From Rhizobiaceae bacterium (lineage in GTDB: Bacteria > Pseudomonadota > Alphaproteobacteria > Rhizobiales > Rhizobiaceae), in NCBI GenBank assembly GCA_019635715.1, contig JAHBYY010000003.1, positions 58,785 through 122,784 on the forward strand: a stretch of 64,000 nt of DNA. Reading direction: 5' to 3'. The notes beneath the pieces are model-generated. The model did not search any database and had not been told where the DNA came from. It saw only the letters and a list, made by a program, of their open reading frames with translations. The position numbers and the translations under genes are program-made. Every line of letters begins with the position of its first letter. Position 1 is the stretch's first letter. Of the stretch, positions 1 through 64,000 are shown in pieces.

Positions 1-323
1 GCTTCGGCGAGCTGCTCCGCATCAATGCAAGCGCGGCCGATGTTGCCCGCGCCGTCCTCTCGCTCTACCCGCTCGACTCCTTCGTCGACGACGCCGCGGC
101 GCGCATGGAGGTGGTCGGCAAGCCTGACGAGATCCTGCCTGTCATGGACGAGGTGCAGAACGAGATCGATGCGGCGGAGGGCAAGTCCTGGCCGATGATC
201 GGCATCGAGCGCTACGCCTTCTACGAGCGTGCCAAGAAGGCCTATTGCGTCATCCAGACCGGCGAGCGCCGCTTCTACGGCTGCTTCGCCCTGCGCAAGG
301 GCGTGATCGGCCCGGACGCCTGA
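1..323 (+). CDS. fucU: RbsD/FucU family sugar mutarotase, 3' part
   Basis: This is the C-terminal part (about 106 residues) of a sugar mutarotase whose start lies left of the window. The visible end, with the run RYAFYERAKKAY, a QTGE segment and a closing LRKGVIG, fits the FucU (L-fucose mutarotase) branch better than the RbsD (ribose pyranase) branch, whose tyrosine/histidine pattern differs. The family interconverts alpha and beta anomers, or pyranose and furanose forms, of an imported sugar in the cytoplasm. The gene ends 4 bases before a ribokinase gene on the same strand, so the two are probably the tail of a sugar uptake and phosphorylation operon. The exact sugar cannot be read from the sequence. 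Confidence 0.85.
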   Translation, partial: FGELLRINASAADVARAVLSLYPLDSFVDDAAARMEVVGKPDEILPVMDEVQNEIDAAEGKSWPMIGIERYAFYERAKKAYCVIQTGERRFYGCFALRKGVIGPDA

Positions 324-327
324 GACC

Positions 328-1254
328 ATGCCTGTGCAGAAGCCCGTCGTCATCCTCGGCGTGTTCGTCGCGGACACGGCCTATCGCGCCGCGCGCCAGC
401 CGCGCCTGGGCGAAACCATCCTCGGCAATGACTTCAAGCTGGGGCCGGGTGGAAAGGGGTCGAACCAGGCGGTCGCCGCCGGGCGTCTCGGCGCCGACGT
501 GACCTTCATGACGAGGCTCGGCCTCGACGCTTTCGGCGATATGGCGCGCTCGACCTGGAGCGCCGCCGGCGTTGCGCAGGCGGTCATCGACACGCCCGAG
601 AGCTACACCGGAGCCGCCTACATCTTCGTCGAAGAAGGCAGCGGCAACAATGCGATCATCGTCGCGCCCGGCGCGGCGCGGCTGATCTCGCCGGCCGACA
701 TCGACGCGCATGCCGACCTGATCCGCAAGGCCGGCGTCTTCGTCACCCAGCTCGAACAGCCGATCGATGCCGCGCAGCGCGCCCTCGAACTGGCACGCGC
801 GGCCGGCGTCACGACGATCCTCAACCCGGCGCCTGCGGCCGCCTTGCCGGACGCCATCTTCGCGCTCTGCGACTATGTCACGCCCAACGAGACGGAAACC
901 GAGGAACTGACCGGGCTCAAGGTCGCGACCGTCGAGGATGCGCGTCGTGCCGCGGATGTCCTGATTGGCAAGGGCGTCGGCACGGTGATCGTCACACTCG
1001 GCGAGAAGGGGGCGCTGATCCACGGAAAGGGCGTCTCGGAACATGTGCCGGCGATCTCGGCCGGGCCCGTCGTGGAAACGACGGGAGCAGGGGACGCGTT
1101 CAACGGCGGCTTCGCCACGGCACTGGCGCGCGCGGTCGCGCCCGTCGAGGCGGTGCGCTTCGCCTGCGCCGTGGCCGGCATCTCGGTCACCCGGCCGGGA
1201 ACGGCGCCTTCCATGCCGACGCTCGACGAGGTCGAGCGCTTGCTGGCTCGGTAG
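328..1254 (+). CDS. rbsK: Ribokinase (PfkB family carbohydrate kinase)
   Basis: A 308-residue cytoplasmic PfkB-fold kinase that phosphorylates a sugar, most likely ribose or a related pentose, with ATP. The N-terminal PfkB signature GGKGSNQAVAAGRLGAD lies at about residues 39-55. The C-terminal anion-hole/catalytic motif TTGAGDAFNGGF lies near 250-261, where the Asp acts as base. Length is normal for ribokinase. It follows the FucU-like gene by 4 bases and is surely cotranscribed with it. Its stop codon directly abuts the stop of the convergent SDR gene with no bases between, so there is no room for a separate terminator. Substrate could also be another 5- or 6-carbon sugar; the FucU neighbour makes this uncertain. 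Confidence 0.88.
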   Translation: MPVQKPVVILGVFVADTAYRAARQPRLGETILGNDFKLGPGGKGSNQAVAAGRLGADVTFMTRLGLDAFGDMARSTWSAAGVAQAVIDTPESYTGAAYIFVEEGSGNNAIIVAPGAARLISPADIDAHADLIRKAGVFVTQLEQPIDAAQRALELARAAGVTTILNPAPAAALPDAIFALCDYVTPNETETEELTGLKVATVEDARRAADVLIGKGVGTVIVTLGEKGALIHGKGVSEHVPAISAGPVVETTGAGDAFNGGFATALARAVAPVEAVRFACAVAGISVTRPGTAPSMPTLDEVERLLAR

Positions 1255-2046
1255 TCAGCGGCGACCGCGCGCCGCGATGCGGCGGTCGTACCACGGCGCA
1301 AGCACCGGCTTGGCGAGCGAGCCGAACAGGCCGAGCAGGCGCATCTGCGTACCCGGGTAGATCGCGAAGCGGCCGCGCTCCACGCCTGCGAGCGCCGCCG
1401 CGGCGACCGCGTCGGCGCTCATCCGCCCGCCGCCGCCGATGATCGCCTGCGCCTCCGCCGGCCGAAGCGGCAATTCGGCGGCAAGCTGCGGCGTCTCGGT
1501 GTCGGGCGGGAAGCAGATCGAGACGGCGACGCCGGCCGGCCTGGCCTCCAGGCGCAGCGCTTCCGCGAAGCCGACCAGCCCCGCCTTCGACGCGCAATAG
1601 GCGGAGTATCCATAGATGCCGATCAGGCCCGCGCCCGAGCCGATCATCAGAATGCGCCCCTGCCGGCGTGCCTTCATCCCCGCATACACCGCGCGCACGC
1701 AATTCACCGTCCCGAACAGGTTCGTCCTGATCTGTGCCTCGAACTCGGCGGGCGGCTGCTCGTCGAAGCGCCCCGGCTGGACGACGCCGGCCGAGGTGAC
1801 GAGGAGATCGCAGGGGCCGGCCGTGACTTCGAGGCGGGCGAACGCATCCGATATGGCTGCGGCATCGCCGACGTCGGCTTGCGCGACGGCGACGGGCGCC
1901 GACCGGCCGGCGAGCTCGGCCTGGAGCCGATGCAGCGGCCCTGGTGTCCGGGCGACGACCGAGACGGCGTCTCCCCGCGCCGCGCAGCGCCGGGCGATCG
2001 CCGCGCCGATGCCGCTCGATCCGCCGGTGATGATCACATGCGCCAT
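1255..2046 (-). CDS. rkpH: SDR family oxidoreductase, RkpH-like (3-ketosphinganine reductase type)
   Basis: A 263-residue NAD(P)H-dependent short-chain dehydrogenase. The N-terminal cofactor loop GGSSGIG and the active-site YCASK are present, and a downstream FPPDTETP segment is typical of the 3-ketodihydrosphingosine reductase-like branch. I start it at ATG 2046 (MAHVIITGG); an in-frame codon 30 bases upstream would add ten poorly conserved residues. In Sinorhizobium the rkpGHIJ genes are required for K-antigen capsule production and RkpH is an SDR. Here the gene sits 60 bases from a divergent RkpI-like gene and in the same cluster as rkpA, rkpG and an RkpJ-like gene. A role in reducing the beta-keto product of the RkpG alpha-oxoamine synthase is attractive chemically, but it is inference. 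Confidence 0.68.
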   Translation of the reverse strand: MAHVIITGGSSGIGAAIARRCAARGDAVSVVARTPGPLHRLQAELAGRSAPVAVAQADVGDAAAISDAFARLEVTAGPCDLLVTSAGVVQPGRFDEQPPAEFEAQIRTNLFGTVNCVRAVYAGMKARRQGRILMIGSGAGLIGIYGYSAYCASKAGLVGFAEALRLEARPAGVAVSICFPPDTETPQLAAELPLRPAEAQAIIGGGGRMSADAVAAAALAGVERGRFAIYPGTQMRLLGLFGSLAKPVLAPWYDRRIAARGRR

Positions 2047-2106
2047 GACAAGTCCCGTGTTGCCGGTGGGTAACACGGCGGCGCGACATCAACAATTCGC
2101 CGGCGC

Positions 2107-3783
2107 ATGGCAGGGTTGATAAGCAATGCGAAAGCTGCGACAGGCGTTTCACCTGCGACGCGGCAGCCGATCGCTGGTGTCTCTGCATCGCCCGCCCGGC
2201 GGGCCTTTCCGGGGTTGTTCTTGGCGTTCGCTCCATACGCGCATCCGGTCCCGCTCGCGGTATGCTCGTTTCTCGCGGCGATGCTGGTGGTGGTGGCGAC
2301 CGACCGGTTCGCCTTGTCGCCGTCGGCCCGTGCAGGAGCGCTGCGGGAGGCGGCGAGATCGGACCGGCGGCGCGACCTCGTCGCGCGCGCGCTGCTGGTT
2401 CTCCTGGTCTTCGCATTCTTCTTCGCGATTTCCTGGAGGCCCCTCTATTGCCTGGCAGGGACGATCAGCTTCTTCGCGATCTTCACCGCCATCTCGCGGG
2501 TCAAATACACCGACATCCGCGAGCCGCTGGTGTTTTCGGATGTCGCCCTCGTGCTGCTGCTGTTCCGGCATCGCGAGATCTTCCGCGCGACCTTCACGCT
2601 CTACGCCGTGGTCGCCCTGGGCGTGCTGTACGTCTTCGGCGCTTCGACGCTGTTCTATCTCTATGAGCCGGCCCTGCTGCCGGGGCGCGGCTCGATCTGT
2701 TTTATCGCAGCCGCGGTCATCCTGGCCATCGTGCCCTGGCTTCTGCTGTTTCTCCCATCGGTGAGGCGGATCGCCGCGCGCGCTGCCGAAAGGCTGATCG
2801 GGTCCGCATCGATCTCGGCGCTGACGCTGCGCGTCGGCACCTTCGGGGCGATGATCTTCGGCGTCCTGGCATGGCTCGGCGACCGTCCGCGGCCCGTGCC
2901 CGGCCCTGTCGATCTGCCGGCGACGCCGTCCGGGCAGCGGCCGCTGCTGATCGTCTGGCAGTCGGAATCCTTCGTCGACATGCGCCGTCACGGCGCCGAC
3001 ATCGCGCTTCCCAATCTGGACGCGCTAAGACGCCGCGCCGTGTCCTGGGGCCGCTTCTCCAGCGTCTTCGAGGGCGGCTACACGCTGCGCACCGAGTTTG
3101 CCGTGCTTTCCGGCCTGCCGCCCGAGGCGCTGGGTCCGGATGCATCCCATCCCTATCTCCGCCCGGAGGTCTATGCGGATGTCGTCTGGCCGGCGCGCCT
3201 GCTGCGCAGCGGCTGGGCGACGCGGTTCATCCACCCCTACGATCCCGTCTTCTTCTCGCGCGACCGGGCATTGCCGCGGCTCGGCTTCGAGAAGCTGAGC
3301 ATGATCGACGATTTCGACCATGATCCGCGCCGCAGCGGACCCTATGTGTCCGACATCGACCTCACCGGCCACGTCCTCCGGGCCTGTGCCTCCGACGTCG
3401 ACCGCGCCGGCCAGTTCGTGTTCGTCGCGTCGATGGAAAATCACGGTCCGTGGTCACCGGGACGCTACGGCGACGCCTCCGACCCGATCGACATTTATCT
3501 CGGCCTGCTGGAGCGGTCGGACCAGGCGCTCGGCCATCTCGTGGAGGAACTCGACCGGCTGGACCGCCCCGTCTGGCTGGTCTTCTACGGCGATCACCCG
3601 CCGATCCTCAAATCCTTCGCCGATCCGTTTCCGGACGCGCTCACCGACTACGTCATCGTTCCCCTCGGCGGCGCGCGCGGGCAAGAAATTTCCGTTGAGC
3701 CCGGCGACATGGCGCCTTGGCATTTGATCGCCAAGACGCTTTCCCATATGGCTTCTCGCGGCGACCCAGCGCGCCCGGAGTAA
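2107..3783 (+). CDS. rkpI: Membrane-anchored sulfatase/phosphoethanolamine-transferase fold protein, RkpI-like
   Basis: A 558-residue inner-membrane protein. About five hydrophobic segments fill the first 270 residues. A periplasmic alkaline-phosphatase/sulfatase-fold domain (LTA synthase type) follows: WQSESFVD (metal-site Glu region), GGYTLRTEFAVLSGLPPE (nucleophile Thr region), and a late YGDHPP metal-binding motif. Such enzymes move phospho-head groups onto glycans or lipids outside the membrane. Position between the RkpH-like SDR and the RkpJ-like gene suggests it is the RkpI counterpart of rhizobial K-antigen loci; RkpI is known mainly as a membrane protein with no proven activity, so the name rests on context. 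The first 35 residues look weakly coding, and a later start is possible. The next gene begins 13 bases downstream. Confidence 0.66.
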   Translation: MAGLISNAKAATGVSPATRQPIAGVSASPARRAFPGLFLAFAPYAHPVPLAVCSFLAAMLVVVATDRFALSPSARAGALREAARSDRRRDLVARALLVLLVFAFFFAISWRPLYCLAGTISFFAIFTAISRVKYTDIREPLVFSDVALVLLLFRHREIFRATFTLYAVVALGVLYVFGASTLFYLYEPALLPGRGSICFIAAAVILAIVPWLLLFLPSVRRIAARAAERLIGSASISALTLRVGTFGAMIFGVLAWLGDRPRPVPGPVDLPATPSGQRPLLIVWQSESFVDMRRHGADIALPNLDALRRRAVSWGRFSSVFEGGYTLRTEFAVLSGLPPEALGPDASHPYLRPEVYADVVWPARLLRSGWATRFIHPYDPVFFSRDRALPRLGFEKLSMIDDFDHDPRRSGPYVSDIDLTGHVLRACASDVDRAGQFVFVASMENHGPWSPGRYGDASDPIDIYLGLLERSDQALGHLVEELDRLDRPVWLVFYGDHPPILKSFADPFPDALTDYVIVPLGGARGQEISVEPGDMAPWHLIAKTLSHMASRGDPARPE

Positions 3784-3796
3784 TACAAGACGACGC

Positions 3797-5128
3797 ATGC
3801 CGGCCACGCCACCAGCCAGGACGAATGACGCGGTCGCCGGAACCAAGCGGGTATTCCTGTTCCTGCAGGGCCCGTCCTCGATGCTGTTCCAGCGCATTGC
3901 CGAAAATCTCGAGCGACGCGGACACCGCTGCCTTCGGGTGAACCTGTGCACCGGCGACCGCATGTTCTGGCACCGCCGTGGCGCCCTGAACTATCGCGGG
4001 CGCCCGGAGGGATGGCGCAGCTATCTCGACGCACTGGTGACGCGAGAAGGGATCACCGAGATGATCCTGCTCGGCGAGGAGCGCCCGCACCACCGCGAGG
4101 CGATCGCCATCGCCAAGCGGCGCGGCCTCGTCGTCTATACCGTCGAGATGGGATATCTCAGGCCGGACTGGATCCGCGTCGAGATCGACGGCAGCGGCCA
4201 CAACTCCCATCTGCCGGCCGATCCGGCCCTCGTGCTTGCCGCCGGATCGAAGCTGCCGCCGGTGGACTACAGCCAGCACCATACGCAGACATTCCTGTCG
4301 GACGCTGCCCAGGACGTTCTCTTCAACCTGTCCAACGTCTTCCTCTGCATGTTCTATCCGCACTACAAATGGCACGCGATTTATCACCCGATCGCCGAAT
4401 ATGCCGGCTGGGTGGTCCGCTTCTTCTCGAAAGGACGGCGGGCCGCGGCGGCGCGCGAGTTCATCAACCGGCTGACAGTGGAGCGGCGACCTTACTTCCT
4501 GATGCCGCTGCAACTGGAGACGGACTACCAGATCCGGGCCTATTCGCCGTTCAACACGCAGCGCGAGGCCATTGAACTGGTGATCGCCTCGATGGCGCTG
4601 AATGCCGCCGCCGATACCGAACTGGTGATCAAGGCTCATCCGCTCCACAACGGGCTCATCGACTGGACGAAGGAGGTCGACGCGATCGCCCGGCGCTACA
4701 ATTTCCAGGATCGCGTGTTCACCGTCGACGGCGGCAATCTGCAGCGCCTGATCTCCCATGCCCTCGGCATCGTCACCATCAACTCGACGGCGGGCCTGCA
4801 GGCGGTGCATGCCGGTCGCCCGGTCAAGGTTCTCGGATGCGCGGTCTTCGACATGGCCGGACTGACCGACCAGGGCCCGCTCGACGATTTCTGGCGGGCG
4901 CCGGCGAAGCCCGTGGCAGCCCTCAACGAGGCGTTTCATCGCCTGATCGATGCCGCGGTGCATGTGCGCGGCAACTTCTACTCGAGCGGGGGCGTCGCCG
5001 CGGGAGCGGAGGCCATCGCCCGCCGCATCGACGAGCGAACCGTCAACCAGCCGGGGGGCTATGTCGATCCGCCGCCGCGCCAGCGTCCGGTCAAGCTGGG
5101 CAGACGGCCCGGCGACGCGGAGGAGTAG
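3797..5128 (+). CDS. rkpJ: Capsule polysaccharide biosynthesis protein, KpsS/LipB family (RkpJ-like)
   Basis: A 443-residue cytoplasmic protein of the Capsule_synth family. Diagnostic stretches are VFLFLQGPSSMLFQRIAENL at the start, the NYRGRPEGW region, LLGEERPHHREAI, and VEMGYLRPDWIRVE. Later segments VIKAHPLHNG and TINSTAGLQAVHAGRPVKVLG are the GT-B-like nucleotide-sugar part. In group 2 capsules KpsS adds the first Kdo to a lysophosphatidylglycerol anchor, and rhizobial RkpJ is its relative. With RkpA/RkpG making an unusual lipid nearby, a job in attaching the first sugar of the capsule to its lipid is reasonable inference. The gene ends 6 bases before the convergent rkpG stop. Confidence 0.78.
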   Translation: MPATPPARTNDAVAGTKRVFLFLQGPSSMLFQRIAENLERRGHRCLRVNLCTGDRMFWHRRGALNYRGRPEGWRSYLDALVTREGITEMILLGEERPHHREAIAIAKRRGLVVYTVEMGYLRPDWIRVEIDGSGHNSHLPADPALVLAAGSKLPPVDYSQHHTQTFLSDAAQDVLFNLSNVFLCMFYPHYKWHAIYHPIAEYAGWVVRFFSKGRRAAAAREFINRLTVERRPYFLMPLQLETDYQIRAYSPFNTQREAIELVIASMALNAAADTELVIKAHPLHNGLIDWTKEVDAIARRYNFQDRVFTVDGGNLQRLISHALGIVTINSTAGLQAVHAGRPVKVLGCAVFDMAGLTDQGPLDDFWRAPAKPVAALNEAFHRLIDAAVHVRGNFYSSGGVAAGAEAIARRIDERTVNQPGGYVDPPPRQRPVKLGRRPGDAEE

Positions 5129-5134
5129 GAAGGG

Positions 5135-6526
5135 TCAGCCCTTGACCGCCATCCGCGCCAGGAGCTCGGCGACGTCGACCGACTGGATGCCGAAATTGCG
5201 GTCGACCAGGGATTGCAGCTTCTCGGCCGTCTGGGCGACCGCGAAGTCCAACTGGTCGGAGGTGTGCTCGCTGGTGATGAAGAAGCGCAGGCGCGCCTGA
5301 CCCTCGGGAACCGCGGGATGGATGATCGGCATGACGTTGATGCCCGCGTCCTGCAGGTCGTTCGACAATTGCGCGGCGCGGATCGAATCCCCGACGATCA
5401 CCGGCGTGACCGACGCGCCGATGCTCAGGCCGGTGTCCAGCCCGTGCCGGCGCGCCGCATCGTGGAAATAGCGGCCGTTCGCCCGCATCCGTTCGACGCG
5501 ATCAGGATCGCGCGCGATGATCTCCAGCGACTTCGCCGCCGACGCGGCAAGCGCGGGTGCCAGGCCGACGCTGTAGACGAACCCGCCCGCCTGGGCCTTG
5601 AGGATCGATACGAGGGCCTTGCTGCCGGCGATGTAGCCGCCGCAGCTCGCGGTGGTCTTCGACAGCGTGCCCATCCAGATGTCGACGTCCGTTGCGCGGC
5701 AGCCGAAATGCTCGGCCGTGCCGCGACCCGTCCGGCCGAGCACGCCGAGCGAATGGGCCTCGTCGACCATCAGCCAGAAGCCGTGGCGGGACCGGAGGTC
5801 CAGCAGGCGGGGCAGGTCGGCGACATCGCCGTCCATCGAGTAGACGCCTTCGACGATGACAAGCGCGCGCCTGTGCCGGCCGGCCACCGAATGCAGGACC
5901 CGATCGAGATCCTCCATGTCGTTGTGCTTGAAGAAGCGCCGATGCGCGCCCGACAGCTTCGCGCCGGTCAGGGCGCTGTTGTGGATGAACTCGTCGTGGA
6001 TGACGATGTCCTGCGGGCCGATCAGCGAGGCGATCGCCGTGACGTTGGTCAGATAGCCGCTGACGAAGACGACCGCCGCTTCGACGCCGTAGAAGGAGGC
6101 GAGCGCCTCCTCCAATTCGCCGTGGACCGGACGTTCGCCCGCGACGACGCGGCTGGCGGAGGCGGAGATCCCGTATCGCTCGACCGCCTGGACCGCTGCC
6201 TGCCGGACCTCGGCATGGCGGTTCATTCCCAGATAGTCGTAGGACGCGAAATTGGCCAGCTCGCGGTTTCCCACCATGGTGGTGGCCCCCGCCGATCCTG
6301 CATGGCTGCGGAAGAAGGGATTGTCGATCCCGAGCTGGTCGCCGGCCGATGCCTGCGTGACGATCTGGTGATGTTCCGGCAGGTCGGCGAAGGAGACCGG
6401 CGGCCTGGCCGGCGGCATCTCCCTCGCCTCGGCGTCCCTGGCCGCCGCGCTGCGCGTGCGATCCTTCATGAAGCTGAGCACCTGGTCGCGGACGCCCGTG
6501 TCTCCACCCTGCGACGGCGCGGTCAT
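5135..6526 (-). CDS. rkpG: PLP-dependent alpha-oxoamine synthase (RkpG)
   Basis: A 463-residue class II aminotransferase-fold enzyme of the AONS/KBL/serine palmitoyltransferase family, which condenses an acyl thioester with an amino acid and releases CO2. About 90 N-terminal residues precede the catalytic core, which begins at NFASYDYLGMNRH. Visible landmarks are HDEFIHNSALTGAKLSG, the VDEAHSLGVLGRTGRG cofactor site, and the Schiff-base lysine in MGTLSKTTASCGGY. The start overlaps the stop of rkpA (TGATG on the minus strand), so the two are translationally coupled. Coupling of an iterative fatty acid synthase to an oxoamine synthase suggests an acyl chain passed straight from the RkpA carrier domain onto an amino acid, giving a sphingoid-like or aminoketone lipid for capsule anchoring. 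That last step is inference. Confidence 0.82.
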   Translation of the reverse strand: MTAPSQGGDTGVRDQVLSFMKDRTRSAAARDAEAREMPPARPPVSFADLPEHHQIVTQASAGDQLGIDNPFFRSHAGSAGATTMVGNRELANFASYDYLGMNRHAEVRQAAVQAVERYGISASASRVVAGERPVHGELEEALASFYGVEAAVVFVSGYLTNVTAIASLIGPQDIVIHDEFIHNSALTGAKLSGAHRRFFKHNDMEDLDRVLHSVAGRHRRALVIVEGVYSMDGDVADLPRLLDLRSRHGFWLMVDEAHSLGVLGRTGRGTAEHFGCRATDVDIWMGTLSKTTASCGGYIAGSKALVSILKAQAGGFVYSVGLAPALAASAAKSLEIIARDPDRVERMRANGRYFHDAARRHGLDTGLSIGASVTPVIVGDSIRAAQLSNDLQDAGINVMPIIHPAVPEGQARLRFFITSEHTSDQLDFAVAQTAEKLQSLVDRNFGIQSVDVAELLARMAVKG

Positions 6527-9500
6527 TGCGCAGCCGTCCGGTCGGGATTGGTATGGCGCTGCGCCAGGTGATCGACGACCGAGGCATGGCTTGCGTGATC
6601 GGCCGTCTCGGGCTCCGAATCGGCGCGCTGCGTCACCTTCTGGTAGAGCTTCTGGGCGACGTCGCCGACCGTCGTGCTCTGCGTGATGCTGCTCAGCGGC
6701 ATCTCGAAGCCGGTCTTCTGGCGGAAGCTCATGCCGAGTTCCATCGCCATGAGACTGTCCAGGCCGACATCCTTGATGACCTTCGTCGCGGTGACATCCC
6801 CGACCGGAATGCGCAGGATCGAGGCGATCTCTCCGGCGACAAGCTGGAAGATGAGCTGCTCTCCCTCCTCCGGCGACTTGCCCTCGACCATGGCGACAAG
6901 GTCGAGTTGATCGCTGTCGCCGGACGAATTCTGCGCACGGGCGCTGCGGGCGGCGATCTCGAACAGCGGCGTCGCCACCGTCCTGAGGTGGCGCGCCATG
7001 CTCATGTCGATCTCGGCGATCGCCACGACGGCCGCCTCGACGGTTCCCGGATCGCGCTCGATATGATCGGCGACGAGGCCGAGCGCCTGCGTCGCCGTCA
7101 TCGCCGTCTTGCCGATCCGCTTCGACAGAAGTTCGTTGACCTCGGTGTTGCGCGCCAGGAACCCGGTGTCGGAAATCGCGCCGAAGCCGACGGCGAGGGC
7201 GGGCAGGCCGGCACGGCGGCGCGCCCGCGCCAGACCTTCGAGATAGCCGTTCGCCGCGACGTAGTTCGCCTGGCCGGGATTGCCGACCAGCGTGGTCGCC
7301 GACGAGAACAGGATGAAGTCGTCGAGCCTGTCCTGGCGGGACAGGCGGTCGAGCAGGGCGGCACCCCTGGCCTTGGGCTCGACCACGGCCCTGATCCTTT
7401 CCGGCGTGAGGTTCGGGATCAGCGCGTCGTCGAGCACCATGGCGGCATGGACGATCGTCCGGATCGGCCCACGCCTGCGCAAGGCCGCGAGCAGCGCGTC
7501 GACCGAGTCCTCGTCGGTGACGTCGCAGCCATGGACGATCGCTTCGACCCCCAGGCCGGCCCATCTTGCGATCGCCGCCGTCGTCTCCTCGTCCGCCTTG
7601 CCGCGGCGCGTCGCCAGCGCGACCTTCCGCGCGCCATGCTCGACGAGCCAGCGCGCCGCCGCAAGTCCGAAGCCGCCGACACCGCCGACGACCAGGTGAA
7701 CGCCCTCCGGATCGACGCGGAAGTCGCGGCGCGGCGCGGCGGACACGGCATCGACCCCCGGCACCGGCGGCAGCACGACGATCTTGCCGACATGGCCCGA
7801 TCCCTGCATCAGACGGAACGCGCCGGTGATCTCGTCGGCGCGAAACGCGCGATAGGGCAGGGGCGACAGCGTCCCCGCCGCGAACAGGCCGGAAATCTCC
7901 GACAGCAGACGGGCGCTGAGGTCCGGCATCACGTTGAGCAGTTGATCGGCATCGATGCCGAAATAGCTGACGTTGCGGCGGAACGGCCGCAGGCCGATCT
8001 TGGTGTCGCCGTAGAAATCGCGCTTGCCGAGTTCGAGGAAGCGGCCGAACGGCTTGAGCAGGCCGAGGCTGCGCTCCATCGCCTCCGAGAACAGCGAATT
8101 GAGCACGACGTCGACGCCCTGCCGCGCCGTCACGGCCAACACGTCCTCCGCGAATTCCAGGGTCCGCGAATTGAAGACATGATCGGCGCCGAGCATTTCG
8201 AGAAGCCGCCGCTTTTCGACCGAACCGGCCGTCGCGATGACGGTCGCGCCGCGTGCCTTGGCGATCTGCAGGGCCGCGATGCCGACGCCGCCGGCACCGC
8301 CATGGATCAGCACCGTCTCGCCATCGCGCAGCCGCGCCAGTTCGACCAGCGCATAATAGGCCGTCAGGAAGGCGACCGGCAGCGTCGCGCCGGCGGCGAG
8401 ATCGACACCGTCGGGAAGCGTGGCCGCGCCGCCCGTCTTGACGCAGACATGAGTCGAGAAGGCCGAGGCGGCGACGGCCATCACGCGGTCGCCGATCGAG
8501 AAGTCGGTCACGCCGTCGCCCAGCGCCACGACGGTTCCGGCGCATTCCATGCCGATCGTCGGCCCGGCGAAACCGTCCTCGAGCGCTTCCTCGGGAAGCA
8601 CGCCCATCGCCCACATGACATCGCGGAAATTGAGCCCCGCGGCGGCGACCTCTATGCAGATTTCGCCGGGTTGCGGCGCCGGCGTTTCGCAAGCCTGCCA
8701 GCCGAGGCTCATCACCTGGGAGGCGGCCGCCTGCCTGACGGTCGCCGCCGTGAAGGCCGTGGTGCCCGCCACGCTCGGGGGCAGCGGCCCCGGCACGACC
8801 CGCATCTCCATCGGTTCGCCCGTCGCCGCATCGAACGACCATTCCCGGTTCGCGCCGGGCAGGGCCATGATCTCCGTCGTCACCCGCAGGCTCTCGGCGA
8901 GATCGCGCCGCGGCCGGCCCGACAGGTCGAAGGCATGGATGTCGAGGGATTCGAACTCGTTGCGCAGCACACGCACGAACGTCCACAGGCCGGTAGCGGC
9001 GGCCTCCGAGGACGGCTTCGCCTCAGCCGCCTCGTCGCCGTGGCCCGGATCGCCGGCATGCAGCAGCACGCCGAGCCGCGTCGGCCCGGAGGCCGCCTGC
9101 ATCGATGCGGCGATCACAGAAAGGTCGGCGACGGAGCGGACGAGACTGTCGCAGCCGTCGGAGGCGTCGAGGCATCCCGGCACATAGGCGACGGCGCAGG
9201 CCGGCCCTGTCCGCGCCGACAGCGCGGCATCGAGCGCATCGCGGTCGGCTTGCGGGTCGCCGGTGAGGCGGAGCGCCCCGTCCGTGCTGGGCGCATCCGG
9301 GGTGTCCGCGGCCAGGATCGCCAGGGTCTGGAACTGGAGCTGGTCGGCCGCGCCGGACGGCGCGTCCATACCGGCGCTCGCCTGCACCAGCACGATCGGG
9401 CCGCTGGCAAGGTCGCACTGCTCGACCCGCGTGGTCCGCAACGGCAGTCCGCGCAGGCGGGTCCGCCACTCCGCCGCCGATGCGAAGCCGCCGACGGGGA

Positions 9501-12500
9501 ATTCCGTGTCGGTGCTGCGTGCAAACCAGTCCGGCGTCAGCCCGAAGGCGAAGTCGGAGAACTCGGCTGGAGCCGGGGCGCAGATGGCGATGCGCGTCGC
9601 CGGGCCGACGAGCCCGCCGAGCAGCGGGGCAGCCGGCGCCTCGTGCTCGAGGATCGAGAAGACATGATCGGCGGCGCTGACGATCACGTCCGCCGCGCCG
9701 ATGCCGCCGACCTTGGCCGGCGGCACCACTTCGACATGCGCCAAGGCCTCGAAGGCGATGGAAAGCTCGCCGAAGGCGGCCGTTTCCGGCTCGACGATGG
9801 TGAAGCGCGCGCCGCGATCGGCGGCCATGCGGGCGAAGCGCGCCGAGGTCGAGCGCGATACGCTGCCGATCTCCACGACGTGCCGGGCGCGGCCGGCGGC
9901 CAGCGCCGAGGCCAGCCCGGCCGCCGCAAGCTCGACCCGCGCCAGCGTGCCGGGGCCATGAACGCGGATCGAATCGACCGTGGCGTCGTTCGGCGGGGCG
10001 GCCGTCGCCCGCGCCTCGTCACCCGTCGCGCCTTGTGCGAACAAGGCGTCGAGGGTTCGGATCGCCTCGCCGCGCACATGGTTGACCGCCGTGATCTCGC
10101 CGATGCGCTGCGGACGGTCGCGGGTCAGCGCGCTGAGGATGGCATCGCTCGGCGGCAGCGAGGAGTCGGCTTCCAGAACCCACCGGCCATCCTCGTTGCG
10201 TGCGAGGTTCACGTCCTCGAGATGGTAGAGGCAGCTCGCCAGGAAGCGGCGGAACGCCACGTCGCCCGGCAATTCGTCGATGGAAACGACGCCGGTGGTG
10301 CGGCTGGCGCGCATCGCCACGTCGTGGCAGGCGCGATAGACGGCCGCCTGCAGCATCTGCGTCGAACTGTCGGGGCCGCCGTCGGGAATAGCGGGGAAGG
10401 CCCACTCGCCGCAGGCCGGCCGCGCCGCCTGCAACGCGGGGTTGGCGGTGGGCACCGCCACCTGATGGAACGACGCGTCGGCAAGCGCCTTCTGCGGACG
10501 CAGGAAGGTCCGCCGGAAGCGGCAATCTCCCAGCGTGGCGATGACCGTCCCTCCGGACCCGAGCAGCGTGAACGCGACCTGGATCGAGTTCTCGGAAGCG
10601 CGCTGGATCTCGATGATCGCCCGGGCCACTTGCTGGCCTGCCGCATGCAGGCGCACGGCGCCGAACCGCACGGGAATGTAGGGCGCGCCGCGGGTCGCCC
10701 CCGAAAGGGTGCCGAACGCCGCGACTAGGCCGTGGAAGGCCGCATCGACCGAGATCGGATGCAGCGCATAGGTAAGGTAGGGATTTGCCGGGGCGGCGGG
10801 AGCATGGAGCTCGACGTCGATCGTGTTGGTGCCGGTCTGCACCGCGGACTTGAGCAGCCGGAACGTCGGCCCGTAGTCCAGCCCGAAATTCTGCGCGGTC
10901 TCGTAGGCTGCGGCGGCCAGGATGGTCCGGGCGCCCGTGCGCTTCAGCCGGGACGGGATGGCGGCAGGCATCGCAGGCGGCGATCGCCGGCAGCGCGCCA
11001 CCGCATGGATCGTCCAGTCGTCGTCGCTCAGCCGGCCGCGCGACCGGATCTCGATGTCGCCGGTATCCGCAGAGACCGTGGTCGAGATTTCGCGCAGGCC
11101 GGAGGTGCCGAGCTCCAGAGGCTGCAGGATCTCCAGATTGCTGATCTCGATCGTATCGGAGCCCAGGAACTGGCGGCCGGCCGAGATGGCGATCTCCAGG
11201 AATGCGCTGCCGGGAAGGATCGACTTGCGGTCGACCACATGTTCGGCAAGGTCGGGCAGGACATGCGCGTCGACGTGGTTCTTCCAGCTTCCCGAAATCG
11301 GATCGACGCGCCAGCCGGCCAGCGTGTGCGGCACATGCAGCCGTCCGTAGAGGTCGATGGCGTCGCTGGTGAACTCGTGCCGCAGGTCGACATTCTCGAA
11401 CGGCACGGGCGGCGTCGCGATGCGCGGATTGCGATCGCCGAAGGCCTTGCGCCGGTCGAACGTGCCGCCATGGGCGAGGATGCGTGCATAGGTCTGCGAG
11501 ACGGGATCGGCGGCGGCCGGCGAGGCCTCCGCCTTGTCGTCGCGCAGCAGCGAGGCGATGCAGCCCGCCGCGACGGAGTGCTCCTTGATCGTATCGCGGA
11601 CGTAGTTCAGCAGGATCGGCTTCGGGCCGATCTCGACGAAAAGCGTGCAGCCGAGATCGATCGCAGCCTGGGTCCCGCGATGGAATTCGACCGGCTCGCG
11701 CACATTGCTCCACCAGTAGGCGGGGTCGAGCCTGTCGCCGTCCAGCACGCCGCCGGTGACCGTCGAGATGAACGGCACCTGCGACTGGCGCAGCGCGATC
11801 TGCCCCATGTCTTCGAGGAATGCCTCCTTCGCCACTTCGATCGAGGGGTGATGGAAAGGATAGTTGATGTCGAGCACCGCACCGACGACGCGATTGGCCT
11901 TGAGGGAGTCCTTCAGGGCCATGATCTGCTCGGACGGGCCGGAGACGGTCACCGAGCCTTTCGCGTTCACCGCCGCGACGGTCAGGCCGGTCACACCCAC
12001 CCTCTCGAACAGGGCGCGCGCTTCGTCCGGACCGATCTGCAGCGCCGCCATCTTGCCGCGGCCGGCCAGCCGGTCCTGATGGAAAGACCGCTTCGCGACG
12101 ATCGACACGGCGTCGACGAGCGAGATGGCGCCCGAGACATAGGCGGCCGCGACCTCGCCGACGGAATGGCCGTAGACGGCGTGGGGCGTCACGCCGAGCA
12201 GTGCCAGCACATCCGCCAGCGCCGCCTGCGTGGCAAACAGCAGGGGCTGGGCGATCTTGGTGTCGGCGAGCTTCGTCTCCAGCTCCGGATCCAGCAGGAG
12301 ATCGATCAGGCTGATCTGCGAGCGGACCTGAAAAAGCGCGTGGATGACGTTGAAACGATCGCGGAAAGCCGTGTTCCGCCGGTAGGCGTCGACCGCCATG
12401 CCGGCCCACTGCGAGCCGTTGCCCGAGAACACATAGGCGATCTTCGCATCGTCCTGAAGCGCTTCAGCCTGGATCGCCGGAGGCAGATCCTTCTTGCGCG

Positions 12501-14004
12501 TGCGCGCCTCGATGGACTTGACGATCGCCTCGACGCTGTCGTCGGCGATCACGAAGCGGTGGCGCAGCAGGTGGGGATTGGCTCCCGACGCGGCGATGAT
12601 CGCCTTGCGGTCGGCCGGCCGCGCCTTGGCCAGCGTGTCGCGATAGCCGGCGATCAGCGATTCCAGCGCGCTGGCGGAATGCGCGCTCGCCATGAACACC
12701 TTGCCGGACGCCTCGGGCTTGTCGCGCTCGCGCGGGTTCTGCGGGTCGCTGATGATGACGTGCGCGTTGGTGCCGCCGAAGCCGAACGAATTCACGCCCG
12801 CCAGCCGCGGGTGCTTTCCATGCAGGAGTTCGATGGGCTCCGCGGCGACATGCACGTTCAGCGCGTTGAAGTCGACGGATTCGTTCGGCGTCTCGAAATG
12901 CAGCGAGGCCGGGAAATAGTTGTTCTCCAGCGCCGAAACCGCCTTCAGCAGGCCGAGCAGGCCGGACGCCGGCTCGGTGTGGCCGATATTGGTCTTGATC
13001 GAGCCGATCGGAATGGGCGCGCGCCGCGCCTGGCCGATGACCGTCCCGATCGACCAGATCTCCGACGGGTCGCCGACCTTCGTCCCGGTGCCGTGGCCCT
13101 CGACGAAGGCCAGCCGGTTGGCGTCGATGCCTTCGCGGCTGTAGATCGAGCGAAGCAGTTGCGCCTGCGCCTTCTCGGACGGCAGCGAAATGCCGTTGGT
13201 GCGGCCCGCCGAATTGACCGCGCTGACCAGGATACGGGCGAAGCTGCGGTCCTGCTGGGCATGCTCGGTCTTGCGCAGGATGATGACGGCGCCGCCCTCG
13301 GCACGGACATAGCCCATGCCGTCATTGTCGTAGGCGCGGCACAGCCCCTCGGGCGACAGCATGCGGGCCTGCGCGAAGCCGACGAAGGCGAGCGGATGGG
13401 TCAGCACGTTGACGCCGCCGACGATCGCCGTGTCGACCTCGCCGTCCTCCAGCGCCTTGACCGCGAGATCGAGCGCCACGAGCGAGGAGGAGCACGCCGT
13501 GTCGACGGTCAGGCTCGGCCCGTTCAGCCCGAAGGCGTGCGAGATCCGGTTCGACACGATCGACAGCGTGTTGCCGGTCATGAAGTGCGGGCCGGCCGCG
13601 GCGGGATCTTCGACGATCAGATTGCCGTGGTCGAGCGCCGACGCGCCGACATAGACGCCGACGCGCTGCTTGCGCAGGTCGAGATAGTCGATGCTGGCGC
13701 TTTCCAGCGCGCGCCACGTAAGCTGCAGGATCAGCCGCTGCTGCGGATCCATCAGTTGCGCTTCGCGCTGCGATATGCCGAACAGCGCCGGATCGAAGCC
13801 GAATGCGTCCTCGATGATGCCGGCGGCGAAAGTGTAGGTCTTGCCGCGCACGCCGGTTTCAGGATGCCAGTAGCGCGCCTGGTCCCAGCGGTCCGCCGGA
13901 ACGCGGGTGATCATGCAGCGGCGCTGGCGCAGAAGCTCGAAGAGTGTTTCTGGAGAATCGGCACCGGGTGCTCTAACCGATCGGCCAATGATCTCTACGG
14001 ACAT
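6523..14004 (-). CDS. rkpA: Iterative type I fatty acid/polyketide synthase (RkpA)
   Basis: A 2493-residue multidomain synthase. Ketosynthase (1-430) has DTACSSSL with catalytic Cys171, EGHGTGT and NIGHTEPASG. Acyltransferase (about 510-810) has GHSVGEV. Dehydratase (about 870-1150) has an altered hot-dog motif (HVVDRKSILPG, Arg where Gly is usual). A region near 1380-1560 resembles a decayed methyltransferase (HVVEIGSVSRS, VEPE). Enoylreductase (about 1720-2010) has GGAGGVGIAALQIAKARG. Ketoreductase (about 2030-2310) has GGVGGFGLAAARWL. One carrier domain near 2400-2470 has GLDSLMAME for phosphopantetheine. The KS-AT-DH-(MT)-ER-KR-ACP order is that of a fully reducing synthase such as animal FAS and rhizobial RkpA. 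An AGGTGG ribosome site precedes the ATG. It is followed by coupled rkpG and faces the mannose genes across a 444-base promoter region. Confidence 0.88.
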   Translation of the reverse strand: MSVEIIGRSVRAPGADSPETLFELLRQRRCMITRVPADRWDQARYWHPETGVRGKTYTFAAGIIEDAFGFDPALFGISQREAQLMDPQQRLILQLTWRALESASIDYLDLRKQRVGVYVGASALDHGNLIVEDPAAAGPHFMTGNTLSIVSNRISHAFGLNGPSLTVDTACSSSLVALDLAVKALEDGEVDTAIVGGVNVLTHPLAFVGFAQARMLSPEGLCRAYDNDGMGYVRAEGGAVIILRKTEHAQQDRSFARILVSAVNSAGRTNGISLPSEKAQAQLLRSIYSREGIDANRLAFVEGHGTGTKVGDPSEIWSIGTVIGQARRAPIPIGSIKTNIGHTEPASGLLGLLKAVSALENNYFPASLHFETPNESVDFNALNVHVAAEPIELLHGKHPRLAGVNSFGFGGTNAHVIISDPQNPRERDKPEASGKVFMASAHSASALESLIAGYRDTLAKARPADRKAIIAASGANPHLLRHRFVIADDSVEAIVKSIEARTRKKDLPPAIQAEALQDDAKIAYVFSGNGSQWAGMAVDAYRRNTAFRDRFNVIHALFQVRSQISLIDLLLDPELETKLADTKIAQPLLFATQAALADVLALLGVTPHAVYGHSVGEVAAAYVSGAISLVDAVSIVAKRSFHQDRLAGRGKMAALQIGPDEARALFERVGVTGLTVAAVNAKGSVTVSGPSEQIMALKDSLKANRVVGAVLDINYPFHHPSIEVAKEAFLEDMGQIALRQSQVPFISTVTGGVLDGDRLDPAYWWSNVREPVEFHRGTQAAIDLGCTLFVEIGPKPILLNYVRDTIKEHSVAAGCIASLLRDDKAEASPAAADPVSQTYARILAHGGTFDRRKAFGDRNPRIATPPVPFENVDLRHEFTSDAIDLYGRLHVPHTLAGWRVDPISGSWKNHVDAHVLPDLAEHVVDRKSILPGSAFLEIAISAGRQFLGSDTIEISNLEILQPLELGTSGLREISTTVSADTGDIEIRSRGRLSDDDWTIHAVARCRRSPPAMPAAIPSRLKRTGARTILAAAAYETAQNFGLDYGPTFRLLKSAVQTGTNTIDVELHAPAAPANPYLTYALHPISVDAAFHGLVAAFGTLSGATRGAPYIPVRFGAVRLHAAGQQVARAIIEIQRASENSIQVAFTLLGSGGTVIATLGDCRFRRTFLRPQKALADASFHQVAVPTANPALQAARPACGEWAFPAIPDGGPDSSTQMLQAAVYRACHDVAMRASRTTGVVSIDELPGDVAFRRFLASCLYHLEDVNLARNEDGRWVLEADSSLPPSDAILSALTRDRPQRIGEITAVNHVRGEAIRTLDALFAQGATGDEARATAAPPNDATVDSIRVHGPGTLARVELAAAGLASALAAGRARHVVEIGSVSRSTSARFARMAADRGARFTIVEPETAAFGELSIAFEALAHVEVVPPAKVGGIGAADVIVSAADHVFSILEHEAPAAPLLGGLVGPATRIAICAPAPAEFSDFAFGLTPDWFARSTDTEFPVGGFASAAEWRTRLRGLPLRTTRVEQCDLASGPIVLVQASAGMDAPSGAADQLQFQTLAILAADTPDAPSTDGALRLTGDPQADRDALDAALSARTGPACAVAYVPGCLDASDGCDSLVRSVADLSVIAASMQAASGPTRLGVLLHAGDPGHGDEAAEAKPSSEAAATGLWTFVRVLRNEFESLDIHAFDLSGRPRRDLAESLRVTTEIMALPGANREWSFDAATGEPMEMRVVPGPLPPSVAGTTAFTAATVRQAAASQVMSLGWQACETPAPQPGEICIEVAAAGLNFRDVMWAMGVLPEEALEDGFAGPTIGMECAGTVVALGDGVTDFSIGDRVMAVAASAFSTHVCVKTGGAATLPDGVDLAAGATLPVAFLTAYYALVELARLRDGETVLIHGGAGGVGIAALQIAKARGATVIATAGSVEKRRLLEMLGADHVFNSRTLEFAEDVLAVTARQGVDVVLNSLFSEAMERSLGLLKPFGRFLELGKRDFYGDTKIGLRPFRRNVSYFGIDADQLLNVMPDLSARLLSEISGLFAAGTLSPLPYRAFRADEITGAFRLMQGSGHVGKIVVLPPVPGVDAVSAAPRRDFRVDPEGVHLVVGGVGGFGLAAARWLVEHGARKVALATRRGKADEETTAAIARWAGLGVEAIVHGCDVTDEDSVDALLAALRRRGPIRTIVHAAMVLDDALIPNLTPERIRAVVEPKARGAALLDRLSRQDRLDDFILFSSATTLVGNPGQANYVAANGYLEGLARARRRAGLPALAVGFGAISDTGFLARNTEVNELLSKRIGKTAMTATQALGLVADHIERDPGTVEAAVVAIAEIDMSMARHLRTVATPLFEIAARSARAQNSSGDSDQLDLVAMVEGKSPEEGEQLIFQLVAGEIASILRIPVGDVTATKVIKDVGLDSLMAMELGMSFRQKTGFEMPLSSITQSTTVGDVAQKLYQKVTQRADSEPETADHASHASVVDHLAQRHTNPDRTAAQ

Positions 14005-14448
14005 GCACCCACCTGTATGCGCTTACGCCTGCTCGCGCGGCTTGTGCCGTGCGAAGAATCCCTCCGCGATCGACCTCCCCGGATCGCGGCGTCGCCCCCT
14101 GACGACATGCTGCGTCAGCGCTGGCCGGTTTGGAACTTTCGTTCTTGGGGCTGGCCCTGCCGGCCTGTTTCCAGCCCCTGTGATTTCTTCGCGTGTATCG
14201 CAATTGGCAAGAAGAGACAATCGATCACTATCGCCGATGTCCCCACCGAACATGCCGGACAGGCACGAGGGTGGTTGGAAGGCCCAGCGTTAACAAGCGC
14301 GTTAATCGAATTTGGAGCTAATCGTGGTTTTATTTCGACGTTCCGGCTTGTCACTTCGCAAGTCTTCCGAGGCGCCTTTCAAGCGGTAGGCAGCGGAGCC
14401 GAGGGATCCGGGATCGAACGAGCGCGTAGCGGAGCGGCGGAAGCAGGT
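14005..14448. promoter_or_regulatory. Divergent intergenic region between rkpA and the phosphohexomutase gene
   Basis: These 444 bases separate two divergent operons and hold no convincing gene. The 3' half is AT-richer than its surroundings and contains the near-palindrome GTTAACAAGCGCGTTAAT around 14290-14307, a plausible operator or promoter element for capsule lipid or GDP-mannose genes. An open frame continues upstream from the phosphohexomutase across this region, but it lacks domain content and probably reflects low stop density. No clear sigma-70 hexamer pair could be fixed by eye. Confidence 0.4.
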
Positions 14449-15891
14449 ATGGTGGCATTCGGAACCAGCGGATTGCGCGGATTGGCGACGGACCTGCTTG
14501 CCGGCCCCGGCTATGCGCATGCGGCAGCCTTCGCGACCCGCCTGATTGCATCGGGACAGGCATCGCCTGGCGATGTCGTGCTGGTCGGCATGGACCGGCG
14601 CGACTCCAGCCCGCAACTGTCGCGGCAGGCCGTTCTGGCGCTGAACAGGGCGGGCCTGAAGGTCGAGAACTGCGGCATCCTGCCGACGCCGGCACTGGCG
14701 CTGCGTTCGCTCGACATCGCGGCCGCCGCCATCATGGTCACCGGGTCACACATTCCGGCCGACCGCAACGGACTGAAGTTCTATCGGCCGGACGGCGAGA
14801 TCGACAAGGCCGACGAAGCGGCGATCACCGCGGGTGCGCTGGCGGTTGCGACCGCCGGCGCTGCCGGCGCCGCCGAGGAGGTTGAACTCCCGGCGGTCGA
14901 TCCGCGCGCGCGCGACGCCTATGTCGACCGTTATCTGTCCGTATTTCCCCGCGACCTGCTGGAGGGCCTGCGCATCGGCATCTATCGCCACAGTTCGGTG
15001 GCGGCCGACATCGTCACCGATCTGGTGCAGGCACTTGGCGGCGACGCTGTCCCGCTCGGCGGCAGCGACGGGTTCGTCGCCATCGACACCGAGGCGATCG
15101 ACCCCGGGACCGCGGCGCGGCTGGCGGCGTGGACGCGCGAGCACCGCCTCGACGCGCTGCTGTCGACGGACGGAGACGGAGACAGGCCGCTGGTCGTCGA
15201 CGAGACGGGCCGTATGGCGCGCGGCGATGCGCTGGGCGCGGTGTCGGCGCGGTTCCTGAAGGCCGACGTGGTTGTCACGCCGGTGTCATCCAACCCCGGT
15301 ATCGGGGCGAGGCTCGGTTTCGACGTGATCAGGACGCGCATCGGCTCGCCCTACGTCATCGAGGGAATGGCATATGCCAGGAGCAAGGGCTACGAGCGGA
15401 TCGTCGGCTTTGAGGCCAATGGCGGCCTTCTTCTCGGCACGGAGGCGAGCATAGGCACTGCGACACTGGATGCCCTGGCGACGCGCGACAGCGTGCTGCC
15501 CATGCTGTGCGCGCTGGCTGCCGGCCACGAGGCCGGCGTCGGCCTGGCGCGGCTGTTCGACGATCTCGCTTTGCCGGTATGCCTCAGCGGCCGCATCGAG
15601 AACTTCGCGCGCGCCGACAGCGATCGCCTGATGGCATGGCTGCGCGCGTCGGACGCCAATCTCGACAACTTCGTCGAAGGCCTCGGGGTCGTCTCCTACG
15701 TGGATGAGACGGACGGTTTGCAGATCCATCTCCGGGACGGATCGATGCTGCACCTGCGGCCGTCCGGAAACGCTCCGGAAATGCGTTGCTATGCTTCATC
15801 CCCGGACGAGGCCCGTGCGGCCGGTCTGCTCCGGTCGGGCCTGGAGCGGATATCAGATTTCAGGAACCAGGTCGGCGGAGACAGGAATTGA
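14449..15891 (+). CDS. manB: Phosphomannomutase/phosphoglucomutase (alpha-D-phosphohexomutase)
   Basis: A 480-residue cytoplasmic phosphohexomutase that moves phosphate between C6 and C1 of mannose (or glucose). All four family loops are visible: the phosphoserine loop VTGSHIPADRNG (usually TASHNP; here T-G-S-H-I-P), the magnesium loop STDGDGDRP, the sugar-specificity loop GFEANGG, and the phosphate-binding loop RPSGNAPEMR near the C-terminus. I start at ATG 14449 (MVAFGTSGLRG), the normal N-terminus of the family, although the frame stays open far upstream. Its stop overlaps the TTG start of the next gene, a mannose-1-phosphate guanylyltransferase, so the pair should make GDP-mannose from mannose-6-phosphate. 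Glucosamine specificity is less likely in this context. Confidence 0.85.
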   Translation: MVAFGTSGLRGLATDLLAGPGYAHAAAFATRLIASGQASPGDVVLVGMDRRDSSPQLSRQAVLALNRAGLKVENCGILPTPALALRSLDIAAAAIMVTGSHIPADRNGLKFYRPDGEIDKADEAAITAGALAVATAGAAGAAEEVELPAVDPRARDAYVDRYLSVFPRDLLEGLRIGIYRHSSVAADIVTDLVQALGGDAVPLGGSDGFVAIDTEAIDPGTAARLAAWTREHRLDALLSTDGDGDRPLVVDETGRMARGDALGAVSARFLKADVVVTPVSSNPGIGARLGFDVIRTRIGSPYVIEGMAYARSKGYERIVGFEANGGLLLGTEASIGTATLDALATRDSVLPMLCALAAGHEAGVGLARLFDDLALPVCLSGRIENFARADSDRLMAWLRASDANLDNFVEGLGVVSYVDETDGLQIHLRDGSMLHLRPSGNAPEMRCYASSPDEARAAGLLRSGLERISDFRNQVGGDRN

Positions 15892-17303
15892 CGGTCGTAT
15901 CAGTCATCATCAGCGGTGGCGCGGGTTCGCGCCTGTGGCCTCTTTCGCGCGAAAGCCATCCGAAGCCGTTGATTCCCGTGAGCGGCGGTGAATCGCTCCT
16001 CCAGCACGCCTATCGGCGGGCGCTCGCCATACCGGGCGTTGCCGACGTGGTGACGGTGACCAACCGCGACCTGCTGTTCGTCAGCGACGACGCGTATCGC
16101 GGCACGGGCGTCACGCCGCCGCGACTGACCTATGTGCTCGAACCCCAGGGACGCGATACCGCCGCGGCGGTGGCCGCCGCCGTCGTCGCCGTCGAAAGCC
16201 AGCACGGGGCGGACACGGTGATGTGCGTCTTCCCGGCGGACCATATGGTCGGCGACGTCGCCGGTTTCGTCACCGCGATGCAGCAGGCGATCGAGCTGGC
16301 GGGCAAGGGACGTCTCGTCACCTTCGGCGTCAAGCCGACGCGCCCCGAAACCGGCTATGGCTATATCGAGGCGTCCGGCACGGACGTCATCCGCTTCGTC
16401 GAGAAGCCGGACGCGGATACCGCCGCAAGCTATCTCGCCAGCGGCACGTTCCTCTGGAACTCCGGCATGTTCTGCTTCACCGCGGCCACGATGGTCGCCC
16501 TCCTCGAAGCGTTCGCGCCCGATATCCTCGACGGATGCCGCAAGGCGCTCGAGGCGGCGCGCAGGGTCGACGGCGCGGCGGTGACGCAGTTCGAACTCGA
16601 CAAGCAGATCTTCTCGGCGATCCGCAAGGATTCGATCGATTTCGCGGTGCTGGAAAAGGCCGGCAACGTCTCCGTCGTGCCCTGCGACATCGGCTGGGGC
16701 GATATCGGCTCGTGGACGGCCTATGGCGAACTTCTGCCGCAGGACGCCGACGGCAACAATGTCAGCGGCGAAGTCGCGCTGGTCGGGACGAAGAACACCA
16801 TCGTCAGCGGCAGCGATCGGCTGGTCGCCGCGGTCGGGGTCGAGGACATGATCATCGTCGACACGGCCGACGCATTGCTGGTCGCATCCAAGGATGCCGC
16901 CCAGGATGTGAAGACGCTGTTCAACCGGCTGAAGAGCGAGGGCCACGAGACCCATCTGCTCCATCGCACCGTCCACCGCCCGTGGGGCACCTACACGGTG
17001 CTGGAAGAAGGCGAACGCTTCAAGATCAAGCGCATCGAGGTGAAGCCCGGCGGCCGGCTCAGCCTCCAGATGCACCATCACCGCTCCGAGCACTGGGTGG
17101 TGGTCTCCGGCACGGCGCGGGTCGTGAACGGCGACAAGGACATGCTGCTGGCCACCAACCAGTCCACCTACATACCCTCGGGCACGATGCACCGCCTCGA
17201 GAATCCGGGCATCCTGCGCCTCGTCATGATAGAGGTGCAGACCGGCGACTATCTCGGCGAGGACGATATTGTGCGGGTGGAAGACGTCTACGGCCGAAGC
17301 TGA
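15888..17303 (+). CDS. manC: Bifunctional mannose-1-phosphate guanylyltransferase/mannose-6-phosphate isomerase
   Basis: A 471-residue enzyme of the type II PMI-GMP family (AlgA/ManC/NoeJ). The N-terminal nucleotidyltransferase starts with VIISGGAGSRLWPLSRESHP and has FVEKPD and WNSGMFCF. The C-terminal cupin isomerase has RPWGTYTVLEEGERFKIKRI, the metal histidines in LQMHHHRSEHWVVVSGTA, and a final IEVQTGDYLGEDDIVR. The start is best placed at a TTG that overlaps the upstream stop (TTGA), giving a normal-length protein; no good ATG exists near it. Together with the preceding mutase it supplies GDP-mannose (or derived GDP-sugars) for the surface polysaccharide suggested by the rkp genes. Confidence 0.88.
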   Translation: MTVVSVIISGGAGSRLWPLSRESHPKPLIPVSGGESLLQHAYRRALAIPGVADVVTVTNRDLLFVSDDAYRGTGVTPPRLTYVLEPQGRDTAAAVAAAVVAVESQHGADTVMCVFPADHMVGDVAGFVTAMQQAIELAGKGRLVTFGVKPTRPETGYGYIEASGTDVIRFVEKPDADTAASYLASGTFLWNSGMFCFTAATMVALLEAFAPDILDGCRKALEAARRVDGAAVTQFELDKQIFSAIRKDSIDFAVLEKAGNVSVVPCDIGWGDIGSWTAYGELLPQDADGNNVSGEVALVGTKNTIVSGSDRLVAAVGVEDMIIVDTADALLVASKDAAQDVKTLFNRLKSEGHETHLLHRTVHRPWGTYTVLEEGERFKIKRIEVKPGGRLSLQMHHHRSEHWVVVSGTARVVNGDKDMLLATNQSTYIPSGTMHRLENPGILRLVMIEVQTGDYLGEDDIVRVEDVYGRS

Positions 17304-17333
17304 CCGAAGATCGCGCTTCCGTCGAGGTGCGCG

Positions 17334-19013
17334 GTGAGCCGGCGGCGCGGCCTGGCATGGGCCGCCGCCGCTGCCGGCCTCGTCGCGATCACCGCCGGCA
17401 CGCTCGTCTGGCATGAACTGACCGGCGCGCGTCCGGGCATGGCCGTGCGCCTTGCCGAGTGGCGCGCGGCGCATCCGGGCCGGGCCGCGGACGGCGCGAC
17501 GAGCCTCGCCTTCGATGATCTCGGCGCCGTCGATCTCGATACGCTGCGAACCTCTGCGCTCCCCTGGCCGATCCTGGCCGCCAGCCTCGCGCTCCGCGAG
17601 AGCGGCGGACGCCCGGACACCGCTTCCTGGCAAAGCGTAAGGGCGGCCTTCCGCCGCTTCGGTTTCCTCTATCCGGACCGCATCGAAGGCGTCGAGGGCG
17701 GTCCGTCCGTCTCCGGAGCGCCGCTCGGCCTGTCGCTGGCGACGATCACGCGCACCTTCCCGCCGCTCGAGCTGCAGGCGGTCAATACCGGATGCGCGGC
17801 CTGCCATGCCGGTCCCGCCTATGCCGCGGACGGCATGCCGGACCCACGCGTCGCCGTGCCCGGCATGCCGAACACGTCGCTCGACCTGGAGGCCTTCTCG
17901 TCCGGCAGCTATGCGGCGCTGAAGGCGGCATTCCGCGATGAGGACGACCTGCTGCGGGCCATAGATGTGCTTTTCCCGCGGATGGATCGGCGCGAATGGC
18001 TGACCCTGCGGCTGCTGGCGATGCCGGCGGCGCGCCGGCAGCTCGCGGAGCGCGCCGGCAGCTACGACCGCGCGATGCCGTTTCCCAACGGCGCGCCCGG
18101 CCTGACCAACGGTGTCGCCGCGTTGAAGGCCCGGCTGGGGGTGGCGCCCTCCGACCGCTTCATGCCGGGGGCGGGATTCGTCTCGATTCCGGTTCTCGCC
18201 GACCGCTTCTACCGCAGCGCGCTGCTCGCCGACGGCGCCTATGCGCCGAAGGACAAGCCGCGCTGGCACGCCATCTCCCGGGACGAGGCGGCCACGCGCG
18301 ACCCGCGCGACCTGGCGGCGATCGCCTCCTTCTTCATGGTTCCCAGCATGGGGATGAGCGACGTGCGATCCGCGGCGGCGACCGATCGACTGACCGAGGT
18401 CCTGGCCTGGCTTCGCGACTGGCGGCCGCCGCGCTTTCCGGGAACGGTCGATCTCGGACTCGCGGCGCGGGGCAGGGGTGTTTACGCCGCCGCCTGCGCG
18501 TCCTGCCACGGCACCTACGACGAAAACCTCGACCAGCCGCGCCTGATCTCCTTCCCGAACTGGTCGGGAGACGTCGGAACTGATCGGTCGCGCGTCGAGG
18601 CGTTCACACCGGCGTTGGCCGAAGCCGTCGCGCACACGGTTCAGGGGCGCAACAACCTCGACGCGCAGTCGACCGGCGTGGCCGCCGCGCCGCCGCTTGC
18701 CGGGCTCTGGGCGAGCGCTCCCTACTTCGTCAACGGCTCGGTGCCGACGATCAGGCATCTGCTTGAACCGGAAACGCGGCCCCGGCGATTCGAGGTCGGC
18801 GGCCAGCGGCTCGACATGCAGCGGCTCGGCATCGCCGGTGTCCCCGGACCGGACGGAAGCTGGCGCTACGCGGCCGGCTATCTGCCCTACGCGGGCGTGG
18901 TGACCATCGACACCTCGGCGCCGGGCTTTTCGAATCGCGGTCATGAGAAGGAGGTCAGCGGCCTCACTCCGCCTGACCGCGATGCGCTGATCGAATATCT
19001 GAAGCTGTTGTGA
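17334..19013 (+). CDS. Di-heme c-type cytochrome, membrane anchored
   Basis: A 559-residue protein with a GTG start, an N-terminal Arg-rich stretch and a hydrophobic signal anchor (about residues 6-25), so it is periplasmic. Two heme c sites are visible: CAACH near residue 160 and CASCH near 388, the second followed by a TIRHLLEPETRP segment seen in cytochrome c peroxidase-like and other di-heme electron carriers. The region between the hemes contains several methionine-rich turns that could supply axial ligands. It begins 30 bases after manC but its role is unrelated to nucleotide-sugar synthesis; it may simply be read through. The exact subfamily is not recognised. It meets the next operon tail-to-tail with a 9-base gap. 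Confidence 0.72.
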   Translation: MSRRRGLAWAAAAAGLVAITAGTLVWHELTGARPGMAVRLAEWRAAHPGRAADGATSLAFDDLGAVDLDTLRTSALPWPILAASLALRESGGRPDTASWQSVRAAFRRFGFLYPDRIEGVEGGPSVSGAPLGLSLATITRTFPPLELQAVNTGCAACHAGPAYAADGMPDPRVAVPGMPNTSLDLEAFSSGSYAALKAAFRDEDDLLRAIDVLFPRMDRREWLTLRLLAMPAARRQLAERAGSYDRAMPFPNGAPGLTNGVAALKARLGVAPSDRFMPGAGFVSIPVLADRFYRSALLADGAYAPKDKPRWHAISRDEAATRDPRDLAAIASFFMVPSMGMSDVRSAAATDRLTEVLAWLRDWRPPRFPGTVDLGLAARGRGVYAAACASCHGTYDENLDQPRLISFPNWSGDVGTDRSRVEAFTPALAEAVAHTVQGRNNLDAQSTGVAAAPPLAGLWASAPYFVNGSVPTIRHLLEPETRPRRFEVGGQRLDMQRLGIAGVPGPDGSWRYAAGYLPYAGVVTIDTSAPGFSNRGHEKEVSGLTPPDRDALIEYLKLL

Positions 19014-19022
19014 CCTTGCCGG

Positions 19023-20021
19023 TCAGACCAGAAGCGACTCGACCGGCAGCCGGAACCGCCTGATCACCGGACTGCCCTTCGGCACCCCGACCCTGAACAC
19101 GCCGATGATGCGCCGGCCTGCCGGAATCGCGTGATCCCGCAACAGTTGCGTGCGCGAAACGTCCCAGTCCGCCAGCACCGACATCGGGCAGGCTTTCAGC
19201 CCTGCGCGTTCGATGTCCAGCCAGGCGCGATAGAAGTGGCGGCCCGTCTCGAAGGCGTCCTCAAGGTCGGGACGGTGGAACAGCACGATGGCCGCGGCCG
19301 ATCTGGTCTTGCCGGCCTCGCTGGTCAGCAGGGCGGCCAGTCCGATCGAATCGAGCGTGCGGAACAGGGGGCCGAGCACCAGGCGGGCGGCCCAGGCTTC
19401 GAGCGGCGCCATCGCCATCGCCTCGGCGTTGAGCCCGTCCGTCGCATAGGACGGATGACGCCTGGATAGCCGCATCCAGTGCAAGAGCTCGGCGCGATGG
19501 TCTGTCTGGCGCAGGAAGTGCATCGAGGCGGTGTCGAACAGCCGCGCGATCGCCGAGATCGCGGGGCGCGAGGCGACGACGACGCAGTCGCGTCGAAGCG
19601 AGGAGAGGCGCGTGACCGCCTCGTTGGCCGCCGTGTCGATCTCGGCGAAGTCGCCGCGCCAGGTCGCACGGCCGCTCACCGTTTGCGGCGGCACGGTTTC
19701 GCCGCCGCCGCTGTCGAGCCCCACCCGCGCGATCGCCTCGAGCCCGTCCCGGCCGATCGCCGCGGCGGCGACGGGCGTCACGCCGGCAAGCCGGACTTCG
19801 TGCCTCGCCGCGGCGATGGCGAAGCCTTCGAGCTGGGCGCCGAGCGACAATCGCCAGTCTCGGCCGCTCGGATCGGCGATCGGGATCGTGCGGCGCGTGT
19901 CGCCGAGAAGCAGCAGGCCGTCGTCGTTCAGGCGCCAACGGGCCGGTTGCACATTGTGAACGCTCGGCGCCAGTTGCGCCTCGGCAAGGATGTGCAGAAG
20001 CGTCTCGCGTGACGGCCGCAT
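19023..20021 (-). CDS. Acg/Rv3131-type nitroreductase-like protein
   Basis: A 332-residue protein resembling the Acg branch of the FMN nitroreductase fold. The opening LLHILAEAQLAPSVHNVQPAR matches the usual SPSxHNxQPWR-like FMN-phosphate site, and DTRRTIPIADPSGRDWRLSLGAQLEG is typical of Acg proteins. The middle carries an R-P-A region and the end a PMSVL segment. Acg proteins are often degenerate and may sequester flavin instead of reducing nitro groups. It is the last gene of a five-gene operon; its ATG overlaps the stop of the preceding GNAT gene by one base. Mycobacterial Rv1355c joins a ThiF-like domain to a nitroreductase domain, and both parts occur here as separate genes of one operon, which argues for a shared function. 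Confidence 0.68.
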   Translation of the reverse strand: MRPSRETLLHILAEAQLAPSVHNVQPARWRLNDDGLLLLGDTRRTIPIADPSGRDWRLSLGAQLEGFAIAAARHEVRLAGVTPVAAAAIGRDGLEAIARVGLDSGGGETVPPQTVSGRATWRGDFAEIDTAANEAVTRLSSLRRDCVVVASRPAISAIARLFDTASMHFLRQTDHRAELLHWMRLSRRHPSYATDGLNAEAMAMAPLEAWAARLVLGPLFRTLDSIGLAALLTSEAGKTRSAAAIVLFHRPDLEDAFETGRHFYRAWLDIERAGLKACPMSVLADWDVSRTQLLRDHAIPAGRRIIGVFRVGVPKGSPVIRRFRLPVESLLV

Positions 20022-21148
20022 CAGGTCTGGCCTCCGTCGCCCAACCGTTTGCTGTAGAGATGCAGCCGGTGCAATCGCCTGGCGCCAAGCCGCTCCATCT
20101 GCCGCAGGCTGGCGGCGTTGACGTCGGCGATCCACGTTATGCCGAGAGACCGGTATCCCGCAGCCTTCGCCTGTGTCGCCAGCCTGTGGAGCATCGCGCC
20201 GTTCAGCCCCCGGTTCTGCTGCTCGCTGGCCACCGAATAGTAGATGATGACGGCGCGGCTGCGCGCCATCCGGTAGCGCAGATAATGGTAGGGCGTCGTC
20301 CAGGAAAGGCGGGAGCCGGTGGCGCGCAGCAAGGGGTTGAGGTCGGGGATGCAGACCACGACGCCGGCCGGCCTGCCGCGGTGGTAGGCGACGACCGACA
20401 GCCGCCGGTCCATCACCCACATCATCTCGCCGGCCTGGAAGCTGTATTCCTGGGCGGTGACCGGCATGAACATCGGATTTGCGCCGAAGCCGTCGTTCAG
20501 CAGGATGCGGGCGTCCTCCATCCGGTCCCTGAAGGTTTTGCGGGTGATCGGCAGGAAGGCGAAGTCGGGATCGTCGAGGATCGCACGCTGTTTCGGGCCG
20601 AGCAGCACGGATGGGTCGAGCGCCGACAGATCGGTCTCGAACGTGCTCATCGGGAAGGTGGGGGCGTAGCCGGCGCGCTCCAGCAGGCGCGGCAGATGCG
20701 GCGGTGTCCACATCATGTCGGTATAGGGCGGAGCGCCGAAGCCTTCTGTCACCACGCCGGCCATCTGCATGGCCGTCAGGTTGAAGTTGCCGAGCAGTTC
20801 CGTGGCGCCGTTGCCTTCGGCCCACGCCTCGGCAGCTCCGAGCAGCGCCGTCGACACGTCCGCATCGTCACCGCAATCCAGGAAGCCGAATTGCGCGCGA
20901 TGGGTGCCGTGGCGCCGGTTCGACGCGTCGTGGACGCTGGCCGCTATCCTGCCGACCGGCCGGCCGCCGCGATGCGCCGTATAGAGCACCAGCCGGCCGC
21001 GGCCGTCGCCGCACAGCGGATTGCGGGCGGGGTCGAGCAGCCTGTCGAAGTCGCTCCACATCGGCGAGACATAGGGCGAACTCCGATCGTAGATCTCGAA
21101 CGGGACGGCGAAGCCCGCTTCCCTGTCGCCCTCGCGGATCTCGATCAT
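20021..21148 (-). CDS. GNAT-fold acyltransferase-like protein
   Basis: A 375-residue cytoplasmic protein that I read as a two-part GNAT-fold acyltransferase. The N-terminal part has VGRIAASVHDASNRRHG and LGNFNLTAMQMAGVVTEGF, a pattern found in a widespread set of uncharacterised bacterial proteins. The C-terminal part contains SVASEQQNRGLNGAMLHRL, close to the GNAT acyl-CoA motif A (R/Q-x-x-G-x-G/A), then LGITWIADVNAASLRQMERL, the usual motif B. Its start overlaps the stop of the membrane-protein gene by 4 bases, and its stop overlaps the start of the nitroreductase-like gene. The acceptor is unknown; peptide, lipid or tRNA-linked substrates are all possible. Confidence 0.65.
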   Translation of the reverse strand: MIEIREGDREAGFAVPFEIYDRSSPYVSPMWSDFDRLLDPARNPLCGDGRGRLVLYTAHRGGRPVGRIAASVHDASNRRHGTHRAQFGFLDCGDDADVSTALLGAAEAWAEGNGATELLGNFNLTAMQMAGVVTEGFGAPPYTDMMWTPPHLPRLLERAGYAPTFPMSTFETDLSALDPSVLLGPKQRAILDDPDFAFLPITRKTFRDRMEDARILLNDGFGANPMFMPVTAQEYSFQAGEMMWVMDRRLSVVAYHRGRPAGVVVCIPDLNPLLRATGSRLSWTTPYHYLRYRMARSRAVIIYYSVASEQQNRGLNGAMLHRLATQAKAAGYRSLGITWIADVNAASLRQMERLGARRLHRLHLYSKRLGDGGQT

Positions 21149-22350
21149 GGCACGACGGTTCCGCGTTCGAAGACGAATTCGCCGATGCGCTGGGCGGCCT
21201 TCAGCTCGCTCTCGGTACGGGGGTCGGCGACGGCCTGCGGCAGTGCCAGCACGGCGATCCGCAGCGGCCGGCGCGACAGGCGCATGGCGTGGGTCGCGCC
21301 ATAGGTCGCCAGCAGCGACAGGGCTCGTTCCACGCCGTCATCCGTCGGGGACCGTCCCCAGGGCGCGTCGGAGCCGCGCAGAAGCGGGTGCGCGTCGAGA
21401 AGACTGTCGAATCTCGCATGGGAGAGGGGAGCGAGATCGTCCTCGGCCAGGACGCGCGCATCGCCGATGACGGGGTGCCGCCGCAGGCGTTGCATGAAAT
21501 CGTCGGCATCGGCGGCTTCCAGAAGCGGATCGGCGGCCTTGCGGCGTTCGGCACGCGCGCCGACGAACTCCGAGACCAGCGCTGCGAACATCAAGCCCGC
21601 GAGTCCGATCGCCGCGCTGCGGATGAGTTGGCCGGTATCCGCCGCGATGCCGCTGGCCCATTCGCTGGCGGCCAGCAGCACGGCCACGGCGGCGAAGGTC
21701 GTCAGGGACAGCAGGCGCTCCCACCCGTGCCCGCCGGTGCTCGCCGGTCCGAAGCCGAGATAGAGCATGATCAGGGCGCCCAGCGCCCCGAACCGGACGG
21801 GAAGATCCGGCCAGAGCATGCGGAAATCCGTCGCGATCAGCGGCGCCAGCAGAAGCATCGCGCCGAGGACGCGGCGGATCGTTGCATTCTCCCCCTCCGA
21901 CAGGCTGGAGCGGTCGCGGCGGGCGAGCAGGATGCCGCTCGCCGCGAAGCCGCCTGCGACGCCGGCGAGCAGCAGGAAATTGGCCGGCATGCCGGCCAGT
22001 CCCGGCACCAGCCCGGCCGCGATGGCGATGGCCGCGGCGACCAGCAGTGCCAGCTTGAGCCAGCGCGGCGCATGCCGGCGCAGCAAACCTTCCGCCACAA
22101 CGAGGACGGCGATCGGCGTGACCGCCGCCAGCGCGAGCGTGATCCAGGAAAACAGCGCGCTGCCGCTGGCCCAGGCGATCGATCTTGCGACGAACAGGGC
22201 ACCACAAAGGATCAGCGCGGTGCGCGTCCGCCGCGCCACGGGCGACGCCGGACTGCTGCGCCGCAGGCCATAGGAGGCGACAAGCAGCCCCGCCGCGCCG
22301 AACAGATTGACCGCGATGTCGGCGACCAGCCGCGGATCGACCAGCGTCAT
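21145..22350 (-). CDS. Multi-pass membrane protein of unknown function
   Basis: A 401-residue protein with about eight hydrophobic segments spread over residues 10-265, then a soluble C-terminal tail of about 135 residues rich in Arg, Asp and Glu (AERRKAADPLLEAADADDFM and on). The layout, a 7-8 helix membrane domain followed by a cytoplasmic tail, recalls sensor or enzyme-anchor proteins, but no kinase, cyclase or HTH motif is visible in the tail. I do not recognise a family. It overlaps both neighbours by 4 bases, so it is translationally coupled in the middle of the E1-like/GNAT/nitroreductase operon and may recruit those soluble proteins to the membrane or move their product. Confidence 0.6.
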   Translation of the reverse strand: MTLVDPRLVADIAVNLFGAAGLLVASYGLRRSSPASPVARRTRTALILCGALFVARSIAWASGSALFSWITLALAAVTPIAVLVVAEGLLRRHAPRWLKLALLVAAAIAIAAGLVPGLAGMPANFLLLAGVAGGFAASGILLARRDRSSLSEGENATIRRVLGAMLLLAPLIATDFRMLWPDLPVRFGALGALIMLYLGFGPASTGGHGWERLLSLTTFAAVAVLLAASEWASGIAADTGQLIRSAAIGLAGLMFAALVSEFVGARAERRKAADPLLEAADADDFMQRLRRHPVIGDARVLAEDDLAPLSHARFDSLLDAHPLLRGSDAPWGRSPTDDGVERALSLLATYGATHAMRLSRRPLRIAVLALPQAVADPRTESELKAAQRIGEFVFERGTVVP

Positions 22351-23228
22351 GCGCCGTCCATCATCTTTTGCAGGAACCGCCTGACGATCGGGCGCATCAC
22401 TGCCGCGACGATCGCAGGGCGCGGCTTCTCGACGGCCGGCCTGTAGGGGTTGAAGAACCAGCCGCGGTTGTCGGTGCCGGTCGACTTTCCGAGCACGAGC
22501 GCGATCGCCTCGTAGGCCATCATCATGCCCGTGGTGATCACCATCGGTGCGAAGGACATGCGGCTGCGCCTGCCGGCCGCGACCTCGCCGGCGACGGCGA
22601 GGTCGACATGGTGGCGCGACGAGGAATGGATCATCACGTGGATGACCTCTGCCTGGAAGGCCGCGTCGCGATCTTCCCTCGTGATGGCATCCCAGGCCTT
22701 GCCGCGCGTCGGATAGCCGAGCCGCTCTTCCGGCGACTGCTGGTCGGGCCGCGTCACGTAGACGGAGGGCAGGGGAGAGGCGTAGGCGTCGATCACCGGC
22801 TTGCCGAGCTTTCGGGCCGTCCGGTAGAGCAGCAGGCCGGCGGCGAGGTCGTCCGTGCCGTTGACGACCACCGCGGCGCGGCGAACGCTGTCCTCGACGG
22901 TCCGCGGCCAGTCCTTGCCGAACACCTCGATCTGCACCGTCGGATTGATCTGGCGCATAAGCTCGGCCGTCGCCTCGGCCTTGTCGCGGCCGACCGTGCC
23001 GAGAAAGGCGAAAACCTGCCGGTTGAGGTTCGAGACGTCGAAACGGTCGAGATCGGCGATGATGAAATGTCCGATGCCGGCGCGTGTCAGGGCCAGCAGC
23101 GCCGCGCCGCCCATTCCGCCGGTGCCGCAGACGAACACGGTGGCGCCGGCGATGCGCTGCTGTTCGGCCTCGCTGACGAAGCCGATATTGCGGGTGGTGA
23201 ATTCACGATAGTCGAAAGCGACGCTCAT
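22347..23228 (-). CDS. ThiF/MoeB/E1-like adenylyltransferase
   Basis: A 293-residue protein of the ThiF/HesA/E1 superfamily, which adenylates the C-terminal carboxylate of a small protein or peptide. The Rossmann nucleotide loop VCGTGGMGG is at residues 33-41, the ADLDRFDVSNLNRQ motif at 58-71 carries the catalytic Asn and Arg, Lys83 follows in GRDKAEA, and VVNGTDD near 140 is the magnesium site. CxxC zinc pairs of ThiF/MoeB are absent, and no obvious catalytic cysteine is seen, so it may adenylate without forming a thioester. The C-terminal third (about 200-293) is unlike standard E1 proteins. The ATG (23228) overlaps the previous stop by 4 bases. No small ubiquitin-like or precursor-peptide gene was seen next to it. 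Confidence 0.8.
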   Translation of the reverse strand: MSVAFDYREFTTRNIGFVSEAEQQRIAGATVFVCGTGGMGGAALLALTRAGIGHFIIADLDRFDVSNLNRQVFAFLGTVGRDKAEATAELMRQINPTVQIEVFGKDWPRTVEDSVRRAAVVVNGTDDLAAGLLLYRTARKLGKPVIDAYASPLPSVYVTRPDQQSPEERLGYPTRGKAWDAITREDRDAAFQAEVIHVMIHSSSRHHVDLAVAGEVAAGRRSRMSFAPMVITTGMMMAYEAIALVLGKSTGTDNRGWFFNPYRPAVEKPRPAIVAAVMRPIVRRFLQKMMDGA

Positions 23229-24184
23229 GCAGGGGGTGCCGTTTCCTTGCGCGCCGGCCGCAGGATGCCCCACTGCCGGTCGGCGCTGAGCCAGTAGAGG
23301 AGGGGGAGAAAAAGGCGGTTCAGCGACACGACCGCCAGTGTGGCGGCAACCGCCGGCAGCGAGCGGCGCGGCACGTCCTTCAGCACGAAGCGTTGCGCCG
23401 CCGCCAGATCGAGACGGCCGAGCTGCAGCACGTCGTCGCCGCGGCCATAGTCGAGTTCGCGGCGGCAGAATTCGTTGTAGATCTCGTCGCGCGACTTGGG
23501 CGCCTGGTCGAAGGTCTTCTTCAGATTGTCGGAGCCGCCCGTATAGGCATTGGTGATGACGAAGCGGTCCTCGTCGAAGCCGGCCTCCCCGCCGACGCCG
23601 AAGACATGGCGATGGCGCGACATGATCTCGCGCGCCAGCACGAGGTGCTCGAAGCTGCGCCGCGCCGCGGGATCGGGGCGCGGGAAGACGTCCGCGAAGC
23701 TTTCGCTCACCATCCCGACGATGGCCGGCACCTGCGTGACGTTGGAGAGCCAGAGCGGACGCAATTGCTGGCGCGCGAACAGGATGATGCAGGTCAGCCC
23801 GTAGAGCACCCAGGAGAATCCCTTGCTGCGGACGCCGGGATCGACCATCACCAGTCCGAGATGCACCACCGTCGTGCCGGTGCCGTGCAGGGTCACGTCC
23901 ATGACCGCGAGCGCGTTGAAGGCCACCGGCCTTCCACTGTCGCGCTCGTAGAGGATCGTCAGGATCGAGTTGGACAGGCGTTCGCGGCTGCCGGTCATCA
24001 CGCCGTAGTCGAGCGGCTCTCCCGGCACCGTCCGCTCCGCCACCGCGCGAATGTCGGCGACGAGCGCGGCAGCCTCGGTCTCGCTCATCCAGATGCCGGG
24101 ACGCTCGACGATGCGGGCGCGGATGCCGGGGGCCACATTGAGCTCGAGGGCCAGAAAGTCCTGCGTGAGCGCCTTGATCCACAT
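23225..24184 (-). CDS. GNAT-like protein, first gene of the ThiF/nitroreductase operon
   Basis: A 319-residue protein whose N-terminal half looks like a GNAT-fold domain: VVHLGLVMVDPGVRSKGFSW resembles acyl-CoA-binding motif A and is followed by a beta strand ending in LWLSNVTQVPAIVG, close to motif B. The C-terminal third contains a hydrophobic stretch (about residues 275-297) that may touch or cross the membrane. I start it at ATG 24184 (MWIKALTQ); the frame stays open upstream into a repeat element, which is not credible coding sequence. It is the promoter-proximal gene of the operon and overlaps the ThiF-like gene by 4 bases. Substrate unknown; the family assignment is moderate, because motif A lacks the full Q/R-x-x-G-x-G/A spacing. 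Confidence 0.58.
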   Translation of the reverse strand: MWIKALTQDFLALELNVAPGIRARIVERPGIWMSETEAAALVADIRAVAERTVPGEPLDYGVMTGSRERLSNSILTILYERDSGRPVAFNALAVMDVTLHGTGTTVVHLGLVMVDPGVRSKGFSWVLYGLTCIILFARQQLRPLWLSNVTQVPAIVGMVSESFADVFPRPDPAARRSFEHLVLAREIMSRHRHVFGVGGEAGFDEDRFVITNAYTGGSDNLKKTFDQAPKSRDEIYNEFCRRELDYGRGDDVLQLGRLDLAAAQRFVLKDVPRRSLPAVAATLAVVSLNRLFLPLLYWLSADRQWGILRPARKETAPPA

Positions 24185-24252
24185 GGCCCGTCGCGATCCC
24201 GCCGCCCGTCCTACCTGCCGCAGTCTACCGGCAGTCGGCGGACGAACCGTTA

Positions 24253-24353
24253 ATGCATGTCGCCCGAAAGCGGGAACCGGCTTCGGGACAACGACATGCA
24301 TCAAAACGAGAACTTGAGCGCGTCGCCTGAGTCCGATTTGACGCGACGCGCTC
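24253..24353. repeat. Rhizobial intergenic mosaic repeat (two palindromic modules)
   Basis: Two inverted repeats lie side by side. The first (24253-24301) has arms ATGCATGTCG and CGACATGCAT around a GAAAGCGGGAACCGGCTTC hairpin core. The second (24316-24353) has arms GAGCGCGTCGC and GCGACGCGCTC. The ATGCATGTCG module followed by a CAAAAC spacer and a GCGCGTC palindrome is the layout of the RIME-like mosaic elements that occur many times in rhizobial genomes. It sits upstream of the five-gene operon and just past the 3' end of the next minus-strand gene, where it could act as a transcription terminator. Confidence 0.8.
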
Positions 24354-24363
24354 GAATGCGGGA

Positions 24364-25182
24364 TCAGTCGTCGGCTTCCAGCAGCCTGCGGACGAGGCGA
24401 GATGTCTTGGCCGTCGTCACCACCTCGCCGCGAGGTGGCGATCCGGCCGCCGTTCCGGCGGCGCGATAGGGGCCGAGCTCGGCGGTCCAGTAGATGGCGT
24501 TCGGCGTCGGCCGGAAATCGATCGACAGATTGTAGCGCGGCGGCTCGCCATATTCCTTCTTCAGGACATAGGAGACGTCGCGCGTGGCGACCGAAAAGGG
24601 TTCGGCGGCCTTGAGTTTTGCATAGACCGCGTCCGGCGGCGCGGTCCGCGTCGCCGCGGAAAAGGCCCTGAGGAAGTCCACCGCCTCGTCCAGAGTCTCG
24701 CGGGAATCGTCGGGCCGCGGCAGGTTGATTTTCAGGCGCGCAAAGTCGACGCGCGGGCTTCCGCGACCCCGCAGCATGTAGAACAGGCTGTTGGGTTCGG
24801 CTTCACCCTCCGGCACCTCGCTGGACAGCGACAGGCATTCGCCCGCATTGCCCAGCGCCGACGACTTCCAGCCGAGATTCGCGAAGCCGGCTTCGTCGAG
24901 TGCGTCGCATATCCGGGAAGGATTGCGGCCGAGCCGCTCGACGAAGGGGAAGGGCGCGTCGGCGGAGGCCGACAGAAAGCGGGAGCCGGACTCGTTTCCC
25001 GCCTCCGATGCCATTTCGAAGAACGGCAGGGCCTCGCGGTGCGTTGCCGGGAAGGCCGCGTCGGCACCCTGCAGTCCTGTCGCGGAGGCAGGCTGCATCA
25101 CGACCGCGATGCCCAGCGAAGCCATGATCTGCGCCGTCCATAAGAGGTCGCGGCACCTGCGAACCGGCTTTGCCGGGAACAT
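24364..25182 (-). CDS. Hypothetical exported protein
   Basis: A 272-residue protein of unrecognised family. I start at ATG 25182 (MFPAKPVRR), which gives an N-terminal signal-like segment: basic residues, then the hydrophobic ASLGIAVVMQPASA ending in an AxA-type cleavage site near residue 32. The mature part has FVERLGRNPSRICDALDEAG and a later VSYVLKKEYGEPPRYNLSID segment and no cysteine pairs. An upstream extension is open for about 100 more codons but runs through a palindromic repeat, so it is rejected as coding. The gene stands alone between two repeat elements. Related genes are, to my knowledge, mostly found in rhizobia and annotated only as hypothetical. Confidence 0.55.
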   Translation of the reverse strand: MFPAKPVRRCRDLLWTAQIMASLGIAVVMQPASATGLQGADAAFPATHREALPFFEMASEAGNESGSRFLSASADAPFPFVERLGRNPSRICDALDEAGFANLGWKSSALGNAGECLSLSSEVPEGEAEPNSLFYMLRGRGSPRVDFARLKINLPRPDDSRETLDEAVDFLRAFSAATRTAPPDAVYAKLKAAEPFSVATRDVSYVLKKEYGEPPRYNLSIDFRPTPNAIYWTAELGPYRAAGTAAGSPPRGEVVTTAKTSRLVRRLLEADD

Positions 25183-25296
25183 ATCGGTCACGAACGGCGA
25201 ATCCAGCTTCGATCCCGTTGATAAGCGCCATTTAGCGCATCGCATATGCCGGCGGAATAGGCACGGTAGGGCAGGGGAACGGCATATAGGAACTGC

Positions 25297-25419
25297 CCCC
25301 TCATCCGGTCGCTTCGCGACCACCTTCTCCTCGCTGGGGAAAAGAAGGAGGCGCCGGCGCTTGCGACCTCCTCTCCCCGGCGGGGAGAGGGTGACCGAGC
25401 GAAGCGACCGGATGAGGGG
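25297..25419. repeat. Rhizobial palindromic intergenic repeat, CCCCTCATCCG type
   Basis: An inverted repeat with outer arms CCCCTCATCCGGTCGCTTCG (25297 onward) and its complement ending at 25419, with less perfect inner arms around CTCTCCCCGGCGGGGAGAG. A second member of the same family lies at 62033-62208. The motif (CTCATCCG, GCTTCGC, CACCTTCTCCC) is a common intergenic hairpin in Mesorhizobium-like genomes. The stretch 25183-25528 holds only this element and the promoter regions of the two divergent flanking genes. Confidence 0.8.
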
Positions 25420-25528
25420 TGAATTCGCCATATGCGATTGCCTTCGGACGGTAGCGGCTGGCATCTTGCGCCTCATGCGGAAATCCCACACACATCGCGG
25501 GCCAAACGAATGCGGGGTGGAGATCGCG

Positions 25529-26686
25529 ATGAAACATGAGCTGAAGCTGCCCTCCGAAGGCGTCTATCTCGGCCGTGCCAGCAAGCCGGGCACCGCTCAT
25601 CCCGTGGTCGTAACAGTCCGTGGTGGCGATCTGGTGGCCATCTCCTCGCGGGAGGCGCCGACGGTCCGCGACATCTGCGAGATGGATGATCCCGCCGCCT
25701 ATGTACGATCCGCCAAGGGCACGGCGATCGGCTCGGTCGAGGCGATCGCCGCCAACAGCTTCGAGGGATCCCGCAACGCCGACCTGCCGGTCCTGCTGTC
25801 GCCGGTGGACCTGCAGGCGGTGAAGGCGTCGGGCGTGACCTTTGTGGTCAGCCTTCTGGAGCGGGTCATCGAGGAGCAGGCGCGCGGCGCGCCGGAAAAG
25901 GCCGACGCGATCCGCGCCGACATCGCCAATCTGATCGGGCATGACCTGTCGAAGCTCAAGCCCGGATCGCCGGAGGCGATGGAGATCAAGGCGAAGCTGA
26001 TCGCCCGCGGGGCGTGGTCGCAATATCTCGAAGTCGGCATCGGCCCCGATGCCGAGATTTTTACGAAATGCCAGCCGCTCGCTTCGGTCGGCTACGGCGC
26101 GGATGTCGGCCTGCATCCGGTGTCGAGCTGGAACAATCCCGAACCGGAAGTGGCCGTGATCGCCGCCAGCACCGGCAGGATCGTCGGCGTCACCCTCGGC
26201 AACGACGTCAATCTGCGCGATGTCGAGGGCCGCTCGGCGCTGCTGCTCGGCAAGGCCAAGGACAACAACGCCTCGGCCGCGCTGGGCCCGTTCATCCGCC
26301 TCTTCGACGACGCCTTCACGCTCGCGGATGCCAAGTCGGCGCGCATCGGGCTGCGGGTCGAAGGAGAGGACGGCTTCGAGCTCGAAGGGTCGAGCTCTAT
26401 GGCGGAGATCAGCCGGTCGCCGGAAGAACTGGTCGCTGCGGCGATGGGGCCGCACCACCAGTATCCGGACGGCATGGCGCTTTATCTCGGCACCATGTTC
26501 GTGCCGTCGAAGGATCGCGGCGAAGGCGGCAAGGGCTTCACCCACAAGCCGGGCGACATCGTCACCATTTCCACCGACACGCTCGGATCGCTGACCAACC
26601 GCGTCCAGTTGTCGCCCGATTGCCCGCGCTGGACCTATGGCGCGCGCAGCCTCATGCGCGACCTCAGCGCCGCCGGCCTGATCTGA
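25529..26686 (+). CDS. FAH-family 2-keto-3-deoxy-sugar-acid dehydratase, XylX-like
   Basis: A 385-residue enzyme of the fumarylacetoacetate hydrolase family with the long N-terminal domain found in pentose-acid dehydratases. Stretches such as LLSPVDLQAVKASGVTF, LLERVIEEQARG, WSQYLEVGIGPDAEIFTK, WNNPEPEV (metal Glu residues) and LGNDVNLRDVEGRSALLL closely resemble my memory of Caulobacter XylX, the 2-keto-3-deoxy-D-xylonate dehydratase that makes alpha-ketoglutarate semialdehyde. Acting on 2-keto-3-deoxy-pentonate is therefore the best guess. GGGGTGGAG stands about 8 bases before ATG 25529. No xylonate dehydratase (IlvD type) or semialdehyde dehydrogenase is next to it; the SMP-30 lactonase and SDRs nearby could supply earlier steps. 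Confidence 0.8.
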   Translation: MKHELKLPSEGVYLGRASKPGTAHPVVVTVRGGDLVAISSREAPTVRDICEMDDPAAYVRSAKGTAIGSVEAIAANSFEGSRNADLPVLLSPVDLQAVKASGVTFVVSLLERVIEEQARGAPEKADAIRADIANLIGHDLSKLKPGSPEAMEIKAKLIARGAWSQYLEVGIGPDAEIFTKCQPLASVGYGADVGLHPVSSWNNPEPEVAVIAASTGRIVGVTLGNDVNLRDVEGRSALLLGKAKDNNASAALGPFIRLFDDAFTLADAKSARIGLRVEGEDGFELEGSSSMAEISRSPEELVAAAMGPHHQYPDGMALYLGTMFVPSKDRGEGGKGFTHKPGDIVTISTDTLGSLTNRVQLSPDCPRWTYGARSLMRDLSAAGLI

Positions 26687-26695
26687 TTCGCCGGC

Positions 26696-27079
26696 TCACG
26701 GAGCCGGCAGGCTGGCGAGATAGGCGATCACGTTGGTGATCTCCTCCGGCTTCTTCAGGCCCGCGAAGGCCATCTTGCCGCCGGGCAGGAAGGTCTTCGG
26801 CGCGGCCAGGTAGGCGGCGAGGTTGGACTCGTCCCAGACCGCGCCCTCGGCACCCTTGGCGCGCATCGCATCGGAATAGGAGAAATCCTCCAGCGAGGCG
26901 ACCGGCCGGCCGAAAACGCCGGCGAGGTACGGGCCTACCCGGTTCTGCGCCTTGTCGGGGACATGGCAGGCCTGGCATCGCTTGAACACCTTGGCTCCGG
27001 CGTCGACGTCTCCGTCCACGGCGAGGGCGGTGGTGCAGAGGGCTGCGAGGAGGGCGGCGACGGCGAGGATGGTGCGCAC
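26696..27079 (-). CDS. Small class I cytochrome c
   Basis: A 127-residue exported mono-heme cytochrome c of the c2/c550 type. A GTG start at 27079 is favoured because AGGAG lies 8 bases upstream on the minus strand; it gives a clean signal peptide (TILAVAALLAALCTTALA). The heme site is CQACH near residue 35, RVGPYLAGVFGRP follows as in mitochondrial-type cytochromes, and the axial Met is in GGKMAFAGLKKPEE. It probably carries electrons in the periplasm. It converges with the FAH-family gene across 9 bases. An electron-donor dehydrogenase partner is not obvious; the SDR upstream uses NAD(P). Confidence 0.85.
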   Translation of the reverse strand: MRTILAVAALLAALCTTALAVDGDVDAGAKVFKRCQACHVPDKAQNRVGPYLAGVFGRPVASLEDFSYSDAMRAKGAEGAVWDESNLAAYLAAPKTFLPGGKMAFAGLKKPEEITNVIAYLASLPAP

Positions 27080-27263
27080 GAAAGGTCTCCTGAATGTGGC
27101 TGGCCGGGATCGGCTGGCTGCTGCGGGCACCTGTCGGCGTCCGTTCCGATAGCTTTATCAGGGACGATCGGTTGACAAGACCCTTGCCGGCGAGGCGCGA
27201 GCCGAAACCGGCCGCGCCGAGGCGGCCGCAAGGTTAAGCGGCCGTCAACGCCGGCATCGGCCG

Positions 27264-28052
27264 TCAGGAAGTCATGCGCGGCGCGCGATAGCTCTCGAAA
27301 TTGCCGCAGACGCTGATCGACTGGCCGGAGATGTGCGGCGCGAGGTCGGAGGCGAGGAAGACGGCCATGTCGGCGATCTCCTTCATGTCGATGGCGGTGT
27401 GCATCGAGATGTTGTGCAGGAAGTACGGCATCCACGCTTCCAGCGACATGCCGCGCGCCTCGGCCTGTTCGCGCATCACCCGCTGGCCGCGCGGACCGTC
27501 GACCAGGCCCGGCAGGATGGCGTTGACCCGCACGCCGATCTCGCCGAGCTCGACGGCGAGCACGTCGGTGAGGCCGCGCACCGCGTATTTCGAGGCGGAG
27601 TAGGGCGCCCGCAGCGGCATGCCGAGACGGCCGGCGACCGAGGAGAGGTTGATGATGCAACCGCTGCCGGCCTGCCTGAACAGCGGAACGGCCTTGCGCA
27701 CCATGTAGAACTGGCCGCTGACATTGACCGCCATGGTCTGGTCCCACTCCTCGTCGGTGATCTCCTCCACCGGCTTGGTCGGACCCGAGATGCCGGCATT
27801 GTTGACCAGGATGTCGAGCTTCGCGTGTCGCGCCAGGAAGGCGTCGTAGAGCGCCGCCACATCGGCGGACTTCGACACGTCCGCCTTCACCACGATGGCG
27901 TCGGGCAACTCGTCCCGGAGCGCTGCGAGCGCGTCGTCGGCAATGTCGCAGACGCAGACCTGAGCGCCCTGTTCGACGAAGCGGTGGGCGATGACGCGGC
28001 CGATGCCGGACGCGCCCGCGGTGATGATGGCTGTCTTGCCGGTCAGGTCCAT
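27264..28052 (-). CDS. SDR family NAD(P)-dependent oxidoreductase
   Basis: A 262-residue classical short-chain dehydrogenase: the cofactor loop TAGASGIGRV at the start (Gly-rich, with Ala in place of the usual first Gly), the DVSKS segment, NNAGISGP, the catalytic YSASK, and a C-terminal GQSISVCGNFESY. A GGAG ribosome site lies 7-10 bases before the ATG at 28052. It is followed by a gap before the small cytochrome gene and preceded by the cyclase-family hydrolase 122 bases upstream on the same strand. With the lactonase and FAH dehydratase close by, a sugar 1-dehydrogenase or sugar-acid dehydrogenase is the likeliest role; substrate is not determined. Confidence 0.82.
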   Translation of the reverse strand: MDLTGKTAIITAGASGIGRVIAHRFVEQGAQVCVCDIADDALAALRDELPDAIVVKADVSKSADVAALYDAFLARHAKLDILVNNAGISGPTKPVEEITDEEWDQTMAVNVSGQFYMVRKAVPLFRQAGSGCIINLSSVAGRLGMPLRAPYSASKYAVRGLTDVLAVELGEIGVRVNAILPGLVDGPRGQRVMREQAEARGMSLEAWMPYFLHNISMHTAIDMKEIADMAVFLASDLAPHISGQSISVCGNFESYRAPRMTS

Positions 28053-28174
28053 TGAACTCTCCAGGGGGATGGGCGCGGCGTGGCGCATGCGACGGGGCCT
28101 GCGCGGCGGATCCGAACTCGGGTTCCGCCGCCGCAGCCGAGGTCGGCAGGATGGGGTGTCGGCGCCTGCTGCGA

Positions 28175-28924
28175 TCAGGCCGGGCAGAAGGCCACGGGTC
28201 GGATCGGTGAGCCCGACCCTTCGTCGATATGCAGCGGCATGGCGAGGAAGAGCGAGCGAGGGGTGAGGTCTTCGAGATTGGTCAGCATCTCGATGATCAG
28301 GATGTCGTGCGGCAGCCAGCTCTTCATGTGGCCCGGATTGCCCTGCGGCACGCCGTCGACGATCGCGGTTTCCGCGGCGACCGTGTCGGTCGCGACCGCG
28401 CGCACCTTGCGCTCGCGGAAGAACTCGCAGGCGTCTTCCGACATGCCCGGCGCGTTGAGCACGTACCATTGCGCTTTCGAATCGGTGCGCCAGTGGCGCT
28501 TCATCCAGCCGTAGTTGACGATGGCGATCTCGCCTTCGCCGACCTTCAGGCCCGACTTCTGCTCGTAGGCGCGCAGCATGTCGGCAGTCACCAGGTCGCC
28601 CGGCTGCAGGTCGCGGTCGGAGAAATCGTAGAGAACCGCGGAAGCGAAGAGATGGTCGGCCGGAAACGTGTCGATCGTCCGGTCCATGCGATTCGGCAGC
28701 ATGTGGGCCGGGGCGTCGACATGGGCGCCGGTATGCTCGGCCATCATGATCGCCTGGCAATAATAGCCGTCGTGTTCATGGGTGACCGCCTTGTCGATGG
28801 TCAGATGCGGATGGGTGGGCCAGCGCGGAATGCCGCGCTCCAGCTTCGGCGCGAGATCCACCATCCGCATGCCGCCCAAGGTCTTCAGGACGACGTCGAT
28901 CGCCCCGGCTCTGCTGTCCGCCAT
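28175..28924 (-). CDS. Cyclase/formamidase family metallo-hydrolase (PF04199)
   Basis: A 249-residue protein of the 'putative cyclase' family, whose best-known member is kynurenine formamidase; others open cyclic amides or lactones. The family metal motif appears as EHTGAHVDAPAHM, followed later by the DTVAAE region and a PHDILIIEML segment. I start at ATG 28924 (MADSRAG) because GGAGG lies 5 bases before it; an upstream in-frame ATG would add six residues. Divergent across 247 bases lies an SMP-30 lactonase, and that gap carries a GTGATCAC palindrome shared with the transporter operon, so the hydrolase is probably a member of the same sugar-acid regulon. The substrate is unknown. Confidence 0.78.
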   Translation of the reverse strand: MADSRAGAIDVVLKTLGGMRMVDLAPKLERGIPRWPTHPHLTIDKAVTHEHDGYYCQAIMMAEHTGAHVDAPAHMLPNRMDRTIDTFPADHLFASAVLYDFSDRDLQPGDLVTADMLRAYEQKSGLKVGEGEIAIVNYGWMKRHWRTDSKAQWYVLNAPGMSEDACEFFRERKVRAVATDTVAAETAIVDGVPQGNPGHMKSWLPHDILIIEMLTNLEDLTPRSLFLAMPLHIDEGSGSPIRPVAFCPA

Positions 28925-29057
28925 GAAATCCTCCCTGATCACCGAACGGCCCAGCCCCGCGCCGCGACATGCGGTGGGGCGCCTCCAAGGCCCGATCCTG
29001 TTCGAGCAAATGTAATCACGATGCCAACCGCGTCGTCAATTGGTGAAATGCCTGATC

Positions 29058-29069
29058 TGTGATCACGGA
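29058..29069. promoter_or_regulatory. Probable GntR/FCD operator, copy 1
   Basis: The palindrome CTGTGATCACGG contains the perfect core GTGATCAC (29060-29067), and a weaker half-match TGTAATCACG lies 46 bases away at 29012. It lies in the 247-base divergent gap between the cyclase-family gene and the lactonase gene. The same core recurs in the gap between the GntR/FCD regulator and the sugar ABC transporter. GntR/FadR-type proteins bind such short GT-N-AC palindromes, which makes the neighbouring GntR gene the prime candidate. Confidence 0.6.
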
Positions 29070-29171
29070 GATTGACTCCGATGGCGCCGCTGTACAATCT
29101 CCTGCTCGGAGGATGCAAACCGGGCCGAGGGCACGGTCGCACCCATTCGTAAAATCGGGAGGAGAACTGCG

Positions 29172-30074
29172 GTGGCCGAAATACGTCTGCTGGTGGACAG
29201 CAAGAATCATCTGGGCGAGGGACCGCTCTGGGATGTCGAGGATCAGCGCCTGTACTGGATCGACAGTTCCGCGGCAGAGATCTGGAGTTGCAAGGAGGAC
29301 GGATCGGATGTGAAGCTGAATTATGTTCCGCTGCACATCGGCTCGATGGCGATCCGCAAGAACGGCGGCGCGGTCGTGGCGCTCGCCAACGGCTTCAGCC
29401 TCTACGACTTCAAGACGCAGCGCCTGACCCATATCGGCGATCCGGAGAAGGACGAGCCCGAGAATCGGCTGAACGACGGCAAGGTCGACCGCCGCGGACG
29501 CTTCGTCGCCGGCTACATGTCCTATGACCACGACCGCTTCGATGCCAATCGCGGCCAGCGGCCGGTGCGCAATTCGGCACTCTACAGCCTCAATCCCGAC
29601 CTCTCGATCACCAGGCTGGACAGCGGCATCAAGTGCTCGAACGGACCGTGCTGGAGCCCGGACGACAAGACCTTCTACTTCTGCGATTCCTACGACGACC
29701 TGATGTACGCCTACGACTACGACATCGACAGCGGTAGCGTGTCGAACAAGCGGGTCTTCCTGTCGAATCACGAATATCCCGGTACCTTCGACGGCTCGAC
29801 CGTCGACGCGGAGGGCTACATCTGGAACGCCCATGTGTTCGGCGGCCGCATCATCCGCTACTCGCCGGACGGCAAGATCGATCGCGAGATCGAGTTTCCC
29901 GTGCGCAACCTGACCAGCGTGATGTTCGGCGGCAAGAACCTGGACATCCTGTATGTCAGTTCGATGGGCCGGCCGATCAAGGGCGTGCCGCAGCGTGAGG
30001 CGGATGCCGGCGGCCTGTTCGCCGTCTACGATCTCGGGGTCAAGGGCCTGCCCGAGCCGCGCTTCGGCGGTTGA
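29172..30074 (+). CDS. SMP-30/gluconolactonase family sugar lactonase
   Basis: A 300-residue six-bladed beta-propeller lactonase that hydrolyses a sugar lactone to the sugar acid. The metal glutamate is in LGEGPLWD (Glu16), ENRLNDGKVDRRGRF near 97-111 is the family signature, a SNGPCWSPDDKTFYFCDS run carries the metal Asn, and FDGSTVDAEGYIWNA carries the metal Asp. The start is GTG 29172, with GGGAGGAG about 9 bases upstream. The gene is divergent from the cyclase-family hydrolase and convergent with the GntR regulator. L-fucono-, xylono- or arabinono-lactone are all plausible; the FAH-family dehydratase nearby favours a pentonolactone. Confidence 0.83.
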   Translation: MAEIRLLVDSKNHLGEGPLWDVEDQRLYWIDSSAAEIWSCKEDGSDVKLNYVPLHIGSMAIRKNGGAVVALANGFSLYDFKTQRLTHIGDPEKDEPENRLNDGKVDRRGRFVAGYMSYDHDRFDANRGQRPVRNSALYSLNPDLSITRLDSGIKCSNGPCWSPDDKTFYFCDSYDDLMYAYDYDIDSGSVSNKRVFLSNHEYPGTFDGSTVDAEGYIWNAHVFGGRIIRYSPDGKIDREIEFPVRNLTSVMFGGKNLDILYVSSMGRPIKGVPQREADAGGLFAVYDLGVKGLPEPRFGG

Positions 30075-30088
30075 GAGCGATGCGAAGA

Positions 30089-30114
30089 GCCGGATGCCCT
30101 GCCGGGCATCCGGC
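30089..30114. terminator. Bidirectional hairpin between convergent genes
   Basis: A perfect 11-base stem, GCCGGATGCCC paired with GGGCATCCGGC, with a 4-base loop, sits in the 75-base gap between the convergent lactonase and GntR genes. There is no long T run, so it may act as a bidirectional hairpin block or RNA 3'-end stabiliser more than a classic intrinsic terminator. Confidence 0.6.
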
Positions 30115-30149
30115 GGCTCTGCGGCGGTCGCCGCGAGGTGGCGCCGCTG

Positions 30150-30860
30150 TCAGAGAACCGCCTGGAGCGGCCGTTCCTCGTCCTCTCCGAAGATCGCGAT
30201 GCGATGGCGCGTGAACCATTTGGCCGTCGCCCAGATGTCGACCTTCAGGCCGGATGCGGCGCGGCGGCCGTCGCGGCGTTCGATCGCCTGGATGATGCGT
30301 TCGTGGAAGCGCGTCCCGGTCAGGAACGGGTCCGAATAGCCCATCCTGTAGGCGACGCCGAGATAGGGGCCGGTGCGCAGCCAGAGATTGTTGATGATCT
30401 CGAGAAGCTGCGGCATCTCCGCCGCCTCATAGATCGCGAAATGGAATTCCTTGTTGGCGTCCAGCACCTCTTCGGTGAAGCCGCCCTTGATCGCCGCGAT
30501 CATCTTGGCGTTGATGTCGCGCAGCGCGCCGGCCAGCGGCGGCGGCGGGTTGAGCGCGGCGCGCTTGGTCGCCATGCCCTCGATCGACATGCGGATGCGG
30601 ATGATCTCCCAGAAGAGTTCCGGCGTGAAGGAAGCGACCCGGATGCTGCGGCTCGGCGTCTGGACGAGCGCTTTCTCCGCGACGAGGCGCTGCAGCGCCT
30701 CGCGCACCGGCATCGCGCTGGTGCCCAGCGCAGCCGCCAGACCGCGGATGGTCAGCGTCTCTCCAGCCGCGAACTTGCCCTGGTAGAGCGCCTGGCGCAG
30801 TTTCAGGTACACGCGCTCCTGCAGCGTGCTGACGTCGACCGGCGACAGTTTTTCCGTCAT
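30150..30860 (-). CDS. GntR-family transcriptional regulator (FadR/FCD subfamily)
   Basis: A 236-residue DNA-binding regulator. The winged HTH (about residues 10-78) shows QERVYLKLRQALYQGKF, LTIRGLAAALGTSAMPVREAL and a short wing. The all-helical FCD effector domain (about 85-220) includes the metal-type positions in LDANKEFHFAIYEAAEMP and FHERIIQAIERRD. Such proteins usually repress sugar-acid or organic-acid catabolic genes until the acid binds. It is divergent from the sugar ABC operon across a 462-base gap and close to the lactonase and hydrolase genes; GTGATCAC palindromes in both intergenic regions are probable binding sites. Confidence 0.86.
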   Translation of the reverse strand: MTEKLSPVDVSTLQERVYLKLRQALYQGKFAAGETLTIRGLAAALGTSAMPVREALQRLVAEKALVQTPSRSIRVASFTPELFWEIIRIRMSIEGMATKRAALNPPPPLAGALRDINAKMIAAIKGGFTEEVLDANKEFHFAIYEAAEMPQLLEIINNLWLRTGPYLGVAYRMGYSDPFLTGTRFHERIIQAIERRDGRRAASGLKVDIWATAKWFTRHRIAIFGEDEERPLQAVL

Positions 30861-31322
30861 CCCAATGCTTCCATCGTCCGGGGAAGATCAGCTTCCCGCT
30901 CGGGACGCAATGCCGGTGCCGACGGCGCGCAATGCGTCAAACAGACTTTCTGGCAGCAACCGCTCCCCCGCAACGGCTAACTCCGACACAGCCGCTATGC
31001 AAGTGCGCCGCTCCTCGCCGCCAACATCGCGCGTCTTGTGATCACAAATCAACGATTATTTATTGACGGCCTGACGCTTTTGTGGCTGGTAGTGCGTGGC
31101 TGTGAACGCGGCCAGGGGAGAAGGGCGCCGCATGGACGGTGCCGGGAGGACAATCGCAGATGCGATCTCCGCGCTCGGAGCGATCCGGGGCGGAAGCGTG
31201 CGTCTGCGTGAGCCGGGCGAGCGTCCCGGAACCTGCCGGTTTGCCGGACTGCCGCCAAACATGCCGCGACTGAGGTCGGAGTTCTGCGCTGCGCAATGCA
31301 GGCAGTCATTTGGGAGAGAGAG
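30861..31322. other. Regulatory gap between GntR gene and sugar ABC operon
   Basis: These 462 bases contain no convincing gene. The region includes the operator-like palindrome TTGTGATCACAA (31036-31047), followed by an AT-richer stretch with ATTATTTATTGACGG, a plausible promoter core. A long leader of about 230 bases would then precede the binding-protein gene. It lacks a good open frame of its own. Confidence 0.45.
31036..31047. promoter_or_regulatory. Probable GntR/FCD operator, copy 2 (TTGTGATCACAA)
   Basis: A perfect 12-base palindrome, TTGTGATCACAA, placed just upstream of an AT-rich stretch with TTGACGG in the gap between the GntR gene and the sugar ABC operon. The GTGATCAC core is identical to that in the lactonase/cyclase gap, which supports joint regulation. 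Confidence 0.65.
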
Positions 31323-32450
31323 ATGAAGTCGACGATCCGGAAATTCGCGCTCGGCGCGATGGCTGCTGCGGCCGGCATGGCGTTCATGGCGCCGGCCGCT
31401 CAGGCAGCCGAGAAGATGAAGATCTTCCTCAGCATGAGCTACATCGGCAACGACTGGCAGGCCGAGGCCGCCAACATGCTGAAGGCCATGGCCGTCCACA
31501 AGAACTACGCCGACAAGGTCGACCTCCAGGTGCAGGTCTCCGGCCCCAACGCCCAGAAGCAGATTCAGCAGATCAATTCGATGGTGCAGGCCGGCGCCAA
31601 GGCGATCATCGTCTATCCGATCTCGCCGACCGCGTTGAACGGCGCCGTCAAGAACGCCTGCGCCAAGGGCGTCGTCGTCGTCGCCTACGACTCCATCATT
31701 TCCGAGCCCTGCGCCTACAACGTCCACATCGATCAGCGCAAATGGGGCGTGGAATCCGCCGAATGGCTGGTCAACAAGCTCGGCGGCAAGGGCAAGGTGG
31801 TCATGGTGACCGGCGTGCCGGGAACCACCGTCGACACGCTGCGCAACGAGGGCGCCAAGGAGGTGTTCGCCAAGAACCCCGGCATCGAGGTGGTCGCCGA
31901 GGCCAACGGCATGTGGAGCCAGGCGGTGGCCCGCACCGAACTGTCCAAGATCCTGGCCACCCGCAACTGGGACCAGGTCGACGGGCTCTGGATGCAGGCC
32001 GGCTGCTACACCGCCAATTCGATGCAGAGCGAAGCCGGCATCGCCGACGACAAGCTCAAGCCCTGCGCCGGTGAATCCTCCAACGGCGGCCGCATCCAGA
32101 TGCTGCCGGTCGGCACCGAGGTCGAGGGTGCCAACGGCACCTACCGCCCGATGGGCGCGCAGCGCTGGTCCTCCGGCTCGCAGAACTTCACCGGCGCGCT
32201 GGCCCTGAAGCTGGCGGTCGACAAGCTCGAGGGCAAGGAGATCCCGGCTCTCACCGACGTGGCCCAGAACATCGTCACCAATGAGAACGTGAAGCTCTGC
32301 CAGGAGGGCACCTGGGCCGAGATGAAGGCGGGCTGCAACGTGTTCCAGCCGGCGATCATCCCGAATCCGGGCTGGTTCGCGTCGATCTATTCGGATCTGA
32401 CTCCGGAAGTCGGCCTGAACGCGGCGCTCGTCGCACAGCCCGAGGAATAA
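31323..32450 (+). CDS. Sugar ABC transporter substrate-binding protein (RbsB/type 1 PBP)
   Basis: A 375-residue periplasmic binding protein of the ribose/autoinducer-2 type 1 fold. The signal peptide MKSTIRKFALGAMAAAAGMA with an AQA-AE cleavage site near residue 28 is clear. The mature protein has the family strand KIFLSMSYIGNDWQAEAA, the hinge and second-domain segments MVQAGAKAIIVYPISPTAL and GKVVMVTGVPGTTVD. GAGAGAG stands directly before the ATG. It is the first gene of an operon with ATPase, fused permease, a dehydrogenase and a beta-keto acid cleavage enzyme, so the ligand is probably a sugar acid or polyol that these enzymes oxidise. A hairpin follows the gene. Confidence 0.88.
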   Translation: MKSTIRKFALGAMAAAAGMAFMAPAAQAAEKMKIFLSMSYIGNDWQAEAANMLKAMAVHKNYADKVDLQVQVSGPNAQKQIQQINSMVQAGAKAIIVYPISPTALNGAVKNACAKGVVVVAYDSIISEPCAYNVHIDQRKWGVESAEWLVNKLGGKGKVVMVTGVPGTTVDTLRNEGAKEVFAKNPGIEVVAEANGMWSQAVARTELSKILATRNWDQVDGLWMQAGCYTANSMQSEAGIADDKLKPCAGESSNGGRIQMLPVGTEVEGANGTYRPMGAQRWSSGSQNFTGALALKLAVDKLEGKEIPALTDVAQNIVTNENVKLCQEGTWAEMKAGCNVFQPAIIPNPGWFASIYSDLTPEVGLNAALVAQPEE

Positions 32451-32465
32451 ACCTCCCGCTGACCA

Positions 32466-32492
32466 GGGCGGCCCGCCGGCGGCGGGTCGCCC
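32466..32492 (+). terminator. GC-rich hairpin after the binding-protein gene
   Basis: An imperfect inverted repeat (GGCGGCCCGCC against GGCGGGTCGCC, one mismatch) lies 15 bases past the binding-protein stop and 28 bases before the ATPase start. It has no T run, so it is better seen as an RNA stability or attenuation hairpin that lets the binding protein exceed the membrane components. Confidence 0.45.
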
Positions 32493-32520
32493 GACCAATC
32501 GCGAGGCAGCCGAGATCGCA

Positions 32521-34053
32521 ATGTCGTCCGAAATTCCTGCAATCCATATCACCCACGCCGGGAAGGCCTACGGCGCGACGATCGCGCTCGACGACGTCTC
32601 GATCTCCGTCCGCCCCGGAACCGTCCACGCGCTGCTCGGCGAGAACGGCGCCGGCAAGTCGACCATCGTCAAGGTGCTGTCCGGGCTTGTCTCGCCGGAC
32701 AGCGGCGACATCGAGATTTTCGGCAAGGCGGCGCAGCTCTGGTCGCCGCGCGAAGCTCATCGCCTGGGAATCCAGACTGCGTTTCAGGAGATGACGCTCG
32801 TCCGCAACCTTACGGTGCTGGACAATATGCTGATCCCGGAGGCGCCGGTCGGCCTCAGCGGCATGATGAGCCGCGGCAAGGCTCGGCAAAGCGTCGCTGC
32901 CCATTTCCACGACATGGGCCTCAACGACATCCATCTCGACGACGAGATCGGCGATCTCGACCTCGCGGTGCGGCAGAAGATCGAGATCGCGCGTGCCGTC
33001 TATCGCAAGCCGCGCATTCTGCTGCTCGACGAGCCGACCTCCGCGCTGTCGGGCCCGGACGTCGACTGGCTCGGCAATGTCATCCGCGGCCTGAAGCGGC
33101 AGGGCACCACGGTCGTGTTCATTTCGCATCGCCTGCGCGAAGTGCGCGACTTCTGCGACGAGCTCACCATCCTGCGCGGCGGCAAGCATGTCGCCTCCGG
33201 CAACGTCGCCGACTACGAGGATGCCGACGTGGTCCGCATGATCGCCGGCCGCTCGCTCATCCACTCCTTTCCGCCGCGCGCCGAACAGCGCCACGAGATC
33301 GGCCGCGAAGTGCTGCGTGCCGACAGGGTGGGCACGGAAGGCAAGCTGCGCGAAGCCTCCTTCAGCCTGCGCGAAGGCGAGATTCTCGGCGTGGCCGGCC
33401 TTCAGGGCATGGGGCAGCTCGACCTTTTCCTCACGGCCTTCGGCGCCATGCCGCTCGCCCGCGGTCATTTCGAAGTGGATGGCCAGACCGTCGCCATCGC
33501 CAGCCCGAAGGATGCGATCTCGGCGCGCATCGGCATCAGCCTGGTGCCGGAGGAGCGCAAGACCGAGGGACTGTTTCTCCGGCTGAGCGGCAAGCACAAC
33601 GCCACCGTTCCGATCATCGAGCGCTTCACCCGGTTCGGCCTGATCGACAAGGATCGCGAGGACGAGGCGGTGTCGGAGGCATTCAGCCGCGTCGAGGTCG
33701 ACCACCGTGCCCTCTGGTCACGCGCCGATTCGTTCTCGGGCGGCAACCAGCAGAAGATCGCCATCGCCAAGTGGCTGCTGACCGAGAGCCATATCCTGAT
33801 GGTCTACGACCCGACGCGCGGCATCGACGTCGGCACGAAGAACGAGCTCTATCAGCTCATGCGTGCCTATGCCGAGGCGGGCGGCGCGGTCGTTTTCTAT
33901 TCGACCGAGATCCCCGAGCTTGTGCATCTGGCCGATCGCGTCCTGGTCTTCTACGCGGGTTCGGTCGCGGCGGAACTGGCCGGCGCCGAGCTTACCGAAG
34001 AAAACATACTGGGAGTCGCACTCGGCTCCGGCAGCAAGGCATCCGCAGCATGA
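32521..34053 (+). CDS. Sugar ABC transporter ATP-binding protein (two NBDs, RbsA type)
   Basis: A 510-residue tandem ATPase. The first domain has Walker A GENGAGKST (40-48) and an intact Walker B ILLLDEPTSALSG, with a non-standard signature (DLAVRQKIEIA). The second domain has a degenerate Walker A region (GVAGLQGMGQ), the signature SFSGGNQQKIAIAKW, and VYDPTRGIDVG where sugar ATPases normally read DEPTRG, so both the Walker B Asp and catalytic Glu are changed. The stop overlaps the permease start by 4 bases (ATGA). The protein powers import of the ligand bound by the preceding periplasmic protein. Confidence 0.88.
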   Translation: MSSEIPAIHITHAGKAYGATIALDDVSISVRPGTVHALLGENGAGKSTIVKVLSGLVSPDSGDIEIFGKAAQLWSPREAHRLGIQTAFQEMTLVRNLTVLDNMLIPEAPVGLSGMMSRGKARQSVAAHFHDMGLNDIHLDDEIGDLDLAVRQKIEIARAVYRKPRILLLDEPTSALSGPDVDWLGNVIRGLKRQGTTVVFISHRLREVRDFCDELTILRGGKHVASGNVADYEDADVVRMIAGRSLIHSFPPRAEQRHEIGREVLRADRVGTEGKLREASFSLREGEILGVAGLQGMGQLDLFLTAFGAMPLARGHFEVDGQTVAIASPKDAISARIGISLVPEERKTEGLFLRLSGKHNATVPIIERFTRFGLIDKDREDEAVSEAFSRVEVDHRALWSRADSFSGGNQQKIAIAKWLLTESHILMVYDPTRGIDVGTKNELYQLMRAYAEAGGAVVFYSTEIPELVHLADRVLVFYAGSVAAELAGAELTEENILGVALGSGSKASAA

Positions 34054-36131
34054 GCGCTATCACCTCCGGTGGGATGGAGGCGCGGCGCGCCTCTTCCGGT
34101 TCGCTGCGCATCGGCCGCCATCGCGGCCTGATCACGGCCTTCGTCGCCTTCGCCGTTCTGTTCGCGGTCGTCGCCCAGCTCAGCGCCGTGCCGCTTGGCT
34201 ATTACGACATCGCCCAGATGACGACGAGTGGCGCGACGCTCGCCATCGCGGCGATGGGACAGACGGTTGTCGTGCTGTCCGGCGGCTTCGACCTGTCGGC
34301 CGCGGCGGTGATCTCGCTGGTCAACGTGACGCTCGCCACCTTCCCCTCCGACGGCAGCGTCTCGCCCTGGACGCTGACCGCGGTCGGCGTCGGCATCGGC
34401 CTGGCCGTCGGCGCCTTCAACGGCTTCTTCATCGCCTTCCTGCGCCTGCAGGCGATCGTCGTCACGCTGTCGACGATGTTCATCCTGCAGGGCATCACGC
34501 TGATCGTCATGGACAAGCCGGGCGGCATGATCGAGCCGCGCCTGTCCGAGATCCTGATCGGCGACCTGATCACCGACTGGGTGCCGATGTCGGCGGCGCT
34601 GCTCGGAGTGCTGCTGCTCTTCTGGTACTGGCTGAAGCGCACCAAGCTCGGCCTCGCCATCTACGCGATCGGCGGCGACATCGAGAGCGCCCGGTCCGCC
34701 GGCATCTCGACCCGTCTCGTGCAATTCATGGTCTATGTCATCGCCGGCGGCTTCTACGGCCTGGCCGGCGTGTTCATCAGCGCCCAGACCGGCGCCGGCG
34801 ATCCGCTCGTCGGCAATCCGATGCTGTTGCAGATGTTCGCCGCCGTGGTCGTCGGCGGCACCGTGCTGGGCGGCGGACGGGGCGGGCTGACGGGCTCGGT
34901 GCTTGGTGCCTATGTGCTGATGATCATCGTCAACATCCTGCTGGTGCTCAACGTCTCGGCCTATTTCTCGACCATCGCCGAGAGCACCATCCTGCTGCTG
35001 GCGGTGCTCAGCGCCTCGATGCACCGCAAGTCGGTGCTCGCCCAGAACCTGAGGCAGCTCCTCGACCGCTTCGCGGCCTGGCGCCAGGGCATCCTGCCGT
35101 CGCAATTGACGCTGTCGCCGCGCAAGCTGGCACTTGCCGACATAAGGCGCGACCCGTCGCCGGAGCGCGCCCAGTCGGCCATGGCTCCGTTCCGGACGCG
35201 CCACGCCGAGATCATCCGCTACGCCTTGCCGGCCTATGTCTGCTTCGTCGGCGTCCTGCTGGTGACGCAGTACGTGCTCGGCAACGCGCTCTTCCATTTC
35301 AACTACTACAACTCGCTGATCGTGCTCGCTTCCTTCCTCGCCATCCTGGCGCTCGGGCAGGGCACGGTGATCCTGACCGGCGGGCTGGACCTGTCGATCC
35401 CCTGGACGATCGGCCTGTGCGGCATCCTTCTGGCCGGCATGGTCAAGGGTTCGGATGCCGCGCTGATCTATGCCGTGCCGATCGTGCTCGTCGTCGGCAT
35501 GCTGATCGGCGTCCTGAACGGCTTCGGCATCGTCGCTCTCGGCCTGTCGCCGATCGTCATGACGCTGGCTGTCAACGGCCTGCTCCAGGGCGTGGCGCTT
35601 CTCTATTCGGGCGGTACGCCGGACGGCTTCTCCTCGCCGATGCTGCGCGCCTTCATGACCGCGAAGATCTTCGGCATAACACCGGTCGTGCCGTTCCTTG
35701 CCGTATTCGGCATATTTGCGGTCCTGCTGCTGGGGCGCACCGCCTTCGGCCGCCGCGTCTACGCGATCGGTAACAGCGAGCGCGCCGCCGAGCTGTCCGG
35801 CATTCCGGTCAAGCGTACCACCATCGCCGTCTACATGCTGTCGGGCTTCTGCTCGGCGCTGGTCGGCATCCTTCTCACCGGCTTCTCCGGCCAGGCGAGC
35901 CTTGGCATGGGCGACGAATATCTGTTGCCGTCGATCGCCGTGGTCGTCGTCGGCGGCGCGCTGATCACCGGCGGCCGCGGCTCCTATGTCGGCATGGTCG
36001 GCGGCGTGATCCTGCTCACCGCGCTGCAGATGCTGCTGGCCGGCACGACGATCCCGATCTCGGCCCGCTCCATCCTCTACGGCCTCGTCATCCTCGGCGC
36101 GATCATCGCCTTGCGCGATCGGCGCGGATGA
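34050..36131 (+). CDS. Fused sugar ABC transporter permease with two RbsC-type domains
   Basis: A 693-residue inner-membrane protein made of two RbsC/BPD_transp_2 permease domains in tandem (about 25-330 and 370-690), each with about nine hydrophobic segments. Both halves carry the family loops: GGFDLSAAAVISL in the first and GGLDLSIPWTIG in the second, with GGRGGLTGSVLGAYV and GGRGSYVGMVGGVI towards their ends. The linker (about 320-370) is hydrophilic. Most ribose-type transporters use a homodimer or two separate permeases, so this fusion is notable. The start (34050) overlaps the ATPase stop by 4 bases. The same binding-protein ligand is transported. Confidence 0.86.
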   Translation: MSAITSGGMEARRASSGSLRIGRHRGLITAFVAFAVLFAVVAQLSAVPLGYYDIAQMTTSGATLAIAAMGQTVVVLSGGFDLSAAAVISLVNVTLATFPSDGSVSPWTLTAVGVGIGLAVGAFNGFFIAFLRLQAIVVTLSTMFILQGITLIVMDKPGGMIEPRLSEILIGDLITDWVPMSAALLGVLLLFWYWLKRTKLGLAIYAIGGDIESARSAGISTRLVQFMVYVIAGGFYGLAGVFISAQTGAGDPLVGNPMLLQMFAAVVVGGTVLGGGRGGLTGSVLGAYVLMIIVNILLVLNVSAYFSTIAESTILLLAVLSASMHRKSVLAQNLRQLLDRFAAWRQGILPSQLTLSPRKLALADIRRDPSPERAQSAMAPFRTRHAEIIRYALPAYVCFVGVLLVTQYVLGNALFHFNYYNSLIVLASFLAILALGQGTVILTGGLDLSIPWTIGLCGILLAGMVKGSDAALIYAVPIVLVVGMLIGVLNGFGIVALGLSPIVMTLAVNGLLQGVALLYSGGTPDGFSSPMLRAFMTAKIFGITPVVPFLAVFGIFAVLLLGRTAFGRRVYAIGNSERAAELSGIPVKRTTIAVYMLSGFCSALVGILLTGFSGQASLGMGDEYLLPSIAVVVVGGALITGGRGSYVGMVGGVILLTALQMLLAGTTIPISARSILYGLVILGAIIALRDRRG

Positions 36132-36186
36132 CGACAATCGCGCGCTCCGCGCCGCCACCCATTGTGAAAGACCGAAAGGCAAGACC

Positions 36187-37131
36187 ATGTCACGAGTAGC
36201 GATCATCGGCACCGGCTTCATCGGGCGGGCCTGGTCGATCACCTTCGCACGGGCCGGACATGACGTCGTCCTGTGGGACAGCGATCCGAAGGCGCCGGCG
36301 ATCGCCCGCGACTACATCGCCGGCCTTCTGCCGGACCTCGAGTCCAACGGCCTGCTGAACGACGGGCCGGACAAGCTTCTCGGCCGCCTTTCGCTTTCGA
36401 GCTCGATCGACGAGGCGCTCGACGGCGTCGTCCACGTCCAGGAGAACACGCCCGAAAAGCTCGACGTCAAGAAGGCGGTCTTCTCGATGCTGGACGAGAA
36501 GGCGCCGCGCGACGCGGTGCTGGCCAGCTCGACCTCGGCCCTGCTGCCGTCGGCCTTCACCGCGCATGTCGCCGGCCGCGACCGCTGCCTCGTCGCGCAC
36601 CCTATCAATCCGCCCTATCTCATCCCCGCTGCCGAGCTCGTTCCGGCGCCGTGGACCTCCGCGGCGGTGATGGAGCGCACCGCCGAACTGTTCCGCAGCA
36701 TCGGCCAGGCGCCGCTGGTGATGAAGCGCGAGATCGACGGCTTCATCATGAACCGCCTGCAGGGCGCGCTGCTCGAAGAGGCGTTTCGCCTGGTCGACGA
36801 AGGCTATGCCTCGATCGACGACGTCGACATCGGTATCCGCGACGGTCTGGCGCTGCGCTGGTCGTTCATGGGCCCGTTCGAGACCATCGACTTGAACGCG
36901 CCCGGCGGCGTCCGCGACTATGTCGAGCGCTACGAGGGCATCTATTCCGGCCTGTGGCCGTCGACGCAGCATCGCGCCGACTGGTCGGGGCCGGTCATGG
37001 ACCGCATCGAGGCGGAGCGGCGCGCCAGGCTGCCGGCCGACAGGCTGGTCTCCCGCCAGGAGTGGCGCGATCGCCGCCTGATGGCGCTGATCGCCCACAA
37101 GCGCGACGCCGCCAAGAAGATCGGTTCCTGA
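36187..37131 (+). CDS. 3-hydroxyacyl-CoA dehydrogenase-fold oxidoreductase (lambda-crystallin/L-gulonate 3-dehydrogenase type)
   Basis: A 314-residue NAD-dependent dehydrogenase. The Rossmann motif IIGTGFIGRAW is at residues 6-16. STSALLPS and AHPINPPYLIP are typical of the lambda-crystallin/gulonate/carnitine dehydrogenase branch and distinct from fatty-acid beta-oxidation enzymes; DGFIMNRLQGALLEEAFRLV is the C-terminal domain signature. Branch members oxidise a 3-hydroxy acid to a 3-keto acid. The next gene encodes a beta-keto acid cleavage enzyme, which would use that product, a pairing known from carnitine degradation (carnitine dehydrogenase plus BKACE). Here the sugar-type transporter suggests a polyhydroxylated acid instead of carnitine, which is inference. 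Confidence 0.82.
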   Translation: MSRVAIIGTGFIGRAWSITFARAGHDVVLWDSDPKAPAIARDYIAGLLPDLESNGLLNDGPDKLLGRLSLSSSIDEALDGVVHVQENTPEKLDVKKAVFSMLDEKAPRDAVLASSTSALLPSAFTAHVAGRDRCLVAHPINPPYLIPAAELVPAPWTSAAVMERTAELFRSIGQAPLVMKREIDGFIMNRLQGALLEEAFRLVDEGYASIDDVDIGIRDGLALRWSFMGPFETIDLNAPGGVRDYVERYEGIYSGLWPSTQHRADWSGPVMDRIEAERRARLPADRLVSRQEWRDRRLMALIAHKRDAAKKIGS

Positions 37132-37166
37132 ACCCTACCGCAGCACAGCATTCGAGGCAGACGCCC

Positions 37167-38105
37167 ATGGCCAAGGCCACATCCGGAAAAGTCATCATCA
37201 CCTGCGCCGTGACGGGCGCGATCCATACGCCGTCCATGTCGGAATATCTGCCGATCACCCCGCAGCAGATCATCGACGACGCGCTCGGCGCCGCGGAGGC
37301 GGGCGCGGCGATCCTGCACCTGCACGCCCGCAATCCCGAGAACGGCAAGCCGGACCAGACGCCCGAGGGCTTCATGAAGTTCCTGCCGCAGATCAAGCAG
37401 GCGACCAACGCGGCGATCAACCTGACGACCGGCGGCAGCCCCTACATGAAGGTCGAGGAGCGCGTGCTGCCGGCCCAGAAGCTGAAGCCGGAGGTGGCGT
37501 CGCTCAACATGGGCTCGATGAATTTCGGCCTTTTCCACCTGCTCGACAAATACAAGGAATTCAAGCACGACTGGGAGAAGCCGCATCTCGAAGCGACCAA
37601 GGACCTGGTGTTCCGCAACTCGTTCAAGGACATCGAGTTCATTCTCAAGACCTGCTACGAGAACAACACGCGCTTCGAGTTCGAGTGCTACGACATCGCC
37701 CATCTCTACAATCTCAAGCACTTCGCCGATCGCGGACTGGTCAAGCCGCCCTTCTTCGTGCAGTCGGTGTTCGGCATCCTCGGCGGCATCGGCACGCACC
37801 CCGAAGACGTCCAGCACATGAAGCGCACCGCTGATCGCCTGTTCGGCTCCGACTACCGCTGGTCGGTTCTCGGCGCCGGCGCCAGCCAGCTCAGGATCGC
37901 CGCGCAGGCGGCGGCCCTTGGCGGCAATGTCCGCGTCGGCCTGGAAGACTCGCTGTGGGCGGGCAAGGGCAAGCTGGCGAAATCCAGCGCCGATCAGGTG
38001 AAGCTGGTCCGCCAGATGATCGAAGGGCTCGGCCTGGAGATCGCGACGCCCGACGAGGCGCGCGAGATTCTCTCCCTCAAGGGGGCGGCCAGCGTCGGCT
38101 TCTGA
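37167..38105 (+). CDS. Beta-keto acid cleavage enzyme (BKACE, DUF849 family)
   Basis: A 312-residue TIM-barrel zinc enzyme of the BKACE family, which condenses a beta-keto acid with acetyl-CoA to give acetoacetate and a new CoA thioester. Family marks are ITCAVTGAIHTPSMSEYLPI at the N-terminus, the zinc/catalytic HLHARNP (about 51-57), INLTTGG, FECYDIAHLYNL, and a late WSVLGAGASQLRIAAQA. It follows the 3-hydroxy acid dehydrogenase by 35 bases and ends the operon ahead of a strong terminator. The dehydrogenase-BKACE pair defines a short oxidative-cleavage route, and the family's many uncharacterised subgroups leave the substrate open. Confidence 0.85.
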   Translation: MAKATSGKVIITCAVTGAIHTPSMSEYLPITPQQIIDDALGAAEAGAAILHLHARNPENGKPDQTPEGFMKFLPQIKQATNAAINLTTGGSPYMKVEERVLPAQKLKPEVASLNMGSMNFGLFHLLDKYKEFKHDWEKPHLEATKDLVFRNSFKDIEFILKTCYENNTRFEFECYDIAHLYNLKHFADRGLVKPPFFVQSVFGILGGIGTHPEDVQHMKRTADRLFGSDYRWSVLGAGASQLRIAAQAAALGGNVRVGLEDSLWAGKGKLAKSSADQVKLVRQMIEGLGLEIATPDEAREILSLKGAASVGF

Positions 38106-38137
38106 GCCTGCCGCCGCAGATCGAGGCAGATTTCCGC

Positions 38138-38180
38138 AAAAAATGCCGGCCGGGCTTCAATGCCCGGCCGGCATTTTTTT
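38138..38180 (+). terminator. Strong intrinsic terminator
   Basis: A perfect stem with arms TGCCGGCCGGGC and GCCCGGCCGGCA and a 6-base loop, flanked by six A on the left and seven T on the right, so it can terminate in both directions. It lies 32 bases past the BKACE stop and closes that operon. Confidence 0.92.
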
Positions 38181-38594
38181 GCCGACGTGCAAGCCCATCC
38201 GGAGCTTCTACGAACGCGCGGGCACCGCGTCCGGCTCCGGCCGCCGGATTGCCGGAACCGTTCTAATCCGAAAATCTTCGCACCTGCGAAATCGCCTTAG
38301 CGGACGCCGCAACCGGCGCGCCGCAGTGTCCGGATGCACCGTTTTTCCGGCACCGTTCTACCGACGGCCCGTCTGCCGCGCTGTCGCGCCGGCGGTGGAT
38401 TTTTGCAGCGCAGCAAGGTGTTGCCGGCCCCGGACTGTCCCTGGGAGGCCGCGCCCGCCCCGAGTCGGACCCGCCTTGCAAGCGTCATCAGGCTATTTTC
38501 CGGCTAATGAATAGCGCCATCGCTACAATGAATTTGCGCAAAAGGGAGCGGGAACGAAAGTAAGCGAAAGTGATATCACATAAAGGGAGGGGCA
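38181..38594. other. Intergenic region upstream of the Rieske/ABC/desaturase operon
   Basis: About 410 bases between a strong terminator and the Rieske ferredoxin gene, with no convincing coding sequence. The right end is AT-richer (GGCTATTTTCCGGCTAATGAA, then ATCGCTACAATGAATT) and probably contains the promoter. Directly repeated CGAAAGT boxes stand just before the ribosome binding site. Confidence 0.45.
38555..38571 (+). promoter_or_regulatory. Direct repeat CGAAAGT, possible operator
   Basis: Two copies of CGAAAGT (38555-38561 and 38565-38571) are spaced exactly 10 bases apart, one helical turn, 24 bases before the Rieske ferredoxin start. DeoR-family sugar repressors often bind tandem GAAA-rich repeats, but no DeoR gene lies in the window, so the binding protein could be encoded elsewhere or be the LysR protein at the operon end. 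Confidence 0.35.
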
Positions 38595-38927
38595 ATGACA
38601 GCCCAGACGCGCGGGGTCGAGAAGGCATGGGTGCGGGCGATCGCGGCCGACAGTCTGCCGGTGGACGATGCGACGCGCATCGAGCACGAGGGCCGCTGCA
38701 TCGCCATCTTCAACCTTGGCGGCAAATTCTACGCCACATCAGGCATCTGCACACATGCGCACGCCTTCCTTTCGGAAGGCTACATAGACGGTCAGACTGT
38801 GGAATGCCCGCTGCACCAGGGGCTGTTCCACATTCCGACCGGCACGCCGCTGTCGCCGCCCGTCACCGAGCGGCTGGAGACTTTTGAAACCCGTGTGTCC
38901 GACGGCTACGTCGACATTCTGGTCTGA
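38595..38927 (+). CDS. Rieske-type [2Fe-2S] ferredoxin
   Basis: A 110-residue soluble Rieske ferredoxin of the oxygenase-associated kind. The cluster ligands are Cys52/His54 (CTH) and Cys71/His74 (CPLH), 17 residues apart, and the rest of the sequence is a compact beta-sandwich with no catalytic domain. A GGGAGGGG site precedes the ATG. Such ferredoxins pass electrons from an FAD reductase to an oxygenase. Downstream in the same direction lie a matching ferredoxin reductase and a membrane di-iron desaturase-fold enzyme, so all three parts of an oxygenase system are present, with sugar transport genes in between. Confidence 0.9.
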   Translation: MTAQTRGVEKAWVRAIAADSLPVDDATRIEHEGRCIAIFNLGGKFYATSGICTHAHAFLSEGYIDGQTVECPLHQGLFHIPTGTPLSPPVTERLETFETRVSDGYVDILV

Positions 38928-38995
38928 GGGGACAGGCAGCCCCTGACTTTCGGGACATATCCCGGGCTGAAACCAAAATATGGGAGGAGAAATCA

Positions 38996-40297
38996 ATGCT
39001 GGAACTATCACGTCGCCAATTGCTGAGGTCCGCCGCGGCGGTCTCGGCGCTTGCACTGGTCCCCGTCACGTCGCTGCTGGCACAGGCCGATGACAAGGGC
39101 GTCCACACGATCCTCAACGAACTGATCAAGAAGTATTCCGACGAGGCGAAGGCCTCGATGTCGAACGAGGAGGTCGCCGCGCTGTTCGAGAAGGACGGCT
39201 TCCGCGACTATCTCGACGTCTATCCGGTCGGCGACCTGGCGGGCGGCTTCGTCTGGAAGCCCGGAATGGGCGCCACCTTCACCGGTCCTCACAGCAAGCT
39301 GGAGATCAAGTCGCCGTTCACCGACTATCTGCCGCTGCCGGAGGGCCCGGTGCTGGATCCCGACAAGAAGTACCGGATCGGCCTCGTCTTCCACGGCTTC
39401 AACCACCCCTGGCTGATCAGCCTCGCCGACACCGCCTCATGGGAGGCGGCGCGCCATCCCAACATCGAGCTCGAGGTCATCGACGCCGAGTTCGACGACA
39501 ACAAGATGGGTCAGGTCATCGATACCTGGATCGCCAAGCAGTATGACGGCATCGTGCTGTGGCCGAGCCGCGAAGCCCCGATGGGGCCGCCCGTCGATCG
39601 CGCCATCGCCGCCGGCATCCCGACGGTCAGCCTCGATCGCCGCACCTCCTCGGAAGTCATCAGCTCCGAAGTGCTCGGCAATTTCTACGCCAACGGCCTT
39701 CAGCAGGGCCTCTATCTCAAGCACGCCGCGCCGGACGGCAACATCATCTTCAACCGCAAGGATCTCGGCTCGACCGCCGACTCCATCCGCACCGGTGCGT
39801 TCCTCGAAGTGATCGGCAACACCCCCGGCTACAAGGTGCTGGCCAACTACCACACCAACAGCCAGCGCACGCTCGCCTTCAAGTCGACCGCCGACGCGCT
39901 GCAGGCGTTCAAGGACATCTCCGTGTCCTTCAACACGGGCGGCGAGGAGGCGATGGGCGCGCTGGACGCCATTCGCGAGGCCAACCGGCTGAACAGCGCG
40001 CCGGGCGGCAAGAAGATCATGATCCTGGCCAACGATGACGCGCGCGAAGTGCTCAAGGAGATCAGGGCCGGCAACATCGACATGGTGTCGCCCTACACGC
40101 CGCTGATCGGCGACATCGGCATCCGCGCCGTCGTCATGCATATCGGCGCCAAGGAGGGCAAGAACGAGGCGCCGCCGAAGTTGATCATGACGCCGAACCT
40201 GCCCATGATCACCCGGGAGAAGATGAACATCGAGGGCATCGAGACGCTGACGCCCGATGAGTGGCCCTACGCCTACGGTCCGGAAGCCTCCGGCTGA
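38996..40297 (+). CDS. Sugar-type ABC substrate-binding protein with N-terminal extension
   Basis: A 433-residue periplasmic protein of the RbsB/type 1 family, about 80-100 residues longer than usual. The N-terminus LSRRQLLRSAAAVSALALVP has a twin-arginine-like signal. An extra region of about 90 residues (35-120, with ALFEKDGFRDYLDVYPVGDL) precedes the normal start KYRIGLVFHGFNHPWLISL of the type 1 fold. The body has QVIDTWIAKQYDGIVLWPS and GIPTVSLDRRTSSE. The extension may add ligand or partner contacts. It is followed by a perfect hairpin and the permeases. The ligand is unknown, but the operon's oxygenase genes suggest a substituted sugar or polyol. Confidence 0.82.
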   Translation: MLELSRRQLLRSAAAVSALALVPVTSLLAQADDKGVHTILNELIKKYSDEAKASMSNEEVAALFEKDGFRDYLDVYPVGDLAGGFVWKPGMGATFTGPHSKLEIKSPFTDYLPLPEGPVLDPDKKYRIGLVFHGFNHPWLISLADTASWEAARHPNIELEVIDAEFDDNKMGQVIDTWIAKQYDGIVLWPSREAPMGPPVDRAIAAGIPTVSLDRRTSSEVISSEVLGNFYANGLQQGLYLKHAAPDGNIIFNRKDLGSTADSIRTGAFLEVIGNTPGYKVLANYHTNSQRTLAFKSTADALQAFKDISVSFNTGGEEAMGALDAIREANRLNSAPGGKKIMILANDDAREVLKEIRAGNIDMVSPYTPLIGDIGIRAVVMHIGAKEGKNEAPPKLIMTPNLPMITREKMNIEGIETLTPDEWPYAYGPEASG

Positions 40298-40314
40298 TCT
40301 CAGCCTCCCAGGCC

Positions 40315-40345
40315 GCCTGCCGGGCCTTTGCAAGGCCCGGCAGGC
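40315..40345 (+). terminator. Perfect 14-bp hairpin after the binding-protein gene
   Basis: Arms GCCTGCCGGGCCTT and AAGGCCCGGCAGGC pair perfectly over 14 bases with a 3-base loop, 18 bases past the binding-protein stop. There is no T run, and the next permease gene follows within 40 bases, so this most likely protects or attenuates the transcript, keeping the binding protein in excess. Confidence 0.6.
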
Positions 40346-40380
40346 ATCTGTCCAGCAAGGCACGCAGGTGCGATAGCGCG

Positions 40381-41373
40381 ATGACGACGATGGAAGACAA
40401 GGTCGCCGATCGGGGGGCGCCATCCCGGACGTTCGACATGGTGAGACAGGCGGGCAGCGGCGACCTGAGCCGTCTGGCCGTCCTCGTGGTGCTTGTCGTC
40501 CTCGGCCAGATCATCACCCCCGCGTTCCTGTCGCTGGGCAACGTTCACGTCATCCTCATGGCGGTCGCCGCCATCGGCATCATGGCCTACGGCATGACGC
40601 TGGTGGTCATCACCGGCGAGATCGACCTGTCGGTCGCCGGCATCGCCATCCTGTCCTGTGTCGTCGGCGGCCTGCTGATCCCGACCGGTTCGGCGGTTCT
40701 CGTCATCGGCGCGACGCTTGCGACGGGGCTGCTCGTCGGCCTGCTGAACGGCGTCCTCGTCGCGGCCATCGGCATTCCCTCGCTCATCGCCACGCTCGGC
40801 ATGCTCGGCATCAGCCGTGCGCTGGCCAACATCGCCTCGGGCGGACAGGCGCTCTATCCGGAGCCGATCGCCGCCTATCTTTGGCTCGGCCGCGGTGCCG
40901 TCGCCGGAGTGCCGGTGCCGGTTCTGCTTCTCGCAATCCTCGGGGTGGCCGCCATCCTGCTGACCCGATATTCGACGTTCGGCCGCGCCCTCTACGCGAC
41001 GGGCGGCAATGTGCGGGCGGCCGCGCTGTCCGGCATCAACACGGTTGCGGTGCGGACGGTCGTCTTCATGATCTCCGGCGTCTGCGCAGCACTCGCCGGC
41101 ATTCTGGAGTGCGCGCGCCTGTCCTACATCAATCCGGCGGGCCTTGAGGGCATGGAGCTTTCGGTGCTCGCCGTGACCGTGCTGGGCGGCGCCGCGCTCG
41201 CCGGCGGCTCGGGCTCGATCACCGGCACGCTGGTCGCCGCGGTGATCATCGGCATCGTCAACAACCTGCTCAATCAGATGGGCGTCAGCATCTATCTCCA
41301 GCAGGTGGTGACGGCGGCGGTGATCCTGGCGGTGGTGCTGCCGGGAATGTGGCGCCGGGGGATCGTGAAATGA
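40381..41373 (+). CDS. Sugar ABC transporter permease 1 (RbsC type)
   Basis: A 330-residue inner-membrane permease with eight to ten hydrophobic segments. The family loop VVITGEIDLSVAGIAIL, the ATGGNVRAAALSGI loop that contacts the ATPase, and the late GGAALAGGSGSITGTLV are all present. I use the ATG at 40381 (MTTMEDKV); longer in-frame starts run back into the binding-protein gene. Its stop overlaps the start of the second permease (ATGA), so the pair forms a heterodimer, unlike the fused permease of the previous operon. Confidence 0.88.
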   Translation: MTTMEDKVADRGAPSRTFDMVRQAGSGDLSRLAVLVVLVVLGQIITPAFLSLGNVHVILMAVAAIGIMAYGMTLVVITGEIDLSVAGIAILSCVVGGLLIPTGSAVLVIGATLATGLLVGLLNGVLVAAIGIPSLIATLGMLGISRALANIASGGQALYPEPIAAYLWLGRGAVAGVPVPVLLLAILGVAAILLTRYSTFGRALYATGGNVRAAALSGINTVAVRTVVFMISGVCAALAGILECARLSYINPAGLEGMELSVLAVTVLGGAALAGGSGSITGTLVAAVIIGIVNNLLNQMGVSIYLQQVVTAAVILAVVLPGMWRRGIVK

Positions 41374-42398
41374 GCGCGGCCGGACTTGCCTCTCCCTCCG
41401 CCTCGCGCCTCGGCCCCTTTCTCGCCGGGCTTCTGCGCGACCCGATCGTCTGGCTGATTGTCGCGATCTTCGCCGTCGGCTCGCTGACCTCGGAATACTA
41501 TCTGACCGCCGCCAACATCGAGAACCTGATGCGCAACATCGCGGTGATCGGCCTGCTGTCGCTCGGCATGACGGTGGTCCTGCTGACCGGGCGCATCGAC
41601 CTGTCGGTCGCCGCCCTGATGATCTTCTCGGTCATCGTCGGCGTCGTCCTGATGGCCTGGCTCGGCTCGGTGATCGGCGTGCGCTGGCTGGTGCGCGGCA
41701 ACACCTTCGCCGGCCCGACGCTCGCCGTCATGGGTATAGCGCTGGCGACGGGTGCCTTTGTCGGGGCGATCAACGGCATCGGCGTCGCCTATCTGAAGGT
41801 CGCGTCCTTCATCATGACGCTGGTGTCGCTGACGGCGCTGCGCGGCTTCAACTACGTGCTGACCAACGGCCATCCCTATTATCTCAAGTCGCCGCTGTTC
41901 AACTGGGTCGGCGACGCCAAGCTCGGCCCGGTTCCCGTCAGCTTCGCCATCTTCCTTGCCGTGCTCGTCGCCCTTATCGCCTTCGTCAACGGCACGGTGC
42001 GGGGAGGGCGCTTCTACGCCATCGGCGGCAACGAGAAGGCTGCCCTCTACGCCGGCATCAAGACGGCGCGCTACGTCGTGCTCGCCTTCGTCATCAGCGG
42101 CATCTGCGCGGCGATCGCCGGGATCGTGTTCACGGCACGCCTGAAGTCGGTCGATGCGCCTCTCGCCGCCGGCTACGAGCTTACCGCCATCGCCATCGCG
42201 GTCATTGGCGGTACGGCGCTGTCGGGCGGTGTCGGCTCCCCTTGGCGGACATTGCTCGGCAGCGTCGCATTCGCGGCGGGGCTGAACCTGCTCGCCATCT
42301 GGGGCGTCGGCACCTGGTATCAGAACCTGGCGATCGGCATCGTGCTGATCCTGTCCGTCGGCCTGTCGAAGTTGAGCCGCAAGAAAGTTCAGTCCTAA
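41370..42398 (+). CDS. Sugar ABC transporter permease 2 (RbsC type)
   Basis: A 342-residue inner-membrane permease, paralogous to the preceding one. It has VLLTGRIDLSVAALMIF, a longer periplasmic loop near 95-115 (GVRWLVRGNTFAG), the ATPase-contact loop AIGGNEKAALYAGIKTA, and GGTALSGGVGSPWRTLLGS near the end. The translated start is coupled to the previous stop by a 4-base overlap. A putative ribosome site GGGGG precedes the kinase gene 12 bases downstream. Confidence 0.88.
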   Translation: MSAAGLASPSASRLGPFLAGLLRDPIVWLIVAIFAVGSLTSEYYLTAANIENLMRNIAVIGLLSLGMTVVLLTGRIDLSVAALMIFSVIVGVVLMAWLGSVIGVRWLVRGNTFAGPTLAVMGIALATGAFVGAINGIGVAYLKVASFIMTLVSLTALRGFNYVLTNGHPYYLKSPLFNWVGDAKLGPVPVSFAIFLAVLVALIAFVNGTVRGGRFYAIGGNEKAALYAGIKTARYVVLAFVISGICAAIAGIVFTARLKSVDAPLAAGYELTAIAIAVIGGTALSGGVGSPWRTLLGSVAFAAGLNLLAIWGVGTWYQNLAIGIVLILSVGLSKLSRKKVQS

Positions 42399-42410
42399 AG
42401 GGGGAAGCAT

Positions 42411-43961
42411 ATGGCAGGACATCTGACGCTCGGCGTCGACATCGGCACGACCAATGTGAAGGCGGCGATCCTCAACACCGATACCGGCAAGCTGGTCGCC
42501 TTCGGCTCGCAGGAGCATCCGCTGTTCCATCCCTTTCCGGGCTGGGCCGAGCAGGAAGCCGGAAACTACTGGAGCGCCGTGGTCTCGGCCATCCGCCAGT
42601 GCCTCGACCAGGGCAATTTCGCCGACGACATCGCCGCGGTGGCGCTGTCCGGCCTGGTCGGCGTCACCCTGCCGGTCAGCGACCAGGGCAAGCCGCTGCG
42701 CGCCGCGATGATCTGGATGGATTCGCGTTCCGAGGAGGAATGCGAGGACATCCGCCGCAGCGTCGGCGAGAAGACCATCAACAAGAACAACGGCAACCGT
42801 GTCGCGCCGTGGTTCATCGATCCCAAGGCGCTGTGGATCAAGAAGCACGAGCCCCACATCTTCAACGCGACCCACAAATTCCTGTCGCCGTCGGGCTACT
42901 GCACCTACCGCATGTGCGGCAACTTCACCATGAACACCGGCGATGCCGGCCTCGCCTACGCCTATGAATACCAGAAGGAGCGCTGGAACGAGTCGATCGC
43001 CAAGGCCATCGGCATCCCGCTGGAGAAACTGCCGCGGCTCTACCAGAGCCACGAGGTCGTCGGCGAGGTCACCAAGCAGGCCGCCGAGGAGACGGGCCTG
43101 CGACCGGGCACGATCGTCGCCGCCGGCGGCACCGACATCAGCTCCGCGGCGCTCGGCGTCGGCGTCACCAAGGCCGGCGAGGCCTACTATTCGATGGGCA
43201 CCGGCTCCAACCTCGGCATCATGATCCCGACCGAGCAGAACGTCGAGGAATACCGCATCCTGAAATGGCCGCACGTCCTGCCCGGCCTGACCATGTTCGA
43301 CGGGCCGATGGCGTTCACCGGCGCCTCGCTCAAATGGTTCCGCGATCAGTTCGGCGATGTCGAGTTCCGGCTCGCCGAACGCATGGGCCACAATGTCTTC
43401 GACCTGTTCACCGAACAGGCCAAGCAGGTCTCGCCGGGCTCGGACGGCCTGCTCTACCTTCCCTATCTCGGCAACACGCTGTCGCCCAACTGGAACAGCA
43501 ATGCCTGCGGCGTGTTCTTCGGCGTCCGGCCGACCACGGCGCGTGCGACCTTCATCCGCTCGCTGATCGAGGGCGTGGCCTTCGACCTCTATTCCAACGT
43601 CAAGGTCGCCAATGCGGCGGGCGTCAGGGTCGACGGGCTGATCCTCAACGGCGGGCCGACCAAGAGCCGCTTCTGGAACCAGATCACCGCCAACGTCCTC
43701 AACCTGCCGCTGAAGGTGCCGGACATCGGCGAGGCGGCGCCGATCGGCGATGCGATCCTCGCCGGCGTGGCGGCCGGCATCTACAAGTCGCCCGTCGAGC
43801 CGCTCGACAAGATCGTCCGCATCAAGGAGACGATCGAACCGGATGCCAAGCTGCACGAACGCTACGAAGCGTTCTTCGAGGTCTGGTCGTCGGTCTACCA
43901 GAACCTGCGCGGCGACATGGATCGCCACCGCGCGCTGCTCAACAAATACTACGCGGGCTGA
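42411..43961 (+). CDS. FGGY-family carbohydrate kinase (xylulokinase-like)
   Basis: A 516-residue two-domain sugar kinase. The first ATP-phosphate motif GVDIGTTNVKA lies at residues 8-18; MIWMDSRSEEE marks the sugar-binding catalytic Asp region; AGGTDISSAALG and YSMGTGSNLG form the second half; the FGGY signature appears as LNGGPTKSRFWNQITANVL. It is closest by eye to xylulokinases, but FGGY kinases phosphorylate many sugars and polyols (ribulose, erythritol, glycerol). Placed inside the ABC operon, it should phosphorylate the imported compound or the product of its dealkylation. It is followed in 4 bases by the ATPase gene. Confidence 0.86.
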   Translation: MAGHLTLGVDIGTTNVKAAILNTDTGKLVAFGSQEHPLFHPFPGWAEQEAGNYWSAVVSAIRQCLDQGNFADDIAAVALSGLVGVTLPVSDQGKPLRAAMIWMDSRSEEECEDIRRSVGEKTINKNNGNRVAPWFIDPKALWIKKHEPHIFNATHKFLSPSGYCTYRMCGNFTMNTGDAGLAYAYEYQKERWNESIAKAIGIPLEKLPRLYQSHEVVGEVTKQAAEETGLRPGTIVAAGGTDISSAALGVGVTKAGEAYYSMGTGSNLGIMIPTEQNVEEYRILKWPHVLPGLTMFDGPMAFTGASLKWFRDQFGDVEFRLAERMGHNVFDLFTEQAKQVSPGSDGLLYLPYLGNTLSPNWNSNACGVFFGVRPTTARATFIRSLIEGVAFDLYSNVKVANAAGVRVDGLILNGGPTKSRFWNQITANVLNLPLKVPDIGEAAPIGDAILAGVAAGIYKSPVEPLDKIVRIKETIEPDAKLHERYEAFFEVWSSVYQNLRGDMDRHRALLNKYYAG

Positions 43962-43965
43962 CCAG

Positions 43966-45459
43966 ATGACCGAGCCGGCGCCGCTTCTCGAGGTGAAGTC
44001 GATCCGCAAGACCTTTCCCGGCGTACTTGCGCTGGCCGACGTCACCTTCGACCTCCGCGCCGGCGAGGTCCATTCGCTGGTCGGCGAGAACGGCGCGGGC
44101 AAGTCGACGCTTCTGTCGATCATGAACGGGCTGATCTCGCCGGACAGCGGCGAGATCAGGATCGGCGGCGAGACGGTCGTTCTCAGCGATCCGACCGTGG
44201 CGCTCGGCAAGCGCCTGGCGCTCGTCCATCAGGAACTTGTGCTCTGCCCCAATCTCAGCGTGGCCGAGAACATCTTCCTGGGGCGCGAGCCCGCGGCACG
44301 GGCAGGCAGCAACCGCCGCGCCACCCTGATCGGCATGGCGCAGGACCTGCTGGACGAGATCCATGTGACGCTCGACCCGACGCGTCCGGTCGGCGAGCTC
44401 AGCCTCAACGAGCAGCAGATCGTCGAGATCTGCCGGGCGCTCGCCAGCCGGCCGAACATCCTCGTCTTCGACGAGCCCACCGCCTCGTTGAACGACGACC
44501 AGGTCGCGCATCTCCTGGCGATCATCCGCAAGCTGAAGGCGAACGGGCTGGGCATCGTCTACGTCTCGCACCGGCTCGGCGAGGTGCTCGACATTTCCGA
44601 CCGGGTGACCGTGCTGCGCGACGGGCATGTCGTCGGCACGCGCGACATCGGCGGGCTGACGGAGGCGGCGCTCGTTTCGATGATGGTCGGCCGCGAGCAC
44701 AAGCCGGGGCAGACCGCCTTCCGCGAGCGGCAGCATGGCGACACGGCGCTCGAGGCGCGCGCCATCGGCAAGGCCGATGTCTTCGACGACGTCTCGCTGG
44801 ACGTGCGCGCCGGCGAGATCGTCGGGATCGCCGGCCTGCTCGGCTGCCAGCGCGAGGCGGTGGTCCGGGCGATTTTCGGCGCCACGGCGATCGACAGCGG
44901 CGAAATCCGGGTGCGCGGCAAGCCGGTACACATGAGGTCGCCGCGCGACGCCATCGAGGCGGGCATCGGCTTCATGCCGGCCGACCGCAAGGGCGAGGGC
45001 CTGGTGCTGCCGATGAATGTCGGCGACAATCTGGGGCTGACGATCCTGAGACGGCTCGGCCGTCTCGGCATGCTGCGGCGGCGCCAGCGCAATGTGCTCG
45101 GCACCGAGGTGGTCCGCAAGCTGGCGGTGAAGGCAAGCGGGCTGTCGCAGACGGTCTCGCAGCTTTCGGGAGGCAATCAGCAGAAGATCGTCATCGGCAA
45201 ATGGATCCTGCGCGGCGGCGACATCGTCATCGCCGAGGATCCGACGCGCGGCGTCGATGTCGGCGCAAAATTCGAGATCTGGCGCACCATTCAGGGGCTC
45301 GCGGAGCAAGGCAAGGCGGTGATCCTGCTGACCACCGAGCTCCAGGAGATGATGGATGCCTGCGACCGCATCCTGGTGATGAGCCGCGGACGGGTGACCG
45401 GCCACTTTCACCGCCGCGACTTCTCCGCCGAGGCCATCGCCCACTGCTTCGTCACCTGA
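43966..45459 (+). CDS. Sugar ABC transporter ATP-binding protein (two NBDs)
   Basis: A 497-residue tandem ATPase. The first domain has Walker A VGENGAGKST and Walker B ILVFDEPTASL with a loose signature (LSLNEQQIVEI). The second has QLSGGNQQKIVIGKW and IAEDPTRGVDVG, where the expected D-E-P is E-D-P, a swap at the Walker B and catalytic acids that parallels the change in the other sugar ATPase of this window. ATG 43966 fits the family N-terminus (MTEPAPLLEVKSIRKTF); the frame stays open upstream inside the kinase gene. It serves the binding protein and the two permeases upstream. Confidence 0.88.
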   Translation: MTEPAPLLEVKSIRKTFPGVLALADVTFDLRAGEVHSLVGENGAGKSTLLSIMNGLISPDSGEIRIGGETVVLSDPTVALGKRLALVHQELVLCPNLSVAENIFLGREPAARAGSNRRATLIGMAQDLLDEIHVTLDPTRPVGELSLNEQQIVEICRALASRPNILVFDEPTASLNDDQVAHLLAIIRKLKANGLGIVYVSHRLGEVLDISDRVTVLRDGHVVGTRDIGGLTEAALVSMMVGREHKPGQTAFRERQHGDTALEARAIGKADVFDDVSLDVRAGEIVGIAGLLGCQREAVVRAIFGATAIDSGEIRVRGKPVHMRSPRDAIEAGIGFMPADRKGEGLVLPMNVGDNLGLTILRRLGRLGMLRRRQRNVLGTEVVRKLAVKASGLSQTVSQLSGGNQQKIVIGKWILRGGDIVIAEDPTRGVDVGAKFEIWRTIQGLAEQGKAVILLTTELQEMMDACDRILVMSRGRVTGHFHRRDFSAEAIAHCFVT

Positions 45460-45556
45460 TGCGATACCGATAACAGTATGGGAACAATGAATTTTCCTTT
45501 CGGCGGGCCGGTCTTTATTGGTCAGCGTACCGAATACAGACTGAAGGAGACGGACC

Positions 45557-46552
45557 ATGCAGGGTAATGCCTCGGCGAGCTATGCCGGCATTGGCGGCAT
45601 CGGCAGCAAGATCTGGCCGCTGACCGGCCCGGAAATCATCTCGCGCGACACGCTGAAGACGTTGCGCATGCGCAGCAACGGGCCGGGCCTGCTGCGGCTG
45701 GTCGTCCATCTCGCGGCGCTGCTGCTGACCGGAACGCTCGTCTATCTCGCATCGTGGACGCTCTGGCTGCAGATCCCTGCCATGCTGCTCTACGGCGTGG
45801 TGATCGTCCTGCTCTTCGCGCCGCTGCACGAATGCTCGCACGGCACGGCCTTTCACTCGCGCTGGATCAACCATGTGGTCGGCTTCGCGGTCGCGGCCTT
45901 CACGCTCCGGCCGTTCCTCTATTTCAAGTACCGTCATGCCGCGCACCACACCTACACGCAGCACGAGGACCATGATCCGGACATCGTGCCGTTCCCGACC
46001 TCGATGCGCGATTATTTCGCGCAGATCCTCGGCCTGTCCTTCTGGCCGAAGCTGATCGGCACGCTGTGGCGCGGCTGTACCGGTCGCTTCACCGAAGAGG
46101 AGCGCACCTTCCTGCCGGAGTCGGTGTTCAAGACGGTGATGCTGGAAATCCGTCTGCTCGTCGTGCTGTACATTCTGATCGCCGCCGTCTCGATCTACTT
46201 CGGATCGACGGTCGCGCTGGTCTACTGGCTGCTGCCGCGCATCATGGGCGAGCCGGTGCTGCGCGCCATCCGCATGGCGGAGCATACGGGGGCGGAAGAG
46301 AGCCCGAATCTGCTCGCCAACACCCGCACGACGCTCGCCAATCCGGTTCTGCGGATGCTCTACTGGAACATGCCGTTCCACGCCGAGCACCATCTGGCGT
46401 CGTCGGTGCCGTTCCATGCCCTGCAGCGCCTGCACGACGAGGTATCGCCGCACCTGCAATGCGTCAGCAAGGGTTATGTCCAGGTGCATCGGGAGATCAT
46501 CCGCGAGGTGATCGGCAATCGCCGGCGGGCCACCGCCGGGCAGGGAGCCTGA
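45557..46552 (+). CDS. Membrane di-iron enzyme of the fatty acid desaturase/hydroxylase fold
   Basis: A 331-residue integral membrane protein with about four to six hydrophobic segments and the three histidine boxes of the desaturase/alkane hydroxylase superfamily: HECSH (91-95), HAAHH (127-131) and HAEHH (285-289), plus His136 and His243 as likely extra iron ligands. These bind a non-heme di-iron centre that desaturates or hydroxylates. The spacing fits desaturase-fold enzymes and not long AlkB-type ones. Between the last ABC gene and this one is a 97-base gap that may hold its own promoter, with AAGGAG before the ATG. A ferredoxin reductase follows in 6 bases and a Rieske ferredoxin heads the operon, so hydroxylation or oxidative dealkylation of the imported substrate is a better guess than fatty acid desaturation. 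Confidence 0.82.
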   Translation: MQGNASASYAGIGGIGSKIWPLTGPEIISRDTLKTLRMRSNGPGLLRLVVHLAALLLTGTLVYLASWTLWLQIPAMLLYGVVIVLLFAPLHECSHGTAFHSRWINHVVGFAVAAFTLRPFLYFKYRHAAHHTYTQHEDHDPDIVPFPTSMRDYFAQILGLSFWPKLIGTLWRGCTGRFTEEERTFLPESVFKTVMLEIRLLVVLYILIAAVSIYFGSTVALVYWLLPRIMGEPVLRAIRMAEHTGAEESPNLLANTRTTLANPVLRMLYWNMPFHAEHHLASSVPFHALQRLHDEVSPHLQCVSKGYVQVHREIIREVIGNRRRATAGQGA

Positions 46553-46558
46553 GTCGCG

Positions 46559-47803
46559 ATGACCGCCGCCGGGAGGACGGCAGGCGTCGTCATCATCGGG
46601 GCCGGCCATGCCGGCGGACGCACCGCTGAACGCCTGCGGCACGGTGGCTACGTCGGCCCGATCGACGTGGTCGGCATCGAGCGCGAACTGCCCTATGAGC
46701 GGCCGCCGCTGTCCAAGGGCGTGCTGACGGCGCCCGAGGTTCCGGCCAACGCCTATCTGCTGCCGGCGTCGAAATGGGCCGAGCTCGGCGTAAAATTCCA
46801 CCTCGGCTGCGAGGCGCTGTGGATCGACCGGGTCGGCAAGGCGGTCACCGTTTCGAACGGCACCGTGCTGCCCTACCGCAAGGTGGTGATCGCCACCGGA
46901 CTGGTGCCGCGCCGGCTGCCGGCGCTCGCCCCGGTCGCGGCGAACGTGATCCATCTCCGCACCTTTCAGGATGCCGTCGCGCTGCGCCAGATGATCGGCG
47001 CCGGCCGGCGGGCCGTTCTGATCGGCGCCGGCCTGATCGGGCTCGAGACCGCGGCGAGCGCGGTCAAGCGCGGCGCCGCTGTCACCGTCATCGAGGCCGC
47101 CGACCGTCCGCTGTCCCGCTTCGTGCCGGCCTATCTCGCCGCATGGCTGGCCGGCCTGCACGCCGCGGCGGGCGTCGACATACGGTGCGGCAGGCGGGTC
47201 GTCGATTCCGCCGACGCTGGCGGCGTCGCCCGGCTGGTGCTCGACAACGGTGCGCATATCGAGGCGGATCTCGTGCTGGTCGGCATAGGCGGGGTCCCCA
47301 ACGACCGCATCGCCCGCAATGCCGGCCTTTCCGGGGAAAACGGCGTCGTCGTCAACGAGTTCGGCCAGACCAGCGATCCCGACATTTTCGCGGTCGGCGA
47401 CGTTGCTGCGCATTTTTCCCCGCTGTTCGCGCGCCGCTGGCGGCTGGAGTCGTGGAAGAACGCGGAGGACATGGCCGCGGTGGCGGCGGCCCATATCTGC
47501 GGCAGCGCGGCTCCCTATGTGGAGACGCCCTGGTTCTGGACGGATCAGTACGACCACAACATCCAGGTCGCCGGCGTTCCGGGGGACACCGTCCCGTCGT
47601 TCGAACGCGGCCGTCCGGGAGACCGTGGCTATCTTGCCTATTTCGTCGAGGATGGCCGGCTGCGCGGCGCTATCGGCATCGGATGCGGCCGCGACGTCCG
47701 CCTGGCGCGCGAGGCGATCAAGGCGGGCGGGCGCGTCGATCCCGGCGATCTCGCGGCAAGGGGGTTCGCGGCGACGGCGGCCCGGGCGAGGCGGGCGTCG
47801 TGA
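46559..47803 (+). CDS. FAD-dependent ferredoxin reductase (oxygenase reductase type)
   Basis: A 414-residue flavoprotein of the BphA4/rubredoxin reductase family. The FAD motif VVIIGAGHAGGRTAERL starts near residue 9, ERELPYERPPLSKG follows, the NAD motif AVLIGAGLIGLETAASA lies near 150, DIFAVGDVAAH near 280, and ESWKNAEDMAAVAAAHI with TPWFWTDQYDHNIQVAG closes the domain in the form usual for oxygenase reductases. It moves electrons from NAD(P)H to a ferredoxin, here surely the Rieske protein at the start of the operon. Its stop overlaps the GTG start of the alcohol dehydrogenase (GTGA). Confidence 0.9.
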   Translation: MTAAGRTAGVVIIGAGHAGGRTAERLRHGGYVGPIDVVGIERELPYERPPLSKGVLTAPEVPANAYLLPASKWAELGVKFHLGCEALWIDRVGKAVTVSNGTVLPYRKVVIATGLVPRRLPALAPVAANVIHLRTFQDAVALRQMIGAGRRAVLIGAGLIGLETAASAVKRGAAVTVIEAADRPLSRFVPAYLAAWLAGLHAAAGVDIRCGRRVVDSADAGGVARLVLDNGAHIEADLVLVGIGGVPNDRIARNAGLSGENGVVVNEFGQTSDPDIFAVGDVAAHFSPLFARRWRLESWKNAEDMAAVAAAHICGSAAPYVETPWFWTDQYDHNIQVAGVPGDTVPSFERGRPGDRGYLAYFVEDGRLRGAIGIGCGRDVRLAREAIKAGGRVDPGDLAARGFAATAARARRAS

Positions 47804-48909
47804 TCAGGTCCCGCGCCGCGGTCTGCATTGGACCGAACACGCCGCTCGTCGTCCAGGAGATCGATGTCGCGCCGCCCGGTTTCGGCGAAGCGCTCGTCGA
47901 GATCGTCGCGTCGGGCCTGTGCCACACCGATCTGACCGCGCTGGACGGGATGAACGCCTCCAGCGTCTATCCGCTTGTTCCGGGCCATGAGGGGGCGGGG
48001 CGCGTCGTGGAGGTTGGCGAGGGCGTCCGCGACCTCAAGCCCGGCGACCACGTTATTCCGCTCTACGGGCCGGAATGCAAGGAATGCCGGATGTGCCTGA
48101 GCGGCCGCACCAATCTGTGCTGGACGATCAAGCCGACACGCGACAGGGGCGTCATGCCGGACGGGACCTCCCGGTTCCGCTGCGACGACGCCTCGGTGCA
48201 TCATTTCATGGGCACCTCGACGCTGTCGCGATACACGGTGGTGCCGGAGATCGCGCTGGCCAAGGTCCGTCCCGACGCGCCGCTGGACAAGGTCTGCCTG
48301 TTCGGCTGCGGGGTCACCACCGGCGTCGGAGCTGCCTTGTCGGAGATCCGCGCCGGCGACGACGTGGCGGTCTTCGGCCTCGGCGGCATAGGGATCAACG
48401 TCGTTCAGGGCGCCCGGCTGGCCGGCGCGCGGCGGATCATCGGCATCGATGTCACGGAGCGCAAGAACGACCTTGCCATCGCCTACGGCATGACCGATTT
48501 CGTCCATGCCGGCCGCGAGGCCGGTCGCGTGGTCCAGGCCATCCGCGAGATCGCCTCGGGCGGCGTCGACGTCGCCTTCGAGTGCACGGGGCTCGTCCCG
48601 GTGATGCGGCAGGCCTTCGACTGCTGCCAGCCCGCATGGGGCACGGCCGTGCTGCTCGGCGTCGAGCCGCCGGGGGCCGAGATGGGCTTTCCGCCGGTCG
48701 GCGTGCGCTACGGCCGAACCATCAAGGGCAGCTATTTCGGCGGGGTGAAGGGGCGCAGCGGTCTCGGCCGGCTGGTCGACTTCTACATGGACGGACGGCT
48801 CGACCTCGACCGCCAGATCACTCACACCCTCCAACTGGAGGAGGTGAACCACGGGTTCGACCTGATGCGTGCCGGCGAGTCGGTGCGCAGCGTCGTGCGG
48901 TTCGAGTGA
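47800..48909 (+). CDS. Class III-type zinc alcohol dehydrogenase (formaldehyde dehydrogenase-like)
   Basis: A 369-residue medium-chain dehydrogenase that strongly resembles glutathione-dependent formaldehyde dehydrogenase. Catalytic zinc ligands are Cys41 (CHTD), His63-Glu64 (GHEGAG) and Cys170 (GCGVTTGVG); structural zinc ligands are Cys93, 96, 99 and 107. GLGGIGINVVQGARLAGA is the NAD site, and DGTSRF, HHFMGTSTLSRYTVV and SYFGGVKGRSGL match class III segments. The start is a GTG overlapping the reductase stop. The usual class III substrate is S-hydroxymethylglutathione, formed from formaldehyde, so its place beside an oxygenase hints at oxidative demethylation. Other long-chain or aromatic alcohols remain possible. 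Confidence 0.84.
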   Translation: MIRSRAAVCIGPNTPLVVQEIDVAPPGFGEALVEIVASGLCHTDLTALDGMNASSVYPLVPGHEGAGRVVEVGEGVRDLKPGDHVIPLYGPECKECRMCLSGRTNLCWTIKPTRDRGVMPDGTSRFRCDDASVHHFMGTSTLSRYTVVPEIALAKVRPDAPLDKVCLFGCGVTTGVGAALSEIRAGDDVAVFGLGGIGINVVQGARLAGARRIIGIDVTERKNDLAIAYGMTDFVHAGREAGRVVQAIREIASGGVDVAFECTGLVPVMRQAFDCCQPAWGTAVLLGVEPPGAEMGFPPVGVRYGRTIKGSYFGGVKGRSGLGRLVDFYMDGRLDLDRQITHTLQLEEVNHGFDLMRAGESVRSVVRFE

Positions 48910-49739
48910 CCGCGGCGCCGAGGCTCGACAACGAAGCCGGTTACGTCTTCCGCGACCGCCATCCGGAGCGGGGCGAGGTGTACCGGCGATACGACGAGGC
49001 GAGCGCCGCGGCCCGCGCCCGCCTCGACTGCCGGCTCGACCTGCGCTACGGCGGCCATGCGCGCCAGCGCTTCGACCTTTTTCCCGCCGGACCAGGGGCT
49101 CCGCTGCTGGTGTTCATCCATGGCGGCTACTGGCAAAGCCTCGACAAGGAGCGCTTCTCCTTCGTCGCCTCGGCCTTGGTGAAGCGCGGCTTCACGGTGG
49201 CGCTTCCCGCCTATCCTTTGGCACCTGAAGTCCGGGTGGAGCAGATCGTGCGGTCCGTCGACACAGCATTCGACGCGATCGTCGCGACGCTCGATGCGCC
49301 GCCGCCGTTCTGGATCGCCTGCGGCCATTCCGCCGGCGGGCATCTGGCGGCGATGCTTGCGATCGCCCGATCCGGCGGTCCGATTCCGCTCGCCGCCTGC
49401 ATAGCGATCAGCGGCATCTTCGACCTGGAGCCGTTGATCCGAACCTCGCTGAACCGGGCGCTGGCGCTCGACCTTGTGTCCGCGCAGGATTTGAGCCCCT
49501 GTCGCAAGCAGCCGGCCGACTGTCGCCTCCTTGCCTATGTCGGCGCGGACGAGACCGGCGAATTCGACCGGCAATCCCGCGACTTCGCGCGGCACTGGCG
49601 GCGGTCCGGAGCACAATCGGACTGCGTCGCCTTGCGAAACCGCAACCATTACACGATCCTGAGCGATCTGCTGGAGCAGCGGTCTTCGATAGCGGAAGGA
49701 ATTGTCGGGGCGGCGGAAGCCTTTCGCCGGGGGGAGTAG
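48906..49739 (+). CDS. Alpha/beta hydrolase (arylformamidase/esterase-like)
   Basis: A 277-residue alpha/beta-fold hydrolase. The oxyanion-hole motif IHGGYWQSLDK (about 71-81) and nucleophile elbow GHSAGGHLAAM (Ser122) are as in kynurenine formamidase-like esterases; a late acid and His (RNHYTIL) complete the triad. The GTG start overlaps the alcohol dehydrogenase stop by 4 bases, so it belongs to the same operon. It could hydrolyse a formyl ester or S-formylglutathione made by the dehydrogenase, or an ester on the imported compound; S-formylglutathione hydrolases of the FrmB type look different, so the former is only a possibility. Confidence 0.76.
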   Translation: MTAAPRLDNEAGYVFRDRHPERGEVYRRYDEASAAARARLDCRLDLRYGGHARQRFDLFPAGPGAPLLVFIHGGYWQSLDKERFSFVASALVKRGFTVALPAYPLAPEVRVEQIVRSVDTAFDAIVATLDAPPPFWIACGHSAGGHLAAMLAIARSGGPIPLAACIAISGIFDLEPLIRTSLNRALALDLVSAQDLSPCRKQPADCRLLAYVGADETGEFDRQSRDFARHWRRSGAQSDCVALRNRNHYTILSDLLEQRSSIAEGIVGAAEAFRRGE

Positions 49740-49743
49740 GGGT

Positions 49744-50628
49744 TTGAACGGCTCGAGCAAGCTGCATTTCGTCAATTTCAGCCAGCTACGGTCTTTTTAT
49801 GCGGTCGGACGCGAACTCAGCTTCACCAAGGCGGCCGAGCTGCTGCACATCGGCCAGCCGACGGTCACGACCCAGGTGAAGGCGCTGGAGGAAACCTACG
49901 ACGTTCAACTGTTCCTGCGCTCGCCGCGCGGCCTGCGCCTGACCGACGCCGGCGAAGCGCTGCTGACCGTCGCCCGCCAGATCTTCTCGCTCGAGGAGCA
50001 GGCGGTCGGCATCCTCAGCGCGGAAGGCAACCAGGTTTCCGGCAAGCTGCGCGTCGGAACGGTCGGGCCGTTCTTCGTCATGAACCTGCTTTCGGCCTTC
50101 CACACCCGCTATCCCCTGATGCAGGTGTTCCTCGAAAGCGGCAATTCCGACGTCGTCTACAACAAGCTGCTCAACTACGAGGTCGACGTGGCCATCATCG
50201 GCCGCGACTACGACGACCCGCGCCTCGACGCCATCCACCTCGGCCGCCACGAGGTCATCATCTTTGTCCACCGCGACCATCCCTGGGGCGGAAGGCAGCA
50301 CATCGACCTTGCCGAACTCGACGGCCAGCGGATGATTTCGCGCGAGCAGGGATCCATGACGCGGCGCGCGCTGGAGGACCGGCTCGACCAGTACCGGGTG
50401 CGTCCGAACGTCGTGATGGAGGTGCCGCGCGACGCCGTGCGCGAAGCCGTCGCCGCGGGCCTCGGAGCGGGCATCGTCTCGATCACCGAGTTCGTGCCCG
50501 ACGATCGCCTGACGGCCCTGCGGGTGGCGGACCACAAGCCTTTTACGGAGTCCTACGCGGTCTGCCTGAAGGTGCGGCGCTCGCTGCGCCCGATCGACGC
50601 CTTCATGCAGCTAGTGCAGCAGGGCTGA
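49744..50628 (+). CDS. LysR-family transcriptional regulator
   Basis: A 294-residue LysR regulator with a TTG start preceded by a GGGGGGAG site. The N-terminal HTH (about 10-70) reads FYAVGRELSFTKAAELLHIG, then QPTVTTQVKALEETYDVQLF. The effector domain (about 95-290) has the usual two lobes, including KLRVGTVGPFFVMNLLSAFH and AVAAGLGAGIVSITEF. By eye it resembles LysR proteins linked to aminoethylphosphonate and related catabolic genes. It is the last gene of the long Rieske-desaturase operon, 4 bases after the hydrolase, so it is probably cotranscribed and autoregulated and controls the pathway. Confidence 0.85.
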   Translation: MNGSSKLHFVNFSQLRSFYAVGRELSFTKAAELLHIGQPTVTTQVKALEETYDVQLFLRSPRGLRLTDAGEALLTVARQIFSLEEQAVGILSAEGNQVSGKLRVGTVGPFFVMNLLSAFHTRYPLMQVFLESGNSDVVYNKLLNYEVDVAIIGRDYDDPRLDAIHLGRHEVIIFVHRDHPWGGRQHIDLAELDGQRMISREQGSMTRRALEDRLDQYRVRPNVVMEVPRDAVREAVAAGLGAGIVSITEFVPDDRLTALRVADHKPFTESYAVCLKVRRSLRPIDAFMQLVQQG

Positions 50629-50742
50629 GCCGCCGCCACGCGCCCCGCGGCCGGGGACAACCATTTTCCTCGTCATGCGTTATCGCCGACATGCGGCGCT
50701 GGCCTCGCCGGTGCCGTGCAAGGCGAGACGAGGAGGACTGCC

Positions 50743-51075
50743 ATGAAACGCATACTTCCCGCCCTGCATGAGGGCCATGCTCCTGTCGATCTTCACAATG
50801 CCTTCGCCGACGCGCTCGATGCCTTCGACGACTGGGGTCTGGGTGCGCCCGAGCCCGCGGTGGAGTTCGGCGGCGACCAGGTCGCGATCAGCGCCGTTTT
50901 CGGCCGGATGCGCACCTGCGACGATATCCTTCCGGAGAGATTGCGCCTCGCCGTCGACGACATCGTCGGCCCGGGTGCCCTGGACACGGGCGCGTCGGCG
51001 CCGGTCAGGCTCGCCGACGCGGCTCTGCGTCTGCGCGCCCTGTGCGTCGAGCGCTTGACGAAGGGAGGGGGCTAG
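50743..51075 (+). CDS. Small conserved hypothetical protein
   Basis: A 110-residue acidic soluble protein, start at ATG 50743 with AGGAGGA 7 bases before it. It begins KRILPALHEGHAPVDLHNAF, then has an amphipathic segment and a DIVGPGALDTG stretch. There are two cysteines but no recognised motif. It lies 114 bases after the LysR gene and stands alone. I do not recognise the family. Confidence 0.5.
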   Translation: MKRILPALHEGHAPVDLHNAFADALDAFDDWGLGAPEPAVEFGGDQVAISAVFGRMRTCDDILPERLRLAVDDIVGPGALDTGASAPVRLADAALRLRALCVERLTKGGG

Positions 51076-51149
51076 CAAACCGTTTCCAATTCCAGTTGCG
51101 GGACGGAAAATCCGTCCCGCAAACCTCTCGAAAATCGCAATCGACAAAT

Positions 51150-51166
51150 TCTACCAGTGTTGTAGA
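51150..51166 (+). promoter_or_regulatory. Palindromic operator-like site upstream of a small membrane protein
   Basis: TCTACCAGTGTTGTAGA has perfect 5-base outer arms (TCTAC/GTAGA) around 7 bases. It lies 24 bases before the start of the 44-residue protein, where a repressor would overlap the promoter. The cognate regulator is unknown. Confidence 0.35.
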
Positions 51167-51190
51167 TTAAAAATCGCGACGGAGGTTGAT

Positions 51191-51325
51191 ATGGCACTCG
51201 TTCAATCGACGAACTTACCCCCCAGGACGGCTCGCCCGGCCCTGCTGCAGGCTGTCGCCGGCTATGCGATCTTCGCTCTGTCCTTCGGTTTTGCCGCCGC
51301 CGTCATCTTCGGATTCGTTTCCTGA
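51191..51325 (+). CDS. Small single-pass membrane protein, 44 residues
   Basis: An open frame of 44 codons with a strong GGAGG site 5 bases upstream of ATG 51191. The first 20 residues are polar and include two Arg (LPPRTARPALLQ), followed by a hydrophobic helix of about 20 residues (YAIFALSFGFAAAVIFGFVS) that reaches the stop. It has its own palindromic operator-like site and stands tail-to-tail with cysA. Small membrane proteins of this kind are often missed; no homologue is known to me. Confidence 0.5.
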   Translation: MALVQSTNLPPRTARPALLQAVAGYAIFALSFGFAAAVIFGFVS

Positions 51326-51422
51326 TCTGCAGAGATTGACCGGCGCCGGACGCCCGGGCCTCGCCGAGGCCGGCGCTTCGGTCGGCCGGCAATGACGGGC
51401 GGCCGCAGCCGGCCTCTGCTCT

Positions 51423-52442
51423 TCAGCTCAGCGGAAACACATTCGCGCGGCGGATGCGGACGAACCCGATGTCCTGCGACCTCACCGCGGTTTCCGGCGG
51501 CACGTCGAGTTCGAGCGAAGTGCCGTCGCCCAGCCTTGCGAGGATGCGCCGGTTCTCCGGCCGGTCGATCACCCGGGTGACCGTGGCGGGGATGCCCCCC
51601 GTGTCGGACCAGTCGAGATCGGAGGGACGGACGAACACTTCGGCGCGTCCGTCGGTGACCCCGGGCGCGGCGATCTCGCCGCCGGCGATCCGCGCACGGC
51701 CGTCGCGGATCGACGCTTCGAGGCGGTTGGCGTCGCCGAGGAATTGCGTGACGAAGGCGGAGTTCGGGCTGCGGCAGACCTGTTCCGGCGTGCCCTGCTG
51801 AACGATCCTGCCCTCGTTCAGGATGACGATCCGGTCGGCGAGGTCCAGCGCCTCCTCCTGGTCGTGGGTGACGAACAAGGTCGTGATGCCCAGCGCCTCG
51901 TGGATCTCGCGCAGCCAGCGGCGCAGTTCGCGCCGCACATTGGCATCGAGCGCGCCGAAGGGCTCGTCGAGCAGCAGCACCTTCGGATCGACGGCGAGCG
52001 CGCGGGCCAACGCCACCCTTTGGCGCTGACCGCCGGAGATCTGCGTCGGAAAACGCCCGCCCAGGCCGCTCAGCCGCACCAGGTCGAGCAGCTCGCCGAC
52101 CCGCCTGTCGATCTCGGCGCGGCCGCGCTTCACCTTCGACACCTTCATTCCGAAGGCGACGTTCTCGGCGACCGTCATGTGCGGGAACAGCGCGTAGTGC
52201 TGGAACACGAAGCCGACGCCGCGGTCGCGCACCGGTATGGCCGTGGCGTCCTGCTCGCCGAAATGGATCGTGCCGGCGTCGGAATATTCGAGGCCCGCCA
52301 CCATCCGCAGGATGGTCGTCTTGCCGGATCCCGAGGGGCCGAGCAGCGCGACCAGTTCGCCGCTGCCGATTTCCAGCGACACGTCGCGCACGGCGCGGAA
52401 CGTGTCGAAGGTCTTCACCACATGGTCGAGGCGGATCTTCAT
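51423..52442 (-). CDS. cysA: Sulfate/thiosulfate ABC transporter ATPase
   Basis: A 339-residue ABC ATPase: Walker [13 protein letters not shown]-loop [13 protein letters not shown], signature [15 protein letters not shown], Walker [20 protein letters not shown], and switch His in VTHDQEEA. The C-terminal 100 residues form the TOBE/OB regulatory domain ([18 protein letters not shown]) expected for CysA. The start overlaps the cysW stop by 4 bases. It drives import of sulfate or thiosulfate and closes the sbp-cysT-cysW-cysA operon. Confidence 0.9.
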
Positions 52443-53332
52443 GGCTTGCTTCCTTGCGCCGGAGCGGGCGCGGCGAGGGCAGGGCGGCCGGAACGGCCGG
52501 CACCCTGCCGTTCGAGCAGCACCTTGGCGATGATCGTGACGATGGCCAGCAGCGTCAGCGTCGAGGCGGCGGCGAAGGCGCCCGCCGTCTGGTAGTCGTG
52601 GTAGAGCAGTTCGACATGCAGCGGCAGCGTGTTGGTCTGGCCGCGAATGTTGCCCGATACGACGGACACCGCGCCGAACTCGCCCATGACGCGGGCATTG
52701 CACAGCACCACGCCGTAGAGCAGCGCCCAGCGGATGTTGGGCAGCGTCACCGAGAAGAAGGTGCGCCAGCCCGAGGCGCCGAGCGAGGTCGCCGCCTCTT
52801 CGAGGTCGCGGCCCTGCGCCTGCATCAGCGGGATGAGTTCGCGGGCGACAAAGGGCGCCGTGACGAACATCGATGCCAGCACGATGCCGGGCAGCGCGAA
52901 CAGGATCTTCACGTCGGCCGCCTGCAGGGCCGGGCCGAACAGCCCCTGCAGCCCGTAGACGAACAGATAGGCGACGCCCGCGACGATCGGCGAGATCGAG
53001 AAGGGAATTTCGATCACCACGAGCAGCAGCCGCCGGCCGGGAAAGTCGAACTTGGTGATCGCCCAGGCGGCGGCGATCCCGAACGCGGTGTTCACCGGGA
53101 CGGCGATCAGCGCGGTCGCCACGGTCAGGCCGATCGCGTGCAGCGTGTCCGGATGCAGGATCACCGCCTTGAAGGCGGCCGTGCCGGCCGAGAACGCCTG
53201 GACGAAGATGACGAGCAGCGGCGACAGCACCAGCAGCGCGCCGACGACCAGCACGAAGCCGATCAGCGACCTGCGGATCAGCGGGCCGTCGCCGACGCGC
53301 GGCGGCTTGCGGCGTGACGGGGGCGTGCTCAT
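52439..53332 (-). CDS. cysW: Sulfate ABC transporter permease CysW
   Basis: A 297-residue inner-membrane permease with about six hydrophobic helices. The EAA loop is in [21 protein letters not shown] and typical CysW segments appear: [21 protein letters not shown] and [20 protein letters not shown]. It begins 3 bases after the cysT stop and overlaps cysA by 4 bases. It pairs with CysT to form the sulfate channel. Confidence 0.9.
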
Positions 53333-53334
53333 CC

Positions 53335-54159
53335 TCAGCTCCGCCCGGTGTATCGCAGGGCCCGGGCCTGCAGCAGATTGGTGACGGCGAGCATGGCGAA
53401 TGCGGTGATCAGCAGGACCGACGCGATCGCCGCCGCGGCCTGATAGTCGTACTCCTCCAGGCGGATGAACGACAGCAGGGCGGTGATCTCGGTTTCCATC
53501 GGCTGGTTTCCGGCGATGAAGATGATCGCGCCGAATTCGCCGAGGCTGCGCGCGAAGGCCAGCGACACGCCGGCCAGCAGCGCCGGCGTCAGCAGCGGCA
53601 GGATCACCCTGAGGAAGATCTCGGAGTCGGAGCCGCCCAGCGACTGGGCGGCCTCCTCGAGCGCCGGGTCCAGGTCCTCCAGCACCGGCTGCACCGTGCG
53701 CACGATGAACGGCAGGCTGGTGAACGACATGGCGACCATGATGCCGAGCGGCGTGTAGGCGACCTTGACGCCGAACGGGGCAAGGATCGATCCGAACCAG
53801 CCGTTCGGCGCGAACAGCGTCGTCAGCGCAATGCCGGCCACCGCGGTGGGAAGCGCGAAGGGAAGGTCGACGATCGCGTCGACCAGCCGCTTGCCCGGAA
53901 AGCGGTAGCGCACGAGAACCCAGGCGAGAGACAGTCCGAACACCAGGTTGAAGGCGGTGGCCGTGGCCGCGGACAGGGCGGTGACGCGGTAGCTTGCCAC
54001 CGCGCGCGGCGACGAGACGATGCGCCAATAATCCTCAGGCCCCAGGCTGGCGGCCTTCACGGCGAGCGCGGCCAGCGGCAAGGCGACGATCAGCCCGACA
54101 TAGACCAGCGTGATGCCGAGCGACAGCGGCAGACCGGGCAGGACACGGCGGCGGGTCAT
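53335..54159 (-). CDS. cysT: Sulfate ABC transporter permease CysT
   Basis: A 274-residue inner-membrane permease with about six hydrophobic helices. Family segments are [20 protein letters not shown], the EAA loop [20 protein letters not shown], and [20 protein letters not shown]. It lies 112 bases after sbp, a gap that carries a terminator-like hairpin, so cysTWA probably get less transcript than sbp. Confidence 0.9.
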
Positions 54160-54220
54160 GCGGCGGCGCCGTTGGGCGTCGCCATCGAATTTAGTGCACC
54201 TGCGGCTGTTCTGGAAAACG

Positions 54221-54246
54221 AAAAACCGGCGGGCAAGGCCCGCCGG
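54221..54246 (-). terminator. Intrinsic terminator/attenuator between sbp and cysT
   Basis: On the minus strand a perfect 9-base stem (CCGGCGGGC/GCCCGCCGG) with a 3-base loop is followed by five T, 26 bases after the sbp stop. It should end a fraction of transcripts and raise binding protein over permeases, as in the two sugar operons of this window. Confidence 0.75.
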
Positions 54247-54271
54247 CCGTCAAGCGGAAGGGCGCGTCGGT

Positions 54272-55258
54272 TCATCGTTCGCCATAGAGCTGGTCGAGCA
54301 GTCCGCCCGATGCGAAATGCTCCGCCTGGATCTTGTCCCAGCCGCCGAAGACGTCCTCGACCGTCACCAGGCGCACGGCCGGGAACTTGTCCTTGAACGC
54401 CTCGGCGACGGCCTTGTCGTTCACGCGGTTGCCGTTCTCGGCCAGGATCGTCTGGCCCTCGGGCGTATAGAGGAATTCGAGATAGGCCTTGGCGAGCTCA
54501 CGCGAGTCGCGTGCATCGGCAACCTTGTCGACGATGGCGACCGGGAACTCGGCGAGCAGGCTGACCGACGGCGTCACCGACTGGAATTTGTCCTCGCCGA
54601 ATTCCTTGCGGATGCCGGTCGTCTCGGATTCGAAGGTGATCAGCACGTCGCCGATCTCGCGCTCGACGAAGGTCGTGGTCGCGGCACGGCCGCCGGTGTC
54701 GAACACCGGGACGTTGTCGAACAGCTTGCCGATGAAGGCTTTCACCTTGTCCGCGTCTCCGCCGAACTTCTCCTGCGCGAAGGCGGTGGCGGCGAGATAG
54801 GTGTAGCGCGCATTGCCCGAAGTCTTCGGGTTGGGGAAGATCACCTTCACGTCGTCGCGTACCAGGTCGTCCCAGTCCTTGACGTTCTTCGGGTTTCCGG
54901 CGCGCACCAGGAAGGACGGCAGCGAATGGAAGGGCGACGACTTGTTCGGAAAGTCGTTCTGCCAGTCTTCGGAGACGAAGCCGTTCTTGGCCAGGAAGGC
55001 GATGTCGGTGACCTGGTTGAAGGTGACGACGTCGGCTTCCAGGCCTTCGACGATCGCCCGCGCCTGCTTCGAGGTGCCGGCATGCGACTGGTCGATGGTG
55101 ACGCCGGGATGCTGGGCGACGTAGGCCGCATTCACCTGGGTGAACAGCTCGCGCGCCACGTCGTAGGAGGCGTTGAGGATCTTCGTGGCGGGCTCGGCCG
55201 ATGCCGGGGCCGTGAGAAGCGCGGCGATCGCCGCGCCGATGAGGATGAGGCGTTTCAT
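54272..55258 (-). CDS. sbp: Sulfate ABC transporter substrate-binding protein
   Basis: A 328-residue periplasmic binding protein with a signal peptide (MKRLILIGAAIAALLTAPAS, cleavage near residue 21). The ILNASYDVARELFTQVN and QSHAGTSKQARAIVEGLEA segments bind the sulfate ion, and VIFPNPKTSGNARYTYLAA is the third loop typical of Sbp. It is the first gene of the sulfate operon. A 16-base palindrome about 90 bases upstream may be its operator. Confidence 0.9.
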   Translation of the reverse strand: MKRLILIGAAIAALLTAPASAEPATKILNASYDVARELFTQVNAAYVAQHPGVTIDQSHAGTSKQARAIVEGLEADVVTFNQVTDIAFLAKNGFVSEDWQNDFPNKSSPFHSLPSFLVRAGNPKNVKDWDDLVRDDVKVIFPNPKTSGNARYTYLAATAFAQEKFGGDADKVKAFIGKLFDNVPVFDTGGRAATTTFVEREIGDVLITFESETTGIRKEFGEDKFQSVTPSVSLLAEFPVAIVDKVADARDSRELAKAYLEFLYTPEGQTILAENGNRVNDKAVAEAFKDKFPAVRLVTVEDVFGGWDKIQAEHFASGGLLDQLYGER

Positions 55259-55345
55259 GGGAAGTCCGTGCCTGATTTTGCGTAGGCAGAGGGTAGAGAC
55301 CGGGCCGGCCGCCGAATAGAAACGGCAGCACCATTTTCCGGAGGC

Positions 55346-55361
55346 GAATGGAATTCCATTC
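55346..55361. promoter_or_regulatory. Perfect 16-bp palindrome upstream of sbp
   Basis: GAATGGAATTCCATTC is a perfect palindrome 88-103 bases upstream of the sbp start, a natural place for a sulfur-responsive activator or repressor of the sulfate operon. Its binding protein is unknown. The rest of 55259-55730 holds the IS3 remnant and otherwise no gene. Confidence 0.5.
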
Positions 55362-55424
55362 CCGTCAAGGTCGATCAAGGCGAATTCGATCCCGCCGTCG
55401 TCGTTCCACCGCTGCCGTTTGTCG

Positions 55425-55631
55425 TCATGGGTCGGTCGATGGTGCGCGGATGAGGCGATCGGAGACGATCGCGAGGAAGGTGTTCGAGAGACCGGCGGCC
55501 AGTCCGAGCCCCGCGATGGCAAACATCGAGAGCGCGGCCAGATCGGCCAGCGTGTTCTTTCCCTTCACGGAGGCAAGTGCCGCCTTCGCCTTGACAGCCG
55601 GGCGGTGGTTCCGGCGCAGTCGTCTCGGCAT
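55425..55631 (-). pseudogene. IS3-family transposase orfA remnant
   Basis: A 68-codon open frame whose first 33 residues (MPRRLRRNHRPAVKAKAALA, then SVKGKNTLADLAA) match the N-terminal HTH of IS3-type orfA proteins, where R-R-N-H-x-P-A-F-K-A-K-V-A-L-A-x-x-K-G-x-x-T-L-A-E-L-A is usual. The match stops there and is replaced by an unrelated hydrophobic tail, so the rest of the transposase, orfB and both inverted repeats are gone. The preserved frame may be chance, or the fusion may be expressed. Confidence 0.6.
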
Positions 55632-55730
55632 GGCCTCTCCTGTTCCCGGCCTCATGCCGCGTTCAGGCAGAAAATCCGCTTGTCCGCGTTGCGCAGGTTT
55701 CCCGAGCGGCTCTCTCGTCCCGGAGGAGGG

Positions 55731-56558
55731 CTACCAGAGCGCTCCGCCGGTGATCTGTATGTTCTCCATGGTGATCCCCTTCGCCGCGTCCGTACAGAGG
55801 AATGCGGCGAGGGAGGCGATTTCCTGCGGCTGGATCAGCCGCTGCTGCGGGTTGCCGCGGGCGATCTCGGCCATCGCTTCGGCTGCGGTGCGGCCCTTGC
55901 CCTCGCGCTCGACGACCTGCGCGACGTTGCGGCGCATCAGCTCGGTCTCGACCCAGGTCGGGCTGATCATGACGCAGGTGACGCCGTGCGGCGCGCCTTC
56001 CAGCGCCACGCAGCGCGTCAGCCCGAGCAGGCCGGCCTTGGAGGCGCAGTAGGCGGGATTGTCCTTCCAGCCGACGCTGGCCGCCGTCGAACCGATATTG
56101 ACGATGCGGCCCCAGCCGCGCGCGATCATGCCCGGCAGCACGGCGCGGGTGACGCGGAAGGCGCCGGTCAGGTTGGTGTCGACGATCTTGGCCCAAAGGT
56201 CGTCGGAATGGCCGCAGACCGGCTGCTCGGCCGTCGTCCCGGCGGCATTGACCAGGATGTCGATCGGTCCGATCGCCTCTGCCGCTTCCGCCGCGAAGCG
56301 GTCGACCACCGCGCTGTCGCGCACGTCGAGATGCGCCGCATGCACCCTGGTGCCGTGCTCCCCGAGCGCGGAACGAACCTGCTCGATCTCGTCGGAGCCG
56401 GGATAATAGGCCGCGTCTGGCCGTGCCGTGTCCGACGCGGCGATGTAGGAGCCGACCGCGACATTCGCCCCGGCCTGCGCCAGCGCCGTTGCGATGGCGA
56501 ACCCCATGCCCGAAAATCCGCCGGTGACGATCGCGCTGCGGCCGGAGAGGTGTGTCAT
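55731..56558 (-). CDS. SDR family oxidoreductase linked to the acetone carboxylase operon
   Basis: A 275-residue short-chain dehydrogenase: TGGFSGMG cofactor loop, a 15-20 residue insertion after the second strand (ARPDAAYYPGSDEIEQV), NAAGTTAE, active-site YCASKAG, and ITMENIQITGGALW at the end. It lies 184 bases downstream of acxC on the same strand. A 3-hydroxybutyrate dehydrogenase or a secondary alcohol (isopropanol/acetoin) dehydrogenase would suit the acetone carboxylase neighbourhood; the insertion makes a precise guess unsafe. Confidence 0.8.
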   Translation of the reverse strand: MTHLSGRSAIVTGGFSGMGFAIATALAQAGANVAVGSYIAASDTARPDAAYYPGSDEIEQVRSALGEHGTRVHAAHLDVRDSAVVDRFAAEAAEAIGPIDILVNAAGTTAEQPVCGHSDDLWAKIVDTNLTGAFRVTRAVLPGMIARGWGRIVNIGSTAASVGWKDNPAYCASKAGLLGLTRCVALEGAPHGVTCVMISPTWVETELMRRNVAQVVEREGKGRTAAEAMAEIARGNPQQRLIQPQEIASLAAFLCTDAAKGITMENIQITGGALW

Positions 56559-56742
56559 GACGCGGCTCCGGTCGGCCCGTTGGGCAGGGGTGCGTCCTTC
56601 GAGGCTCGCCAGCCATGGGGTCCTGCCAGGATTGGCGGCGTCCCGCGCGCGGGGGAGAGTCTATCTTCTTTCCGCCGGCGCGAGCCTAGAAGCGCTTCGG
56701 CGATTCTGGGGAAAAAAGTGAACTGTCCCCGGCACATGGTGA

Positions 56743-57231
56743 TCACTCCAGCGGCCTCCCCAGCCATTCGCGGTAGAAGCCCTCGAGGTCCGGCTCGAAA
56801 TCATGAACGATCGGATAACCCGGCGCGGCGGCTTCGACCTCGTGCAGCGTGCCGCATTCGGGGCAGATGAACTCGCGGATCTCCATCCAGGCCGGGTCGG
56901 GCAGGTCGCTGTTGGGGTAGATCTCTCGCAGCAATTCCTCGTTGTCGCGCACGATGATCGCCGCCCGCAGCTTCCAGTTCCGGCGGTAGTCGCCGAAGGA
57001 GTGGCCGCATTCGCATCGGGTGACGCGTTCCTCGCCGCTCTGGCAGATGAACAGATGGTCGCCGACCGGCAGCAGGATCTTGTCCTTCCACCCGACGCGA
57101 TCCTGCAGGACGGCGATGTATTTGAAGAACCGGTCGTCGTCCTTGTAGGCGCTCATGATGCGCCGGGTCTGCGGCCAGGGCAGGGTGCCCGCGACCAGTT
57201 CGGCGATGACTTCCTTGCTGTACGAGGTCAT
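56743..57231 (-). CDS. acxC: Acetone carboxylase gamma subunit
   Basis: A 162-residue protein with the gamma-subunit marks of acetone carboxylase: LVAGTLPWPQTRRIMSAYKD, a zinc-type pair RCECGHSFGDYRRNWKL, a second pair FICPECGTLHEVE, and a C-terminal FEPDLEGFYREWLGRPL. Length is close to the Xanthobacter subunit (about 168). I start it at ATG 57231 with GAGGAA upstream; a TTG 15 bases earlier is possible. It is the last gene of acxABC, separated from acxB by a palindromic repeat. Confidence 0.9.
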   Translation of the reverse strand: MTSYSKEVIAELVAGTLPWPQTRRIMSAYKDDDRFFKYIAVLQDRVGWKDKILLPVGDHLFICQSGEERVTRCECGHSFGDYRRNWKLRAAIIVRDNEELLREIYPNSDLPDPAWMEIREFICPECGTLHEVEAAAPGYPIVHDFEPDLEGFYREWLGRPLE

Positions 57232-57250
57232 GGATTGGTTCCTCAAGTGC

Positions 57251-57349
57251 GGCCGTCATCCTCGGGCTTGTCCCGAGGATCTGCCGCGTTCGAAACGGAA
57301 AGCAGGGCTGCGTTTGTAGATCCTCGGGACAAGCCCGAGGATGACGGCC
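57251..57349. repeat. Perfect 32-bp-arm inverted repeat
   Basis: Arms of 32 bases at 57251-57282 and 57318-57349 are perfectly complementary (outer GGCCGTCATCC, inner GTCCCGAGGATCT). The CGTCATCCTCGGG / GACAAGCCCGAGGATGACGG pattern is a common Mesorhizobium-type intergenic hairpin. It lies between acxB and acxC and may attenuate acxC. Confidence 0.85.
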
Positions 57350-57366
57350 GAGCTCTTGACTGGCCC

Positions 57367-59553
57367 CTAGACATCGAACCCAACCCCCTCAGGCAGCTTC
57401 CAGAACTCCCGAAACTCCGCGGCGAAGCGCGGCGACAACTTCATCGCACTGGCATACATCTTCTTCACCTCCGGCGCGAAATCGGCCGACGCGACGCGTT
57501 CGCGCTCCTTGGCGATCCACTCGGCCACCGGCTTTGCGCGCGCCAGGCGCACGGCGCGCATGTCCGCGCGGTGGCGCTTCGTCGCCTCCAGATTGGCGAC
57601 CGGATAGCCGTCGGCATCCTCGTCCAGCACGATGCCGAACACGCCGAGCGCCGCCTCGCGCGTCAGAAAGCCGTTCTCGACGTCCCAGGCGGTCTTGACC
57701 GGATCGCGCTCCAGCACGTCGCCATAGCCGCCGCCGCCATTGTAGGAATGGGTGAACACGTCGCCGGACTTGTGCGGCGCGGTGATGTATGGGCCTTCGA
57801 CGGTCACCTGCTCGCCGCTGAGCCGCATCTCCAGTTCGGAGCGGTGCGGGTTGGTGCCGGTATGGTGGGCCAGCGGCGCACCCTTTGCGGCGAGTTCGAA
57901 GATGTTGCTGTCGCGCACCGCCCGGTGTTTCTGGCAGGTCGGCGCCGGATAGCCGCCGCAAAGCCCGCCATTGTCGAAGACCCGGCTCGAATGCTCCGAG
58001 GTGACCAGCCGGAGATGGTCGGTCTTGTTGATCAGCCAGGTGGAGAGGAACGAGCAGCCGCCGCGGTACTTGCCTGCCCCGCCCGAGTTCGGGACGATCG
58101 AGCGTCCGATATAGAGCATCGGCATGTTCTGTTCCCAGATCTCGATATTGCCCATGTCGGATTCCGGGTTCCAGCCGACATAGGCGGTGTCGAGCCCGTC
58201 CTTGATGGCGAGCGCACCGGAGCCGGCCGCCGCGCATTCGAAATGCGCCATGCCGAACAGCGTGCCGTACTGGCTGGTGCCGCCCATCTCGATCATCGGC
58301 GAGTTGACCTGTCCGACGAAGGCCTCCTCGACGAAGCCGCGCGCGATGAAGGAGCGCGACAGCAGCCGCTGGAACACGCCATAGGCCGGCAAGAGCAGCG
58401 CCCAGGACGTGGCGGTCGCCACCATCTCGTTGTCTGGATTGGTCCAGGTCCCGTGCGGCAGTTTCAGTTCGGTCGCCATCCAGGCGCCGTCGTTGACCAG
58501 GCCTTCGAAGTTCATGTGCTGGGTCAGCGTCACGAACATGCCGCCGTCCATGCCGGCCGGCGTGCAGTTCATCGAATGGTAGCCCCAGGGCTGCGTGCCC
58601 TCGAAATCCATGACGATCTTGCCGTCGGCGGTGATCTCCATCTCGATCGGCATGTTGTAGAGCCAGTCGGGATCGCCCAGCGGCTGGTAGCCCGGCTTGC
58701 CCTGGGTGACATGGCCGTAGAAGGTATGGCCGCGATAGATGCCGGGCACGGTCAACTGCCTGGTGCGGGCGAGCTGGGCGCGCCGGCCTTCCTCGATGAA
58801 CTCCTTGGAGATCTGCATCCAGGTGTCGAGGCCGATCTCGTCGATCAGCGCCTTGACGCTCTCGCGCATGTCGATGCACGAGGCGACCTTCGCCTTCTCG
58901 TCCAGCACCCAGTAGATCGGCATTCTGAGGTTGCGCTCGCAGCGGATGACATAGTCGCGGCGGATCTCGTCGTTCTCGCCGATCTTCTCGGCGCAGACGA
59001 ACAGCCCCTCGGTGAAGCGTTCCTGCGCCAGCGCCACGTCGCCGCCGGGGGTGATGCCGCCCGCCTCCAGTTCATGGCAGACCGCGCCGGCCCAGCCGAC
59101 CAGCTTGCCCGAATGGAAGATCGGCATGACGTCCATCACGTCCGGCACCTGCACCGTGCCGATGAAGGCGTCGTTGTTGGCGAAGATGTCGCCGTCGCGG
59201 ATCTGGGGGTTGTCCTCGTAGCCGTTGCGGATCATCCACTTGATGAAGCGGCTCATCGTGTGGACATGCACCATGATGCCGTTCGACAGCGCGATCGCGT
59301 CGCCCTCCGGCGTGTAGATGGCCACCACCATCTCGCCGACCTCGCGCACGCCCGGCGAGGCGGAGATCCTGCGGGCCATTTCCCGCGCCGACACGCAATA
59401 GGCGCGCAGCTTGGTGTGCAGCGTCTCGAACCTCAGCGGGTCCTGGTTGCGCAGCTTCAGTTCGGTGATGCCGTCATAGCATCCGGTCTCCTCCATCAGC
59501 CGCTCGGATTCAAGGAGGCGGTCGCGGATGCCCAGGTTGGATTTGGTCAGCAT
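57367..59553 (-). CDS. acxB: Acetone carboxylase alpha subunit (hydantoinase B family)
   Basis: A 728-residue subunit of the hydantoinase B/oxoprolinase fold (HyuB type). Clear stretches are LRAYCVSAREMARRISASPG, GDIFANNDAFIGTVQVPDVM, NSGGAGKYRGGCSFLST and HSYNGGGGYGDVLERDP. The size fits the alpha subunit of acetone carboxylase (about 85 kDa in Xanthobacter), which with AcxA and AcxC forms an (alpha beta gamma)2 complex turning acetone, bicarbonate and ATP into acetoacetate. I use ATG 59553 (MLTKSNLG); a longer start adds seven residues. The spacer to acxA is a repeat element. Confidence 0.9.
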   Translation of the reverse strand: MLTKSNLGIRDRLLESERLMEETGCYDGITELKLRNQDPLRFETLHTKLRAYCVSAREMARRISASPGVREVGEMVVAIYTPEGDAIALSNGIMVHVHTMSRFIKWMIRNGYEDNPQIRDGDIFANNDAFIGTVQVPDVMDVMPIFHSGKLVGWAGAVCHELEAGGITPGGDVALAQERFTEGLFVCAEKIGENDEIRRDYVIRCERNLRMPIYWVLDEKAKVASCIDMRESVKALIDEIGLDTWMQISKEFIEEGRRAQLARTRQLTVPGIYRGHTFYGHVTQGKPGYQPLGDPDWLYNMPIEMEITADGKIVMDFEGTQPWGYHSMNCTPAGMDGGMFVTLTQHMNFEGLVNDGAWMATELKLPHGTWTNPDNEMVATATSWALLLPAYGVFQRLLSRSFIARGFVEEAFVGQVNSPMIEMGGTSQYGTLFGMAHFECAAAGSGALAIKDGLDTAYVGWNPESDMGNIEIWEQNMPMLYIGRSIVPNSGGAGKYRGGCSFLSTWLINKTDHLRLVTSEHSSRVFDNGGLCGGYPAPTCQKHRAVRDSNIFELAAKGAPLAHHTGTNPHRSELEMRLSGEQVTVEGPYITAPHKSGDVFTHSYNGGGGYGDVLERDPVKTAWDVENGFLTREAALGVFGIVLDEDADGYPVANLEATKRHRADMRAVRLARAKPVAEWIAKERERVASADFAPEVKKMYASAMKLSPRFAAEFREFWKLPEGVGFDV

Positions 59554-59597
59554 GGGGGAGGGCCTTTCATGCATCCGAGTGGATCGTTACGCGGCGA

Positions 59598-59745
59598 GCA
59601 CCCCCACCCTGTATCCCTCCCCGCAAGGGGGAGGGGGTCTCGGGACGGTCGCGCTTCGGGAATACAGATCGACAGGCTGCGGCGGCTTGAACCGTCGCCC
59701 AACGTCCCCCTCCCCCTTGTGGGGAGGGATACAGGGTGGGGGTGC
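59598..59745. repeat. Inverted repeat with 25-bp arms
   Basis: Arms at 59598-59622 and 59721-59745 (GCACCCCCACCCTGTATCCC and its complement) with inner CCTCCCC/GGGGAGG pairing. It is a third family of rhizobial intergenic palindrome in this window and lies between acxA and acxB, filling a 217-base spacer. Confidence 0.8.
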
Positions 59746-59770
59746 GGCTCGGGGAAAAGCTCATTTCGCC

Positions 59771-61924
59771 TCACCCATGCCGGTAGTGCAGCAGCGTCCA
59801 CTCGTCGACGAACACCTGGTCGCCCGGATGGACCACCAGCGTCGTCGCCGGATGCTCGATGATTGCCGGTCCCGACACCTCGTGGCCCGGCTGCAGGTCG
59901 TCCATCTCGTAGAGGTTGGCCCTGTGCCAGCCTCCGCCGAGATAGGCGTCGCGCACGCCCTTGTGCGCGGAAGCCGGATCGGACTTGCCGAGCGGCCGCC
60001 TGACCAGGATCGGCTTGACCTTGTCGGCGGTGGCGATCACGCCGAGCTCGGTGATCGAGTAGCCGGCCTCGCCATAGCGCGAGACGCGATGGTTGACCTT
60101 CGCATAGACCGCCTCGAACGCCTCGATGACTGTCCGCATGTCGCCGGCGGACGATACGGACGACAGCGGCGCCATGACCTCCACGTCCTCCAACTGGCCG
60201 GTGTAGCGCATCATCAGGAACGGCACGGTCCTGATCTTCTCGCGCGCATGCCCGTCCTCGATCATCTCGTCGACCGCCGCACGGGTCAGCTCGTTCCAGA
60301 TCGACGTCACCCTGGCGCCGAAGTCGACCAGCGCCCCGTCGCTCGCCTTCGCGCCGATGTCGATCTGCGTCGAAACGGAATGGCGGCGCATGAAATCGGC
60401 CGTCGTGCAGCCGAAGGCGGAGAAGGCGGCGGCGAACTGGAAGGTGATGATGTCCTTGAAGCCGATGCCGCGCGAGCAGCCGGCGAGATGCAGCGGGCCC
60501 GAGCCGCCGTAGGACAGGAGCGTGAACTCCGACGGATGGATGCCCTGGCCGGAGATGACGCGGCGCAGCGCGTTGTTGGCGTCGGCCTCCAGCATCTCGA
60601 TCATGCCTTCGGCGGCCTCCTCGACGCCGACGCCGATGACGTCCGCGCACTTCTCCTTGAACGCCGCCCGCGCCCTGTCGACCTGCAGCCTGACCTTGCC
60701 GCCGAGGAAATAGTCGGGGTTGAGCCGGCCGAGGATCGCATCGCAATCGGCGATCGTCGGTTCCGTGCCTCCCTTGGCGAAGCAGATCGGACCGGGGTCG
60801 GAGCCGGCGCTCTCCGGCCCGAGCGACACTTTCCTGGTCAGCGGATCGACCTTGAGGATCATGCCGGCGCCGGCGCCGATCGTGTCGAGATGCAGCGTCG
60901 GGACGTTGAGCTTGAAGCGGTCCATCAGCGGCTCGTTTTCGATCCGCGTCTGGCCGCGGGTGATCACGCCCATGTCGAAGGAGGTGCCGCCCATGTCGGA
61001 ACAGATCAGAGAATCGTTGCCGATCAGCTTGCCGACATAGGCTGCGCCCAGGATGCCGCCGATCGGCCCGGAGATCATCGTCTCGTGCAGGCGCGGATGG
61101 TTGATCGAGGTCAGGCCGCCGAAGGACAGCAGGGTCTGCACGCCGTATTTGAAGCCGTATGTCTTCGAGACGTCCTCGATGCCCTTGAGCTGCCTGCGGC
61201 CGCGCGAGGTCGCATAGGCCTCGATCAGCACCGAATTCAGCCGCGACTGCTCGCGGATGACCGGCCGCACCTCGTGGCTGGTGTAGACGAGGATGTCGGC
61301 GCCGGCCTTCGCGACCTCGTCGCGGCAGATCTCGGCGATCCGCTTCTCATGCGTCGGATTGACGTGGGAGAAGATCGTCATGATGCAGATCGCGTCCACC
61401 TTGTCGGCGATCAGCTTCCGCGCCGCGGCATGCACGTCGTGCTCGTAGAGCGGCAGCACGATGTCGCCGAACTGGTCGATGCGCTCGGTCACGCCATGCG
61501 TGCGCCGGCGCGGCACGAGCGGCTCCGGATGATGGTGGGTGACGGCGTGCAGTCGGTCGGCGTAGGAATAGTCGGCCCAGGCCTGCAGCCCGCGGCCCAT
61601 CAGGATCATGTCCTCCAGGCCCTTGGTGGTGATCAGGCCCAGCTTGCGGCCGGTGCGCGACAGCAGCGTGTTCAGCATGCCGGTGCCGGAATAGAGCACC
61701 ACGCCGACGCCGGAGAACAGGCTCTCCAGCGAGATGCCCCAGGCCTCCGCCGCGTCCTCGGCGGAGGCGAGGAAACCCTCCGACTCGTCCTTCGGCGTCG
61801 TCGCCGACTTGCCGATCTTGAAGTGGCCGTCGGCGTCGACGAGGATCGTGTCGGTCATCGTGCCGCCGGCATCGATGCCGATGACGATGGGCTGCGAGAT
61901 GCCGGTTGCTGGGGAAACGCTCAT
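59771..61924 (-). CDS. acxA: Acetone carboxylase beta subunit (hydantoinase A family)
   Basis: A 717-residue HyuA-type ATPase subunit. The N-terminal phosphate-binding motif reads VIGIDAGGTMTDTILVDADG; the central CSDMGGTSFDMGVI and LLSYGGSGPLHLAG segments are typical; LGPESAGSDPGPICF is also conserved. Length equals the Xanthobacter beta subunit. It phosphorylates acetone and bicarbonate in the current model of the enzyme. ATG 61924 or the in-frame ATG nine bases upstream are both possible. It is the first gene of the operon; no sigma-54 activator of the AcxR type is adjacent. Confidence 0.9.
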   Translation of the reverse strand: MSVSPATGISQPIVIGIDAGGTMTDTILVDADGHFKIGKSATTPKDESEGFLASAEDAAEAWGISLESLFSGVGVVLYSGTGMLNTLLSRTGRKLGLITTKGLEDMILMGRGLQAWADYSYADRLHAVTHHHPEPLVPRRRTHGVTERIDQFGDIVLPLYEHDVHAAARKLIADKVDAICIMTIFSHVNPTHEKRIAEICRDEVAKAGADILVYTSHEVRPVIREQSRLNSVLIEAYATSRGRRQLKGIEDVSKTYGFKYGVQTLLSFGGLTSINHPRLHETMISGPIGGILGAAYVGKLIGNDSLICSDMGGTSFDMGVITRGQTRIENEPLMDRFKLNVPTLHLDTIGAGAGMILKVDPLTRKVSLGPESAGSDPGPICFAKGGTEPTIADCDAILGRLNPDYFLGGKVRLQVDRARAAFKEKCADVIGVGVEEAAEGMIEMLEADANNALRRVISGQGIHPSEFTLLSYGGSGPLHLAGCSRGIGFKDIITFQFAAAFSAFGCTTADFMRRHSVSTQIDIGAKASDGALVDFGARVTSIWNELTRAAVDEMIEDGHAREKIRTVPFLMMRYTGQLEDVEVMAPLSSVSSAGDMRTVIEAFEAVYAKVNHRVSRYGEAGYSITELGVIATADKVKPILVRRPLGKSDPASAHKGVRDAYLGGGWHRANLYEMDDLQPGHEVSGPAIIEHPATTLVVHPGDQVFVDEWTLLHYRHG

Positions 61925-62032
61925 CGCCACCATCCTGGATCGCCGAAGGTCAGGGGAGACTAGATTCCGCCGGCGGAGTCGCGCCATATGCCTAAAGGCA
62001 CAATGGAGATTGCGTCGGCGCCCCATACAAGA

Positions 62033-62208
62033 CCCCTGATCCGACCTTGCTTCGCTCGGCCACCTTCTCCCACAAGGGGAGAAGGCAAGACTTCGTCAAC
62101 GTCTAGGCAAATCACCAATGTCGAGGGGCGGTCGAGAGGCTCACGCAACGCTCCACCTGCTCCCCTTGTGGGAGAAGGTGGCCGAGCGAAGCGAGGTCGG
62201 ATGAGGGG
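62033..62208. repeat. Large inverted repeat of the CCCCTCATCCG family
   Basis: Arms of 48 bases at 62033-62080 and 62161-62208 pair with only two mismatches (outer CCCCTCATCCGACC, inner CACCTTCTCCCACAAGGGGA). It is the second family member in this window after 25297-25419. It lies in the 320-base divergent gap between acxA and an SDR gene, so both promoters must sit at its edges or within it. Nothing else is seen in the gap. Confidence 0.85.
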
Positions 62209-62244
62209 TGCTGGACGGCCAACGCAGCGAGAGGATATGCACCC

Positions 62245-63027
62245 TTGACCCCCAACCCCGTCCTTTCCCGCTTTTCCGTTCCCGGCAAGCTCGCCATCGT
62301 CACCGGCGGCGGCGACGGCATCGGCCGCGCGGCCGCCACCCATCTCGCCGGCGCAGGGGCGACGGTCTGCGTGGTCGACCGAGATGCCGGCAAGGGCGCC
62401 GCCACGGTCGCGGCGGTCGAGGCGGCGGGGGGCAAGGCGATCGCGCTGGCGCTCGACGTCACCGACGAGCCGGCGATGATCGAGGCCTTCGACCGCGTCG
62501 GCCGCGACTTCGGCGGCATCGACATCCTCGTCAACAATGCCGGCATGGCGATCCGCGCCTCGGCGCTGGACATGCCGCTCGACGACTGGAACCGCGTCGT
62601 CGCCGTCAACTTCACCGCCATGTTCTCCGCGGCCCGGCTCGCGGCGCGGCAGATGAAGACGCAGGGCAGGGGCGGCGCCATCGTCAACACCGCCTCGATC
62701 ATGGGGCTGTCGGGCGGCCTCTATCCGAACGCCGCCTACCAGTCGACCAAGGGCGGCGTCGTCAACATGACGCGCGCCCTGGCGCTGGAATGGGCGCCGC
62801 TCGGCATCCGCGTCAACGCGGTCGCGCCGACCTTCGTGCGCACCGGCTTCATCCAGCCGATTCTCGACGATCCCGAGCGGATCGGCACGATCACCGCCGC
62901 CACGCCGCTCGGCCGCATCGCCGAGCCGGAGGAGGTGGCCGACGCGATCCTGTTCCTGGCGTCGCCCGCCGCCGCCATGGTCACCGGAACCATCTTGCCG
63001 GTCGACGGCGGCTTCCTCGCCCGATGA
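62245..63027 (+). CDS. SDR family NAD(P)-dependent oxidoreductase
   Basis: A 260-residue short-chain dehydrogenase with a probable TTG start at 62245 and a GAGAGGA site upstream; the nearby ATG is followed at once by a stop. Family marks are AIVTGGGDGIGRAAATHLAG, VVDRDAGKG, NNAGMAIR, active-site YQSTKGG, and a closing TGTILPVDGGFLAR. The stop overlaps the LuxR start (ATGA), so it is coupled to a regulator. Divergent from acxABC. A role in the isopropanol/acetone route is conceivable; substrate unknown. Confidence 0.85.
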   Translation: MTPNPVLSRFSVPGKLAIVTGGGDGIGRAAATHLAGAGATVCVVDRDAGKGAATVAAVEAAGGKAIALALDVTDEPAMIEAFDRVGRDFGGIDILVNNAGMAIRASALDMPLDDWNRVVAVNFTAMFSAARLAARQMKTQGRGGAIVNTASIMGLSGGLYPNAAYQSTKGGVVNMTRALALEWAPLGIRVNAVAPTFVRTGFIQPILDDPERIGTITAATPLGRIAEPEEVADAILFLASPAAAMVTGTILPVDGGFLAR

Positions 63028-63818
63028 GCCCGAGGTCGGTCGCCGATCCGGGCTTCTGGTCGATCCTGGCGCGTGCCATCGACGGAGCGGGCGGCGACGG
63101 CCACATCGACCGCCTGATCGACCTGATCGGTGCCGACATCGCCCACGACCTGGTGACGGTGACCCGCTATTCGGCGAGCCGCATGCCCGAATTCGTGCGG
63201 CACCGGCGGTTCTCGGACGAGATGGTCGGCCGCTATCTCGCCGACTACTACGTCTTCGATCCGTTCTATGCCTCCTGGCGCCGCGAGCGGCGCCTCGGCA
63301 TCGTTCCGCTGAACAGCCTGGCCGACGACGAGGTCAAGCGCGGCCGCTACATGGCGGAGTTCCTCGCCCAGTCGGAAATCTGCGACGAGGTCGGCATCCT
63401 GCTGGCCGACGGCGGCGACTGGTGCCTCGGCATCTTCCTCGACCGCATGGAGCGGCCGTTCCGCGACGGCGAGATCGCCATCCTCGGCGACCGCCTGCCG
63501 GTCTTCGCGGCGCTGCATGCGCGGGACCTGGCGGCGCGCGCTCCCGGTTTCGCGCGGACCGCCGCCCCCGGCGCGCCGGGGGCGGCGCCGCTGCGCGAGC
63601 CCAGCGTGCCTGAGGGGCTCTGGCCCGAGCTCAGCCGGCGCGAGCGCGAACTGGTCGGCCTGGTCCTCGCCGGCCACCCGACGGCCGCCATCGCCGCCCG
63701 CATGGGCATCGCGGTCGGCACGGCCAAGAACCATCGCAGGCGCATCTACGAGAAGCTCGACATCACCACCGAGCGCGAACTCTTCCTGCAATTTTTCCAT
63801 CACGTCGCGGGCGGATGA
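63024..63818 (+). CDS. LuxR-type HTH transcriptional regulator
   Basis: A 264-residue protein with a C-terminal LuxR HTH (about 198-258: LSRRERELVGLVLAGHPTAA, then IGMAVGTAKNHRRRIYEKLD in the usual order with GIAVGTAKNH). The N-terminal 190 residues are not an acyl-homoserine-lactone domain and lack a receiver Asp pattern; they include YYVFDPFYASWRRERRLG, a pattern seen in other orphan LuxR regulators of catabolic genes. It overlaps the SDR gene by 4 bases and is the nearest regulator to acxABC. Confidence 0.78.
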   Translation: MSPRSVADPGFWSILARAIDGAGGDGHIDRLIDLIGADIAHDLVTVTRYSASRMPEFVRHRRFSDEMVGRYLADYYVFDPFYASWRRERRLGIVPLNSLADDEVKRGRYMAEFLAQSEICDEVGILLADGGDWCLGIFLDRMERPFRDGEIAILGDRLPVFAALHARDLAARAPGFARTAAPGAPGAAPLREPSVPEGLWPELSRRERELVGLVLAGHPTAAIAARMGIAVGTAKNHRRRIYEKLDITTERELFLQFFHHVAGG

Positions 63819-63888
63819 GCGCCTCGCCCGCGCCGTGCCGGCGGTCGGGCATGGGCAGCCGGAGGCTGCGCGGCGGCCAATTCTGCGC

Positions 63889-63916
63889 TTGACTATTGGC
63901 GGGATGGCGGTACAAG
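63889..63916 (+). promoter_or_regulatory. Strong sigma-70 type promoter candidate
   Basis: TTGACT (63889-63894) and TACAAG (63911-63916) are separated by 16 bases, close to alphaproteobacterial housekeeping promoters. The remaining 84 bases to the window end show no complete gene, so it should serve a gene right of the window. The 70 bases before it (63819-63888) hold no recognised feature. Confidence 0.5.
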
Positions 63917-64000
63917 GCGCCCCGAAGCGTCGGCCCCGCGGCCGGTCCTGTCTGGCGCTGCCATACAGTCGTTTCACCGGCGGTCGCCGACCGCCGCTGC

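Follow-up and report, generated by a model that had tools for sequence, protein, structure and literature searches.

Eleven genes occupy positions 38595-50628 of the window, by which we mean the whole 64,000-nucleotide stretch of Rhizobiaceae DNA that was analysed, and all of them lie on the (+) strand, as established by an open reading frame check and Pfam domain assignment. Together with two copies of a control site they constitute a unit, bordered on the left by a hairpin, and the parts are as follows:

38138..38180, +, intrinsic terminator-like hairpin, end of the upstream operon and left border (read in the sequence)
38518..38535, +, control site 1 (YATNNNNANAATGAATTK), 18 bp, 5' of the first gene, probable LysR operator (footprint)
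38595..38927, +, Rieske [2Fe-2S] ferredoxin (PF00355; MocE-family model 86 bits)
38996..40297, +, RbsB-type sugar-binding protein, CUT2 (PF13407)
40384..41373, +, RbsC-type permease 1 (PF02653; start uncertain, 40261 or 40384)
41370..42398, +, RbsC-type permease 2 (PF02653; start uncertain, 41349 or 41370)
42411..43961, +, carbohydrate kinase, FGGY family, separate subfamily (PF00370/PF02782; below the XylB cut-off)
43966..45459, +, RbsA-type ABC ATPase (PF00005, two ATPase stretches)
45477..45494, +, control site 2 (motif as in site 1), within the 97 bp between the ATPase and oxygenase genes (footprint)
45557..46552, +, desaturase-fold membrane di-iron oxygenase, MocD-like, in its own clade (PF00487; tree)
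46559..47803, +, FAD-dependent ferredoxin reductase of HcaD/MocF type (PF07992 and PF14759)
47800..48909, +, zinc alcohol dehydrogenase (ADH), class III-related (TIGR02818, 456 bits)
48906..49739, +, alpha/beta hydrolase, a relative of esterases and of kynurenine formamidase (PF07859 and PF20434)
49702..50628, +, LysR-type regulator, last gene (PF00126 and PF03466; start uncertain)

This gene set, running in one direction and with these domains, had been read by a model in an earlier note and was borne out by Pfam at these coordinates; the short or overlapping spacers also claimed there were found at 7 of 10 junctions, the other three measuring 68 bp (3' of the ferredoxin), ~86 bp (3' of the binding protein, provided permease 1 begins at 40384) and 97 bp (5' of the desaturase-fold gene, a gap containing the conserved control site). 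At the left border, a palindrome scan detected an inner palindrome with a T tail (38159-38175) inside the hairpin. The 3-hydroxyacyl-CoA-dehydrogenase-like and BKACE genes upstream were considered as members of the unit and rejected, because the terminator (~38138-38180) intervenes. At the loci of 12 relatives (L043 included), the former had no match and BKACE a single weak one, which scored 46 bits and lies 5' of the unit in L045. Within the short flanks compared (left 2.2-6.9 kb, right 0.1-9.9 kb, ten loci), strong matches were confined to close Sinorhizobium relatives, and between lineages there was only a handful, at 32-51% identity and with no common position.

Conservation of the unit and its shared control site

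The eleven genes retained identical order and strand in 11/11 complete relatives, two of which are both S. terangae; the number of relatives is a minimum, as they came from a contig scan with two short peptide patterns derived from four sequences. Since order and strand are fixed although identity to relatives falls as low as 44% for the reductase and 43% for the hydrolase, the arrangement is more than chance. Conserved co-occurrence, proposed beforehand as a check, was likewise seen among 394 sampled Rhizobiaceae genomes, where an oxygenase of >70% identity occurred in the same seven as the binding protein (window's genome counted), and the kinase was found in 7/7 of the operon genomes searched. 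Three sampled genomes of the same genus carried no oxygenase orthologue, binding protein or control site. In comparisons with three relatives, the dN/dS values of the eleven genes ranged from 0.07 to 0.37 (31 of 33 comparisons, those computable). The most conserved proteins were the binding protein, kinase, oxygenase and ADH (70-91% identity), which would be those that see the substrate, and the least conserved were the reductase and hydrolase (44-65%). Across 8 orthologues each, identity was 75-89% for the binding protein and 80-91% for the kinase. A survey of 385 Alphaproteobacteria genomes yielded one relative of the binding protein besides that in its own genome, adjoining a hybrid histidine kinase. 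The unit is carried by some soil and root bacteria and is tightly kept.

The same 18-bp site at the start of the operon and ahead of the oxygenase is newly described here. In the footprint it aligned ahead of both halves in 11 loci; its exact pattern preceded the first gene in 12/12 loci and the oxygenase in 9/12, with one base altered in the remaining three (L044, L048 and L049). The window holds 2 exact matches of the motif versus 0 in 100 shuffles, and the seven operon genomes together hold 14, 12 of them within the operon, with 0 for the reversed pattern. In 6/7 of these genomes, the window's among them, the exact motif had no match outside the operon; the two extra matches both fell in genome G458, one inside a long open frame and the other without a clear promoter position. 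Because one 18-bp site stands before both halves, the transporter, kinase and oxygenase are probably one regulon. We infer that the LysR protein binds this site, and it would then control two transcription units through one shared kind of site, the first comprising the ferredoxin, transporter and kinase, and the second the oxygenase, reductase, ADH, hydrolase and regulator. With the ferredoxin at the head of the first half, and the oxygenase and reductase in the second, the two halves should work together.

The membrane oxygenase and its putative redox partners

The oxygenase displays the histidine boxes H91xxxH95, H127xxH130H131 and H275xxH278H279, plus H243, and all nine histidines were kept in 48/48 aligned homologues, confirming the three full boxes read earlier. 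It scored 42-44 bits on the lipid desaturase models (DesA/DesB) against a cut-off of 500, and 42.9 bits on the GntB arginine hydroxylase model against 380. A tree of 48 homologues was built from a subset of the database matches (L008, L012, L050, L052, L053 and L054 left out as duplicates; L016, L018, L021 and L025 left out for internal stops); the distant row L011 leaves its root arbitrary. The oxygenase fell in its own 13-row clade (support 100/100), and the MocD-like rows L004, L005 and L010 formed another (100/100). It shared one side of a 91/96 branch with the MocD rows and further ferredoxin-linked homologues, a joining with moderate tree support and a long-branch warning. The ferredoxin-link label was judged within short loci, and L043 and L051 lack it only since their loci end early, L078 showing the ferredoxin of L051's genome. 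The superfamily placement suggested beforehand groups the enzyme with ferredoxin-linked MocD-type oxygenases, and its scores lie far under the cut-offs of the curated lipid-desaturase models.

It is highly improbable that the oxygenase modifies membrane lipids or an envelope component and is merely parked with a plain sugar operon. The Pfam name 'fatty acid desaturase' speaks for that reading; the low model scores, the gene order fixed in 11/11 relatives, the ferredoxin heading the transporter half and the same control site before both halves speak against it, and an identity as lipid desaturase was rejected on model scores and linkage. The annotation 'fatty acid desaturase' is common among relatives of the oxygenase, including related loci L003, L005, L006 and L007, with L004 named MocD-like. 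Structure prediction (AlphaFold) gave a mean pLDDT of 40.9 for the oxygenase and 39.0 for the binding protein, from shallow alignments, neither model being of usable quality, and the oxygenase profile found no credible match among solved structures (best E 0.021).

As to the partners, the ferredoxin scored 86.2 bits on the MocE family TIGR02377 (cut-off 136.15), on which MocE controls reached 178.1, 178.7 and 185 bits, and the reductase is 39% identical to the one adjoining mocD and mocE in R. lentis. The Rieske ferredoxin is the probable electron carrier of the oxygenase, and families and linkage together point to a putative reductase-ferredoxin-oxygenase partnership. The closest described counterpart is MocDEF, to which O-demethylation of the plant-nodule compound 3-O-methyl-scyllo-inosamine (rhizopine) is assigned. 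Like the unit, MocDEF consists of three components, a desaturase-fold oxygenase, a Rieske ferredoxin and an FAD reductase; its genes lie close to one for an RbsB-type binding protein, its substrate is sugar-like and it is inducible, the latter two features being presumed for the unit. Identities to the R. lentis MocDEF set are 32%, 34% and 39%. In contrast, the unit's oxygenase lies outside the MocD clade and its ferredoxin below the MocE cut-off, and its eleven genes (the flanks are partly annotated) include no MocR-type regulator and no inositol or rhizopine gene, having instead the FGGY kinase, ADH, hydrolase and LysR regulator; panB and purU, which adjoin mocDEF in R. lentis, are not among them either. 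The identification of the unit as MocDEF itself was therefore rejected, on the missed MocE cut-off, the separate clade and the different gene set; the same genome holds its own separate MocDEF-like set. O-demethylation of a molecule resembling a sugar thereby has a precedent in MocDEF. The earlier statement that no pathway with this set had been described consequently needs narrowing: rhizopine catabolism already provides a described case of this kind of oxygenase working on a methylated cyclitol, whereas the literature, among the matches listed, yielded no account of one coupled to an FGGY kinase.

A putative route for an imported sugar-like compound

The transporter shows the features of a CUT2 sugar ABC system, namely an RbsB-type binding protein, BPD_transp_2 permeases and a two-domain ATPase. 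The binding protein scored 48.8 bits on the ribose-binding RbsB model NF007936 (cut-off 337), and has ~120 extra N-terminal residues and a Tat-signal match just under the cut-off. The kinase belongs to the FGGY family by Pfam, as had been claimed, and falls below the curated xylulokinase cut-off (TIGR01312, 337.6 bits versus 380.25). XylB and LsrK, of the same family, are its best NCBIfam and solved-structure matches, the nearest structures being AI-2 kinase and xylulokinase; in alignment with 2itm and 5ya0 an Asp that we take to be catalytic is kept, whereas the xylulokinase QMH is replaced by LVG.

The ADH had been taken for a class III enzyme oxidising hydroxymethyl-glutathione. The family label holds as the best match (FrmA, TIGR02818), with a score of 456 bits under the cut-off of 543.95; the activity is not supported. 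The class III residues contacting S-hydroxymethylglutathione, presumably Asp55, Glu57 and Arg114, appear as D, E and R in the genome's own FrmA, which scores above the family cut-off on another contig, and are replaced by N, S or T, and K in 12/12 copies of the unit's ADH. A role as glutathione formaldehyde dehydrogenase was rejected on these replacements. The cysteines and histidine at both zinc sites, presumably the metal ligands, are invariant in 9 aligned sequences. The 85%-complete genome yielded no S-formylglutathione hydrolase scoring above the family cut-off, and none of the eleven genes is specific to C1 chemistry, two points that count against the O-dealkylation reading favoured below. 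In the hydrolase, Ser142, Glu216 and His248 are invariant in 9 aligned sequences, and its matches among solved structures are 9n8r, 2pbl and the kynurenine formamidase 4e11 (125 bits). In marine Flavobacteriia, according to the abstract of one report, a cytochrome P450 O-demethylates 6-O-methyl-D-galactose, and the ADH adjoining it is needed for growth and is not involved in formaldehyde detoxification (PMC10033563). That system resembles the unit in combining an oxygenase and its redox partners with an adjoining zinc ADH in sugar use; it differs in employing a P450 instead of a desaturase-fold enzyme and in its organisms, and the abstract names no FGGY kinase.

We put at about one half the probability that the unit is a substrate-induced, self-contained pathway for catabolism of an imported sugar-like compound, in which the oxygenase step is most likely oxidative O-dealkylation, followed by phosphorylation; the substrate, induction, dealkylation and step order are what we infer. 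Import would be the task of the binding protein, both permeases and the ATPase. Electrons from NADH would reach the membrane di-iron oxygenase by way of the FAD reductase and then the Rieske ferredoxin, and the oxygenase would oxidise the compound in the manner ascribed to MocDEF with 3-O-methyl-scyllo-inosamine. Attack on an O-alkyl carbon, with O-methyl favoured, would be the most likely reaction. The ADH and the esterase/formamidase-like hydrolase may then convert the hemiacetal or its aldehyde into a formyl ester or acid, freeing the sugar, and the FGGY kinase would phosphorylate the freed ketose or polyol for entry into central metabolism. A narrower version is offered tentatively and must be called doubtful: the substrates would be ketose or polyol alkyl ethers, and a repurposed class III ADH would turn the hemiacetal arising from hydroxylation into a formyl ester before it could release formaldehyde. 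The alpha/beta hydrolase would then cleave this ester, with the oxygenase wired directly to the FGGY kinase in a private two-site regulon.

The identical gene set also fits C-H hydroxylation of an imported deoxy-sugar or deoxy-polyol at a deoxy position, in which the ADH would yield a ketose for the FGGY kinase and the hydrolase would open a lactone or remove an acyl group. This is a possible reading of lesser probability: the kinase's structural proximity to AI-2 kinase and xylulokinase agrees with it, as do relatives within the fold family that hydroxylate C-H bonds (GntB model, 43 bits versus 380), but O-demethylation is the reaction assigned to MocDEF, the three-component relative that has been described, and the hydrolase and ADH pair would suit a hemiacetal-to-formyl route at least equally. 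Related oxygenases adjoin amino-acid and quaternary-amine genes, so reactions other than O-dealkylation are possible. One related desaturase and ferredoxin pair, in Ruegeria, is surrounded by genes for sarcosine oxidase and for members of the trimethylamine methyltransferase family, and another such pair adjoins a guanidino-oxopentanoate decarboxylase. A sugar-like compound containing nitrogen (an amino sugar, an opine-like compound or a quaternary-amine conjugate) might instead be N-dealkylated or hydroxylated, with the hydrolase taking off an N-formyl group. This would accord with these neighbourhoods, with the hydrolase's relation to kynurenine formamidase and with the amino group that rhizopine bears; it is nevertheless unlikely, as the eleven genes include no amine-handling enzyme and the window's genome has no additional gene marked by the exact control motif.

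The unit may point to a plant or soil sugar derivative used by root-associated bacteria. That a conserved unit shares one control site among oxygenase, sugar importer and kinase suggests that this branch of oxygenases acts on small imported polar compounds, and with one binding protein, one kinase, one regulator and two operators it is a small, tractable system through which the substrate might be identified. Among the matches listed, the plasmid-derived kinase rows, two Sinorhizobium copies of the unit aside, comprise 28 others at 30-34% identity.

The eleven-gene unit and its borders

Gene calls and Pfam searches placed eleven genes in the order Rieske ferredoxin, binding protein, two permeases, FGGY kinase, ABC ATPase, oxygenase (a desaturase-fold membrane di-iron enzyme), reductase, zinc alcohol dehydrogenase (ADH), hydrolase and LysR regulator, and each domain that the earlier note had named was borne out by Pfam. 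Only three of the ten spacers are longer (68, about 86 and 97 bp); elsewhere neighbouring genes overlap or lie a short distance apart.

38595-50628, all in one direction: eleven-gene unit (gene calls and Pfam)
about 38138-38180, left of the unit: hairpin followed by a T run (read in the sequence; inner part in the hairpin scan)
38518-38535, before the first gene: control site 1 (multi-locus alignment)
45477-45494, gap before the oxygenase gene: control site 2 (multi-locus alignment)

The hairpin separates the unit from an upstream operon ending with a BKACE (beta-keto acid cleavage enzyme) gene. Directly before the unit, and outside it, lies a second, sugar-acid-like cluster (29172-38105) comprising SMP-30/gluconolactonase, GntR (minus strand), an RbsB-type binding protein, an ABC ATPase, two permeases, a 3-hydroxyacyl-CoA-dehydrogenase-like protein and BKACE (five proteins assigned by Pfam, the ATPase and permeases read from translations), whose products may oxidize and cleave a sugar acid. 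In Mesorhizobium sp. YM1C-6-2 (L045, 1690-2595), too, the unit is closely preceded by a BKACE-like match, though a weak one (46 bits).

The eleven genes constitute a real unit. One genome-contig scan with a four-sequence profile returned nine loci, and tblastn against plasmids recovered the oxygenase at 73% identity in Sinorhizobium mexicanum and S. terangae. Eleven loci are of sufficient length for the whole unit (L001, L002, L041, L042, L044-L049 and L078), and every one of them has all eleven genes, with identical order and strand. L043, which is cut at both ends, still shows the ordered series ABC ATPase, oxygenase, reductase and ADH. Among the flanks available, strong matches were limited to close Sinorhizobium relatives, with a handful of weaker matches (32-51%) between lineages at no common position. 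The dN/dS ratios of the unit genes were 0.07-0.37 in the computable comparisons, 31 of 33.

At E ≤ 1e-70, the oxygenase matched nine of 394 sampled Rhizobiaceae genomes, seven at 71-100% identity (the window's own included) and two at 39%. The binding protein was found in the same seven of 394, and a search restricted to these detected the FGGY kinase in all seven, so that the co-occurrence proposed earlier as a check was observed for these three genes. The locus and genome-sample surveys are not independent, because L002, L045, L048, L049 and L043 are apparently shared with the sample and L078 was taken from it. Neither an oxygenase orthologue nor the binding protein occurred in any of the three sampled same-genus genomes; therefore, the unit comes and goes.

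A control site shared by two halves

In an alignment of the window with ten relatives, the element YATNNNNANAATGAATTK appeared both before the first gene and in the gap before the oxygenase gene, and the window held two motif matches versus none in 100 shuffles. The exact motif preceded the first gene in all 12 loci compared (the window and 11 complete relatives) and the oxygenase gene in 9 of them, being one base off in L044, L048 and L049. Ten whole genomes yielded 14 exact matches, 12 within the unit (in seven operon-bearing genomes) and two outside it, both in a single draft genome (G458); none fell in the three same-genus genomes lacking the unit, and the reversed motif, used as a control pattern, matched nowhere in the same ten. 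Before the first gene, the site forms a perfect inverted repeat with two different spellings, CATTC-AAA-GAATG in the Sinorhizobium loci and L045 and CATTG-GCA-CAATG in L048 and L049; in the window, L041, L042, L044 and genome G658 the repeat is imperfect. Such symmetry would suit a dimeric regulator, and we infer that the LysR protein of the unit binds this predicted site. With the ferredoxin gene at the head of the first half and the oxygenase and reductase genes in the second, neither half would be expected to work without the other.

A three-component oxygenase of a known kind

All 48 aligned homologues share the nine histidines of the oxygenase. Models for lipid desaturase, GntB and carotene hydroxylase scored 32-44 bits against cut-offs of 380-500, and a lipid desaturase was rejected as its identity. 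The tree of these homologues, another check suggested in the earlier note, placed the unit oxygenases in one clade of 13 rows (100/100), on the side of the ferredoxin-linked and MocD-like rows. The 22 rows with a ferredoxin gene nearby required four label changes versus 16 with shuffled labels, two unlabelled rows being merely truncated loci. The ferredoxin-linked rows and the MocD-like L004, L005 and L010 (the last being the window genome's own second copy) stood opposite a 23-row group without a ferredoxin gene nearby, on a branch of 91/96, which is not full support; the tree program gave a long-branch warning.

The three components of the unit are 32, 34 and 39% identical to the rhizopine-type MocDEF set of Rhizobium lentis. 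MocD is held to convert 3-O-methyl-scyllo-inosamine to scyllo-inosamine (excerpt of PMC2593844), and the mocD promoter is induced by scyllo-inosamine (excerpt of PMC10107442, citing Bahar et al. 1998). Given this comparable set and its published reaction, the oxygenase system is a known kind of machine. The unit is not MocDEF itself, however, because its ferredoxin scored 86 bits, far under the MocE cut-off of 136, versus 178-185 for three MocE controls.

The window's genome carries a separate MocD-MocE-MocF-like set (contig 76; L010, L065) with adjoining ABC transporter genes, its ferredoxin (185 bits) exceeding the MocE cut-off. In R. lentis (L005, 12663-14404), ketopantoate hydroxymethyltransferase and formyltetrahydrofolate deformylase are encoded after the moc genes and could pass the methyl carbon into folate metabolism; the unit includes neither gene. 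Other ferredoxin-linked relatives (L003, L006, L066, L067) neighbour quaternary-amine or guanidino-acid genes and 2-hydroxyacid-dehydrogenase, amidase or BPD_transp_1 transporter genes, and perhaps represent a wider family of small-molecule oxygenases.

Proposed reaction and accessory proteins

The compound would be imported and oxidized via the reductase-ferredoxin-oxygenase chain, the ADH and hydrolase would take off the oxidized group, and phosphorylation would follow. We favor O-dealkylation (probability about 0.45-0.5) as the oxygenase reaction, because this is the activity ascribed to the published three-component relative and because the ADH and hydrolase suit a hemiacetal; C-H hydroxylation, the main rival, appears less likely. 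As the exact motif marks no gene outside the unit in the window's genome and no isomerase or aldolase is among the eleven genes, the kinase would be expected to feed its product straight into central metabolism. The earlier statement that no described pathway has this gene set was too strong, MocDEF being a known oxygenase of this kind. A search of open-access papers, with few subscription papers among them, turned up no description of the set itself, and we regard the unit as a new set built around a known kind of three-component oxygenase.

The ADH is a class III ADH relative scoring under the family cut-off. In 12 of 12 copies, Asn, Ser/Thr and Lys replace Asp55, Glu57 and Arg114, which we take to be the glutathione-contact positions of class III ADH; the window genome's FrmA, encoded on another contig, has Asp, Glu and Arg there. 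Because of these replacements, the enzyme should not be called glutathione-formaldehyde dehydrogenase, and the glutathione-linked formaldehyde oxidation initially assigned to it was abandoned. A parallel is the ADH adjoining a P450 sugar O-demethylase, which is needed for growth and has no role in formaldehyde detoxification (excerpt of PMC10033563).

Among solved structures, the hydrolase comes closest to a lipase, an esterase and kynurenine formamidase. The kinase belongs to the FGGY family, with LsrK and XylB as its nearest matches, and has LVG where xylulokinase has QMH; a second FGGY kinase (234 bits) is encoded on the same contig as the window (contig 75, 49995-51470), ~7 kb to its left. 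In the binding protein, the Asp-Arg pair of ribose-type binders is intact, but several other aligned positions, presumably ribose contacts, differ, a pattern that would fit an unusual ligand. A distant binding-protein relative (L063, in genome G1054 contig 114; about 330-350 bits) adjoins a hybrid histidine kinase frame of 1243 codons, which suggests its use as a periplasmic sensor.
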